Assembly: GCA_023055425.1 (NCBI GenBank)
Contig: JALGPY010000004.1
Coordinates: forward strand, 61,899,718-61,963,717
Direction of reading: 5' to 3'
DNA from: Linanthus parryae
Taxonomy: Eukaryota; Streptophyta; Magnoliopsida; Ericales; Polemoniaceae
Length of the DNA: 64,000 bases
Part shown: positions 1 to 64,000 of the stretch, piece by piece
Layout: each line of letters opens with the position of its first letter
Numbering within the stretch: position 1 is the first letter of the stretch
Notes under the pieces: generated by a model
Told to the model about the DNA's origin: nothing
The model's input: the letters and a program-made list of their open reading frames with translations, nothing else
Database searches by the model: none
Position numbers and translations under genes: made by a program

Positions 1-1381
1 AGATATATAATATAATGAAGTCCTTAGATTATAAAATTGTACGTTTATCTTAAATATCCATAGTCAATTATAATGATTAAATGGACGATCAATTATAGAC
101 TAGTATGGGGTTGGATTGATATGGAGATATCACGATCCATCGCATGGGTATGCATTAGGAATAATGTCATACTGGATTGACCCACAACGAGAATGCTACA
201 TACAAGTTATGTAAAGTCACAAGTGCTTTTCGTAGTGACAACGCTATTGTCATCCCTAGATTTGAAGTCACTAGATCCTCTAGTTGTGGAATATCGTGTT
301 TTGACATCGTCAAACGCTACACCGTGTCTGGGTAGCAAATTAGCAATAAAGACGTTAGTCAGACACAATAGGAAGCAATCTTAGAGATTGTGGTGATGTA
401 GATAGAATTTGTCCCTCCCACATTACGGGAGCAAGTATCCATGGCCACTCGAGGGATGGTGCTTATAGAATGTCTGGCCAGACTCAGATAAATCAATACA
501 TGATATTGATGTTATCTGCATGGATAAGACTATTCCCAAGATCGAGAAACTATGGACTGGATATACGAGTGTGACTTGTATGTCTCGTGTCCAATCAGGA
601 TGTAGAGACAAATGGATGAGACAAGACTTGCACCAGGTTTGTCAAAGTAATGACTATTTTTATTAGTTGGGTGGCATGGATGTGTTGATAGCTACCACTC
701 TATGTTAATAAACGTAATTACCAACTAAGTAGAAACCTATATGGTCACACGCCATAAGGATTAAACTAGACATGAGAATTAATTAATATGATTAATTAAT
801 GGAGGGATCAATATGCAACTACTTGCAAACTTAGTAGGACTAATTTGCAAGTTGGACTAATCCGTGTATGGATATGATTAGGATAGGGGCCCCTATACAG
901 TTAACAACGAGTTGTTGGACTATATAAAGGACATTCCTAGCATATTTCTCACACTAATGCTCACAACACATTGAGTGAGAGAGAAAAATCAAGGAGAGGA
1001 GAAACACAAGAGGTTCGAACCCCCTTGTGTCGTCCGCCCCTTACCCGTCGGCCAAAGGAGGCTGAGCCTTCCTTTGGTCTCCGTTGTGTGATTCTTCTTC
1101 CTTCTTCCACCATTTTCTAGTACAAGACATGGAGGGATCTATTTCTTCATCCTAGGCGTGGGCTAGCTATAGAGACGCGAACACAATTTTGCGTTTAATT
1201 CATCACAGGAGATAAACATGGAAGTCGTTACTTGAACCTTCACTATCATTATTATGTCTCTTCTTGTGATCCTTGGTGGATCTTGTGCGGATCTTTTTGT
1301 TTTTTTGTTTTTTTTTTTTTTTTTTTTGTTTTTTGTTTTTTTTTTTAATTTCTGCTACGTAATCCGTTACAAAACCCAACA
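1..1381 (+). repeat. 5' LTR of Copia-A (partial at window edge)
   Basis: Bases 1-1381 align along their length with the 3' LTR from about 32204 onward; roughly 80 bases of the LTR start lie before the window. The LTR ends AACCCAACA, followed by the primer-binding site. Near its end it holds a long T-rich run (about 1293-1346) interrupted by G, where the 3' LTR has unrelated sequence. No coding sequence is seen. Confidence 0.9.
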
Positions 1382-1382
1382 G

Positions 1383-1396
1383 TGGTATTAGATCCA
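1383..1396 (+). other. Primer-binding site of Copia-A
   Basis: The stretch TGGTATTAGATCC directly after the 5' LTR is close to the TGGTATCAGAGC-type site complementary to initiator tRNA-Met used by many plant Copia elements. It has drifted at two positions. Confidence 0.75.
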
Positions 1397-3033
1397 CATG
1401 TCGTAGAGCATAATGTAGTTTATATGCTTATTTCATTATTTTTTCACCTTAAAATTATGAATTGATCGAGTAGAACTAAATAATTAAGCATATTGATGCA
1501 AGTTTGAATATGATTCAACCAAATAAGATCTAATTTTACATGAGATGTAAGGATTAGTGAATTAGGATCACATAGGAGGTGAAGTTTTGGATCTAGAGAA
1601 CTAGGGTTAGGGCACAAGTTGGGAAAATGTGTTTTTCCAATTCGGAATCAACTAAACTTGGGCAACAAGGAGGACGTTGTTTTGGAAACAACCTCCTAAG
1701 AGGTTCATCCCCCTTAGGGGACCGCCCCTCCTTCCCCTTGCCCCCAAATAAGCCACGACCAAAGGGGGCCGAGCTCCCTAGCGCACGGCCTACCCGTATG
1801 GGCTAAGGGCCAGCCGACGCGAGACCTTTGTGGCGGTCCTTTTGTGGTGCGAACATGGTGATGGTGGTCATCTTGGACCGTTTTGACCCCAGTATGTCCA
1901 AAGTCAACTGAAATTGACCAAGCTCGTTAAAATTGGATTTTAACCGTTTATGTGCTATTTGCATGGTGATTGGATGTGGCCTTAGATGTGAATGTTGCGA
2001 ATGTTTAATTTTTGTGGTTTTACGGTCTGCGAGCTGATTAAATTAATGTAATAGTTAATTAAATTTTAAGGCCTGCGAGCCGGTCTTCTTCTCAACTTGT
2101 GAGATGTTTTTATTTAGTATAGATGCTACCTAGTATCAGATGAAATAGATGATAGCCAAGATGGAGATGAAGAAACCTAAAGAATTGAAAGACCACAAGA
2201 TGGAGCATTCCACAAGGCTAAGAAGCTATGGAGCATGGACCAACATATGGATGCACATGGAGATGAGCTTGCTATTTAGGGTTCATAGATATTGTCATTG
2301 ACTTTGAAATATCTTAGTTTCGGCCATATCCATATCACCTTTATTTTTGTTTGTGGTTGTTTATTTGTTGTCTTATTATTTATTGTTGGTGTATGGATGA
2401 TGCATGCAAAATTGATAATAAGATAATTAACAACCCAGATCTTTTATTTAAGAGTTTGCCCAACTCAAAATAAGTAGATCAGTTGATAAGGATCAACAAA
2501 AACAATTAAAATTAAAAAAGGCAAAATCCCTCAATTTAAATATTGTGTTTTTCCTTCTCGTTACTTAAACACTCGTCATGATCATGATTACCAAGCTCCT
2601 GCGTGCGAAAGCAAGGCGACTTGATTTGTCATGATGTGATGCGATGTAACAAGCAAGTAATGTGCAAATATTTGAGTAAGAGGTTGGACACAACTAAGCA
2701 ATTTTAATAGTATTAAAACCTAGAGGCAACCAATTGGGATTATCCATGGGATGGACAAATAAGGAGTTATTTGCCCAATTGAACCAAGAGTTACATAAGG
2801 ATGCAATTAGAATTGTTCCTACCTAAATAAAATCATTTTTGGGTGACTTGCCAAAACAAGCTCAAAAAGGAAGTGAAATATGGATCTTGGACCCACTAGA
2901 AAATATAAATATTGAGGGTTATTAATCCGAGAAAAGAGTGCGAGCTGTATTTAATAATCTAGCCATTATTAAATATATTTATTTTTTCATAAAATACTAA
3001 AACTTGTATTTTTCTCAGTTTTGTAGAATTCCA
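1397..3033 (+). other. Untranslated leader of Copia-A, no gene seen
   Basis: About 1.6 kb between the primer-binding site and the gag start. I see no reading frame with a recognisable domain. It holds AT-rich stretches and a few GC-richer patches (around 1690-1860). Length and position fit the leader of a Copia element, but a small undetected insertion is possible. Confidence 0.5.
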
Positions 3034-3904
3034 ATGGCAAACAACTCATCGAGTTCATCACACTCCTTACGTTCTGTCCTTTAGAAGGACAAGCTTTGTG
3101 GAACAAACTTTCTAGATTGGTACATGAACTTGTGAATCGTTCTCAAGAAGGAAAATAAACTGTACACTCTAGAGGAGGAAGTTCCTCAGGCTCCAGAAAA
3201 TAATACCCCTGCAGCCCTAAAGTCGCATCATAAGTTCATTGATGATGCTAATGATGCGGCATGTCTGATGCTTTGCACCATGTCCTCTGAGCTCCAGAAG
3301 CAACATGAGAACATGGTTGCGTTTGATATGATCATTCACTTAAAGCAGCTCTTCCAAGAGCAGGCTATGGTTGAGAGGTATGAAGTTTCCAAGGCATTGT
3401 TCAAGTGTCATCTGTCAGAGGGAAATCCAGTGGAACCTCATGTACTCCGAATGATCGGGTACTTGGAGAATCTCGAACGACTGGGGTTTCCGGTGGGTCA
3501 AGAGTTGACCACAGATCTCGTTTTGTAATGGTTGCCTGAGAATTGTGGACAATTCATTATGAACTATAACATGCATGAGATCGTAAAGCCTCTGCAAGAT
3601 CTACGCAATATGTTGAGGACGGCTGAACAAAGCATCAACAAGGGAAAGGGAAAGGCCATAATGATGGTGCACAAAAGGAAAGGAAAATGTTTGCTTCTAC
3701 CTGCAAAGGGAAAGACAAGGCAGTTGACAAACCCAAGGATGTTGTCCTCAAACCTGTTGGTGGCGTTGCCAAGGGAGTGACTAAGGGTGATTATCACTAC
3801 TGCAGTCAACCTGGACACTGGAAGAGGAACTCCCCAAAGTATATGGAGGATAAAAGGCTTGGAATAGTGATTCCACCACTACCAGGTATTTTTGTTATAG
3901 ATGT
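3034..3904 (+). pseudogene. Copia-A gag, broken
   Basis: A gag reading frame starts at the ATG at 3034 and soon meets stops. The best preserved segment (3268-3528) carries a UBN2-type Copia gag helix region with motifs such as LFQEQAMVERYEVSKAL. Continuing in shifted frames to about 3900, the nucleocapsid region ends in a degenerate zinc knuckle (YHYCSQPGHWKRNS) in which the second and last cysteines of CCHC are missing. Several stops and at least one frameshift show it cannot make a capsid protein. The frame continues directly into the protease linker once the 1.27-kb insertion at 3905-5176 is mentally removed. Confidence 0.8.
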
Positions 3905-5176
3905 TTAAAGGGGAGTAAGCAGGTAGAAGTGTAGTATATATTCTCTAGAAGGGGAGGAGGGGGGGGGGGTGACTAGAGTATTCCAACTTTTTGTACAACT
4001 TGCAAAGATGAGATTTTCTGTGAAGAGTAATGAATTTCAAGGCCTTGAAAACAGTTTCAAGCATTTGAAGTGAAATACATTTTAAGTGAAAATAGACAAG
4101 TCTTTTTCAAGACCTTGAAAAGAGTTTCAAACCCTTGAAAAACAGACTAGTTTGAATGTTGTGTAAAACAAGTATGAGAATGAAATGAAGAATGCAAGAG
4201 ACACCGGATTTATAGAGTTCAGACCACTTGGACCTACGTCTCTATCTCAGGGATCTTCTCCCTGTATGATTTTCAACACAATTTTTATTAATCAAAGCTA
4301 AGCCCTAGATCTCAAGCACAGAGATACGCATTACTCTGTTACAGCTTGTGGTTCTCACTAACCTATCCAGTATCTGCTCTAGCTAACTGATTAACTAAGA
4401 ATGCTCTATTGTTCACTTTGAACAATCCTTGAGAATGAGAGCTAGGAGTAATATAATAATGATATACAAATTAAGGTCAGAATAGAAGAACACTGGAAGT
4501 GGAACTGCAGTAAAAATGCAGTGATCTTCTGTAAGATGGATTGTGAGAATGATGTGCTTCTTTGATGTTTGAAATGTGTGTCTCTTTTTTCCTGTTGAGT
4601 GTTGTATGAAATGCTTCAAATTGAGTTCCATTTATACTGCTCAATTGGTCATCAAATCTTCCTGATTTTCAACAACAAGCTTCTTGTGTATTAGGCAACA
4701 ATCTTTGACTTCTCCAACAGTCTTCCCAACGGATAGTTGATCTGAATCTCCAAGGATAATGTACTGATCTTGTCTTTGAACGTACTGAGGAGCTGTCATG
4801 AGTGTCTGATTGATCACAGAATCACATTCTCTCAATGTTTCCTTTCCTGCGAAACCCAGGTTAGGAAACTAATCCTGCAAAATAGGAAATGAAATTTTCC
4901 CTGCAAAACTAAGTCAAACAGGTTAATTAGATGAAGTCTAAGTGAATCAAAAGCTTTTGTATTTCATCATCAAGTAATAACAGATCAAATATGGTGATGA
5001 GAGAGTTAGAACAAGATTAGAAGAACTCAGAAAAGGTCCCCCCTTAGAGTATGCATACAGGTCTGACAGTTTCAAGGCTTTGAATTCAAGCCTGTGAAAC
5101 CTGTGATTCAAGGCTTTGAAAACTGTTTCAAGGCTTTGAAATAAATCTGTATTTCAAGCCTGTGAAACTTGTGAAC
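3905..5176. mobile_element. Unidentified 1.27-kb insertion with 10-bp TSD inside Copia-A
   Basis: The sequence TTATAGATGT occurs at 3895-3904 and again at 5177-5186, exactly flanking a block that interrupts the gag-protease linker; flanking codons read through sensibly when the block is ignored. The insert begins TTAAAGGGGAGTAAGC, contains a G run near 3958-3970, and has clusters of short self-complementary words (TTTCAAGGCCTTGAAA and variants) near both ends (about 4035-4145 and 5075-5170). No TG...CA termini, matching terminal inverted repeats or coding domain are evident. A 9-11-bp TSD is typical of Mutator-like elements, but the missing TIRs leave the class open. Confidence 0.65.
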
Positions 5177-5186
5177 TTATAGATGT

Positions 5187-6569
5187 CTATATAACTTGTT
5201 CTTCATCTTGGATATTGGGTACTGGATGTGATCTCACATTTGTCGAAATGTGCAGGATCTAAAGAGAAGTAGAAAATTGGCTAAAGGGGAGATAGACCTG
5301 CGCGTTGGGAATCGAGCAATGGTTGCTGCATTGGCCGTAGGCGTGTACGAGTTGTCTCTGCCTTCATGATTAGTTTTAGAATTAAATAATTGCTATTTTG
5401 TGCCCGCTATGAGCAGAAACATTATTTCTATTTCTTGTTTGGACAAGGAAGGTTTTACTATTTCAATAAAGGACAAATGTTGCTCAATTTATTTTGATAC
5501 TATTCATTATTGTAGCGCGCAATTATTTAATGGATTATATATCCTTGATCTAAGTAATCCTCTCTATAACATAAATATCAAGAGGATTAAAATGAATGAT
5601 TTAAATCCCGCTTATCTATGGCACTGTCGTTTAGTCCACATAAACGAGAAACGTGTTTCTAAACTCCATAAGGATGGATTCCTAGACTCATTGATTTTGA
5701 ATCATATGAGACATCTGAGGCTTGTTTATTGGGAAAGATGACAAAGTACCCTTTCAATAAGAAAGGTGATAGGACTAGTGAGCAATTGGCGCTCGTACAT
5801 ACTGATGTATGTGGGCCATTTAGCATGCCAGCCAGGGGTGGTTACGTCTATTTCATTCCATTTACTGATGATTTCAATAGATATGAATTTATATACATTA
5901 TGAAGGCCAAATCTGAATCCTTTGAAAAGTTCAAAGAATTCAAGAATGAAGTAGAGAAGAACTTGGGAAAAGTATCAAGGCTCTACGATCAGATCGCGGA
6001 GGAGAATACTTGAGCCAAGAGTTTGATGACTATCTTAGAGAGTGTGGGATAATATCCCAACTCACTCCACCTAGAACGCCACAAGTTTCTGAGAGGAGGA
6101 ATCGAACACTTTTAGACATGGTTCAATATATGATGTGACAAACTGATCTTCCATTATCATTTTGGGGCTACGCTCTATTGTGTGCAACTTTCACCATTAA
6201 CTGTGTTCCATCCAAATCAGTCATGAAGACTCCATATGAGATGTGGAGTTGGAGACGTCCCACGTTGTCCTTCATGAAGATTTGGGGCTAAAATATTTAT
6301 GTAAAATGTTTATAATCAGACAAGCTCGGGCCTAAGTCGGATAAGTGTAAGTTTGTGGGATACCCTAAGGAAACTAAGGGATGTTACTTCTACAATCCAA
6401 CCGAGAACAAAGTGTTTGTTGCTCGGTCCGGCGTGTTTCTAGAGAGAGAATTTGTCACTAAAGAAGCAAGTGGGAGGACTGTAGAACTTGAAGAAATTCA
6501 AGAACCACAAACCACTAATCCTACTATGGAGCATGAACAAGAACCACAAAATGTTGTGGAGGAACCTGT
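5187..6569 (+). pseudogene. Copia-A protease and integrase, first half of pol, broken
   Basis: After the insertion, the protease begins with a decayed active-site region (SSSWILGTGC in place of a WxLDTGC-type motif). A GAG-pre-integrase segment (about 5400-5740, with LWHCRLVHI) and integrase catalytic core (about 5729-6010, with VHTDVCGPF and FTDDFNRY) follow in shifted frames. The chromodomain-like part (6300-6569, with KFVGYPKETKGCYFYNP) is interrupted by Tat-1 at 6570. At least four frameshifts or stops are visible. The RT half resumes at 30429. Confidence 0.85.
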
Positions 6570-7192
6570 TGTAGATAGTGCTTTCTAGACAGGCAGATCT
6601 TAGCCACGTGGCGACCATCCAGAACACCTAGCTGTGCTCCACACACAGTGGATCACCAGCCGCGCTGATCCACGTGGGGGCTGCGAGACAGGGCCCTCGC
6701 ATACCACCACACGGGACCTGTAGGGACTTAGTGGTTTGGAGGCTAGAGTAAGTCCTGTCGCGCGCGAGCGACAACCAAGCCCGCGTGCGACCCCTAGTAA
6801 CTGCGTTGAGAGATTTATGGCACGAGCTCCATAAACCCGGTCAACCCGGTCAACCTCGTAACGGTTCCGGTATACGCGGGTAACGTGCCGTAACGGTCCC
6901 TATATACGCCGACGAACGTGCCGTTGTGGTTAAGCTAATAAAGCCGCCATTAATGGGCGCATTAACCACACTACAACGGTCACATTCTCCGTTATATATA
7001 GGATCGTTAACCCTTCCATACAAGGGGAGGATCACCTGAGATACGCGGAAGCTCTGCCAAAATCCTGTCTCTCTCTCATACAGTGCTATTGCCTTACTCT
7101 CTCCCTACGCACAACCTTACTCTTCCTGTGTCTTTTCTATCCTCTACTCTTGGTGTATATTTAATTCTCTCTGCAGGATTCTCTCGTACACA
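6570..7192 (+). repeat. 5' LTR of Tat-1
   Basis: Starts TGTAGATAGTGC and ends TCTCGTACACA. It matches 29810-30423 and, more distantly, the Tat-2 LTRs. Confidence 0.92.
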
Positions 7193-7194
7193 TT

Positions 7195-7210
7195 TGGTGA
7201 ACCCGACGTG
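7195..7210 (+). other. Primer-binding site of Tat-1
   Basis: TGGTGAACCCGACGTG two bases after the LTR, identical to the site in Tat-2 (34749-34764). I could not assign the matching tRNA from memory. Confidence 0.75.
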
Positions 7211-7850
7211 AATGGAACCCCCTTCGTCAATCGCCAAGTAGCTGCAAAACTAGCGGAGTACAACATAAGGCAGATATGTTCTACTCCTTATTATCCAAAA
7301 GGGAATGGTCAAGCGGAAGCGACCAACAAGACGCTGCTAAGAATCCTGAGCAAGATGGTTGCGGACGACCACAAGAAATGGGCTGATTCTTTGAACATAT
7401 CCTTGTGGGCGTATCGAAATTCTCCGAGGACCCCCACAGGAGTCTCCCCATTTCTCTTGTGCTATGGAGCTGAAGCTGTTGTACCGGCGGAGGTAAAATC
7501 AACTCTGCAAGGTTGGCCTTTCACGAACTATACGACAATCAGCGCGATCATGACTTGATTCTATTGGAAGAAAAGCGAGATCAAGCTAAGCGGACTAATA
7601 AGCGGTACCAGGAGAGGATCGCCCGTGCGTACAACAAAACAGTCCAACGTCGAGACTTCGCAGTCGGGGACCTGGTCTTGCGCGCATCGGATCACTGCAT
7701 GCGGGAGGTGGCTCACCCAAAATTCGCAGCCAACTGGAAAGGACCTTAGAAGTCTTTGACAGTGGCTATTGCAATATACAAAGGCTACATGGGACGGCCA
7801 CAACCCCAAGCTCAGTCAACATGCGCTGGATTAAGAAGTATTATCCTTAA
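7206..7850 (+). pseudogene. Tat-1 integrase C-terminal remnant
   Basis: Immediately after the primer-binding site the sequence encodes the distal integrase core (YYPKGNGQAEATNKT, WAYRNSPRTPTG, AEAVVPAEV) and the C-terminal domain (NKTVQRRDFAVGDLVLRAS), closely matching Tat-2 pol at about 40490-41137. At least two frameshifts are visible, near 7500 and 7745. The catalytic Glu is kept, but both catalytic Asp residues fall in or beside the deleted part. This is the only remnant of gag-pol in Tat-1. Confidence 0.88.
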
Positions 7851-7899
7851 CTTCTCTCATTGCATGCATCAGATTACAATGCCTATTTTATGCTTAGTG

Positions 7900-8560
7900 T
7901 TGTGATAGACTCATGCGTCGTCCCTCCCATATAAGGGATTTGTAATTTCGCCTCTCCCATATGAGGGCGTTTATAATAAAAGACTTCTCCCAAATGGGAA
8001 GAATTTTATGATTTTGGCCGTCTTTTATCGCTTTATTTACTTCTCCATTTCTTAATAACAAAAGCCTATCTGCGGAGATAGCAGTGCTAATCAAATATGA
8101 TCTTAATTGATCCCAAGCCTATCTGCTGAGATAACAGCACTATGCAAATACGATCTTTATCGATCCTAAAGCCTATCTGCCGCGATAGCAGCACTATGCA
8201 AACACGATCTTAATTGATCCAAAGCCTATCTGCTGAGATAGCAGCACTAGTCAAAAATGATCTTAATCGATCCGAAGCCTATCTGCCGAGATAGCAGCAA
8301 TACTTAAATCTGATCTTAAGTGATCCTCAAGCCTATCTGCCAAGATAGAAAAACTATGCAAATGCGATCCAAAAGCGACCCTAAGCCCTATCTGCAAAGA
8401 TAACAGTGACGTTCAAATGCGATCTCAAACGATCTACAAGCTTATCTGCTAAGATAGCAACTCTAATGTATGATCCTTATGATCTGCGAATCTATCTATT
8501 AGATAGCAAGCTATAGCGACAACGCAAAGTGCGAATACGAAACTACAAAGGGCAAAATTT
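7900..8560 (+). repeat. Degenerate tandem repeats downstream of integrase in Tat-1
   Basis: About eight diverged units of roughly 55-65 bp, each with GCCTATCTGC...GATAGCAG and GATCTTAATTGATC-like words, run from about 8040 to 8520. Just before them (7915-8010) are repeated CTCCCATATGAGGG-type words. The equivalent array in Tat-2 (41376-42370) is longer and more homogeneous. Confidence 0.8.
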
Positions 8561-9565
8561 GCCAACACGCATGCGAAATTACAATTTGTTGTGACAAGAA
8601 CAGCAAATACTCAAACTAAATTTTATTATGAGTCAAAATGACTTACAATTTATCTGTCTAGATAGCAGCTTACAAGCGAAAGCTCAGAATGAGCTAATTA
8701 CATAGTCAAAATGACTTACAATTCATCTACATAGCAGCCTACAGGCGAAAGTTATACAGGAAGGAAATCCTTACTGTAAAATGATCGGCCTACTGGTCCT
8801 AACAAAAACTATACGACATAATAGTCTGCGGGCAAAGATCTATAGCAAGAAAGGTCTTACTATAAAATGAACGGCCTGCAAACGCTACAAAAGCTATGCG
8901 ATGCTACCTTCAAGCTCATAGGATCTGACAAGGAGTCTGTCTGGTATTCTGACCAAGAGATATGCCAGATGAACCACCTGTTCAGGCATATGCGGCGGTG
9001 AAGAACAGGCAGACAGCAACTCCCGGGGCAGGAGGCTCCTTGTCCACGGAGACGAGCACAATGGTTCGCCACCCCGAGTTTAAGAACGTGGAGGCAAATA
9101 ATTCTCCTCCGGGAAAGCTAGAGGAGAAACCCCCCGTTCATTACGAGTTGGTAAGAAGGTCAGTACGGCACTGCACTTCGCCGGAAGTACGACCTGCAAA
9201 CATATAGACGAAGAAAATTCTTCGAGCAAGCATGAGGTATTATGTACATCTTCTTTACGATGGTTATGAAGATCAATAAGCTTCGTAAAGAAGGTATGGG
9301 AAGCTATTTCTATGGCACAAAGCACAAACTCAGGTTTCACAACTTGAAATTGCATTGAATCAACAAAGCACAAGCGTTGAAGCCAGCAGTCGTAAGGACT
9401 CATGGCAAACCACATTTTGGGATGAAGAACCCAAAGCAGCAAGAGGCAAGGTTTATACAGACCCTACGGAGACCCTTCAATTCCCTGGCTGAGTCAGCAA
9501 AGCCTGGAAAAGGGGTAAGAATCAATCACTTACGTCTCGAAAGAGGTAACATTCAATTACCCTAC

Positions 9566-11169
9566 TGACACGCTCCAACTGCAAGTGCACAGTTGTCGGT
9601 GCAGTGATAATATTCCGGAAATCCGGGTTGTCGAACCCAAGAGACTTCGTGTAAATTAACTATTAAATTTGTTCTTTGTGTGGGCAAAGCGCAGTTGTGT
9701 TGTTCTATTAATCCTACCAAAATTAAAAACAAGTATCTCAATTAATCAATTGAATTGCTTCACGATTAATAAAGATGAACGATTATAAAATTTCTCAAAG
9801 TTTGGAAAAGTCAGGATATCTCTACGGGTCACTAGGTATTTCACACGATATTGGATTTATGTTTTGTTAACACGATTAACATTTATCTAGCTAAACGAGC
9901 ACAATTACGTTGAAGATGTCTCAACCAACTCCTATGTTTAAACTATTAAAAACTGATTTCTCTAGCATAATTGAGTTTAAACATGCATTACGAGAATTTG
10001 TCTACTCTTTGTTCTAGCTAACTAGCAAGATCTCTCAACCCTAGATACGGCTAGTGTGTATTTCAATTTTCCGGGCAATGAATATTGATGTCTCTAACAT
10101 TCATAACCTAGCTCTATCCTAACAATACGTCTATTGATAGCAAAGATGAATTAAACACATAAAATACACATAGCTAGATAAAAAGTTCATCAATTAAGCC
10201 AAAAGCATGAAATCAAATCCATAAGTCACAAATATCGTGATCAAACCCTAGTTCCCTACGAGATACCCTGAGAAAAGTGTTTAGCTACTCAAAAACATGA
10301 TTCACGTACAAAGTTTCGTGATCAAATAACAAGAATAGAGAAGAAACGGAGTTTTAGAGATCAAACGAATGATTCCAAGCCTCCTTGATCGTCTCCTAAG
10401 CTCCAAGCTCTCTTCAATGTGATAGAGTACGTGATGATGCCCAAAAACATGCCCTAACCAAGTCTAATACGTTCTCCCAATGTTTAGAATAAGTTAGGAG
10501 TAATTACAAAGCAACCCCAAAAAGTTACAAACTAAACTCTGCCCGAACTAGGTCGTGTGACCTAGTTAAGTAGGTCGTGCGACCTACTGTGCTGCCCAGA
10601 ACAGGTCGTGTGACCTGTGTAGTAGGTCGCATGACCTACTGAAACAAGCTGGAATCGCTAACTAGGTCGTGTGACCTAGTAACTAGGTCATGCGACCTAG
10701 TTGCTTCATCAAATCTTTCCATCTTCTTCCCACTTGTTCCTCTTGCTTCCGAATCACTTCCCGGGCATCGTTTCTTCATTCAATCCTCCATTTTGAGCTC
10801 TCCTCATGCCTCAACACTCGTATCATCTTCTCTTGAGCCTCTCTAGCACTTGATCCATCAACTCTCGCTTTCCTTCCCAAATCTTGAGCTCGCAAATCTT
10901 CTGAAGTTCGTTTCCTCTATCCACTTGCTCCTCGCGTGCTCCGGCCCTGAAAATCACAACACGAACACCCCGCGAAGATCAAATGTGACAAAATAAGATA
11001 AATAGCACGTAAAACAATGCAGGAAACGCCCGGACTTCACATTTTAGCATACGAACTCACTTTCTCAAATAAACACATGATCTACTCGAAAAGACGCAAC
11101 ATTCTCCATTATGAGCACACAAAACGTAGCAAAATAAGCAATAAAATAACTCCGAAAACGGAGTTATCA
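9566..11169 (-). repeat. 3' LTR of Athila (left copy)
   Basis: On the minus strand it runs TGATAACTCC...GCGTGTCA. It contains six short palindromes (10547-10701). It holds a 36-bp segment, near 10071-10107, that is absent from the right LTR. Confidence 0.93.
10547..10701. repeat. Cluster of six AGGTC-N4-GACCT palindromes in Athila left LTR
   Basis: Palindromic units occur at 10547-10566, 10569-10588, 10601-10618, 10621-10640, 10661-10680 and 10682-10701, for example ACTAGGTCGTGTGACCTAGT. Flanking bases differ between units (CTAG, GTAG, ACAG), but each unit keeps its own two-fold symmetry. Confidence 0.9.
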
Positions 11170-13420
11170 ACTACCCCCACACTACATTTTGCTCGTCCCG
11201 AGCAAATCCCAACTTTCACATCATGTCCAAGCCACAAACTCAACTAACTTTCAACCCACCATATTGCATACATAACCAAATATTAGTCGACTTGACGCAA
11301 ACAAGACTCAATTCACAACTCGATTCATGCAACAATATGGTGCAATGCAAATTAGACTCGATCCTAAACACATATATTTACACACACACACAAAACTATT
11401 TTTTTTTTCTTTTTGGCGAGATCGGGCAATCTCAAGTCCTTAAATCGGTTCTCATGGAGTGATGATCAATTTAGATACAAGGCGTGAATTGAAACTAAAC
11501 TTGACAACAAGAATTTCCCTTAGATCGTATAGAGAACCTAACCTTACTAAGTACAAGAGTATCCTACCTCTTCGCGTGTGCCGATAAGTAAGAGGCTACG
11601 CTAGGCTAAGCCACATCCAAGGTACGAGCTCCTAATCCGCTAACAGTTTTAGAATGTTGAGGCTTAGGGACATGAGGATAATCATGATGAAACACGTCCT
11701 AAAGCGTCACATTCTCACATTATAACCCACATCTCACACACCCTCACCACGATGATAGAAACCGCAACCCGAAACTCACCGTCTCCGGCCCTCGATTCCC
11801 TCAAAACCCCGGTACAGTTACGATCCCGTGGCCACCGTCTTGAGTCGTGCACAAAATTCAAACCGTCGTTACCGAAATAGTTGCTTCCTCCACTCGATTT
11901 CCGTTAAGCTCAATCTCTTTCCTTTATTCCATCTCTCCTTTTTTCTCTCTTTTTTATTTTTTTTTTATATATATATATAAAATTCCACAATCAACACAAT
12001 CCTTTCAAATGCACGAGTGGTCTTCCAAGAGTAGTCAAACGAGTATGTTATGGGAAGAAAACAAACAATCCAATGAATGAGTATCACATATAAAATTCCT
12101 CCTCCCCTAACTCTATGAAGTACATGGTGCCACTAAACAAAGCCGCAAACAAATCAAATCACATGTGTGGGGATGGAGTCGTCGCAAGCTCGATCTCGAT
12201 GTCCGTGGTCAAAAGTCGACACCCCCACACTCGAATGTAGTCACGTCCCCTCTCAAGTAATCAAAACAATGTAAGTCTCGTGCCTAATCCAACCAAACCT
12301 CCTACACCACGATGAATGAGATCCAGTACCTAGCACGATCCACCAATTAAATCACCCAACCCAATTTGTGCGTATTAGATGTCACGCACTCACGACTCTC
12401 CACAACTGTGCCCATGATGTAATGACATGGAACACCGCCACACCGAAGTGCGCAAGCCTACTCTCACTCACCCTCGCATTCCCATCGATAATCATAAATG
12501 AAATACATGCGATACGTAAGACTCACACAAATATATCATGAAGTACTCCCTCATCGAACCCCCTCAACTACAAACACCCTCGTGACGCACTAAAGCGGTG
12601 ATTCTAACCAATCAATGATGAATGCCAAGAATCGTCACCCTAAGTCCAGAGGTTATCAAAGAATCCAAGGTTCGAAACAGGGTTCACTAGTGGTCCTACA
12701 AGGTAAGTTCTATAAGCAGTGAGTGCTCTAATACACACCTCGCACAGCTATTCTGTGTGCCACTACGAGGCGGGTTGGCGACTACCTAAGACGTACACAT
12801 GAATGTTTGGCTTGTTTAGCTCACACCTAGCTCAACTCTTGTAAGAAAACTAGGCACACACTTTTAGATTTGAAAATCAAGTAAGTGTATAAAAATAGGT
12901 AGGCACTCCCGTAAAGAAAGTTTCTCTATACGTACTAAGGGGAACTCACATTGTCTATCTTGGTCGCAAGTCACGCCCTATGCCTAAATTTCTCACACTC
13001 CTCGATTTTACCAATTCTAGGATCTTTTTGATTGCCCTTTCTCAAATTTTTAATTTTTTTTTATTATTATTTTTTTTTTTTAGATAATATTTCCTACTCT
13101 ATATGCATGGGCCGACTCGAAAGAAGACTCGAAACTGACTCAATTTGGGTAGGTGGACTCAAAGTAAGAAAACGTGCAATCAAATAATACGAACACATAT
13201 ATATATATATATCACACAACACTATGACACAAACACACTCTACGACAAAGACTACGAAACACACTACGACACAAACATCCTATATGCAATTGGTTCATGC
13301 AGACACGGACTTGGCTAATATTCAGAAAATCTCACCCCCACACTAGAATGCTTCGTTGTCCCCAACGAATTCAGAGATAAAACAAAGGGACTCAGCATTC
13401 CAATGCAAGGGCGGGCTGGT
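11170..13420 (-). other. Athila 3' untranslated region and polypurine tract; no gene seen
   Basis: The polypurine tract reads AGTGTGGGGGTAG on the minus strand at about 11170-11182, next to the left LTR. The remaining 2.2 kb has no domain-bearing frame on either strand. It contains TA microsatellites (about 11967-11981 and 13197-13212) and T-rich runs, and the strand given here is C/A-rich. Confidence 0.7.
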
Positions 13421-14932
13421 CTACTCGCTCTCCTCCGAGCCATTCGAGTGGTCACTCGACAAATACATCAAAATCTGAGGTTCCGGAGTCAGTGTCACCC
13501 CGCCTGCCCTGCCAAGCTCGTGTAACCACTGATTCTGCCTATGCAGAATGTCACCGAGCTGGCGCTGGTTCCGTCGCGCATGCATAGCCCTTGACTTGGC
13601 TTTCCTCTCTGCTTCTTGCCCTCGAGCCACGGCCTTTTTCTCATTTGCAATCATCATCCTTTGCATGGCCTGCAAAGTGGCCTCGAGGCTAGCATTAGGT
13701 GCGGCAGACGGACTCGACTCCTCACTCACAGCCGGGGTCTTACCCTTACCGCCCCTCTGAGCCCCCTTTTTCGGTGGGGGCCGGGTGCTCTCTACGACTA
13801 CCTCATCTTTCTTCGGGTCGGGTACCTGAGTCCAGTATCTCGGGGGTTCGGCTGCACGGTCTCCACCATAAAACGCAGCACCAGCCTTAGTGGCCAAATG
13901 CTTTAGCAAATATCCAAACCCGGCTGCCCGACGGTTAGAGTCCCGAAGTCTCGATCGAAAACTCAAATAAATGCGCTTCGGGACGTTGAATCGATGGCCC
14001 TCATACCAACACATAGCCATAACACACCACTCGAACCGTATGTCGGTCTGGGTCGAAACGCCCTCAACCCATGCCTCCACTATGTTAACTAAATAACGCG
14101 CTCGACGAAGTAAGTGTCTAGCCGAAACCGTCCACTTTCTAACGTCCTGACTCGCATGAGTATCCCACGGCGCTCCCGTCACCCCACCAAAGGCAAAGAT
14201 TGACACTGCGGTCACTAACTCCTCTACGTTCATTTTCATGGTGGTCTCAAAGTGACAGTCGCCCTCGAGTGGTGGCCATTGTAGGGCCGCGGCTATGCTA
14301 GCCGGAGAGAAAACAAAAAAATTCCTACGAGCGTATATGATCCTACGATCATCTAACTCTCCATCCTCCCCATACCCAGACCACTCGGCGTTGGAGTAAA
14401 TCTCCCACATGAGCTCCGAACTCGCGTTCTCCTTGATGAGCTCACACCACCCTGCAAGATTCTCTCTTTTCATGAACTCTTGGATTTGTTGGGGCATCTC
14501 AGTTTGGAACGGGAAATGCTTTTCTACATTTGCCCCCCTGAACACACTCCCCTCCCGCTTGGCGTACCTGGAATGCGCTAGAAGGGTGATAAACCGATAG
14601 TCACAAAACACTCCTTTCGCCGGGTCAAGGTCCCTAGGACTAGACTCTCTCGTGGCCCTCGCTATTGGCACTCTATCAGGTTCCGCACTTGCTAACTCAT
14701 CAGGGTCCGGGGGGGCTGGTGAAACCATGCTCCCCACAACCCAAAAGGTCGCATTCTTAGCTAGGTTACCACCCGCGTCCCCCGTCTCTCTCACTTCTCC
14801 CTCGGGGATATATTCGTCATCACTATCGACGACTACTTTTTGTTTCTTCCTTTTCCCCCCGGTTATATTCTGACTCGTAGCTACCCCCTTTCCTTTAGCT
14901 ACGGCCTTTCTCATATCTTTTCGAATAGACAT
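13421..14932 (-). CDS. Athila downstream ORF (putative plant transposon protein type), 503 aa
   Basis: An uninterrupted frame from the ATG at 14932 to a stop at 13421 encodes 503 residues. It starts with a basic segment (about residues 10-35, GGKRKKQKVVVDSDDEY) that resembles a nuclear localisation signal next to an acidic patch. A long globular middle (about residues 85-350) has CDYRFITLLAHSRYAKREGS and SNAEWSGYGEDGELDDRRI. A low-complexity Pro/Lys-rich stretch follows, then a coiled, Arg/Gln-rich tail. This middle resembles the family annotated as putative plant transposon protein in Athila-like elements. The ORF lies after pol on the same strand, where Athila carries its env-like ORF, but no signal peptide or membrane segment is seen, so an envelope role is not supported. 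It is intact although pol is broken. Function unknown. Confidence 0.8.
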   Translation of the reverse strand: MSIRKDMRKAVAKGKGVATSQNITGGKRKKQKVVVDSDDEYIPEGEVRETGDAGGNLAKNATFWVVGSMVSPAPPDPDELASAEPDRVPIARATRESSPRDLDPAKGVFCDYRFITLLAHSRYAKREGSVFRGANVEKHFPFQTEMPQQIQEFMKRENLAGWCELIKENASSELMWEIYSNAEWSGYGEDGELDDRRIIYARRNFFVFSPASIAAALQWPPLEGDCHFETTMKMNVEELVTAVSIFAFGGVTGAPWDTHASQDVRKWTVSARHLLRRARYLVNIVEAWVEGVSTQTDIRFEWCVMAMCWYEGHRFNVPKRIYLSFRSRLRDSNRRAAGFGYLLKHLATKAGAAFYGGDRAAEPPRYWTQVPDPKKDEVVVESTRPPPKKGAQRGGKGKTPAVSEESSPSAAPNASLEATLQAMQRMMIANEKKAVARGQEAERKAKSRAMHARRNQRQLGDILHRQNQWLHELGRAGGVTLTPEPQILMYLSSDHSNGSEESE

Positions 14933-14950
14933 GGCACAAGAAGGTAGCAC

Positions 14951-17033
14951 AAATTGACACTCAAATTGACAAAAAGAATGTATCTACGTGCTCAGTGTCA
15001 GGATGTGTGTACGGAAAAGAAACAGTTACGCAATTAACAAATAAGTCCTAGGACTCTAGTCAATCGCCCCCAAGCACGCTACTAAGCGCAACAATAAAAT
15101 TGGGCTTTTACTCAATTGTGCCTAAGACTCGATAAAAAGTAATTGCGAGGGAGAGAAGAGTGTACCTACGTGCCCGGAGCAAGTCTTACGGGCACAATTT
15201 TCAGATTCGTCCGACAAGAAGGACCGATTTGGTCGTCGGAAATTTTTTTTCTTCAAATTGTGCAATCAAGGTGTGCCTTTTGCTCCTTGCGGTGTCCTCT
15301 TCGAAAGCCCCAAGTCAATTTTGCCGAATTCAGCCTCAATTTGCCCAATTTCAGAGGTTCACTCGAAACCCTAACTGCCCCCTTCTTCAATTCACCACCT
15401 ATCAACCAGTCCTGATCAATGGCGTGCTCTCTCTCGCCGGCGATTTACCGTGGTGGTGATGTGAGTGGAGAGGCGTCGGCGAATGGGGGAGGGGTATGGT
15501 GAAGAAAGCTGACTGGTTGCGGTTGTTGGGTCTGCGACCGTGGGTTCGCAAGGAGGTGGTGGTCGCGGGTTTCAGCACTGGTAGTGGTCGGACGGCAGAG
15601 AGACGGCAGCGGGAAAAGGCGGCGGTGATGGTGGTCTGCGATGGAGAGTGCAGAGGAGGCGGTGTTGGTGGTCTGTGATGGAGAGAGCAGAGGAGGCGGT
15701 GTTGGTGGTTGTGGGTTCAGGCGTGGTCGTGGAGTGGCGGAGGAGGGAGTGAGGTGGTGCGGCCGGCGATGGTGGTGCTGTTGGCGATGAGGATGGCGAT
15801 GGTGGTGATTGTGCGTGGATGAAGACGGGAGGTTGGGAGGGCTTCTGTGTTTTGCCCGATGGGGAGGGGAGCAGATATGACCCTTTTTTTTTTATATATA
15901 TATATTACACTCGGCTCCCCATTGGCTTCATGATAATTGCACCAAGACCCCACCTTTGGACCATACTGAACTCGCCCAACACTAGGTCGTGCGACCTAGT
16001 TACTAGGTCGTGCGACCTAGTGAAACTAACTCTTTTCACAAACTAGGTCGTGCGACCTAGTGACTAGGTCGTGCGACCTAGTTATCAGCCCGCAAAATTT
16101 TTAACTTCTCCCGACTTACTTTTTCATGAATTTTTAGCTTGAAACAGCCTCCGATAAGCTCAAACATGATATTTCACCCCCACACTTGGTCTCCAATATG
16201 CCTATTCACCATCTCGACCCATAGCTCATGATTTTAACCTCTTTCGCCCTTTCCGGATGCTTTTTATCGCTTTTTCTTCACGAAAACATCCTTTCTCGCC
16301 TTTCTAACCGTTCCTTTACTTTTTTCATGGATCTCCTCGACCTCGAGACTCCATTTTGAATATAAACAATTCTCAATGTCCGGGGAATTCTTTATTCCTC
16401 AAATTTGCTCTTCTAAAGGCTCGTTTGGCGATTCCGGATGCTTTTCGTCACTTTTTCTTCGCGAAAACATCCAAATGGCCATAACTCTCGCGTCTGGACT
16501 CCGATGCATGCGATCCACCTATCAACAGAAAGCTCTCGACAACCCCCACCTAATGGCACTCTTCAATTTAGCTCACGGTCTTGTTTGCAAAAATTTGCCT
16601 CGTAATCCGTGCCAATGTGTCTGCTTTCTCGATTTCGCTATACCTTCTTCGCTTGCATCAAGAGGGGGAGTCCGGATACGCGCCTCCCCTCAGGTGCTTG
16701 TGTTGAGTGCGTGTTGGTACATCATTTTTCCCCCAATTCTTCATTCCGGATCTCGATACGCCCTTTTTAGCTGCTTTTTCTCGATTTTTGTGAACTTTTC
16801 TCCGTGCGCATCAAGAAGGGGGATCCGGAATAGGTCTTTCACCTAGGAATCCTGCACATAATCATTATAAACGTTAAATCCACTCTCCCGCACCTCTCAT
16901 ATAAATCAAACAAAATACAATAACAAAACAGAATTGAAAAAACTATACTAAAGCAGTAAATAGGTTGGGTTGCCTCCCAACAAGCGCTTTGTAATTTAAG
17001 GTCGACGGCCCGACCCAGTTACCTCAAAAGAGC
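14951..17033 (-). other. Spacer between Athila pol and the downstream ORF
   Basis: Two kilobases without a recognisable gene. Contents: four palindromes (15981-16082); a tandem pair of about 37-bp G-rich units near 15630-15705; a TA run near 15893-15904; and two similar blocks with TTCCGGATGCTTTT and CGAAAACATCC at about 16250-16290 and 16432-16475. Reading frames on the plus strand here have no family resemblance. Confidence 0.6.
15981..16082. repeat. Four perfect palindromes in Athila internal region
   Basis: ACTAGGTCGTGCGACCTAGT occurs at 15981-16000, 16002-16021, 16042-16061 and 16063-16082. It has the same core as the LTR palindromes, but these four are identical to each other. Confidence 0.92.
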
Positions 17034-20000
17034 TCAAATATCGGGAATTGATTTGAGGCGCTCAATCACCCCAATGAAATTCCCGTCCACGTATGGCTTT
17101 GCTCGCTGTCCGTTCACCTTGAATCGGTCCCCATTCTCAGCGTCTACCTCAAGTGATCCCCATGGGTAAACCTCAGTAATTGTGAATGGACCACTCCATC
17201 TTGACTTCAGCTTGCCCGGAAATAATTTCAGACGTGCGTTGAAGATCAGTACCCTTTGGCCCACTCTGAAGTCTCGTGGAATGATGTGCTTGTCATGCCA
17301 TTGCTTGGTCCTCTCTTTGTAGATCTTGGCACTTTGATATGCCATCAGTCTGAATTCTTCTAACTCCAGCAATGTCTGCTTCCTTTTCTCACCAGAGAGC
17401 TTGGCGTCCATGTTCAACTTCTTTAGCGCCCAAAATGCTTTGTGCTCAAGTTCAACCGGGAGATGGCACGATTTCCCAAACACGAGTTGGTAGGGAGACA
17501 TGCCCAAGGGAGTCTTGTACGCAGTTCGATATGCCCATAAACTATCATCCAAGTGTAGGGACCAATCTTTGCGTCCCGGATTGACAGTCTTTTCTAAAAT
17601 TCCCTTGATCTCTCGATTGGACACTTCCGCTTGCCCATTAGACTGCGGATGGTAAGCCAATGATATCTTGTGCGTATTCACTCCATACTTGCTCAACACA
17701 TTGGCAAAGAGCTTGTTAACAAAATGAGATCCCTCATCGCTGATAATCGCTCTAGGTGTCCCGAATTGTGTGAAGATATTATTGCGCAAAAATCTCTCAA
17801 CTGTAGCACCATCATTTTTCGGGCATGCCACTGCCTCTACCCACTTGGTCACATAATACACAGCAAGAAGTATATAAAGATTGCCAAGTGAGGGAGGAAA
17901 TGGCCCCATGAAATCAATTCCCCACACATCGAACGGTTCTACCTCTAACACGAAATTCTGAGGCATTTCGTTTCGGTGAGAAATATTACATGTTCTCTGA
18001 CACCGGTCACACTGCTGCACAAATAGATGGGCGTCTTTATGTAAAGTTGGCCAAAAGAAACCACTCTGAAGTACCGTAGCAACTGTGCGTGATTTGCCGA
18101 AATGTCCCCCACAGTTCAACTCGTGGCAATGTCTGAGGATCTCTAACGTGTCCGGCTCCGCAACACACCTCCGCAATACATTATCCGCTCCCAGCTTGAA
18201 CAGATAGGGATCATCACAGAAGTATTGTCGCGCGTCTGCAAAGAATTTCTTCCTCTGGTGGTAAGTCATGTCCTTGGGTACAATGTTGAGTGCCTTGAAA
18301 TTTGCCAAGTCAGCAAACCAAGGCACAGCTGCAACCACAACCATAAGCTGCTCATCTGGAAAATCCTCTCGAATAGGCAAATCTTCCTGCTTACCGTTCT
18401 CCAGTCTCGACAAGTGGTCCGCAACCACATTCTCTACCCCCTTTTTATCTTTGATCACCACATAGAACTCTTGCATCAATAAAACCCACCGGATCAATCT
18501 TGGCTTGGCGTCCTTCTTGGTGAGAAGGTACTTGAGGGCTGAATGGTCCGTGAAAATCGTCACCTGAGAACCCACAAGATATGGACGAAACTTGTCCAAC
18601 GCAAATATGATGGCCAACATCTCTTTCTCCGTGGTCGCATAATTAACCTGTGCATCATTAAGAGTACGACTGGCATAATAAATGACGTGAGCTACCTTAT
18701 CCTTCCGCTGGCCCAGAACTGCTCCCACCGCATAGTCACTAGCATCACACATGAGCTCAAATGGTAGGGTCCAGTCTGGTGTGGTGATGATAGGTGCGCT
18801 AATCAGCTTTTCCTTGAGCAAATCAAAAGCTGACTTGCACTCCGCATTAAAATCAAAGACTGCATCCTTCTCAAGCAATCCACAAAAAGGCTTCGTGATC
18901 TTCGAGAAGTCCTTAATGAAGCGCCGATAGAACCCTGCATGTCCCAAGAAACTCCTTACGCCTTTGACAGAGGTAGGGTAAGGAAGCTTCTCAATCACCT
19001 CGATCTTGGCTTAATCCACCTCTAAACCTTTGCTGGAGATCTTGTGGCCCAAAACAATACCCTCAGTAACCATGAAGTGACACTTCTCCCAGTTGAGCAC
19101 TAGGTTGGTGTCAATGCATCTGTCCAGAACCCGGGCCAACTGTTGCAGGCAGTCTTCGAATCCGTCACCATAGAGCGAGAAGTCATCCATGAATACCTCG
19201 AAATTCTGCTCCATCATGTCAGAGAAGATCGACATCATACACCTCTGAAACGTAGCAGGTGCGTTGCATAACCCAAAAGGCATGCGTCTAAAAGCAAAGG
19301 TCCCATAAGGACAAGTGAATGTCGTCTTCTCCTGGTTAGCTGGCTCAATTTCTATTTGGTTGTACCCGGAGTACCCATCCAAAAAGCAATAATGAGTATG
19401 ATGTGCCAGCCTATCAAGCATCTGATCAACGAATGGAAGGGGAATGATCCTTCAAAGTGGCATCATTGAGCTTGCGGTAATCCATGCAAACTCTCCACCC
19501 AGTAACTGTACGAGTGGCAATTTGATCACCTTTTTCCCCTTCCACCACAGTTATACCTCCCTTTTTAGGGACACATTGCACCGGGCTAGTCCATGTGCTG
19601 TCGGAAATCGGATAAATGATGCCCGCCTCCAACCATTTAAGCACCTCTTTCTTCACCACCTCCTGCATGTGAGGATTGAGGCGGCGCTGAAACTGAACTA
19701 CCGGCTTCTTATCTTCCATGAGCCGAATCTTGTGCTGGCAAACTGTGGGGCTGATCCCCTTGATATCTGCTATGGTCCATCCCATAGCTGCCTTTCTCTC
19801 CTGTAGTACCTTGAGAAGCTGCTCCTCCTGTTCCCTGTCCAAACATGCAGACACAATCACAGGTAAAGACTCATTAGATCCCAAGTACAGATATTTCAAA
19901 TGAACAGGTAAAGGCTTTAATTCTAAAACAGGAGCAGTAATAAGAGAAGGAGTAAGAATCTTCCTGCTTCCCTCATTAAAGAGGGGTAGGGGCTGACGCC

Positions 20001-22605
20001 AATGAACATCTAATGCTTGCTCTTTCTCGCTGGAATCAAGTAGAACAAGCTCCTCATATAGCTGCTCCAATAAAATATCATCCTCTTCGTCCGGCGTGTA
20101 TGCCTCCACCCCGAAGCACTGCTCACTTACCGCATATGCGGGAAACTTCATAGCCTCAAATACATTGAAGGCCACCTTCTCATCGTTGATCTGCATAGTC
20201 AGCTCTCCATTGGCCACATCAATGATAGTCCTCCCAGTAGCTAGGAATGGGCGGCCCAAAATAAGAGGAACATCATCGTCAGCCTCCATGTCTAAGATCA
20301 CAAAATCCGCTGGGAAGATGAGTCCTTCAACTCTCACTAATACATCCTCTAAAACACCCCTGGGGCGTTTTATAGTGCGATCAGCCATCTGCAAGCACAT
20401 CCTGGTAGGCTTAGGATCTCCCACACCAAGTTGCTCAAAAACCGATGTGGGCATCAAATTAATACTTGCACCAAGATCACATAATGCCCTCCCATGAAAT
20501 GCATCTCCCAATGTAACAGGAATGATGAAACCGCCCGGATCTTTCATCTTCTTTTGTAGCGCCTTTTGCACAACCGCGCTACACTCCTCATTCAGAGTCA
20601 CGGTTTCAAAGTCATCCATGCGCCTCCTATTAGAAAGGAGGTCCTTGAGAAATTTGGCATATTTAGGCATTTGTGAAATGGCCTCCGCAAAAGGTATATT
20701 AATGTGCAGTTTCTTGAAGATATCCACAAACTTCTTGAAATGCTTGGCATCCTCTTGACTCTTCAATCTCTGCGGGTATGGTACTCGCACACTGTATTCT
20801 TCCCTTGGCTTCTGTTTCTCATCCGACTTCCTCACCGTGTCCTTTGATTGGGGAATCACGGTAGGCACGGGAATCTCTTCATCCAAGGCTTTTTCAGTGG
20901 CCTTAGTCGCCTCAGCTCGCGCATGGGTAGAATATGGGGGATCCTGGGTAGTGGTCCCACTACGAGTAGTAATAGCCTTCAATTGCTCAGTTGGAGTAAT
21001 AGTGTTGGACGGAAGTATACCTGGCGGAAGTCGAGGATTTTGATTAGCTATTTGGCCAATTTGTGTTTCATGATTCTTTAACGAGGCTTCCATTGCGACA
21101 ATTTTACTCTCAATCTTGTCGTTGCTAGCTAACAGTTTCCTCAACATCGCATTTGTATCCTGTTCTTCTGAGGATGAGGCTGGAGCCTGTTGTTGTGGAG
21201 CCTGTCTCTGAGCTTGGTACGGAACATTTGGCCTATGACCTGGCGCATATAAGCCACTATTCGGATTGGCATAGCCGAAGTTGGGGTGATTGCGATTGTT
21301 GGGATGATAGGTGTTTGGCCATTGCTGCTGTCTTTGTTGACCCATGTAATTCACGTCTTCAATGCCATCCCCATATCCCTGATTTGCATCTGCTACCATC
21401 TCTCCCACTGACTTCACCTGTGCCGATGGATTCAAATGACTGAAATCCGACGTTATCAATCCCATCTGATGTTCAAATTTCTGTTCCACCATAGACTCTA
21501 TCTGACTAACCAATGCCCCATCTGATTTCGCGCTTCTACGAGTTTCAGACCTCGTGGATTCACGTTTTGCTACATTATCTAGCAAATCACGACATCTCTG
21601 TAGTCCCATCCCCATAAAATTGCCTTGAGCCATCATGTCTAGTTCACTAACAGTCTCCCTGTCCAAGGCATTGTAAAAGTAGTGAAGAAGTTTATACCAT
21701 GGCTCTCCGTGAGTAGGGCATCTGCGAAGGAGCTGGTTGAACTTTCTCCACGTGTCACCCAGAGAATCATCTTCCTGCTGTTTAAATTTGGTTATGTCAG
21801 CCATCCGTTGAGCAACCTTGGATGGTGGAAGATACTTCCTGAGAAACTCTCTGCTACAATCTGCCCATGTAACTATGCTGCCTGCTGGAAGTTCCATAAG
21901 CCATGTCTTTGCCTTTCCCGATAAAGAGAAGGGGAAAAGCATGAGCTTTATCGTCTCTATTGGAACTCTCTGGTCATACATGGTAGAAGTAATTTGCTCG
22001 AAGTTGAGCAAGTGTTGATGTGGATCATCGCTCGGGGCTCCCGTGAATAAGCACTCATCCCTAACCATATTGATCAACGGTTGGCGAATCTCGAAATGCG
22101 CGGCATTAATCTGCGGCCTGACAATGGTAGGCTGATATCCCTCCGGTGTAGTCCTGAAGTAGTCCACCAAAGGACGTTCATCATCCTCAGCATTGTTGAC
22201 TTGCTCTACCACATTCCGGCCGTTATTGTTCCGATTATTACCCCCATTGTTCCCATTGCCACCGTTGTTTCCACCATTAACTCCTCCATTGTTCCCATTA
22301 ACTATTTCCGCACCAGGGAGTTGTTGTGGATTCTGGGGATTCATGCGATCAATCATGGCTTGCATCTCAGCCATTTGAGCCCTAAGCTGCTCAGTTTCCC
22401 TTGCTCGATTTGCTGCATCTTCCACAGCTGCAGCTCTAGCTGCTTCAGCATCTTCGAGGCCTTTGCGGAACATCTCAAACTCAGCTCTCGTTTGCTCATC
22501 CATCTGAACTGAATTTGCATTCCTCTTGTCTCTATTCTGTGCTCGCAATAAGGATTCCGGGTCTTCAAGTGTTGGATGCAAAGGCTCGTCTCTAGAACGT
22601 GACAT
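17034..22605 (-). pseudogene. Athila gag-pol polyprotein, one frameshift and one nonsense codon
   Basis: Gag starts at the ATG at 22605. A retrotransposon gag domain covers about residues 150-370 (TMYDQRVPIETIKLMLFPF, AKTWLMELP). Protease has its active-site DLGAS with Asp near residue 710. RT starts in this first frame (22605-19426). A 2-nt shortening of a C/T run near 19434-19445 shifts frame into 19421-19011, which carries the catalytic FMDD motif. A TAA at about 19011-19013, where related elements usually have Lys, separates it from 18998-17034. That last part contains RNase H ([10 protein letters not shown]), the integrase zinc region, the catalytic core ([28 protein letters not shown]) and a C-terminal domain. 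Only two lesions were found, so the break is fairly recent. Confidence 0.93.
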
Positions 22606-22720
22606 GCACCAAATGAATCAGACCTGAAACACGGATCACACACACAAAACAGGTGAGTAACAAATATAAACTGAAAAGTAAATCCCTAAAGAGAAAAATA
22701 ATAGCTAATTTATCAGAAGT

Positions 22721-22737
22721 CCCCGGCAACGGCGCCA
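22721..22737 (-). other. Primer-binding site of Athila (tRNA-Asp type)
   Basis: The minus strand reads TGGCGCCGTTGCCGGGG just inside the right LTR, the classic plant Gypsy site complementary to tRNA-Asp. It fixes element orientation as minus. Confidence 0.92.
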
Positions 22738-22743
22738 AAAACT

Positions 22744-24311
22744 TGACACGCTCCAACTGCAAGTGCACAGTTGTCGGTGCAGTGATAATATTCCGGAAAT
22801 CCGGGTTGTCGAACCCAAGAGACTTCGTGTAAATTAACTATTAAATTTGTTCTTTGTGTGGGCAAAGCGCAGTTGTGTTGTTCTATTAATCCTACCAAAA
22901 TTAAAAACAAGTATCTCAATTAATCAATTGAATTGCTTCACGATTAATAAAGATGAACGATTATAAAATTTCTCAAAGTTTGGAAAAGTCAGGATATCTC
23001 TACGGGTCACTAGGTATTTCACACGATATTGGATTTATGTTTTGTTAACACGATTAACATTTATCTAGCTAAACGAGCACAATTACGTTGAAGATGTCTC
23101 AACCAACTCCTATGTTTAAACTATTAAAAACTGATTTCTCTAGCCTAATTGAGTTTAAACATGCATTACGAGAATTTGTCTACTCTTTGTTCTAGCTAAC
23201 TAGCAAGATCTCTCAACCCTAGATACGGCTAGTGTGTATTTCAATTTTCCTAGCTCTATCCTAACAATACGTCTATTGATAGCAAAGATGGATTAAACAC
23301 ATAAAATACACATAGCTAGATAAAAAGTTCATCAATTAAGCCAAAAGCATGAAATCAAATCCATAAGTCACAAATATCGTGATCAAACCCTAGTTCCCTA
23401 CGAGATACCCTGAGAAAAGTGTTTAGCTACTCAAAAACATGATTCACGTACAAAGTTTCGTGATCAAATAACAAGAATAGAGAAGAAACGGAGTTTTAGA
23501 GATCAAACGAATGATTCCAAGCCTCCTTGATCGTCTCCTAAGCTCCAAGCTCTCTTCAATGTGATAGAGTACGTGATAATGCCCAAAAACATGCCCTAAC
23601 CAAGTCTAATACGTTCTCCCAATGTTTGGAATAAGTTAGGAGTAATTACAAAGCAACCCTAAAAAGTTACAAACTAAACTCTGCCCGAACTAGGTCGTGT
23701 GACCTAGTTAAGTAGGTCGTGCGACCTACTGTGCTGCCCAGAACAGGTCGTGTGACCTGTGTAGTAGGTCTCATGACCTACTGAAACAAGCTGGAATCGC
23801 TAACTAGGTCGTGTGACCTAGTAACTAGGTCATGCGACCTAGTTGCTTCATCAAATCTTTCCATCTTCTTCCCACTTGTTCCTCTTGCTTCCGAATCACT
23901 TCCCGGGCATCGTTTCTACATTCAATCCTCCATTTTGAGCTCTCCTCATGCCTCAACACTCGTATCATCTTCTCTTGAGCCTCTCTAGCACTTGATCCAT
24001 CAACTCTCGCTTTCCTTCCCAAATCTTGAGCTCGCATCACTTCCGAAGTTCGTTTCCTCTATCCACTTGCTCCTCGCGTGCTCCGGCCCTGAAAATCACA
24101 ACACGAACACCCCGCGAAGATCAAATGTGACAAAATAAGATAAATAGCACGAAAAACAATGCAGGAAACGCCCGGACATCACATTTTAGCATACGAACTC
24201 ACTTTCTCAAATAAACACATGATCTACTCGAAAAGACGCAACATTCTCCATTATGAGCACACAAAACGTAGCAAAATAAGCAATAAAATAACTCCAAAAA
24301 CGGAGTTATCA
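22744..24311 (-). repeat. 5' LTR of Athila (right copy)
   Basis: Near-identical to 9566-11169 apart from the 36-bp gap and scattered substitutions. It carries the same six palindromes (23689-23843). Confidence 0.93.
23689..23843. repeat. Cluster of six palindromes in Athila right LTR
   Basis: Same six units as in the left LTR. The fourth unit has a substitution (AGTAGGTCTCATGACCTACT) that disturbs its symmetry; the other five keep theirs. Confidence 0.88.
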
Positions 24312-24624
24312 CCTACTAAAGGCTACGACGATTCGGTGGTGTGCCCTAATTAATGACGGAAAGTCATAATACGGATGGACTTCCCAAGGAAGGCGTGCTT
24401 ATCTGATAAGCAGTTAGAGCGAAAAACAAGGCGGACATGTCACCAGGTGACGTCATAATTGATACGCACAAAAAAATATTCGAGCAAATCCCGGAAAGGG
24501 CAAAACGAGCATTCAAGCCTTGAATAAAAAAAGGGTGGCGGGGGGGGGGGGGGGGGGGGGAGAAACCCTAGCAACATTACAATAATGTTTTAACATTTTG
24601 TTCGAAACAAATACTTGCTATTTT

Positions 24625-27600
24625 TCAAAATAAATCTTTGATCAGGGGGTCATCAGGGGAAAACAAGAGTGACGTATTTGTAACTTGGTCCACTTCTCGC
24701 TTCAGCTGCTCGTACTTGGTACTCATCTCATGGAAGAGCTTGACAGCCTCTTCAGCCTTCTGCCTTTGCTTCTCTACCTTTTGCCCCTCATCTGCGAGAT
24801 TATGGAAGTCGCGCTTCAAATTCACGGCTGCGCGAATCTGGGTGACTCTGTTGACAAGATACCCGAAGCCCAGCTTGCCTTGAACTTTGGCTTGAAGGCC
24901 TTGGCACATGCTGAAAAGCAGGTGCGCACTCTGAGGAGAAATGGTCGCAGGGGTGGCCGCAGACAGCTGCTCCAAAATCCAGATGGCTTCGGTCAAGAAC
25001 AACCTTCTGTTAAAAGGCTCTATCTCCAGAGACCTCGCAAATGACCGTGGATAGGAGAGACGCATCCGAACCAGCCAGTCCACATCAGCTTGCTTCAAAC
25101 CTAACAATATCGATTCAAGTTTAGAACATGAAACTCGAAAACGAAAAGTGCAAGATGCGAACAAGAAAAATGGTAACATACCAGTTCCTTCAAGGATCTC
25201 GCCCAAAGAAGGGATGCGCATTGCTGGAACAGCTGAAGTCTGTCCTCGCTCCATTGCTCTTCTATCAGCTGCGAGCTCCAGCTCCTCATAGTTGGCAGGA
25301 AGGGTATAGGCCGCACCAGGTGCGATTGCAGCTCCCACTTGCAAACTCCAAAAGCTCCACGCTTGAGGAACCTCTGGAGGCTCAATCCCTGCCGGAGGAA
25401 TGGCAACAGTAGAAGCTGCCGCTCGATTAGGAACGCCTTCAGGAGCGAGGGGCTCATGAGACTCGGGAGCACTCATTGGTACATTCACATTCGCATGTGA
25501 TGCTACATCTTCCACGACCTGCTCATGAACCTCAGTCTCAGCAGCATCTGTCTCCATTTCCTCAGCTGCAACATTAGTATCTTCCTCCATCAGCACGGTG
25601 TCAGCTTCGACATCATCAGAAACTTCGATGACATCCTCCAAGGGATCTCCTGCATACTCAGCAGCTGCGACAGGTTTCTCAACATGAGAGCTTCGCTCTG
25701 GGGAATAAGACGCAGAGGGTTGAGTCCTTTGTTCCAGCACGGCCTCATCAGCATCACATGCGATACAAGACAGGAAAATGTGAGGTAACTTGTATCATAT
25801 AATATTTATTATTTTGATAAACCAAGAGCGAGCACCTCCACGCGTAGGTGGGATTGTGGCATCTTCATCATATGCTAAAGACGCGACACCATATCCTATT
25901 AACGTGTATTCATTAAGCACATCCTTAAGGTGAGCGACCTGGGGTGCGAAGAAACCAGTTATGATGATGCTTGGGTTATTAAGCCTAGTTTACGAACACT
26001 GCTGGAATGATTACCTGAAGGTTCGCCGCACTTGCTTACTAGCCATCGGCGGATGTCAGCTTTTGACAAGCCATGCTTTAATGCACCCCTAATTACCTCT
26101 TGATAAGTCACAGCAAGGTTAAAAATCTCACCTTGTTTACCACCCGCGATTTCCTCAAAATCCGCTTGAGCCTGCTCCAGAGCAGCCGCATCTTCCTCTT
26201 GAGCCGCATCTTCCTCATCGATTTGAGCTGCATCTTCCTCATCAGTTTGCCGCGCCAAGTCGTCAACATGTTGCTCTTCCAAGCTCCTTTGCTTTATGCG
26301 TTCAATCTCATCTTCTTCTCGCTTCCTTCTTCTTTCAGCAGCCTCCGCAGCTGTTCTGCTAGACTCAGCAAGGATGTCCTCGTCTATGGTTTCGCTGGAA
26401 ACACCAGAGTGAGAACCCCTCTTCTGCCTCTTGGCCAGAAGGCCGCTGATGGTCTCTGCATCATCATCTGCGAAGGAACAAACTGTTCAATAAAGACTGC
26501 GAGAGCTAAGATAATGAGAAGATAAGTTCGTTATGGATACCTTCCGAATCTTCCTCTTGTATCTCGCCTCTTCCTTCTTCTCTGTCATCTTCGACTCTCT
26601 CCTCTTCTTCATCATCATCTCTCTCTCTCACCTCCCTTATCTCATCCTCCTCTTCCTCCCGACCAAATGGAACGAAGGTCTCGACTGCGAGCTCTTTCCG
26701 TGCCTTGCTTGGCATGTGACATTTGCCTTTGTCCTTGGAAGTGAGGGACTTCGCAGGGGAGGAAAATGGAGCACTCCTAGGGGAAGAGATTGTGATTCCC
26801 TTCTGCCTTGGTCTCTTTGCCCTTGGAGTGGCAACAGTTGGAGGAGATGGAGCGTCCCTGGGATGAGACAACGCCGGGGTGTTGTCTATCAGCGAGTCAG
26901 CAAATGCGTCCATTACTTCGCGAATTCAGGCCTCAATTGCGGGAGCCATTCCCATTGATATCCGAATCGGCACACCCTGCCTTCTCGCAGCAACAATAGT
27001 GTTGATCAGCGACTTGGAACGCTCGCCAGAAGCAAACCTCCTCAGATAGCACTAAAACAGAAAATGGAGCATAAGTTTTGACATATCAAAGGAAAGAAAA
27101 TTAACGCGCGCAGAGGAAATTGTTTACCTTGGCAAAATCTTCGCTGTACTTGATGACATGCGAAGCAACTTCCCTAACTGCGACCATCTTCTCTTCAAGG
27201 ATGGTGGAGGGGCACAAGTGATTCTCACGGTCCAACAATGAGTAGCAGCCATATTGGGAGTCATCCAAGCTACAGTTAGGACGGAAGGGGAAGGAATTTC
27301 TCTTGATCACAGGAGCTCTGCTTGGCCGATGGGTCGACTGTGTCTCAAATCTGGCCTGCTGGGTAGTCCAGTAGGCAACCCAATTCTTGGAGTAGCCACC
27401 TGCCCGGCTACCTGGGGGTTGATCGAAGGGAAGGTTACTCCTTAAGATCGTTTTGCACTCGCCAGACAGTAGTCGTTTGTAGCAGCCTCTTATGATGGAC
27501 TGGGGCCAGACTGATGGTGCCACCTCATCAAAGCCAAACTGGGGAGAAAAGCGAGTGGGATCGACATCCACTGTGATCCTCTCGTACCTGGGAGTAAGCT

Positions 27601-29008
27601 CGCGAACACACTCCGCAAGAGCAGAAAGAGAACCTCTTAGACACCATCAAAAGAATTCGCGATAGCGCTCATGGAAACGGTTATGACCCTCGAAAAGAAG
27701 ATCTTCCGAGAAAGCAACAGGTCTGGCAGGATACAACTTTGGGAACCATCGCACATTTTCAATGCGCGTGGCATAAGGCCTGGCCGTAAACTTGCTGCGG
27801 TCATCGCATATCAGGCTCAAGGTACACTTAGGGAAATGAGTTCCAAACCATCTAGCAGCCCTTCCACTGGAGAGTTCTTCCTCCGCACCTGGGACACACC
27901 ACTTGCTGGGCCTAGAAGGAACAGGAGCATAGGAGGGCCATCGCTCAAAAACCCACATGGTTAAGAATGCGATGTTAACATAGGTCAACACATCTAGGCG
28001 ACCGCGAGATTCCTTGGTCGCCACAACCAATTGATCCAATCTGTGGTACAGGGTGCCCCAGACTAGCGGCCCGAGTGCGACTCTTTGACCAAGGGTCAGT
28101 TTCACAGCAAGAGGGAGGACATGGTAGGAAACCCCATCATGAGGGTGGCCATCGATTAGGTACCTCGATAGCCAGGCGCAGAGAAAAGCACATAAGGTCA
28201 GATGATAACCTTTCCCGTTTACATAATTCTTCGCCTTTGGGTTCTGGCTCAGAAGTTTCTTGGTGATACTACTACTCGCATAATCGCGGAAGAAGTACTG
28301 CACCCACTTTCCCCAAGTGTTCTTCGCAGATGTATCAAACAGCTGCCAGTCGGGAAGAAGTTTCGCAGGTGTCCACCGGGTGGAAATTTTCTTTACCTCT
28401 GACAAGCATTCCTCCATCTGCTTGTATAGAGCAAGTTCGGGATCGGTCCTCAAAGGGCTTAGAGGATCCACCTCACCAACAGGAGAAAGATCATACAACA
28501 TGTGTACATCTTCCAGAGTGGGAGCAGCCTCGAACTCAACAAAGTGGAATGTGTGAGTCGCAGGCGAGTAGCGCGAGAGAAGGTTTAGAAGCATGGACTG
28601 GTCCAACTTCACGGCATCACCCTTCATAGCACGAACGGCGAAATAGATGCCAGCATTGTTCAATGTGATGGCATGGTTGGTCAATACATGGTCGATCCAC
28701 TCATCCATGAAGTCCAATTTCTGGACAAACGCCTGGGTACAAATTGCAGTATGGGGGAAAAACCCATTTTCAACCCCTAATCGAACCACATCCTTGGAAT
28801 CGATCAATTCCAGCATGGCTGCGTTAACAGGTGGGGTCAATGTTTGCAACTCTTCAGAGGGAACAGGAGTCGGCAGCTTCTTCACCTTAACCCTAGCATG
28901 ATAAAAATCTTTTCCGCCCAAATAGGGGGCTTTCCGCCATAGGGTTTGGGGAAGATCAGGTATTTCTTCGACCTCTTTAACGGATTTGGTTCCTTTTGTC
29001 TTTGCCAT
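24625..29008 (-). pseudogene. Antisense PMD gene of Tat-1, inactivated
   Basis: Homologue of the intact antisense gene in Tat-2 with the same exon order. Exon 1 is 29008-27128 (1881 nt, the same length as in Tat-2) and encodes the plant mobile domain. Introns 1-3 keep GT-AG ends at equivalent sites (27127-27052, 26540-26468, 26014-25941). Lesions: TGA at 27649-27647 where Tat-2 has TGT (Cys); TGA at 26928-26926 in exon 2; TAA at 25929-25927 in exon 4; and the acceptor before exon 5 reads TATCGCAT instead of TATCGCAG (about 25756). A putative 5'-UTR intron (29380-29011) and TATA-like box (29539-29545) are also kept. Exon 6 retains the C-terminal helical region and coiled coil and ends at 24625. 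Confidence 0.85.
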
Positions 29009-29809
29009 TCCTGCGGAAGAGCAAGAAAAAAAAGGGGGAGAAATACACACACTTTTAGTTCGAATTTCAGTTTGCAACAACTATGTTTTGTCAAGAGAAG
29101 ACGAACAGTTCAGTATCAAATTTGGGTGTGAAAGATCGGAATCATTTATATTACTTGGAATCTCAGAAGTCTCACATTCAAAATCGTTGCAATCTGGCGA
29201 TTAGATTAGTTCTGGGTTGGAAGAACAAGGGATCTTTTGCTTTGCAATTCTGGGTTTAAAGAACAAGGTCTTCTTTTGCAGTTTTCAACGAATAGCATGT
29301 TTCGTATAGTCACGGGTTTGCAGATCCAATACAGTTCAAAGCATATATCAGTACATTAAATGGAATTGAGCAAAGCCAACCTTGTTTTGGCAAAGCTTGC
29401 TTGGATGAAGCCAGTTGAAGGAGACGATTGACAAGAAAGAATTGATGACTGATTATTTGAATCTGCTCTTGAAGGCTTCCGGGTATCATTCAATTTAAGA
29501 GAAAGAAGTGATGCTTTGCAGCAATGGAGAGCACAGAGTATTTATCCAAAAACAATGAAGGGTTGCGTCCTTTCAGTAGTCGAATCGCAACCGTCACCGT
29601 CGAATCGCGCAATCACAGGACAAGCTGACGTCATGCCTAAAACCCTAAAAGACCAGACGGCACGACTCTAGGGATTTTAGGTCATAATGACACGCACGAG
29701 GGCTGAATTTGCGTGTATTTGAATCGGTGCGTGGCGGCGACGCGTACGTTGGTTCCTTCGCACTGAAGCCTATTCGGCTATGCGTCTTCACGCGCAGAAA
29801 GGGGGCTAA

Positions 29810-30423
29810 TGTAGATAGTGCTTTCTAGACACGTAGATCTTAGCCACGTGGCGACCATCCAGCACACCTAGCTGTGCTCCACACACACTGGATCACCAGC
29901 CGCGCTGATCCACGTGGGGGCTGCGAGACAGGGCCCTCGCATACCACCACACGGGACCTGTAGAGACTTAGTGGTTTGGAGGCTAGAGAAAGTCCTGTCG
30001 CGCGCGAGCGACAACCAAGCCCGCGCGCGACCCCTAGTAACTGCTTTGAGATATTTATGGCACGAGCTCCATAAACCCGGTCAACCTCGTAACAGTTTCG
30101 GTATACGCGGGTAACGTGCCGTAACGGTCCCTATATACGCGGACGAACGTGCCGTTGTGGTTAAGCTATTTAAGCCTCCATTAATGGGCGCATTAACCAC
30201 ACTACAACGGTCACATTCTTCGTTATATATAGGATCGTTAACCCTTCCATACAAGGGGAGGATCACCTGAGATACGCGGAAGCTCTGCCAAAATCCTGTC
30301 TCTCTCTCATACAGTGCTATTGCCTTACTCTCTCCCTACGCACAACCTTACTCTTCCTGTGTCTTTTCTATCCTCTAATCTTGGTGTATATTGAATTCTC
30401 TCTCCAGGATTCTCTCGTACACA
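29810..30423 (+). repeat. 3' LTR of Tat-1
   Basis: Preceded by the polypurine tract AGAAAGGGGGCTAA (29796-29809). It ends TCTCGTACACA and is followed by the CTTGT half of the TSD. Confidence 0.92.
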
Positions 30424-30428
30424 CTTGT

Positions 30429-32110
30429 TCAAGTAACACAAGAGCTTCATAGGTCAAGTAGAGTGCGCCAGGAGCCAGAGAGGCATGGACTACTCGTGAC
30501 TAAGTCTGGTGACGTGTTGCTCATAGATGATGAGCCTACTACCTATGGAGAGGCCATGAAAGGGCCAGCCTCTTAGAAGTGGCATAAATCCCTAGAATCC
30601 GAGATGGAATCCATGTATACCAACAAAGTATGGAATTTGGTGGAACCACCCCAAAGGGCTCGACCCGTAGGGTTCAAGTGGGTCTTCAAGAAGAAGACCG
30701 ACATGGATGGTACTGTGATTACCTATAAAGGCCGACTGGTGGCAAAAGGATTCAGACATATTCGTGGTATAGACTATGATGAAACCTTTCACCAGTCGCA
30801 ATGACCAAATCCATTCGAATTTTACTTGCTATTGCAGCTTACTACGACTATGAGATTTGGAAGATGGATGTCAAAAAGCGTTTCTGTATGGAAACCTCCT
30901 CGGGGATGTGTATATGACACAACCTGAGGGTTTTGTGGATCCAGAACATGCAAATAAAGTCTCTAAGCTGCAATGATCCATTTATGGATTGAAGCGAGCT
31001 CCTAGAAATTGGAATCGACGTTTTGATGAAGCAGTCAACGAGTTTGACTTCATCAAGAACGAAGATGAGTCTTGTGTCTACAAGAACGTTAGTGGGAGCT
31101 CTGTTACTTTTCTGGTCTTATATGTGGATGACATACTACTCATTGGAGACGACGTTCCTATGCTGCAATCTGTGGAAGATTGGCTAGGAAAGTGTTTATC
31201 AATGAAAGACTTAGGGGAAGCAGCTCATATACTTGGTATCAAGATCTATAGAGAGAGATCGAGGAAGGTTCTAGGCCTAAGTCAAAGTACATAGATAGAC
31301 AAGGTGTTGAATCGGTTCAACATGCAAGATTCCAAGAAGGGATTCTTGCCCATGTCGCATGGAATCACTCTTTCAAAGAGTGATTGTCCTTCCAATGAGA
31401 TTGAGAAGGAACGCATGAGTAGGGTACCCTATGCCTCGTCCATATGATCCATCATGTACGCCATGTTATGTACTAGACCAGATGTGTCATACGCGTTGAG
31501 TATGACAAGCAGATATTAGTCTAATTCAGGTGAGAGTCGCTGGATAGCCGTCTAGAACATCATGAAGTACTTGAGAAGAACTAAGGATGCGTTCTGATCT
31601 ATGGAGGGGAGGAAGAGTTGCGTGTAAGGGGTTACACGGATGCAAGCTTCCAAACCGACAAATATTATTTTAGATCGCAGTCGGGATTTGTGTATTGCCT
31701 AAATGGAGAGCTGTGAGCTGGAAGAGTTCCATGCAAGAGACAGTTGCTGATTCTACAACTGAGGCTGAGAACATTGCTGCGAGTGGCGCAGCAAAGGAAT
31801 TTGTTTGCATTAAGAAGTTCATTACTGGGCTTGGTGTGGTTCCTAGCATTGTGGATCCAATAGAGTTGTATTGTGACAACACTGGGGGTGATCGCACAAT
31901 CAAAGGAACCCAGGTCACACCTGAAATCCTAGAACGTACTCAGGAAATTCCATCTTATTCGAGATATGATCGATAGAGGAGATGTGAAGATATACAAGAT
32001 TCCTACAGATGAGAATCTGTCGGATCCACTTACGAAGCCGCATGTTCAGCGCAAGCGTGAAGGACACACTAGGTCTATTGGCATACGAGATGCACCAGAT
32101 TGGCTCTAGT
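30429..32110 (+). pseudogene. Copia-A RT and RNase H, second half of pol, broken
   Basis: Copia-A coding resumes here. The N-terminal RT part runs to about 30804 (GFKWVFKKKTDMDGTVITYKG), then frames shift. The catalytic LYVDDILLIGDD lies at about 31118-31150. RNase H follows in shifted frames (YTDASF near 31636, DSTTEAENIAA near 31750, TDENLSDPLTKP near 32005) and ends about 32109 with RDAPDWL. Several in-frame stops are visible, for example near 30800, 30976 and 31445. Confidence 0.88.
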
Positions 32111-32123
32111 GCAAGTGGGAGAC

Positions 32124-33797
32124 TGTTGGAATAGATGCCCTAGAGGCAATCTTTGTAGTATTAACAATGTTTTTTGGCTAGAAATATTCATTGTATTATT
32201 TATGGAGACATTTAATATAATGAAGTCCTTAGATTACAAATGTGTTTGTTTATCTTAAATATCCCTAGTCAATTATAATGATTAATTGGATGATCAATTA
32301 TAGACTAGTATGGGGTTGGATTGATTTGGAGATATCACGATCCAACACATGGGTATACATTAGGAGTAATGACTTATTGGATTGACCCACAACGAGAAGG
32401 CTACATACAAGTTATGTAAAGTCACAAGTGCTTCTCGTAGTGACAACGATATTGTCATCCTTAGACTTGAAGTCACTAGATCCTCTAGTTGCGGAATATT
32501 ATGTTTTGACATCGTCAGATGCTACACCGTGACTGGGTAGCAATAAAGGCGTTAGTCGGACACAATAGGAAGCTAACTTAGAGATTCTAGTGATGTAGAT
32601 AGATTTTTTCTCTCCCACATTACAGGAGCAAATATCCACGGCCACTCGAGGGATGGTGCTTATAGAATGTCTGGCCAGACTCAGATAAATCAATATAGAA
32701 TATTGATGTTATCTGCATGGATAAGATTATTCCCAAGATCAAGAAACTGTGGATTGGATATACGAGTGTGAAATGTATGTCTCGTGTACAATCCGGCTGT
32801 AGAGACAAAGGGATGAGACAATACTTGCACAAGGTTTGTCAAAGTAATGATTATTTTTATTAGTTGGGTGGCATGGATGTGTTGCTAGACACCGCTCCAT
32901 GTTAATAAACGTTATTACCAACTAAGTAGAAACCTATAGGGTCACACGCCATAAGGATTAAACTAGACCTAGGAATTAATTAATATGATTAATTAATAGA
33001 AGGGTCAATATGCAACTACTTGCAAACTTAGTAGGACTAATTTGCAAGTTGAACTAATTCGTGTATGGACATGATTAGGATATGGGCCTTTATACAGTTA
33101 ACAAGGAGTTGTTGGACTACATAAGGACACTCCTAGCTTATTTCTCACACTAATGCTCATAACATATTGAGTGAGAGAAAAAATCAAGGAGAGAACAAAT
33201 ACAAGAGGGCCGAACCCCCTTGTGCCGTCCGCCCCTACCCGTCTGCCAAAGGAAGCCGAAACTCCCTTTGGTCTCCGTTGTGTGATTCTTGTTCCTTCTT
33301 CCACCGGTTGCTAGCACAAGGCGTGGAGGAATCTAGTTCTTTATCCTAGGCGTGGACTAGCTATAGAGACACGAACACAATTTTAAATTTGAAGTAATCA
33401 CATGAGACAAACAAGGTAATCGTTACTTGAACCTTCACTATCATTATGATGCCTCTTCCTGTGATCCTTGATGGTTCTTGTGCGGATCTTATTTGTGTAA
33501 TTTCACTGCCTAACCACTGGCGTAGATATCTAAAATCTACTTAACACAACAGCCAGTTATTATACATCAGCATGCGGCACCAAATACACAGTCAAGGTGA
33601 CTTATCAATCACCAAGCAGTTAACAGATAGCTAATGAGATGTAAAAATCACACCAGCATAATATACATAAATACACTGTAACTGCGAAAACTTAGAGATT
33701 AGATTTCTTCTACCTGAATAGAAAGTGAACAAATTCCAGAATATTGTAACTCGTGAAGAATAATCCCAAACAGCGTAATCCGTTACAAAACCCAACA
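32124..33797 (+). repeat. 3' LTR of Copia-A
   Basis: Begins TGTTGGAATAGATGCC directly after the purine-rich GTGGGAGAC tract and ends ACCCAACA at 33797. It matches the 5' LTR except for a roughly 250-bp block at about 33521-33773 absent from the 5' copy. That block shows no coding potential and is probably a small insertion. Confidence 0.88.
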
Positions 33798-34119
33798 CCT
33801 ATATGCATTCATTGCGACAGCCAATCTGCAATAGGTAGAGCACAAAGCAGTATGTATAATGGTAAGTCTAGACATATACGTCGGAGACATAACACCAGGC
33901 AACTTCTCTCAAGAGGCATTATATCGATCGATTACGTAAAGTGAAAAGAAAACATAGCGGATCCGTTGACTAAAGGTTTATCGAGAGATCTAGTTGCATG
34001 TTCGTCAAGGGGAATGGGACTAAAGCCAATCTCGTAAGAGCTGCACGTAGCGGCAAACCCAACCTAGGTGACTGGAGATCCCAAGAACTAGGTTCAAAAG
34101 GGAAAACCCAACTACCAGT
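33798..34119 (+). pseudogene. Copia-B RNase H C-terminal fragment
   Basis: The sequence encodes the end of a Copia RNase H: IHCDSQSAIGRA (from about 33804), GKSRHIRRRHN, ISIDYVKSKENIADPLTKG and LSRD. It starts abruptly at the Copia-A LTR end, with one frame disturbance near 33893, and is cut at 34119 by Tat-2. The 3' remainder of this element continues at 49379. Confidence 0.88.
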
Positions 34120-34745
34120 TGTAGATACTGCTTTATGACATGGCAGATCTAGGCCACGTGGCAACCATCCAGCACACCATATTGTGCTCCACACACACAG
34201 GATCACCAGCCGAGCTGATCCATGTGGGGGCTGCGAGACAGAGCCCTCGCATACCACTGCACGGGACTTGTAGGGACTTAGTGGTTTGGAGGCTAGAGTA
34301 AGCCCTGTCGCGTGCGAGCCAAGCCCGCGCGCGACCTTTAGTAACTGTTTTGAGAGATCTATGGCACGAGCTCCCTAGACCCGGTCAATCCGGTCAAACC
34401 CGGTCAACCTCGTAACGGTTCCGGTACTCGCGCACCACGTGCTCTAACGGTTCCTATATACTCGGACGAACGTGCCGTTATGGTTAAGCTAATTAAGCCG
34501 CCATCAATGGGCGCATTAACCACACTACAACGGTCACGTTCTCCAGTATATATATATCGTTAACCTTTCCATACAAAGGGGGACACACTGCCATACGCGG
34601 AAGCTCTGCCAAACCTCTGTCTCTCTCTCAGACATTGCTACTGACTTACTCTCTCCCTACACACACCCCTATTCTTCCTGTGCGATCCCTGATCCACTAC
34701 GTACGGTGTACACGGAGGTCTCCCTGCCGGAATCTCTTGTGCACA
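34120..34745 (+). repeat. 5' LTR of Tat-2
   Basis: TGTAGATACTGC...CTTGTGCACA. A TATATATATA stretch near 34549-34558 is a plausible core-promoter TATA region. Same length as and apparently identical to 48753-49378. Confidence 0.95.
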
Positions 34746-34748
34746 TTT

Positions 34749-34764
34749 TGGTGAACCCGACGTG
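34749..34764 (+). other. Primer-binding site of Tat-2
   Basis: TGGTGAACCCGACGTG three bases after the LTR, shared exactly with Tat-1. It has the TGG start expected of a tRNA 3'-end complement; the tRNA was not identified. Confidence 0.75.
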
Positions 34765-34786
34765 AAACTTACCAGCAAAAGCAACC

Positions 34787-37399
34787 ATGTCTCAGGAGGA
34801 CGATGTCAGCAACCGATCACCTTCCACCGAAACTCCCTCGGGAGACGAGGCTCGCCGTACTCCGACGACTCCCGGCGAGGCGCCAACTTTAGAGTCTTTG
34901 GACGCCACTGTCCAAAGTCAGGCCAAAGCTCTCAAGTCTCAGTCCGCGCAGTTAGAACGGATCTTGGCCGTTCTGGGCACCCTTGCGCCAAATCGTCCAC
35001 CAGCCACCGCTATCCCTCAGGGAGGAGGAATCCCTACCGCTCCAGGATTGGGAGTGTCAGCCACGCCTCCCAACTCCCATCTGCAAACTCCACCGTCAGC
35101 AACGCAGCTGCCTTCGGTCCAAGGGTCAACGGCACAAATGCTGCCCCCTGCTGCTCACGCCTCTCAGCCCCCGGCTTTGGCGTCCAACCCAGCTCTGCAG
35201 TACACTCTGCCTCCACCAGCGACAATCTGGGGAAACGCGGGCAGTCAATACACTCCCAATCCTCCGGCGGCATATGTGTCGCCACCGCCTACGGCAACCC
35301 CTCCGCCAACTACCGAGGGAAGCATTCCAGAGTGCATGACGTCTTTGCAGAAGCGCGTGGACTCCATCCTGGCTCATCAGTCGTTCGCGGATACCATCAT
35401 CCCGAAGCTAGACAACGATCCACCCATTCCACGAGAGATCTATCTCATGCCTAACCCGGCGGGGTACAAGGCTCCCAAATGGGATAAGTTCGAGGACGTC
35501 AATGGAAACGCTCATGAGCATGTCATGCGTTTCATCGATGTCATGGGTCCATACGGAGCCGATCCCAAGCTGCTGATGCGAGAATTCCCAAAAACTCTTG
35601 GGAACGTAGCATACAAATGGTACCGAACATTGGAGGCCGGATCTGTGAAAACTTGGGACGACATGGTCCAGAAGTTCTATACCAAGTTCTTCCAGATGGA
35701 AGAAAAGGTGACGATGATCCATCTCTCGCGGATGTATCAGAAACGCGAGGAAGATGGAATCACTTTCATCAAGAAATTCAGAGCGAAATCCTTGGAGTGC
35801 AAGGATCCAATGCTCGAAAGCCGGCTCGTAGAGATATGCCTGCAGTGCATGCGAGATGAATACAAAAGCATGCTGATCAATTTGCAAACACCTACGTTTT
35901 CAAAGCTCATCGAATGCACGATGAACATTGAGCCCATTGTCGAGAGACAGAGAAAGAAGAGCGCTCCAGAACGACCTGCGAGCGGCACCACCTACAAGAT
36001 CGGCAGATTTAGCTACAAGCGGGGACGCGAAGCTGAGGTCAATACAGTTTCGCCCCAGAAGCAAGCAAAAGTTACAAACTTCGACGCACCGCCTCTGCCA
36101 TGCTCGGTGGAGGAAGCGAGCGATCTCTGCAGACAGTGGCGCAAGGACGGCGTCCTGCCACCGCTCGAGAAAGCACCCTCCAAGGAGATGACGAGGGACC
36201 CTAAGTGGTGCGAATACCACGACAAGGTCATGCACCCCACAGCCGAGTGCAAGAAGCTCAGATTCGCGTTCGATCAGAAGATGAAGAACGGTGAACTCAT
36301 CGTCAGCGACCACCGGAAGGATGTGCGCAACAACCCGCTGCCTGCCCATACAGATTCGGGCTCAAAGAGCAAAGAGGTCGCCATGATCTCGATAGTGGAC
36401 TTGGAAGAAGTCGCAGAGGACGATCTGCCCATCATTGCTGAAGTCCATGAAGATGAAGACTACAGCATGGACACGGAAGATGAGCGTGCCGACCGCATGA
36501 AAGGGTCGCATGGCTTCGACAAATTCTTCAACGAGATGAACTTCTCCGAAAAATGCCGAACGGATATGACAAAAGCAATCTTAAGGGTAGCAGAGGACTA
36601 CGAGGAGGACCTCGTGGTCTCCAACGGGAAAGTCATCAGGGCGTCCCGTTCCACAGAAAAGATTATGACCTTTTCTGCCAGCGACAAGAAGACAGATGCG
36701 AGCCACCAGAGGCCCCTGTACGTGACCGCCATCATCAACGGCGTCGAATTCAAGCGAGCATTCGTCGATGGAGGAGCAGCGGTCAATGTTGTTCCACTCC
36801 ACACACTGAAGCTAGCAGGGATCCCCGAGCACAAGGTAGTCAAGCGTCCATCCCCGCTGGTGGGATTCGGAAGCGATTCTAGAATGACGATCGGATGGAT
36901 CCGCTTGGGCGTTCAGATCGGTAAAATCAAGTGCTCGGCGAAGTTCTATGTCATAGACGCGAACACCACATATCACATGATCATAGGTCGGGCCTGGATT
37001 CATCGCTTTGACGCAATCCCTTCGACGGCTCACCAGGTGATGAAAGCTATCTGGAACGACAGGATTGTCGAGATACCGGCCTCAACTAACCCGTTCAACT
37101 TGGACGAAGCACATCTCAGCGAGGCGGTGTGGTTCACCGAGATGGCGGACGAGCAAACACCCGGACCATTCAACCCTACTCCTTTACCTCTCTGGGAGGA
37201 CATCAAGGACCAGTCACCTGCGGGCGTGATGGTGACAAGGGGAGATGCCAAGGAAAAGCCGCCTACACACGAAGAGGCGCCGCGCATCGCATATCATCGG
37301 AAGAACGTGTACACTCTGAAGAGGATTGCAAAGCATGACCCCGAGGGTAAGGAGATAGAGAGCTTCTACGCCAACGGGAAGAAATGCTATCGCATATGA
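34787..37399 (+). CDS. Tat-2 gag-protease, 870 aa
   Basis: Starts at the first ATG after the primer-binding site. The first 190 residues are Pro/Ser/Ala-rich and low-complexity. A retrotransposon gag domain follows at about residues 215-385 (PKWDKFEDVNGNAHEHVMRF, AYKWYRTLEAGSVKTWDDM). A zinc-binding C-H-H-C region (CEYHDKVMHPTAECKKL) lies near residue 475. The aspartic protease is near residues 640-760, with catalytic FVDGGAAVN and flap-side IIGRAWIH. Asp-Gly-Gly in place of Asp-Ser/Thr-Gly is seen in Tat/Ogre proteases. The frame ends at UGA 37397-37399, and the same frame stays open beyond it into pol, so gag-protease and pol are one frame split by a single stop. Confidence 0.93.
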   Translation: MSQEDDVSNRSPSTETPSGDEARRTPTTPGEAPTLESLDATVQSQAKALKSQSAQLERILAVLGTLAPNRPPATAIPQGGGIPTAPGLGVSATPPNSHLQTPPSATQLPSVQGSTAQMLPPAAHASQPPALASNPALQYTLPPPATIWGNAGSQYTPNPPAAYVSPPPTATPPPTTEGSIPECMTSLQKRVDSILAHQSFADTIIPKLDNDPPIPREIYLMPNPAGYKAPKWDKFEDVNGNAHEHVMRFIDVMGPYGADPKLLMREFPKTLGNVAYKWYRTLEAGSVKTWDDMVQKFYTKFFQMEEKVTMIHLSRMYQKREEDGITFIKKFRAKSLECKDPMLESRLVEICLQCMRDEYKSMLINLQTPTFSKLIECTMNIEPIVERQRKKSAPERPASGTTYKIGRFSYKRGREAEVNTVSPQKQAKVTNFDAPPLPCSVEEASDLCRQWRKDGVLPPLEKAPSKEMTRDPKWCEYHDKVMHPTAECKKLRFAFDQKMKNGELIVSDHRKDVRNNPLPAHTDSGSKSKEVAMISIVDLEEVAEDDLPIIAEVHEDEDYSMDTEDERADRMKGSHGFDKFFNEMNFSEKCRTDMTKAILRVAEDYEEDLVVSNGKVIRASRSTEKIMTFSASDKKTDASHQRPLYVTAIINGVEFKRAFVDGGAAVNVVPLHTLKLAGIPEHKVVKRPSPLVGFGSDSRMTIGWIRLGVQIGKIKCSAKFYVIDANTTYHMIIGRAWIHRFDAIPSTAHQVMKAIWNDRIVEIPASTNPFNLDEAHLSEAVWFTEMADEQTPGPFNPTPLPLWEDIKDQSPAGVMVTRGDAKEKPPTHEEAPRIAYHRKNVYTLKRIAKHDPEGKEIESFYANGKKCYRI

Positions 37400-40300
37400 A
37401 GGTGCGCGGGGACGTCCTCACACGGGCATGGGGATGTCCCTGGGCAAATCAATCAAATCGAGCAAGTTGCGCTGACAGAAGAGCCAACACAGGGCACTCC
37501 AGACGAGAAACTCAAAGAAGCGCCCGAATGCATGGAAGACAGGCCAAGACCACAAAAGCAAGAGCTAAAGGAAGTGTTCCTCAGCCCGAACGAGGAAAAG
37601 AAAAGGCCAGTCTTCCTGAGTGCGGACCTCACAAGCGAAGAGGAACAAGGACTGCTGCAGCTCCTAACTGAATACAAGGACGTGTTCGCATGGGAATATG
37701 ATGAGATGCCGGGTCTGGACACGAGCATCACCATGCACCGTTTAGACATCATCCCAGGGTCTAAACCGGTCAAGCAAAGCATCAGAAGCTTCAGGCCAGA
37801 GCTCAACGTAAAGATCAAGCAGGAGATTGTCAAACTCCTAGACGCCAAGTTCATAGAGCCAAATCACCATCCCACATGGTTGGCCAACATCGTGCCGGTG
37901 GTGAAGAAGAACGGACAGCTCCGCATCTGCGTGGACTTCCGAGATCTTAATCGCTTCTGCCCTAAGGACGATTTTCCACTGCCTAACATCGATTTGCTCA
38001 TTGATTCAACGGCAGGCCATCGCATGTTCAGTTTCATGGACGGCTTCAGCGGGTACAATCAAATCAAGATGGATCCCGAAGATGCAAGGAAAACTGCATT
38101 CATCACTCCCGTGGGGGTATTCAACTACACGGTAATGCCATTCGGTCTTAAGAACGCAGGCGCAACCTATCAGCGGGCCATGATGGCTCTATTCCACGAC
38201 ATGATGCACAAAGAAGTGGAATTCTATGTGGATGACCTGGTAGTCAAATCCAAGCATGAAGCAGATCACCTTGCAGACCTGCGAAAGGTGTTCAACAGAT
38301 GCAGGAGCTTTCAACTGAAAATGAACCCCATGAAATGCGCATTCGGCGTGACCTCGGGGAAGTTTTTGGGATGCGTGGTCCATCGCCAAGGGATCGAGCC
38401 TGACCCTGCGAAAGTTTCAGCCATCACCAGCATGACGCCACCTCACAACCAAAGTACCTTGAAAACATTCTTGGGAAAATTGTCATATCTGCGGAGATTC
38501 ATCCCAGCAATCGCCGAAATCACATGCTGTTTCAGCACTCTTCTCAAGAAGGACGCCGCGTACAACTGGGCTCCTGATCACGAAGCCGCATTCGAAAAGC
38601 TAAAGGAGCTACTCACATCCCCAAAGATAATGATCGCGCCTCAATTGGGATCACCGCTTCTGCTATACCTTACATCGACAAGGAAATCTATAGGAGCACT
38701 CTTGGCTCAGGTGTATGAAGGCCAAGAGAGGCCCATCTATTACATCTCCCGCATTGTGCAGCCCGCTGAATCAAGGTACACAGACATCGAACGTCATTGC
38801 CTTGCTTTATTCTTCGTGATAGAGAAGTTGAGACACTATTTTGCATCACACAAAGTAGTGGTGGTCACCAAAAGCGACCCCATAAGATACCTGCTAACTC
38901 ACACTACTCCGGGCGGGAGATTGGCGAAATGGTACATGACCATCTCTCAATACGATATCACATGCGTAAAACCGAGAGCAATCAAGTCGCAGGCGGTAGC
39001 AGATCTGTTGGCACAGTTTCCCGACAACAGTCACGAACCCGTGATCGAGGAAGAGCTCGAAGGCCCAGAAATCTACGCGATCGACGTGCCCTATTGGACC
39101 CTCCACTTCGACGGTTCGTCAACCAGAAAAGGCGGAGGCATCGGGATAGTCTTGACAAAGCCAGACGGGGAAGTCATACAGATGTCCGCAAAACTCAACT
39201 TCGCAGTCACGAACAACGAGGCGGAATACGAGGCTCTTATCGCGGGGCTCCGTGCGGCGAAAGCTCTGGAAGTGAGCAACTTAACAGTTATGGGAGATTC
39301 CAAACTGATTGTTAAGCAAGCCTCGGGCGAATATGGTTTAAAGGAGATCAACCTCCTGTCATACCGCACCCTAGTGCAAAAGCTGATGCAGCAATTCTGC
39401 GACGTGAAATACGAGCACAAGCCCCGAGCGGACAACAGGCATGCAGACGCCTTAGCAACTCTAGGATCTAAGGTCAGCATAGACAAATGCCCCGCGAGGA
39501 TTTCCATCGAAGTGCGAACGTCGTCGGCATTAACGGAAGATGTGTGCGACGACGAACACATGGATGACGCAGACTGGCGAAAAGCAATCCTGCAAGCTAT
39601 TGCGAAAGGCACCAGCAGCGAAAGTTGGGCACTCACGAAAGGATACTGCATCCACGACAACACCCTTTACTACAAGGGTCCTGGAGGAATACTCATGCGA
39701 TGTGTCTCCGAGCAAGAGGGACAACAGCTGTTAGAAAAGATTCACCAACACGCTTGCGGAGAAAGCGAGGTGTCAATCTACAGGAAAGCTCAGAGATATG
39801 GCATTCATTGGCCAAGCATGTCAACAGCTGCAGCCCTGATACAAGGGAAGTGCGAAAGTTGCGCACTAATCAAAGATTCTCTACTCATCGCTCTAACCGA
39901 TGACGACACAGATTGGAGGAAGCCATTGTTTGAATTCCTCACCCAGGGCACCGTACCCGAATCGAGAAAAGAAGCCGACAAATTGAAGAGGAAAGCGTCT
40001 CGATATGTGGTTCAGGAAAACCTGCTTTGGCGAAGAGGTCACGAGGGCAACTTGCTGCGATGCCTAGACGGCAGGGAAGCGCAAGAAGTCATGGACCTTT
40101 CTCATCAGGTGGAACACCAGGGAGGTGCGAAATTATGCAGACAACTCCTCTCAATCGGATACTTCTGGCCCACGATGGAAGTCGATTGCCGCACCAAGGT
40201 GCGACGCTGCCAAGAATGCCAATTCAAAGGGAACCTAGTGCACGCTCCCGCCGTGGATCTACATGCATTAGGGACGCCATGGCCATTTCACACATGGGCT

Positions 40301-41137
40301 TTGGACTTCATCGGCCCCATCCGACCAACGTCACATGGGAACCATTTCATTCTCACCGCAACTGAGCTGTTCACCAAATGGGTGGAAGCAATACCACTAA
40401 AGACGGCAAACGCGCTGGCTGTGGTTAACTTCATCCAGGAAAACATCGTATGCAGGTTCGGAATCCCAAATACCATTCTTTCAGATAACGGTACTCCTTT
40501 TGTTAATCGCCAGGTAGCTACGAAACTCGCGGATTACAATATCAGGCAGATATGCGCCACCCCCTATTATCCAAAGGGAAACGGACAAGCCGAGGCGACT
40601 AACAAAACGCTGTTGAGAATTCTGAGCAAAATGGTCGCAGATGACCACAAGAAGTGGGCCGACTCTCTTAACATAGCTCTGTGGGCCTACAGAACTTCTC
40701 CAAGGACACCCACAGGGGCCTCGCCATTTCTACTATGTTATGGGGCCGAAGCTGTAGTACCTGCGGAGGTCATAGTTAATTCGGCTAGGCTGGGCTTCCA
40801 TGCACTCTATGAAAACCAACGCGATCATGATTTAGTCTTGCTGGAAGAAAAGCGAGAACAAGCCAAAAGGACTAACAAGCGGTACCAAGAAAGAATCGCT
40901 CGCGCCTATAACAAGACAGTCCAGCGACGGGATTTCGCAGTTGGCGACCTGGTCTTGCGCGCATCTGACCACTGCATGCGAGAAGCAACTCACCCAAAGT
41001 TCGCAGCTAATTGGGAAGGACCCTTCGAAGTCACAGAAGTCTTCGATAGCGGCTACTGCAGCATACGAAGGTTGCACGGCACAACCTCAACTCCAAGCTC
41101 AGTCAACATGCGCTGGATCAAGAAGTACTATCCTTGA
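37400..41137 (+). CDS. Tat-2 pol: RT, RNase H, archaeal-type RNase H, integrase
   Basis: Open from just after the gag UGA; the first ATG in frame with a good pol start is 37532 (1201 aa from there). RT has YVDD at residues 232-235 of that count. The Gypsy RNase H follows, then a second, archaeal-type RNase H starting near residue 524 (LHFDGSSTRKGGG, TNNEAEYEAL), diagnostic of Tat. A repeated zinc-binding module precedes the integrase core, whose catalytic residues are D925, D985 and E1021 (35 residues between the last two, as expected). The C-terminal domain includes DFAVGDLVLRAS. All catalytic residues are present and there is no internal stop. Confidence 0.95.
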   Translation, partial: RCAGTSSHGHGDVPGQINQIEQVALTEEPTQGTPDEKLKEAPECMEDRPRPQKQELKEVFLSPNEEKKRPVFLSADLTSEEEQGLLQLLTEYKDVFAWEYDEMPGLDTSITMHRLDIIPGSKPVKQSIRSFRPELNVKIKQEIVKLLDAKFIEPNHHPTWLANIVPVVKKNGQLRICVDFRDLNRFCPKDDFPLPNIDLLIDSTAGHRMFSFMDGFSGYNQIKMDPEDARKTAFITPVGVFNYTVMPFGLKNAGATYQRAMMALFHDMMHKEVEFYVDDLVVKSKHEADHLADLRKVFNRCRSFQLKMNPMKCAFGVTSGKFLGCVVHRQGIEPDPAKVSAITSMTPPHNQSTLKTFLGKLSYLRRFIPAIAEITCCFSTLLKKDAAYNWAPDHEAAFEKLKELLTSPKIMIAPQLGSPLLLYLTSTRKSIGALLAQVYEGQERPIYYISRIVQPAESRYTDIERHCLALFFVIEKLRHYFASHKVVVVTKSDPIRYLLTHTTPGGRLAKWYMTISQYDITCVKPRAIKSQAVADLLAQFPDNSHEPVIEEELEGPEIYAIDVPYWTLHFDGSSTRKGGGIGIVLTKPDGEVIQMSAKLNFAVTNNEAEYEALIAGLRAAKALEVSNLTVMGDSKLIVKQASGEYGLKEINLLSYRTLVQKLMQQFCDVKYEHKPRADNRHADALATLGSKVSIDKCPARISIEVRTSSALTEDVCDDEHMDDADWRKAILQAIAKGTSSESWALTKGYCIHDNTLYYKGPGGILMRCVSEQEGQQLLEKIHQHACGESEVSIYRKAQRYGIHWPSMSTAAALIQGKCESCALIKDSLLIALTDDDTDWRKPLFEFLTQGTVPESRKEADKLKRKASRYVVQENLLWRRGHEGNLLRCLDGREAQEVMDLSHQVEHQGGAKLCRQLLSIGYFWPTMEVDCRTKVRRCQECQFKGNLVHAPAVDLHALGTPWPFHTWALDFIGPIRPTSHGNHFILTATELFTKWVEAIPLKTANALAVVNFIQENIVCRFGIPNTILSDNGTPFVNRQVATKLADYNIRQICATPYYPKGNGQAEATNKTLLRILSKMVADDHKKWADSLNIALWAYRTSPRTPTGASPFLLCYGAEAVVPAEVIVNSARLGFHALYENQRDHDLVLLEEKREQAKRTNKRYQERIARAYNKTVQRRDFAVGDLVLRASDHCMREATHPKFAANWEGPFEVTEVFDSGYCSIRRLHGTTSTPSSVNMRWIKKYYP

Positions 41138-41204
41138 CTTCTCTTATTTCATACGTTTTATGATAACGTTGCTTAGTGTCTCATGTGGCTACGATTGACG
41201 CAAT

Positions 41205-41312
41205 CTCCTCTCCCATATGAGAGGATTGTAATCCTATCTCTCCCATATGAGAGTGTTATAATAAAAGAATTCTCCCAAATGAGAAGTTCATATTTCTAGC
41301 CGTTTATATTGC
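41205..41312 (+). repeat. CTCCCATATGAGAG palindromic words after pol
   Basis: Three related words (CTCCCATATGAGAGG, CTCCCATATGAGAGT, CTCCCAAATGAGAAG) spaced about 35 bases apart just downstream of the integrase stop. Tat-1 has the equivalents at about 7924-8004. Confidence 0.75.
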
Positions 41313-41344
41313 TCTATTTAAGTTGTTATTACTGTTAACAATGA

Positions 41345-42370
41345 TTTATCTGCTGCAATAGCAGCAAATACAAAAGCGATCTTAATTGATCATCAAAGCC
41401 TATCTCTTACGATAGCAGCAAATATAAACGCGATCTTAATTGATCATCAAAGCCTATCTCTTACGATAGCAGCAAATACAAACGCGATCTTAATTGATCA
41501 TCAAAGCCTATCTCTTACGATAGCAGCAAATACAAACGCGATCTTAATTGATCATCAAAGCCTATCTCTTACGATAGCAGCAAATACAAACGCGATCTTA
41601 ATTGATCATCAAAGCCTATCTCTTACGATAGCAGCAAATACAAACGCGATCTTAATTGATCATCAAAGCCTATCTCTTACGATAGCAGCAAATACAAACA
41701 CGATCTTAATTGATCATCAAAGCCTATCTCTTACGATAGCAAACGCGATCTCAATCGATCATCTAAAGCCTATCTCTTACGATAGCAGCCAAACGCAAAT
41801 GCGATCTTAAATGATCATCAAAGCCTATCTCTCACGATAGCAGTCAACACAAATACGATCTTAATTGATCATCTAAAGCCCATCCCTTACGATGGCAGCC
41901 AATGCAAATGCGATCTTAAGTGATCATCCAAAGCCTATCTCTCACGATAGCAGCAAAATACAAAAACGATCTCAATCGATCATCTAAAGCCTATCTCTCA
42001 CGATAGCGGTTTACACAAATGCGATCTTATATGATCTTCTTAAGCCTATCTGTTACGATAGCGATTTATACGCAAAGTGATTTTAGTTGATCACCCAAGC
42101 CCGTCTGTTACGATGGCAACGTAACTGCAGAACCATCTTGCTAGATCTCCTAAAGGTCTATCTGCTGCGATAGCAATTTATGCGAGAAACTATCTCAAGC
42201 AATTCTCTAATAAAGCCTATCTTCTATGATAGCAATTCGCACCACTCAACGATCTTAATTGATCTGTTAAAAACTATCTGTTACGATAGCAAAGTTGGGA
42301 ACGTGATCTCATACGATTTACAACTGCAAGCTCATCCGCCAAGATGGCAAAGCTGCGAAATTACGATCTC
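41345..42370 (+). repeat. 54-bp tandem repeat array in Tat-2
   Basis: Seven near-identical 54-bp units start at 41376, 41430, 41484, 41538, 41592, 41646 and 41700, followed by about ten progressively diverged units to about 42370. Each unit has two short inverted repeats, GATCTTAATTGATC and CTATCTCTTACGATAG. Such arrays 3' of pol are known in Tat-lineage elements (for example Retand) and can seed satellites. Loss of homogeneity toward the right suggests recent amplification at the left end. Confidence 0.9.
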
Positions 42371-43778
42371 GAATGATCTAGTGAAACATCTGCGAATTGA
42401 CATCGCATGTGTGGAATCATTACATGGCATTATGCAAGGCAAAACAAGCCGAAACGCATGCGAAATTGTATTTTGTTGCAAAGAGAGCAGATAATACAAA
42501 AGCTATATATCATTATGAGTCAAATGACTTACAATTTATCTATCTAGATAGCAGCTTACAAGCGAAAAGCTCAAATCTAACTACGCAGCCAACATGGCTT
42601 ACAATACATTCGAAAAATGGCTGGTAAGCCAGAGATGCACTAGGGAACTCTCGGCTAAGAAAAGAGAGAATCCACCGGTCCTAACACCGGCAGTGCAGTA
42701 CGCAGATCTGCGGCCATAGATCTATAGCAAAAGGGATGCTGCCGCGAAGAGATCAACTTGTCATTCGCCACATCCCTAGCAGCAAGGTCAGGGATGCGAT
42801 ACGCCCAAGACCCCGAGGAATGACAAAAGCCTCCGTCTGATCAAGATAGGCGCCGGAGGAGCTTCCTGTACCGACAGATGCTACTCTGCAAAACAGGCGA
42901 AGCAGTCATTCCTCTGGTGATGGACTCCTTGTCATGTTGGACAAGGGCATTGACGAGCACCCCGACCTCACAAATGTGAGGGCGACGGATTCTTCCCTGG
43001 AGATTCTGAAGAAGAATTCCGCCATTCATTACGAGACGGTAGCACGGTCACTTCGGTGCTGCACCTCGCCACGAGGCGGCCGGAAACATGACCTGCACAC
43101 ATAATACACGAAAAAATTTCTTCGAACACACATGAGGTATTATCTGCATCCTCTTTATGATGGTTATAAACAGCAATAAGCCTCATAAAGTGGATCTTGG
43201 AAACTATTTCTATAGCACAAAGCGCAAACTCAGGATTCAAAACTTGAAGTTGCCATGAATCAACGAAAAACAAGCGTTGAAGCCAGCAGTCGTAAGGACT
43301 CACGGCAAAGCACATGTTTGGGATGAAGAACCCAAATGGCAAAGACAGGGTTTATATAGACCCTGTGGAGACTCTTCGGTTGCCTAAGATGAGTCAGCAA
43401 AATTCAAAAAGAGGGTAAGTTCAATCACTTACGCCTTGAAAAGCGGTAACAATCAATTACCCTACTAAAGGCTACGACGATTCAGTTGCGTATCCTAATA
43501 AATGACGGATAGTCATGATTCGGATGGACTTCCCAACGGAAGCGTGCTTATCTGCCGAGAAATTAGCGCGAAAATCAAGCAGAAAATCAATTGCTGATGT
43601 CATAATTGGATATGCACAGAAATGTCCAATCAAATCCCAAAAAGGGCAAAACGGGCAAACTCATTGTTTGTTGTTAAAAAAAAAAGGGGGAGAAACCCTA
43701 GCAATATTACATTAATGTTTCAAAACGTTACATTAATGTCTCAGCTATTTTCCTGTTTTCCTTTCAAAATTCGAAAAG
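42371..43778. other. Tat-2 spacer between tandem array and antisense gene
   Basis: No recognised gene. The 43342-42968 interval on the minus strand is open (about 124 codons) and resembles, in translation, the Tat-1 interval 9442-9080 (shared PYDCWLQRL, PEF.LCAIEI). No family is recognised, so coding status is undecided. An A run followed by GGGGG lies at about 43676-43690. Confidence 0.5.
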
Positions 43779-46700
43779 TCAAAACAAATTCTTGATTAAG
43801 GAATCTTGGGGCTCGAACTGCTCGCTCAGCTTCTCCACTTGTTTCACTTCTTGCTTCAATTGCTCGCACTTGGCATTCATTTCGTGATACAGCTTCAAAG
43901 CTTCATCAACCTTTTGCTTTTGCTGCTCCACCTTCTGCATCTCAGCTGCGAGATTCTGGTGACCGAGATTCAAAGTTACAGCTGCGCGAATCAGTGTAAC
44001 TCTGTCCTTGAGGAATTTGAAACCAAGTCTGCCTTGGACTTTGAACAGGAGATTTTGGCACATGCCACACAGCAATTCAGCACTCTGGGCCGAAATGGTC
44101 GCAGGTGTAGCCGCAGACAGCTGCTCCAGTATCCAGATGGCTTCAGTAAGGAATAACCTCCTGTCAAAAGGTCCGATCTCCAGAGATCTCACAAACGATC
44201 GGGGGTATCTGAGACGCATTCGAACCACCCAGTCTACATCGGTTTGCTTCAAACCTGAGACATCAAAAATGGTTATAATGTCAGAACTCGCAAGCAAATA
44301 ATGCGACGTGCGAACGGTAAATCTTTACTTACCAGTGCCTTCCAGAATTTCATGAAGAGAAGGGATGCGGGCCACTGGGTTGTTCGAAGACTGCCCTCGC
44401 TCCATGGCTCTCCTATCAGCTGCGAGCTCCAACCTCTCATAGTTAGGAGGAAGAGTGTAGGCCGCACCAGCTGCGACTACATTCCCAACCTGCGAGCCCC
44501 AAATGCTCCACGCAGGAATAGATGCTTCTGGCTCAGTCATCGCCGGAGGAGAAGGGACAGCCGAAGTCGCTGGGCGGAGGACACTCCCAGATGCGAAAAC
44601 ATTAGCATCACTTGTCCTTTCTTCCTTACCACCGGTACGAACACCTTCGTCCATCGGCACAGCATCAGCTTCGACATCATCGGAGAGTTCGATGACATCC
44701 TCGAAATGCTCACTTGCGTGTCCAGCGGCCGCGACGGGCTTCTCGGTATGGGAGCTCGAAATTGGAACATGGGATGCAGAAGGCTGGCTTCTCTGCTCCA
44801 GCTCAGGTTCCTCAGCATGACCTGCGATACCAAATGCGATAATGTGAGGTAACTTGTGTTATAAGTTATTTCGCTATCTTTACTAAAGCTAAGAATAAGC
44901 ACCTCCACGCGAAGGTGGGATTGAGGTATCCTCATCGTACACTAGGGACGTGGAACCGTGCCCTATCAGTGTATCCTCACTAAGCAAATCTTTAAGAGAA
45001 GCGTGACCTGGGATGCGAGTAAACCAGTCATGATTTTGCCTCAAGTGGCTACAGCCTAGTATGCGCATATCACTCAAAATAATTACCTGAGGGTTCTCCG
45101 CATTTGCTTACCAACCAACGGCGAATGTCAGGCTTTGACACACCGTGCTTTAACGCACCCACAATTACATCCCTATAAGTAACTGCGAGATTGAAGATCT
45201 CACCTTTATCGCCACCTGCGATCTCTGCGAAGTCCGCCTGGACTTGCTCTAGCTCTGCTGCATCCTCTCCGGGAACCTCATCTTCCTCCTCCACATGAGG
45301 AGCCACTTCTTCGGGAAGCTCGTCTTCCTCGCCAACTGGACGCACTAAGTCGTCAACATGCTGCTCCTCGAGGCTCCGCTGTTTCACACGCTCGAGCTCC
45401 TCTTCCTCTCGCTGCCTTCTTCTTTCAGCAGCCTCCGCGGCTGTCTTCCGGGATTCAGCAAGAACATCCTCGCTTATAGGATCATCTGAAATGCCAGAAT
45501 GGGCATCTCTCTTTTGCCTCTTGGCCACAAGACCACCAACGGCTTCATCATCATCATCTGCGAATACATAATTGGTTCAAAGAAAAGAACTGCAGAGAAG
45601 TCAGGATAAAATGCAAGGAGATGCGACGGAAGTACCTCCTGATTCTTCCTCGCACATCACAACTGTTGCTTCTTCTTCTTCATCACTTGCCTGGGGCTCC
45701 TGTCTCTCTTCCTCCTCTTGGTTGAATGGAACGAAAGTCTCAACTGCGAGATCTTTTCGCACTTTGCTGGGCATACGACCCTTGCCTTTGTCCTTGATGG
45801 AAAGGGACCTCACCGGGGGAGAAGCTGGAGCACTCCTAGGAGAGGAAATCGTAATTCCCTTTTGCCTAGGTCTCTTCACTCTCGGCGCCGCAGTCGCTGG
45901 AGGGGACGGGTCATCTCTAGGAGGAGACGGAGCCGGAGGGTTATCTATCAGCGAGTCAGCAAAAGTGTTCATGACTCCGCGAACCTTTGTTTCGACCTCG
46001 GCATCCATCCTCCATGCTAGCCGGTACGACTCCCCCTTCCTTCTGGTGGCAACAATGGTGTCCACCAGCGATTTGGAGCGATCGCCAGCTGCGAACCTCC
46101 GCACATGACACTGAAACAATACAGAACGAAGAGCATCAGCGAAAGGAAGAATCAAAAAGCTTAAAGCACACAGGGAAATTGCTTACCTCAGCAAACGCTT
46201 TGCTATATTTGATGACCTGCGCGTCACCCTTCTTGATTGCGTCGACTTGCTCCTTCAAAATGAAATCAGGGCACAAATGATTCTCGCGGTCCCACAGCGA
46301 GTAGCAACCATACTCCGACTCGCTCAAACTGCAATTGGGGCGAAACAGAAAAGAGTTTCTCTTGATCAAGGGGGCCCTTCCTGGCTGCGCCGCCGCCTCC
46401 GTCTCAATCCTCGTTTGCTGGGCAACCCAGTATGCGAGCCAGTTCTGGGAACAACCACCTTTGCGAGTCCCCGCAGGCTGCTCAAAGGGAAGATTGCTCA
46501 TGAAGACCGTCTTGCACTCCTTTGTCAGCAAACGTTTGTAGCACCCTCTGAAAATAGACTGGGGCCAGATCGATGGGGCCACCGCATCGAAACCAAACTG
46601 AGGAGAGACCCGAGTGGGGTCAACATCCACTGTAAGCCTTTCATACCTTGGCGCGAGCTCACGAATATGCTCTGCAAGGGCAGGAAGGGAACCTCGCAGA

Positions 46701-48067
46701 CACCAACAAAAGAACTCACGATAGCGCTCGTGGAAATGCGGCCCCTTTTCAAAGAGAAGGTCTTCTGACAAGACCATACCTTTGGAAGGGTATAGCTTTG
46801 GGAACCACCGCACATTCTCAACACGTGTGGCATAGGGCCTGGCAGTAAACTCCTTTCGTTTGTCGCATATCAAACTCCAAGTGCACTTGGTGTTGCTTGC
46901 TCCAAACCATCTCGCAGCTCTTCCGCTGTTGCGCGCTTCTGTCTCGCCTGGGGGACACCACTTATCAAGTGGGAGGGGAGTTGGAGCATAAGACGGCCAG
47001 CGCTCGAAAACCCACATTGTCAAAAAGCTGATATTGACAAAGGTCAGAACATCGAGGCGGCCACGTGATTCCCTCATCGCCAGAACCAGCTGATCCAGCC
47101 TGTAATATAGCGTGCCCAAAACCAAGGGTCCGAGTGCGACTCTCTGGCCAAGAGCGAGCCTCACGGCAAGTGGCAGCACATGGTAGAAGACCCCGTCATG
47201 GGGGTGACCATCAATCAGATACCTCGACAGCCAAGCACAGAGAAAGGCACAAAGGGTCAAATGATAACCCTTGCCCTCTACATAATTCTCGGCCTCCGGG
47301 TTCTCGCTCAAAAGCTTCTTAGTAATGCTGCTGTTCGCATAGTCTCGGAAGAAGTACTGCAACCACTTGTTCCAGGTATTCTTCGCAGACGTATCCACCA
47401 GCTGCCAGTTCGGAAGAGGCTTTGTAGTGGTCCACCGAGTGGAGATTTTCTTTACCTCTGCTAAGCACTCCTCCATCTGCGCGTACAAGGCCATTTCCGC
47501 AGATGTCCTCAAGTGACTCAAGGGGTCCACCTCGCCCATGGGGGAAAGCTCATACAGAATTTGAACGTCCTCGAGCGTGGGGGCAGCCTCGAACTCAGCA
47601 AAATGAAACGTGTGAGTCGCGGGCGAGTAACGGGACAGAAGGTCTAGAAGCATGGACTGATCCAACTTCACGGCAGCACCCTTCATAGCACGGATAGCAA
47701 AGAAAATGCCAGCTTTATCGAGAGTCTCGGCGTGATGATCCAACACGTGGTCGATCCACTCATCCATATAGTCCAATTTCTGGACAAACGCCTGAGTAGA
47801 AATCGCAGTGTATGGGAAGTGCCCATTCTCGATCCCCAATCGAACCACATCCTCGGAGCCAACCAACTCGAGCAAGGCTGAGTTAACTGGGCGAGTCAGT
47901 GTCAGCAATCGTTCAACTGGAACAGCATCAGGCATCCTCTTCGCCTTCACCCTTGCATGATAAAAATCCTTCCCACCCAGAAAGGGGGCTTTACGCCACA
48001 GAGCCTGCGGAAGTTCCGGCATCTCTTCATCTTCCTTGATGGGTCTGGTTACTCTTGTCTTGGCCAT
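43779..48067 (-). CDS. Antisense spliced PMD protein gene inside Tat-2, six coding exons, about 1298 aa
   Basis: Exons on the minus strand: 48067-46187, 46110-45636, 45557-45087, 45007-44903, 44821-44333 and 44254-43779 (1881, 475, 471, 105, 489 and 476 nt). The five introns are 76, 78, 79, 81 and 78 bp, all GT-AG; the first is phase 0 and the rest phase 1. The sum is exactly 1299 codons with only a terminal stop. Residues about 1-560 hold an aminotransferase-like plant mobile domain (ALWRKAPFLGGKDFYHARV, MWVFERWPSYAP, RWFPKLYP). Residues about 628-785 include a basic RVKRPRQKG and an acidic run. Exon 3 is Glu/Arg-rich and helical (ERRRQREEEELERVKQRS). Exon 6 has a helical region ending in a coiled coil. 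Role unknown; PMD proteins occur as host nuclear factors and as TE cargo. Confidence 0.88.
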
Positions 48068-48069
48068 TC

Positions 48070-48327
48070 CTGCGAAAGGGCAAGAAAAAGGGGGGAGAAA
48101 TACCACACTTCAGTTTGAATTTTGGAATTCGAGATCTATGCAAAGGAAAGCAAACAGTTCCGGTACCGATTTCAGAAATTGGGGAGTTGCAAGATCCAAT
48201 ATTGTTGAAAGATTAAAACGAAGCGGGTTCAAAGATCAAAGCCTCTTCACAAATTTCATGGATTTACAGATTCAACGCAGTTCAAGGCAAACACTGGTAT
48301 TTTAAATCAAAAGTAAACGAGGCCAAC
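48070..48327 (-). other. Probable 5'-UTR intron of the antisense PMD gene
   Basis: On the minus strand a donor AACAAG|GTTGGC (intron starts 48327) and a pyrimidine-rich acceptor CTTTCGCAG (intron ends 48070) lie just upstream of the start codon at 48067. Tat-1 keeps both sites (29380 and 29011). Splicing is predicted, not observed. Confidence 0.6.
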
Positions 48328-48483
48328 CTTGTTTCCTTGAAGCTTGCTTGGATATACACAATTGGAGAATACGATTTGCAGTTCTGAACTGGTGATTGAT
48401 TATCTGGATCTGCTCTCGAAGATCTCCGGGTACCATTCACTTTAAGAGAAAGAAGTGATGCTTTGCAATAATGGGATACAAGG

Positions 48484-48592
48484 TATTTATCCAGAAGAAT
48501 GAAGGGTTGCGTCCCTTCAGTAGTCGAATCGCAACCGTCACCGTCGTATCGCGCAATCACAGGACGGGCTGACGTCACGCCTAAAACCCTAA
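48484..48592 (-). promoter_or_regulatory. Candidate antisense promoter of the PMD gene
   Basis: On the minus strand there is ATAAATA at 48490-48484 within GGATAAATACC. A TGACGTCA palindrome (bZIP/TGA-type site) lies 80 bp upstream at 48570-48577. An AAACCCTAA telo-box-like word, read on the plus strand, is at 48584-48592. Tat-1 conserves the TATA-like box (29539-29545) and TGACGTCA (29626-29633). The TATA box is about 160 bp upstream of the predicted 5'-UTR intron donor. Confidence 0.5.
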
Positions 48593-48738
48593 AGGTCAGA
48601 CGGCACGACTCTAGGGGTTTTAGGTCATAATGACACGCACGGGGGCTGAACTTACCCGTATTTGAATTGGTGCGTGGCGACGACGCGCATGTTGGTTTCC
48701 GCGCATGGAAGCCTATACAGCTATGAGCCTTCACGCGC

Positions 48739-48752
48739 AGAAAGGGGGCTAA
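48739..48752 (+). other. Polypurine tract of Tat-2
   Basis: AGAAAGGGGGCTAA immediately before the 3' LTR, the plus-strand priming site; same sequence in Tat-1. Confidence 0.85.
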
Positions 48753-49378
48753 TGTAGATACTGCTTTATGACATGGCAGATCTAGGCCACGTGGCAACCA
48801 TCCAGCACACCATATTGTGCTCCACACACACAGGATCACCAGCCGAGCTGATCCATGTGGGGGCTGCGAGACAGAGCCCTCGCATACCACTGCACGGGAC
48901 TTGTAGGGACTTAGTGGTTTGGAGGCTAGAGTAAGCCCTGTCGCGTGCGAGCCAAGCCCGCGCGCGACCTTTAGTAACTGTTTTGAGAGATCTATGGCAC
49001 GAGCTCCCTAGACCCGGTCAATCCGGTCAAACCCGGTCAACCTCGTAACGGTTCCGGTACTCGCGCACCACGTGCTCTAACGGTTCCTATATACTCGGAC
49101 GAACGTGCCGTTATGGTTAAGCTAATTAAGCCGCCATCAATGGGCGCATTAACCACACTACAACGGTCACGTTCTCCAGTATATATATATCGTTAACCTT
49201 TCCATACAAAGGGGGACACACTGCCATACGCGGAAGCTCTGCCAAACCTCTGTCTCTCTCTCAGACATTGCTACTGACTTACTCTCTCCCTACACACACC
49301 CCTATTCTTCCTGTGCGATCCCTGATCCACTACGTACGGTGTACACGGAGGTCTCCCTGCCGGAATCTCTTGTGCACA
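48753..49378 (+). repeat. 3' LTR of Tat-2
   Basis: 626 bp, apparently identical to 34120-34745. It ends TTGTGCACA and is followed by the CCAGT TSD. Confidence 0.95.
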
Positions 49379-49889
49379 CCAGTGCAAATAAATAAATCAC
49401 TCACATGGAAATAAAGTTTCCAGATCCATTCCTAGGACGAACATCGAGTGATAGGGACAAGGTAAGAAAAATGCTTTTAATGACACCATACCTTAAAGGG
49501 GTTTTAAGGAGAGTATGAAGGATACTAGTTATGTGTCTCACCTATGTGAGTAGGAACGGGCCGGTTCTAGGAGGATGATGTGGCTATCTCCTCTAAGTCT
49601 ACTCATGAAACCAGGAAAGTGTTTCAAGGCCGAAATGAACACAACCATGAGAACTAAATTTGGATAGGTCATTAATTGTGTAGTTGCTATTGACTAGGTA
49701 TACAACGCGGCAAGTAGTTCAAGGCGTTTCGTTCACTGACAAGCAAGTATACCCTATAGTATCTCACTAAGAAGAAAGTTCAAAGTCTATGACTACTTTC
49801 TCTTAAGCGATTAATGAATTTACTTGAGATAGTTAATCACTAACTGGCGTTTTCATCTTTAACGCTAATTTTTCATTCATGTGGGGGAT
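49379..49889 (+). other. Copia-B 3' untranslated segment and polypurine tract
   Basis: Continuation of Copia-B after the Tat-2 insertion. No frame is open. It ends with the purine tract GTGGGGGAT (49881-49889) directly before an LTR start. Confidence 0.75.
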
Positions 49890-50700
49890 TGTTGGAAAAT
49901 GGTCTTTGAACAAACATTTTTTCACCGACTTTGAGCTCGGTTTTAATCCGGCTCATGTAAGAGTTTACAACGCCAATTACGTCATCGTATAGAGGACAAC
50001 TTGGTGGTCGTTTCGATAACTCATTCATCAAAGACCATTAAGAAAAGAATGATCAAATTGAGCTCTCAAAATGAGTTCATATGAAACTAATTGTGTTGAT
50101 AAGGAAAAGAGAACCACATCTTGGTTCAAGGAGAAAGTTGTGTGCTTATCTACTTCAAGATTGCACTACAGGGCACGCCCTTTGGGTGAGCACATTTTGT
50201 GAAAGAGGGACGACCTAGACAAAGCTTGAACAACCACAAGCGCGCGCGCGCCGCCAGAAACTAATTAATTATTTTAATTAAAATAATTAATATTCTGTTA
50301 ATTAACAGAACAGTTGCAATCGTTCTGTTCAATTTTTTTTGAACAATTAACAGTTACAACCGTTCAGCCCCAACCGCCACTTTCTCTCTCAATAAAAACT
50401 CATTAACTCTCCCATTTTCAACAAAACCGAAATACACATCATTCATTCATTCTCTCTCTCAAACAACAAACTTTCTGTACCAATTTTCGGTTCGTCGAGC
50501 CCGGTAGTTACGTGCTTTCAACCACATGTACGAGACAGAAGCCGCTCGTAATAGCAAGCGGCTAATCTGTTTTATGGAACCCCTACCCTACATGTACGAG
50601 ACTTTTCGACATCAAAGAAGCATTCGGGAGGCTTTCAATCAGTAAGTTTTTACAGTATTTATTTAACCTGTGTTCATTAAATTTACATAAACTTCTAACA
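49890..50700 (+). repeat. 3' LTR of Copia-B
   Basis: Starts TGTTGGAAAATGG after the polypurine tract and ends CTTCTAACA at 50700, giving TGTT...AACA ends (811 bp). The matching 5' LTR is outside the window, so TSD and LTR divergence cannot be read. Confidence 0.8.
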
Positions 50701-51000
50701 GTTCTTGTTATTGGTGTTAATTGTTGGTGTTTTAGTAGGGAACATTATTTAAATGTTACAATAAATAAAATGTCATGTACAATTTCCGTGCTCATGAATT
50801 ATTTGTAAAACAATTCTCAAGAAAAAAGAAAATTAAAATAAATGTTATTTTTTCCTAAAAAAAACAAATTCTTTATTACGGAAGCACTACTGGGCCAAAA
50901 TGAATGTTCTATAAAAAAATGTTACTTTACTTCTTCCATACTCTTCTTGAAATTATGAAACGTTCATTTGAAAAGAAGTATCAAAGATTCAAAGGCATTA
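50701..51000. other. AT-rich spacer; no gene seen
   Basis: Non-coding AT-rich host sequence between Copia-B and the LINE. It ends with the first copy of the LINE target duplication. Confidence 0.6.
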
Positions 51001-51016
51001 AATCAAATTTAGCACA

Positions 51017-52810
51017 ATACTCTTAGTTTCTTGAAGGAGAAGTTTTCCAGAAAGCTGGCTTCATGGATGTCTTCTTTTTTAAGTCAAGCTGGTAAGGAAG
51101 TTCTCTTGAAGTCTGTGCTTACAGCCCTCGCAGCTTACACCATGTCATGTTTTTTGCTTCCTAAAAAAACCTGCTATGAGCTCTCACAGATCATGGCTAG
51201 GTTTTGGTGGGGAGGGAGTAACTCTGGTGATAAAAGATTTTTTTGGAAGAGTTGGGGTTCTTTATGCAGATCCAAAGACTTGGGAGGAATGGGTTTTAAA
51301 AATCTTCACAATTACAATCTTGCATTGATTGCAAAGCAAGCCTGGAAACTCTGTGATGAGTGTAATTCTCTCTTCAAAGATGTGTTCAAGGGTAATTTTT
51401 TTCCCAGTTCTTCTTTCTGGAGTGCCCCCATTCCCAATAACAGCTCTTGGGTATGGAGAAGTTTATGTGAAGGCAGGGAGATCCTTACAAAAGGCACAAG
51501 GTGGAGAATTGGTGGAGGTGATTCTATAAAGATTTGGGAGGATCCTTGGCTTCCAAGAAGAGATGATTTTCTGGTTCACTCAAGAAAGCCTGACAATTGT
51601 GAAATTGCAAAGGTGAGTGAGCTCATTAATCATAATGACAGAAAGTGGATTGAAGAAATGGTTCTTGGCTTATTTTCTGAAGAGGAAGCAAGACTGACTC
51701 TTTCTCTTCCTGTGGGTAGAAGAAGCTGCAAGGATAAACTGATCTGGAACTTCTCTTCTGATGGTTCTTACAAGGTCAGTTCAGCTTATAAATTTCTTGA
51801 AGAGGGGGTTGATGAGTTTTTTGCTTCTCCTAGCTCAAAGCCACTGTGGAAGACGTTATGGAAATTGAATGTGCAGCCAAAATTGAAGAATTTCTTTTGG
51901 AAATTTCTTAGTGGTGTCTTACCAGTCAAAGCTGCTTTGAAGATTAAAGGTATTGTTGTGGATGATGTTTGTTCTTTATGTGGCAATGAGATAGAGAATG
52001 AGCTTCACGTTCTGAAAAACTGTTGTGAAGTGCAGCTTGTCTGGAAGCTCTCTTCTCTTAGGCTCTCTAAATCTAATCTTCATGCAAACACTCCTTTGGA
52101 ATGGTGGAATCATGTTTGTGATCTTGCTGAATCTTCCCCTGATCCAGAGTGGTTCTTAAGTCTTTTTTTGAATTTGTGTTGGAGTATTTGGAAGGCTAGG
52201 AATGACTGGCATTTTAATGTTATTAAATGGAGGCCTGACCAAATAGTTTCAAGAGCCATGAGTGCTTTATTGGAGTTTTCAGTTCACAATGTTAAACCAC
52301 CTCTTTCTGGTGGTGTTGTGGTTCAATCTGCTCCTCCTCACCTCTCTGCTCCTTTCAATGTCTTCACTGATGCTGCAGTGGATTTTGCTGGTAGAAGAGG
52401 TGCTATAGCAGCTGTATGTATTGATTCTAATGGGCTTAATCTGGGTTCTATGCATTCTATTATTAATGGAGTGGTTGATCCTGCTATATTAGAAGCTTGG
52501 GCAATCAGGGATTCTCTTTTGTGGTTATTGATAATGGGTGGTCCTCTATCTCCTTGTTCTCTGATTGTGAATTTGTGGTGAAGCAGCTCAACTCAGATCC
52601 AAATACATGGCATTCTAAGATTTTCCCTCTGCTTGATGACTGTATATCTTCTAAGGGTGTTCTTGTAAGTTGTATTTTTTCTTTTATCCCTAGATATTTC
52701 AATTCCTTGGCCCATGATCTGGCTAAGAATTGCTTGAACCTTGTTTGAGTTCTTGTACTTTGGCTTATGCCTTGTTTTAATGCAATGCTTAAGTTTTCTG
52801 GTGAAAAAAA
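51017..52810 (+). mobile_element. 5'-truncated L1-type LINE with 16-bp TSD
   Basis: AATCAAATTTAGCACA occurs at 51001-51016 and 52811-52826, flanking a block that ends in an A-rich tail (52804-52810). The block starts within the C-terminal part of a LINE ORF2, lacking the endonuclease and RT core. Truncation, A tail and a 15-17-bp TSD are classic target-primed reverse transcription signs. Confidence 0.93.
51031..52748 (+). pseudogene. LINE ORF2 C-terminal region (zinc-binding RVT and RNase H domains)
   Basis: A 516-residue frame (51031-52581) carries the post-RT region (FWWGGSNSGDKRFFWKSW, KDLGGMGFKNLHNYNLALIA), a zf-RVT domain near residues 265-345 (WKTLWKLNVQPKLKNFFWK, VCSLCGNEIENELHVLKNC) and the start of an RNase H fold (FNVFTDAAVDF). 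A frameshift near 52505-52530 moves the RNase H end into the frame of 52497-52748 (LFSDCEFVVKQLNS, FNSLAHDLAKNCL). The conserved RT catalytic motif is upstream of the truncation, so it is inactive. Few lesions suggest a young insertion. Confidence 0.9.
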
Positions 52811-52979
52811 AATCAAATTTAGCACATAAAAAATACATCTTTATTATGTGTAGAGAAGCGAACTAAACAAGCTTCTATAATCATGTCCAGCACATATTAA
52901 AAAAATCAAATTCTGAAAGGCACATATGCTTCCCTCCCCAAACACCAAAGATGACAAACAATTTGTCAGGGAATCCATA

Positions 52980-53447
52980 TGGGTGGTGTTTAGGTCAGCT
53001 TAGCGGTAAGTAGTTTAAAGTCGAAATTTTCAAAAGTAGTCAAACCTCTCCTAATAATCCTGAACTCCTGTGGAAACTGAGGATTTCGGATCCGAATTCT
53101 GGAAAATGTACTCACCCAAATTTATTTTGCTTCACTCCATCATGTGTCTCTCTCTCATTTGCTACCCGGGTTAGCGTTTTTTGAATTGAGGCAGACTCCC
53201 ATATTTTTAACCACCCCACCGACAGCTCAAGACTCTCCACCCACCAACAAGTCACCACTCTCCTTATTTTTGCACCACCCATCAAAACATCTGGACTCCC
53301 CATTTCAATATGCTTTTCCATTTGTAAACATTTGGTATCCTCTTAAAAACAACTTGATTAACATTAATTTACCTCATCCAAACACTACAAATTATAGGAA
53401 AGTTTTAACTAAATTGCTCACTTAATTTAGCTCATCCAAACAGTCCC
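52980..53447. mobile_element. Possible hAT-like MITE
   Basis: Left GTGTTTAGGTCAGCTTAGCG (52986 on) and the reverse complement of the right end (CTGTTTGGATGAGCTAAATT, 53441 leftward) are imperfect inverted repeats of the GTTTGGAT-AGCT kind common in plant hAT MITEs. No clear TSD. The stretch between is non-coding. Confidence 0.35.
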
Positions 53448-53486
53448 ACGGTTTGAAGTGCAATGAAAATGTTATATATACCATTA

Positions 53487-54692
53487 GCATCTTCTACAGT
53501 ACACCAAATCTTATATTTGATGGTAAAATTTGGTATTTTTGGCCTCCCACAACAAATTACCAAATCATCAAATCACCAAAAAATGATAATTCTTTTGTAG
53601 GTCTCCCACAGTCGTTGACCAAAAAAACACCAAATCACCAAATCCTATATTTGGTGTAGCTTTTGGAAAATGGTGAAGTGCATCTCCCACATTACCCCCA
53701 AATCCTATCCTATATTATCAAATTCTATTTTTACCATCAAATTTGATGGCAAAAATAGGGTTTGGTGTAATCTACACCAAATTTTTAATTAGTGTTTATG
53801 TTTTTACATTACTTTTATATAATTAGAGACATAATGTCATATTTACAAATGATTAATGTTAAAATTTTATTTTTGACGACTAATATAATTAATCTTAGTG
53901 ATAAAAAATAAAATATAAAAAAATGACGATAAGAACAATGCATTAATAATAAACTCAGAAAAATAAAAATAGATCACATTATTAGCATGAAAATGAATAC
54001 ATAGTCAAATTAAGAAATGAAGAAAGCAGAATGAAGAACAAAGTAACATAATAATGGAATGCACAATGTTTGCATGACAATCTGGAGAAAATCCTGATTT
54101 TGGTAGCTGAAATCAGGATAACTTGCATCTGGTCTAGCATACGTCTGATCATTATTGCTAGGAGGTTCTGGGAGATACGATTCATCTTTACTTCCTCCAC
54201 TCGTCCATGCACCAAAGTTTAAGTTCCGTGGTACTCTAGACATGTTATCGTCCTCAGAAAGTGCATGTTTCTTGCGAGTCCAAAATTTGAAGCTTCTTGG
54301 TGTAAGATTACTCAAATCGTTTGTCATAGTTATGATATCTTGTTCATTTTGTTGTAATTCTTGTGCTTGTTAATTTTTTGAGGTGTTATTTAATCATTTT
54401 GCTATTTCGTATAATATTGTTTCGGTAATAATTTTTTTTTGGTTATGGAATTCATGATTTGGTGATAAATTTGATGATTTGCTGTGGGTGGTCAAAAATA
54501 CCATTGTCTAAATTTGATGAAATGGTGAAATAACTATTTGATGTAAAAATTAGTGAAAATTGTGGGAGACCATTTTTCCACCAAAAATGGTGAAATGGTG
54601 TTTTTGAGGGTTAAGTGTGGGAGGCCAAACCATTTCTTTACACCAAATATAAGATTTGGTGTACAATTTGATAACAACTGTGGAAGATGCTC
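53487..54692. mobile_element. PIF/Harbinger-like non-autonomous element 1
   Basis: Ends (GA)GCATCTTC(T/C)ACAG are inverted, with TTA on each side (53484-53486 and 54693-54695), the 3-bp TSD expected of PIF/Harbinger. Sub-terminal ACACCAAAT and TTTGGTGTA words repeat many times in both orientations. A minus-strand frame (54327-54010) encodes a short Asn/Pro-rich polypeptide whose counterpart, broken, is in element 2. It may be a remnant of a parental element ORF. Confidence 0.75.
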
Positions 54693-54695
54693 TTA

Positions 54696-55025
54696 AATTA
54701 GTAATCACACTAATTAAATAAGTATCATCGTACATTGTTTGGTACAATCATGTCTCTCGCTTCTATACCACGAGGAACAAGTTAAGAACACGGACATCAG
54801 CGAAATACACCAGGTTCTAACCAATTAGTGAAAATACCGAACATATCTTGTCCTAAAACATGCCTAAAAACTTATTATATCCATGGCCTTCCCTGAAAAC
54901 CTCGAATCCATCTTTTGAGGATGGGAATCGTTTGACAAATCTCATTAGCACCCTAACTAGCCAAACATAGTCCACCTACCGGAAAGAGCATGACCAAACT
55001 ACACGCACCAGCCATTTGCACAAAC
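54696..55025. other. Spacer and 3' flank of the rhomboid gene
   Basis: No gene of its own is seen. The right part should be the 3' UTR of the rhomboid gene on the minus strand; no strong poly(A) signal stands out. Confidence 0.5.
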
Positions 55026-58000
55026 TCAGAGAAGTCGTCCCTTCCTGATCCGGAGCCATGTTATGGCAGCAACAGCAGCACCCCCCAAATGAGCTGATCC
55101 TGAAATTTGAGTATCCCCCTGAAACAACACAAAGGAGAGTCTGCAATAAGAGGATGCAAGTCTCTCAAAACCAGTTTTAACACCTCTCTTTCATGAGTCG
55201 AAGGTGACAGAAACGGAGAATTCAGCAGTATCAATTAGTGAAAAGGACGGGGCATTCTTGAATGATCAGTTTCAAACAAAGTTCGGATGTGTTATACTTT
55301 TCTCAATTTTGATTTTGTAGTAAAGAGAGGAAGGAGAAGAAAATCGAGACCTACATGACGTTCAACATATGAATTTGAGACATGAATTTGGCGTTCTCTC
55401 TCAAATTCATATGGCTTGATCTCATATATGCCGATTAAAAAATATATCATCACTTTCTAGGATATTAAGTAGCATGTTATGTCATTTAAGTACTATTTTT
55501 CTCCTAATCATATTTCCGAGTGAAATCTAGGTAAGGACTACCAACTGAAGGATATACAAAAGCAAATTAGTTTTTTTTTCCCGATTAGCATATTTTTCCA
55601 CACCAGACAGTGCCCCCAACTGACAGCCAGAGACTAGTCTCGACCAACTACCAACTTATCAAAAGTTCAAAATGGGTTTTTGATTCTCCCAAAAACCATT
55701 GCGCCGATATACAAAAACAAATTAGTTTTTTTTTCCCGATTAGCATATTTTTCCACACCAGACAGTGCCCCCAACTGACAGCCAGAGACTAGTCTCGACC
55801 AACTACCAACTTATCAAAAGTTCAAAATGGGTTTTTGATTCTCCCAAAAACCATTGCGCCGATCTCAGGACCTCATGCGTTAGGGCCAACCATCTACCAG
55901 CTTACCAACCAAATTGGTCCCAATAAAATTTAGCCACTGAAAGCTAGGATAGTTAATCAGTGATGTTCAGAATATCTCAACCGGTTCTATCGTATTTCAG
56001 TTTTCCTCACTGTTCTCCACGTACCATGCATTGAGGTTAGGATCTGATTCAACTTAATTTCCTTTGTCTGCAAATTACGGGTTCCAAATGAAGAGTAAGA
56101 AAAAAGTTGTACCTCTATTATTCTCAGCACATCCTTCCCAACTAGAAAGATCCCCTGGATGACAATTTACCATTTTGTAAGAATTGTCAAACAAGCCTTA
56201 AAAACACCATTGGATTTACAGTTACAGCAGTGAAGCTTACCAGCAAGATAGCTGGAACTGGGATGATAAATTCAACATAAAGAGTAGCTTTCGGGAAGAG
56301 GAAAATATTAAGCAGCATGATCGCATTTACTGCTCCACTAGCTCCCTGAACAATACGATCAAAACATAAGTGAGCTGGGTTTGATCCAATTCAACCAATG
56401 ACTAGCTTCATTGGCCACAAGACGAGAGATCAAACTGAAGTTACTAAGTACCAACATCGCATAAGCTTTCGCATCAGTAGAAAACGTATACTAAAGTGGA
56501 GACCCCCAAATCGAGTTTGGTGTTCCTATTTCAATAAGATGTTGCCTTATAGAATGGACATATCTCTTGCATAATAACCATGCAATATATTCAAATTTGA
56601 GGAGGAAATTCCTACACTAGGGTTGATTTTTGGAGAAGAGGAGGATAACACTTGGGCCGATACTTGGAAATGAGACTTAATGTAGACACTTAATTATTGT
56701 CTATTAATGAGTTCAGGAAACTGCTAGACATGTATGTATAAAAAAACTGGATGATGATTGCTCAACCGAGTTAAGAAGGGAAACCAGTCTCTTCATATAG
56801 GAAGAAGCAAAAGGCAGAATACAGCTTACCAGCCCTGCAATTCTTGAACTGTCTATTCCCATTTGTCTCGACTTCTGTAAATATCAAACAGAAACCAAAA
56901 ATCAGAAACCAAGAAAGTAAAAGATCATTCTAGGCTAATTTCACATAGGAAACTGCATAAACTAGACATGGCAGTTTGACGATCATTTACTCGAGTACAG
57001 AAGATCAACAGAAACGAATGCACTTCAGAGGTAAGTAAATACTTAGAGGGACCTTATTGACATGTCTTATTGGTCACCCTTCGATCTGTCTTTCCATTGT
57101 CTCAATAGTTCTACCTAGTTTTCTAATTATGATAGTATTTTGGTCCACAACTGGGGTTTTGATGATCTTAAATAAATTGATTATTCCAAAAAACATACTA
57201 TATGTCATGTCGCCATGTATCCATCAAGAAATAAGTTTAAAATATTTGGACATCTCATGCAACTATGCAAGGTGGAAATAACTGACATGGACAAAGTTCC
57301 TTATCTTTTTATACTTTTTTTCTTCCCAAAATGTTATCTCTTTATTTGGTATGGACAAAAACCCAGTTGACAAATAAACATGATAGCAGTCTAATTTTTA
57401 ACTGAATAGATGCTAGAATGAAAAGACAATCGCTTGCAAACCTTTTACTTGGACCGACAAAGAATACCATCAAACTATAGCATTGGTGAACTGTATCCAC
57501 AAAGTAGACTCATATTTTAAAATCTTACAAGTGATGAAGATTTACATTACTATTTCAGCAAAATTGAAACAACTATTTCAGCAAAATTGATGAAATTAAT
57601 GGTGAAGTATCATTCCTCAGATTTGTAATTTGTTTTCTTTTTTTCCTTTTTTTTTTCAAAATTTCCTCAGATTTGTTATTAGCTATAACTCATGAGATCC
57701 AACTAGTTGAAAATACAGTATAAATAGGTCCACAAAGTAGAATCATATTTTAAAATCTTACAAGTGATGACGATTTACATTACTATTTCAGCAAAATTGA
57801 AACAACTATTTCAGCAAACTTGATGAAATTAATGGTGAAGTATCATTCCTCAGATTTGTTTTCTTTTTTTCCTTTTTTTTTTCAAAATTTCCTCAGATTT
57901 GTTATTAGCTATAACTCATGAGATCTAACTAGTTGAAAATACAGTATAATAGGTTTGAATTGCTTCCTAATTGTTAGATTAAGCATCCGGAATCGAGATT

Positions 58001-61000
58001 CGAGAGATTCAAATTGATTTTTATCCTGTTTAAGATTCATGCATAAATCAGATCACATTGTGAGACTCCGAGAACTATGGCCAAATCCTCCTCTAAAGCT
58101 GTGTTAAAAGGAAGCCCTTATCAGATATTAACTTAAGATACTTCATACATTTTTCAACCACGAGCAAAAATAAATATAACCTTTCCAAACCCAAAAAAAA
58201 TGTTCTCACATAAATGCAGAATCTGATGGATATAACATCTCCAATACTAGTGGCAAAACACCTTCACTTTATGTACCTGCAATGATGGAGCGAGGAAGGC
58301 ATGGTACACCAAGAAGAATATAGAGCCGGCTATTGCCCCAGCAAAGTACAGCTTCAGAAGAAATTCTGGTCCAAAATTACTTCCAATCTGGAATATACAG
58401 TAAGTGTATCATACAGTGAATATTGATCACTGGAAGTACATTTTTTGGGAAAAAGGAAACACTGCTTACAGTTACTCAAGCATACTGGTAAAACAGCTAT
58501 GGTCATTCTATTAGCTACCTATTCCTTCATAGAAATCCAGTTTGGTTCTTGGTGGAATTGATCAAGCCCATTATAGACTAGGAAATCCAAAACTGGTTCA
58601 CAAAAATATGAGGTTCAAAGTATCCTTCAGGCTTCAACATAATTTTCAAACCAATGTCTTTCAAATAAATAAGATTATTCGATTCGGATTTAGCAACTAT
58701 CGACCAACCAAATTTATTTTCAGTGTTACATCATCTAACCAATTTCAGCTACACAGAGTATGTTTGAAGAGAAAATCATATATTTTTTTTGATGAAACAT
58801 CAACATCACTTAGAAACAAGAATCAAGTACAAAGTCCAAGAAGCAAGGGAACAAGCCCACAACAGCAACAAAGGAAAGAAGCGAAATGTACAACTACAGT
58901 ACGAGGAACAAACACAAGGGAACAAACGCGACAAGAAAACAACACTACAAGGGAAAACCTAAAGACTACAACACTGAGACAGTAAGCATAGAAACTTGTG
59001 TAAAAGATACTTTCACCCCCTCAGGTTTGACACAAAGATACTTTCACCCATTCTAGTCCCTTTCACCCCTTTGTGAACCAAACTTCAAGACACTTGACAC
59101 TGACTAATTGTATCATTCCATACTCTAATAAGGCCAATTTTCCCGAAGACTACTGTCAGTGACGGATCTCCACCTTCAGACTAACGACGTCACAATCAGA
59201 GAGTGTAGATGTCCTGAAATTTGGTACACTAAAGGGGTGAAAGTGTCCTTTCCCTGACTGGAAAGGGTGAGAGTGTGTTTGCATCAAACTTGAGGGGTTG
59301 AAAGTGTTTCAATTCAGTAAATATTGTTGTATATCTCGCTACTCTAATGAAATGATCCAAGAATAATGAAAACTACATAAGCGAGACCAGATAAATTTCC
59401 TATAATTAGATTGGGTAACCTTAAGATCCTTCGCATTTAAGCTGAACAGATGAGAGGTTCAAAAAATGAAAATTACGAGGCTTGGCTTACACTGGTTCCA
59501 AATAAGTATAGTCCGAGCATATTAGAGACAAGGTGCCCGGTACGAATTTGACTGAAGGCAGACGTAATCAAAGTGTGCAACCGTCCACTTTTGAAATTAT
59601 CTACTGAAACCTGCACCACCAATAACAGAAACAACAAATTTGTAAAAATGACGATATCCAGCTCCATACGTAAGAAGTTAAAAAAATTCAAAAGCTTTTA
59701 TTGAATAGCATTACCATAAAACACAATGGCATATACTACTTACTGTAAAATTATTCAACATAAACTGACGATCTGCTATCCGCCACAGCATAAAAATGGC
59801 TACATTAGTTATAATCAAGCCCAAAACCACACTATCAATTGATTGTCGTCGAAGCCATGATCTCCTGCAAAACGGATAATTATACAGAATAAGTCCATTG
59901 ACATTGAACTCATAGTTGATACTAAACATAAACAAGTAAACTTAATAAAATTTAACTTTACTCTTGATGGGTTTGGAACCCTGAAGGAGAAGAACATGAA
60001 CTATGTAGGAAAATCTAAACTGGCACCCAAATCACCACTGGACATTCACTGCCCAACCGTCTTCTTTCCATATCTATTTCTTTACTCCATACATGAAACT
60101 GAACTATGTAAACTACTGAATGTGCGATCATTAGGGTTCTTCCCATATCTATTTTTCTTGCTCCATACATGTAATTTCAGCTATGAGAAGAATTAAAGTT
60201 CAAATCAAATAACCAACATTTTAACCACGTAAATGACTGGATATACTATCATCTCAAGAACCCTGATGAGATCCTTCGTATCTAACCCGTTGCTTGGAAA
60301 TTTAAGGAATTAGAGCATCTTCCGCAATCTCTCAAATCATATATAAGAGGGCAATTTGGTGTTTTCGGCCTCCCACAGCAAATCACCAAATCAGCAAAAA
60401 AATTGTGATTTGGTGTAGGCCTCCCACAGTTGTTGACCAGAAAAACACCAAATCGCCAAATCATATATTTGGTGTAACTTTTGTGAAATGGTGAAGTGAA
60501 TCCCACAATACCCAAAAACCCTATCCTATATCACCAAATCCTATTTATGCCATCAAATTAATCCACACCGAATTCTCAATTAGTGTTTACGGCATGTTAT
60601 TGGTATACTTTTTATATTATCAGAGACAAAAAAATCATATTTTTTCAATTAATTAGTGTTAATTTGTTTTAGGTAACTAACATATAATTATTATTGATAA
60701 ATTATTATTATTACTCATTATTTTGTTTTTTTAAGGAAAACGTTCCTAATTATTATCTAATATCATTAGTACATTTTTAAAAAATTAATAGCATTATATT
60801 AGTTATTTTATAAAGTTAATTGTTGTAAGAAAGTACACTAACTGTCATTAATGAATGACACGTCGATAAATGTAGCAGAACGCTTCAGAAACTATATTAG
60901 TGATTAAAAAATAAATTATAAACAAAAATCGCGAGAAGAACATTGCATTAATAATAAACTTAGATAAATGAAAATAGATCGCACTAGTAACGTGAAAAAA

Positions 61001-62401
61001 GTATAAAATGACAAACTACTTAATAAAATACATAGTTAATAAATAAAAAAGGGTAAACAAGGCAAATGACAAAAACATAATCAAGAACAAAGTAACATAA
61101 TAATGCAATATACAATATTTTCGCGTCACAATCTAGATGAAATCTTAGTTTCCGTAGCTCAAATTAGGATAATTTGATCTGTGGAGCATACATCTGGTCA
61201 TTATTGCTAGGAGATCATGGGACATACATGTCGGCATTGCTTCCTCCATTTTCCCATGCACAAAAGTTTTAAGTTCCGTGCTACACTAGGCATGTTATCG
61301 CGATCAACAAGTGTTTATTTCTTGTAGTGTTATTTAAGTTTTCTTTATTTAAAATTTGTTTTATTATATTATTGTGGTTGTATGAACAATATTTTACTTC
61401 TCCAAAAAAACAATCTTTTACTTCCTCCGTTCCACCTCTCTCTCTTCCTACTTTACTTTTCACTTTTGAGGGTTGACCCTGTGATTTGGATAGCGAAACG
61501 ATGCAAGAATTTGGTAATTTATTTGTGTTGTTGTAGAACTAACTTTGCTCTGCAACACCATTACAAAGTTACCAAATTCTTCCAACGTTTTGCTAACCAA
61601 AACACCGGGTCAAGTGCCGGGTGAATAGTGCACCAGGAAGAGAGAGAGAGAGAGTGGAACAGAGGAAGTACTATTTAATCATTTTGTATTTTAGTGTAAT
61701 TTTTTCAGTGATTTTTTTCCCCGGATAGATGATTTGGTGACAAATTTGATGATATGCTGTTAGAGGCCTAAAACACCCTCCTTAAAATTTGATGAAATGG
61801 TAAGATAATATTATTTATGTAAAAAATGTGAAAACTGTGGAAGGTCAGAACGCCTTTTTTTTCACAAGCAATGGTGAACTAGTGTATGTGAGGATCAATT
61901 GTGGGGGCCAATCTATTTTTCTTCACAACTGTGGAAGATACGCTCTTAAACCGACCCCAAAAATTTGTAGGACTTGAAACCACATGAAAATGTCTGAACT
62001 TTAGGATTTAAAGCGACTTACAAGGTGCCCCGACGACCGTCAAACGATGGAGTGAGGTGGGAGGTTCCTCTGCTGAACTGACCTTTCAGATACCCAACTG
62101 GGCTCTCAAGAAGCCTTTTGACTGTACCCTTCAAAAGGGCTTCTCGAACCACAACTGGGTTGGAGAGAAACCCATGAATCTTTTCGTAAACGCTCTTCTC
62201 GGACGACCATAAATGTGAAAGAGTAGTGAAATTTTGTGGGTTTGTGGTGGAATAGCTGTGGATGCTATTTGGGTTTTGTTTTGAGAAGAGAGAAGGGACA
62301 GTAGTTTTGGAGGTGATTAGAGAATGTAGGCGGGATGGGGTTGTGGAGGGTTGATTTTTCAACAGTTTAGAAGCCAATTTGAGAGACAATAGTCTCTGCA
62401 T
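55026..62401 (-). CDS. RBL12: Mitochondrial rhomboid-like intramembrane protease, eight coding exons, 338 aa
   Basis: Exons on the minus strand: 62401-62022, 59864-59744, 59610-59491, 58387-58277, 56874-56830, 56345-56241, 56154-56113 and 55118-55026; all junctions are GT-AG and the frame is kept. The N terminus (MQRLLSLKLASKLL, then Ser/Thr/Arg-rich to about residue 45) looks like a mitochondrial presequence. Six or more membrane segments follow: one near residues 135-155 with LWRIADRQF after it, GHLVSNMLGLYLFG in exon 3, and the exon 4 helix. The catalytic dyad is S262 in GASGA (exon 6) and H318 in SAHLGGA (exon 8). Length and motifs match Arabidopsis RBL12-type proteins of the inner mitochondrial membrane. 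Rhomboids cleave transmembrane helices of substrate proteins. An in-frame start at 62473 would add 24 residues; 62401 gives the better presequence. Confidence 0.93.
55551..55860. repeat. 155-bp tandem duplication in rhomboid intron 7
   Basis: 55551-55705 and 55706-55860 are near-identical direct copies, both starting GATATACAAAA and ending ACCATTGCGCC. It lies in intron 7 (56112-55119), away from splice sites. Confidence 0.92.
57496..57954. repeat. About 230-bp tandem duplication in rhomboid intron 4
   Basis: 57496-57728 and 57729-57954 are direct copies starting TCCACAAAGTAGA, with an internal T-rich run. They differ by scattered substitutions and a small deletion in copy 2. Located in intron 4 (58276-56875). 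Confidence 0.9.
58783..58985 (-). mobile_element. Possible LINE 3'-end fragment in rhomboid intron 3
   Basis: Read on the minus strand this ends TGTTTCATCAAAAAAAATA, like a LINE 3' end with a short A tail, after a T/G-rich 200-bp stretch. No TSD was found and the assignment is tentative. Confidence 0.3.
59007..59309. mobile_element. About 300-bp TIR element in rhomboid intron 3
   Basis: Left ATACTTTCACCCCCTCAGG and the reverse complement of the right end (ACACTTTCAACCCCTCAAG) are long imperfect inverted repeats (about 60-70 bp each side) containing repeated ACTTTCACCC words. TSD unclear and no coding capacity; a MITE, superfamily not assigned. Confidence 0.65.
60313..61945. mobile_element. 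PIF/Harbinger-like non-autonomous element 2, in rhomboid intron 1
   Basis: Inverted ends GAGCATCTTCCGCA and GAGCGTATCTTCCACA with TTA TSDs (60310-60312 and 61946-61948). The sub-terminal TTTGGTGTA/ACACCAAAT words and an internal block (about 61083-61285) match element 1 at 53487-54692, but it is longer (1633 bp) and more diverged. It accounts for most of the 2.1-kb intron 1 of the rhomboid gene. Confidence 0.75.
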
Positions 62402-62655
62402 TGTGAAGATCCAGTGATTTTGGAACTGGGTTATTGTGTTTTCGAACTGGTTTCTTGTGTACTTGAGTGTCAATCAGTGAGTTGATGCGTTACTTCGTGT
62501 TGGTGTCGATTGATTAGTTACTCCGCATGCACTCTTATTGAATGTCTCCTCCAGTGGGGTAGTTAGACTCCATAAAAACGTGAGTTAGTATCCATGTAGG
62601 GCCCGTTTGGATACGACGTTTTTGTAGTGTTGTTGTGTACTTGTAGGTTGTAACC

Positions 62656-63419
62656 AAAGTTTTAAAAACCGGACCGGCCATCGAACCGGTGAGACACCGG
62701 TTCATGGTCGGACCGGTCGGACCGGCGGTCGGACCGGTTCGCACGTTTAGTTAATAATATGTATTTAATATTTTTTACACAAACATTGTCAAAATAATGG
62801 AAATTTGCAAAAAATATACTTGAATATTTTAATTTGAAGCTTATTTAGTGTTGTTGTAATGTTTTTATAGTAATAGCTATACTTAAACAAATAAACACAC
62901 ACACAAAAATAACTAAATTATAGTCCACAACAATATATTTTGATGAAAAACAACAAACACACAATTACATCCACAAAAATATAAAATGTAAATATAAATA
63001 CTTAATTTCAAATATATGATATGGTATGCAAAATAAGATAACCTACAAAAACAAGTTGCTAATGTTTTAAAAAAAAGAAATGAAATTTGCTAATTACTTA
63101 ATAATGAAATATTAAGTATAATAATTACTCAAGATAGAACACAAGTGGATCGTTGGTGTAGTGGTAAAGTCTCTTGTGTTATAACAACGAGGTACAGGGT
63201 TCGATTCCCTTCCTCGCCGAATTCTTTTTTAATTGAAGAGAGAACCGGCGGTTCTAACACCGACCGGTTCGAGCGGTTCGGCGGTTGAACCGCCGGTTCC
63301 GATGACGTGTCCCGGTTCGGCTGCTTGTGCGATCTAATTACCGGACCGGACCGGTCAAGCCCCGGTTCGCCGGTCCGACCGGTCGAACCGGCCGGTCCGG
63401 TCCGGTTTTTAAAACAATG
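62656..63419. mobile_element. hAT-like non-autonomous TIR element containing a tRNA-like cassette
   Basis: Ends CAAAGTTTTAAAAACCGGAC and CATTGTTTTAAAAACCGGAC are inverted. An 8-bp TSD GTTGTAAC flanks them (62648-62655 and 63420-63427), as expected for hAT. Sub-terminal regions are dense in ACCGG/CCGGT words in both orientations; the middle is AT-rich. It sits inside another GGGCCCGTTTGGATA-type repeat (about 62599-63449). Confidence 0.8.
63148..63220 (+). other. tRNA-like sequence with Pol III A and B box words
   Basis: TTGGTGTAGTGGTAAAG resembles a tRNA D-arm/A box and GGGTTCGATTCCC is a perfect B-box/T-arm core, about 30 bases apart. The acceptor ends do not pair and the anticodon stem is poor, so this is a tRNA-derived relic or SINE-like promoter rather than a working tRNA gene. 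It lies inside the hAT-like element. Confidence 0.6.
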
Positions 63420-63427
63420 GTTGTAAC

Positions 63428-64000
63428 AGTTTGAAATTGAAGTGGCCCTTTTTTTTTTTTTTTTTTTTTTAAGAAATGAAACCTTTATAGATTCAAATTG
63501 CCATGTTACATAGACGGGCTTGAGATTTAGCTAAGTTATGAGCTGAGCTGATCTAACCTCCCCCTTTTTTACGAGAATTTTTTAATGCTCCATTAGAGCA
63601 CCACGTGGCGTTCTACAATCAACTAAAGTGCAACACTTAAACAAACTTTCAGGGATTTACAGACACTAATCGGCTGGCTGTAGATCATAAGGGTGCAACT
63701 TGGGCGGGTTGAACCCGACCAACCCGGGCCCAGCTCAAATTAAAATAGGGCCCGAACACATAACTTTAGTAATTTGGACGGGCTTGAACATATATTATCA
63801 GTCCGAATTGCAATTAGGGTTAGGCTTGGGCACAAATATTAAAAGACGGGCTAACCCGAATTGCCCGATTTGTATGATTACTACCTCTAAATATTATATT
63901 TTGATAAAATTGTGTAGCATATCTACATGAATATGCTATTTTTCATTGATTATTAGGGATGTTTTTAATTATTATTTTGTTTTTGAACTAGTTTATTTGG
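63428..64000. other. Right-end spacer; no gene seen
   Basis: A T run (63451-63470) is followed by AT-rich sequence. Repeated GGGCGGG/AACCCGACC-type words at about 63690-63870 suggest part of another repeat that may continue past the window, but no boundary is visible. Confidence 0.4.

Follow-up and report, generated by a model that had tools for sequence, protein, structure and literature searches.

An antisense, intron-bearing plant mobile domain gene in a young Tat-clade LTR retrotransposon of Linanthus parryae and its homologue in an older element

The sense genomic RNA of LTR elements is the template that is copied, which poses a question at a locus where such an element appears to hold a multi-exon gene on its opposite strand: is this gene a host passenger or part of the element's own equipment, and how could its introns persist? 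We examined this question in a window of 64,000 nt from Linanthus parryae (contig JALGPY010000004.1, 61,899,718-61,963,717), to whose positions all coordinates below refer.

The antisense gene of a young element

The focal element, A, is 15,259 bp long, with the TSD CCAGT on both sides (34115-34119 and 49379-49383) and 5' and 3' LTRs identical at 626/626 positions; it is a recently inserted, intact and very young element. A PBS-like string starting with TGG follows the 5' LTR at ~34749. The pol ORF is in frame with gag-protease, from which a single TGA (37397-37399) separates it, contains the RT motif YVDDL, and matches the Pfam families RT_RNaseH (residues 418-518), RVT_3 (570-687) and integrase zinc-binding (892-941).

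34120..49378, + strand (sense): element A, Tat-clade LTR retrotransposon, from LTR identity and TSD
34120..34745, + strand: 5' LTR of A, from LTR comparison
34787..37399, + strand: gag-protease ORF, ending in TGA, from a Retrotrans_gag Pfam match and translation
37400..41137, + strand: pol ORF with RT, RNase H, second RNase H and integrase, from Pfam order
41358..42062, unstranded: 54-bp tandem repeat array, 13.1 copies, just 3' of pol, from repeat analysis
48753..49378, + strand: 3' LTR of A, from LTR comparison

Hairpins within the 54-bp repeats were rejected as a candidate feature: short palindromes were found, but the search pattern itself required pairing, and extraction by sequence alone gave no clear covariation by eye.

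A splice-chain search of the minus strand recovered six exons running from 48067 to 43779, opposite to gag-pol and between pol and the 3' LTR. The five GT-AG introns measure 76, 78, 79, 81 and 78 bp, and the CDS of 3897 nt (1299 codons with the stop) predicts a protein of 1298 residues. Reading through the introns meets at least one in-frame stop in all five, and the introns differ from the exons in base composition (GC 0.39 and T 0.38 vs GC 0.53 and T 0.24).

46187..48067, - strand: coding exon 1, 627 aa, plant mobile domain, from splice chain and Pfam
45636..46110, - strand: coding exon 2, basic motif KRPRQK, from splice chain and motif reading
45087..45557, - strand: coding exon 3, acidic, AKRQKR, from splice chain and motif reading
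44903..45007, - strand: coding exon 4, from splice chain
44333..44821, - strand: coding exon 5, weakest constraint of the six, from splice chain and dN/dS
43779..44254, - strand: coding exon 6, helical by prediction, with a long coiled coil, from splice chain and structure prediction

The exon 1 frame (643 aa queried) matches the plant mobile domain (PMD) profile PF10536 at residues 122-498 with E 5.8e-27 and 95.2 bits, against a curated cut-off of 34.9. With E allowed to reach 10, six weaker Pfam families besides the PMD match the full protein, five of them on the C-terminal helices; DUF7745 matches inside the PMD part with E 0.0018, under its cut-off, and TRP28/Transposase_28 (PF04195) is absent from the full protein at that threshold. 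Acidic residues are abundant in exon 3, where D and E make up 44 of 157, and the model predicted for exon 6 (pLDDT 74.6, pTM 0.48) is helical and includes a long coiled coil; the structure prediction for the PMD exon was unusable (pLDDT 31.4).

A preliminary description of this DNA had reported an antisense, multi-exon, apparently intact gene in a young element, with six minus-strand exons, five GT-AG introns of 76-81 bp and 1299 codons, inside seemingly identical LTRs and a perfect TSD; the splice-chain search, the LTR comparison and the flanking CCAGT all agree with it. Its assignment of exon 1 to the PMD is borne out by the profile search, and its account of the later exons as basic, acidic and coiled-coil matches the motifs, composition and helix prediction given above. 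The present analysis adds a second copy of the gene, at ~24.6-29.0 kb, and, at ~48070-48750, a promoter-like block, a likely 5'UTR intron and a first exon that is likely non-coding.

A second, older copy and the constraint between the two

Comparison of the window with itself revealed a further element, B.

~6570..30423, + strand: element B, interrupted by a nested element, from window self-comparison
24625..29008, - strand: homologous antisense PMD gene of B, now a pseudogene, from alignment to A and splice-chain search

The LTRs of B (~6570-7192 and 29810-30423) are 95.4% identical, its TSD (CCTGT/CTTGT) matches at 4/5 positions, and the nested element has a TSD of its own, CCTAC, at both ends. 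Its gag-pol is deleted from just past the PBS to the integrase C-terminus, leaving the LTRs, a PBS-like sequence and the antisense gene. B is an older, related element. The antisense gene of B aligns along the entire length of that of A and is now broken by two in-frame stops, a frameshift of 2 nt and the loss of one acceptor. Simulated neutral decay at 2.3% change, half of the LTR divergence, gave a mean of 3.6 stops, with a probability of 0.30 for two or fewer, and the gene of B therefore fits an intact state at insertion, which this result allows rather than proves.

Between the two copies, identity is 0.727 across the exons (3877 sites) and 0.596 across the introns (381 sites), all five of which align; introns 1, 2 and 5 stand at 0.47, 0.51 and 0.59, whereas introns 3 and 4, at 0.68 and 0.72, are no lower than the exons. 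Exon indel runs are 36, 18, 2, 84 and 3 nt long (4/5 multiples of three), and B retains all five GT donors, 4/5 AG acceptors, and both KRPRQK and AKRQKR; its exon 1 ORF scores 83.3 bits against PF10536 (cut-off 34.9). Changes in exon 1 number 117, 76 and 290 at codon positions 1, 2 and 3 (627 sites each), and a third-position excess is seen in exons 1, 2, 3, 5 and 6, the 35 codons of exon 4 having 11, 4 and 12. Because this second copy keeps the frame, the intron positions and the codon-position bias, the gene model is more than a chance assembly.

Over the whole antisense gene, dN/dS is 0.139 (95% bootstrap 0.111-0.171; dN 0.188), an approximate value since it comes from two copies with dS at ~1.36, close to saturation. 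The PMD alone gives 0.081 and exons 1-6 give 0.093, 0.224, 0.082, 0.208, 0.324 and 0.176, while the five other frames of the same exons range from 0.244 to 1.692. The integrase C-terminus (217 codons, of which 5 have gaps and 1 is a stop codon in B) has dN 0.044 with saturated dS (146/300 bootstraps usable), so that the antisense gene evolves faster than this part of pol (dN 0.188 vs 0.044). The preliminary description had proposed intron conservation and dN/dS in other copies as checks on the gene; in the one other copy of the window the intron positions are kept and the ratio lies far under 1.

Since the older element carries a homologous gene with conserved frame and introns and low dN/dS, we consider the antisense PMD gene likely to be an accessory gene that has long been under selection in the element and likely serves it, rather than a fresh capture from the host. 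The preliminary description's casting of a host-like gene as passenger is not supported: the gene predates the split of the two element families and shows amino-acid constraint in both, and PMDs of retrotransposons have been reported to fall into their own clades (PMC5418596).

Upstream of the coding exons, the comparison points to further structure.

48070..48327, - strand: likely 5'UTR intron, from motifs and a conservation drop, with the donor AAG/GTTGGC and, immediately ahead of the ATG, the acceptor CGCAG/GA
48328..48752, - strand: promoter-like block and predicted non-coding first exon, from conservation and motifs
48492-48482, - strand: TATA-like GGATAAATACC, motif in A
48577-48570, - strand: TGACGTCA motif, in A and retained in B
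48593-48580, - strand: TTTAGGGTTTTAGG motif, in A and retained in B

We take GGATAAATACC (TATA-like), TGACGTCA and TTTAGGGTTTTAGG to be promoter motifs. From the polypurine tract inwards, identity between A and B is 0.80-0.92 to ~48420 and then 0.72, 0.69, 0.63, 0.55 and 0.63, with many gaps; the acceptor-like CGCAG/GA right before the ATG is common to both. This segment is likely to comprise a promoter, a non-coding exon and a 5'UTR intron, in keeping with the promoter-like region that had been proposed for the gene, although the LTRs and the upstream block are more alike between A and B than synonymous sites are, so that a recombination swap could explain part of the upstream conservation.

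The minus strand also holds an ORF of 124 aa (42968-43342) that follows a TATA-like motif and that B likewise keeps open. We rejected it as a second antisense gene, as the differences between A and B by codon position (11/65, 11/64 and 8/64 over 43120-43312) leave no frame outstanding; the conserved block at this ORF has no coding signal and is left unexplained.

Relation to known Tat-clade elements

Element A falls in the Tat clade (the Ogre/Retand grade), which is recognized by an additional RNase H that follows the first and precedes integrase (PMC6317226), the arrangement found in its pol. Within that clade it is mixed. A survey of 617 genomes reported an antisense coding region between pol and the 3' LTR for every recent Retand cluster, with TRP28 in 97% (PMC11963269), and a DNA-related regulatory role has been proposed for these aORFs of the Retand lineage, which includes Silene Retand and rice RIRE2 (PMC11963269). 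Element A shares with this lineage the antisense position, the tandem repeats after pol, the occurrence of young copies with identical LTRs and an LTR length within the survey range (PMC11963269). In contrast to the surveyed elements, it has a PMD where TRP28 (PF04195) was not found, an internal region of 14,007 bp (survey range 7,380-12,869), a pol-to-3' LTR distance of 7,615 bp (2,933-6,566), and introns in its antisense gene, the survey having worked on unspliced ORFs from ORF Finder (PMC11963269).

With Ogre, element A shares a PMD, present in 57% of Ogre elements (PMC6317226) and more frequent than any other extra domain in a separate screen (PMC9289625). It differs from Ogre in that one TGA, rather than a region of ~274 bp, divides gag-pro from pol, and in an LTR of only 626 bp (PMC6317226). 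A further criterion for Ogre is a PBS complementary to tRNA-Arg; for A and B the observation is of PBS-like strings. By sequence, then, A combines a Retand-like antisense position with an Ogre-like PMD, and departs from Retand in size and TRP28 and from Ogre in its gag-pol spacer; of the label Tat/Ogre in the preliminary description, the second RNase H upholds Tat, and Ogre, like Retand, is a candidate subclade.

PMDs encoded by Gypsy elements have been assigned to clades of their own, PMD-A1 and A2 (PMC5418596), and A likewise has a PMD in a Gypsy element. In hosts, PMD proteins take part in silencing (PMC5418596, PMC7156037); MAIL1/MAIN silence TEs in the host (PMC5418596), whereas a role for the PMD of an element is putative, and anti-silencing use of captured PMDs has already been speculated for MULEs (PMC5418596). 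A further precedent is gene23 of maize Grande, an antisense gene with its own upstream promoter, conserved across copies and with a reported nuclear product (PMC7264820). The gene of A is likewise antisense, its own promoter and nuclear product being predicted where those of gene23 are reported, and it differs in its PMD and its splicing, which the available portion of the gene23 description does not mention (PMC7264820). The same 2020 review recommends that transcripts which are antisense or spliced be studied (PMC7264820).

Antisense ORFs of Retand and Grande, PMDs in Ogre and PMD-A in Gypsy are therefore already known, and what appears new, within a limited literature search that returned no multi-intron antisense gene kept through retrotransposition, is the spliced, multi-intron antisense gene. 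The word uncommon, used of this gene in the preliminary description, is accordingly only partly apt, given the antisense regions of all recent Retand clusters (PMC11963269) and the PMDs of 57% of Ogre elements (PMC6317226).

A proposed role and its alternatives

We favour, with a probability of about 0.6, the reading that the antisense six-exon PMD gene, whose frame, protein sequence and intron positions recur in a second element, is expressed from a predicted promoter of its own, and that its product is an accessory protein of the nucleus which would favour expression or spread of the element. In the sense genomic RNA, the antisense splice signals would go unread, and every round of copying would carry the introns along with the gene; once spliced, the antisense mRNA, having neither PBS nor LTR ends, would not serve as template. 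Introns invisible in this way would allow an RNA-copied element to keep a spliced, separately expressed gene. An internal promoter next to the polypurine tract is predicted to start transcription at ~48455, giving a transcript whose first exon would be non-coding and whose 5'UTR would contain an intron. The amino-acid constraint suggests that the protein matters, selection presumably holding it beyond any antisense RNA alone. The basic motifs, the PMD and the precedents of gene23 and host PMD proteins point to action in the nucleus, where the step we prefer is perhaps interference with the host PMD silencing proteins MAIL1/MAIN. A bolder form of this proposal, in which antisense placement is a device for keeping an intron-bearing, host-style gene in an RNA-copied element and the PMD protein rivals MAIL1/MAIN in a PMD arms race between host and element, is speculative, and we hold it to be doubtful as a whole.

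Antisense ORFs of Tat elements have so far been catalogued as unspliced ORFs, and here two copies show an intron-bearing gene and amino-acid constraint; with a complete gene of this kind, the function of antisense genes becomes directly testable. If the antisense layout shields introns, it would explain how an element passing through RNA retains a spliced gene, and if the PMD counters host PMD silencing, one mechanism would account for the old puzzle of the same domain on both sides.

The strongest competing explanation, which we nevertheless regard as unlikely, is that the antisense RNA is the functional product, pairing with the sense genomic RNA to tune silencing, and that the ORF is incidental. 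The two units, sense and antisense, overlap completely, and regulation by antisense RNA has been proposed for such elements (PMC7264820); PMD genes of tea give phased siRNAs in the reported data (PMC10673657), and the second conserved block combines a minus-strand TATA-like motif with a lack of codon periodicity. Against an incidental ORF stand the dN/dS of 0.139, the preservation of frame in 4/5 indel runs and the far greater divergence of introns than exons. Protein and antisense RNA products could both matter.

Less probable again is that the gene, long a passenger, owes its constraint to past evolution in a host or helper and is now decaying in these elements. The broken copy in B and the loose constraint on exon 5 and the acidic linkers speak for this, as does the sample of two copies; the intact copy in the very young insertion and the fit of B's lesions to decay after insertion argue the other way. 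We give similarly little credence to a protein that limits the element, in self-restraint or protection of the host, for example by recruiting PMD-type silencing to sibling copies: the silencing function of host PMD proteins (PMC5418596, PMC7156037) lends it some plausibility, yet selection on a selfish element would be expected to favour help over restraint unless copy number hurts the host. Recent capture of a host PMD gene as a passenger, suggested by its host-like introns and layout and by the known capture of genes by LTR elements (PMC7264820), was rejected as very improbable, its recency being largely refuted by the same constrained gene in the same place in B, where dN/dS is low and synonymous change is close to saturated, and by the separate Gypsy PMD clades (PMC5418596).

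Against the reading that we favour stand the faster evolution of the gene relative to the integrase C-terminus, the loose constraint on exon 5 (0.324) and the following searches outside the window, which gave no homologue of exon 1. PDB sequences gave four matches, none meaningful (best E 0.72); the exon 1 query found no match in viral contigs, where the two-copy exon 1 alignment gave 119 pattern matches and the pol alignment 28, with 0 confirmed in either case. Exon 1 and a 300-residue PMD piece had no match at E 0.001 in a protein database among the capped or small sets of candidates scored by 5-residue-word searches. That database does contain plant retrotransposon proteins, and the pol of A matched 4408 of 7954 scored candidates in it, the best listed, from Camellia, at 61-62%.

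Similarity of the LTRs and flanks

Between the young Tat-clade LTR retrotransposon (element A) and the older related element B, the LTR and adjoining flank (48256-49391 in A, 29310-30436 in B) are 81.6% identical, in contrast to the synonymous sites of the antisense plant mobile domain (PMD) gene, which are near saturation. Either the region is under strong constraint in cis, or recombination has swapped it between elements. The repeat units of both A (41358-42380) and B (8061-8459) contain short palindromes, GATCTTAATTGATC and CTATC...GATAG.

Block downstream of the PMD gene

In the best-matching part of the non-coding block 43100-43466, A and B are 77-86% identical per 100 columns, and the minus-strand ORF in this block lacks codon periodicity in the same comparison. 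With a TATA-like CTATATAAACC on the minus strand, the block is perhaps a second antisense promoter, predicted from sequence, downstream of the PMD gene.

Coding regions of the two elements

Although B retains a PBS-like sequence (7193-7230) identical to that of A, its gag-pol is absent from there to the integrase C-terminus. B may thus be a derivative that is non-autonomous and has kept the antisense gene, but gag-pol could just as well have been deleted once B had inserted. In the very young A, a single in-frame TGA (37397-37399) divides gag-protease from pol, reflecting readthrough, splicing or a fresh mutation.

Neighboring elements

Other features of the window
9566-24316, with minus-strand gag and pol: LTR element nested in B, LTRs 96.8% identical
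13421-14983, minus strand, as its gag and pol: Transposase_32 (PF20167) ORF of the nested element
1-1300 and 32206-33496: direct repeats flanking B on both sides, 89.7% identical
51013-52581, plus strand: ORF with a zf-RVT domain (PF13966)

The flanking repeats are possibly the ends of an older, outer element around B, and the zf-RVT ORF is probably a LINE fragment.
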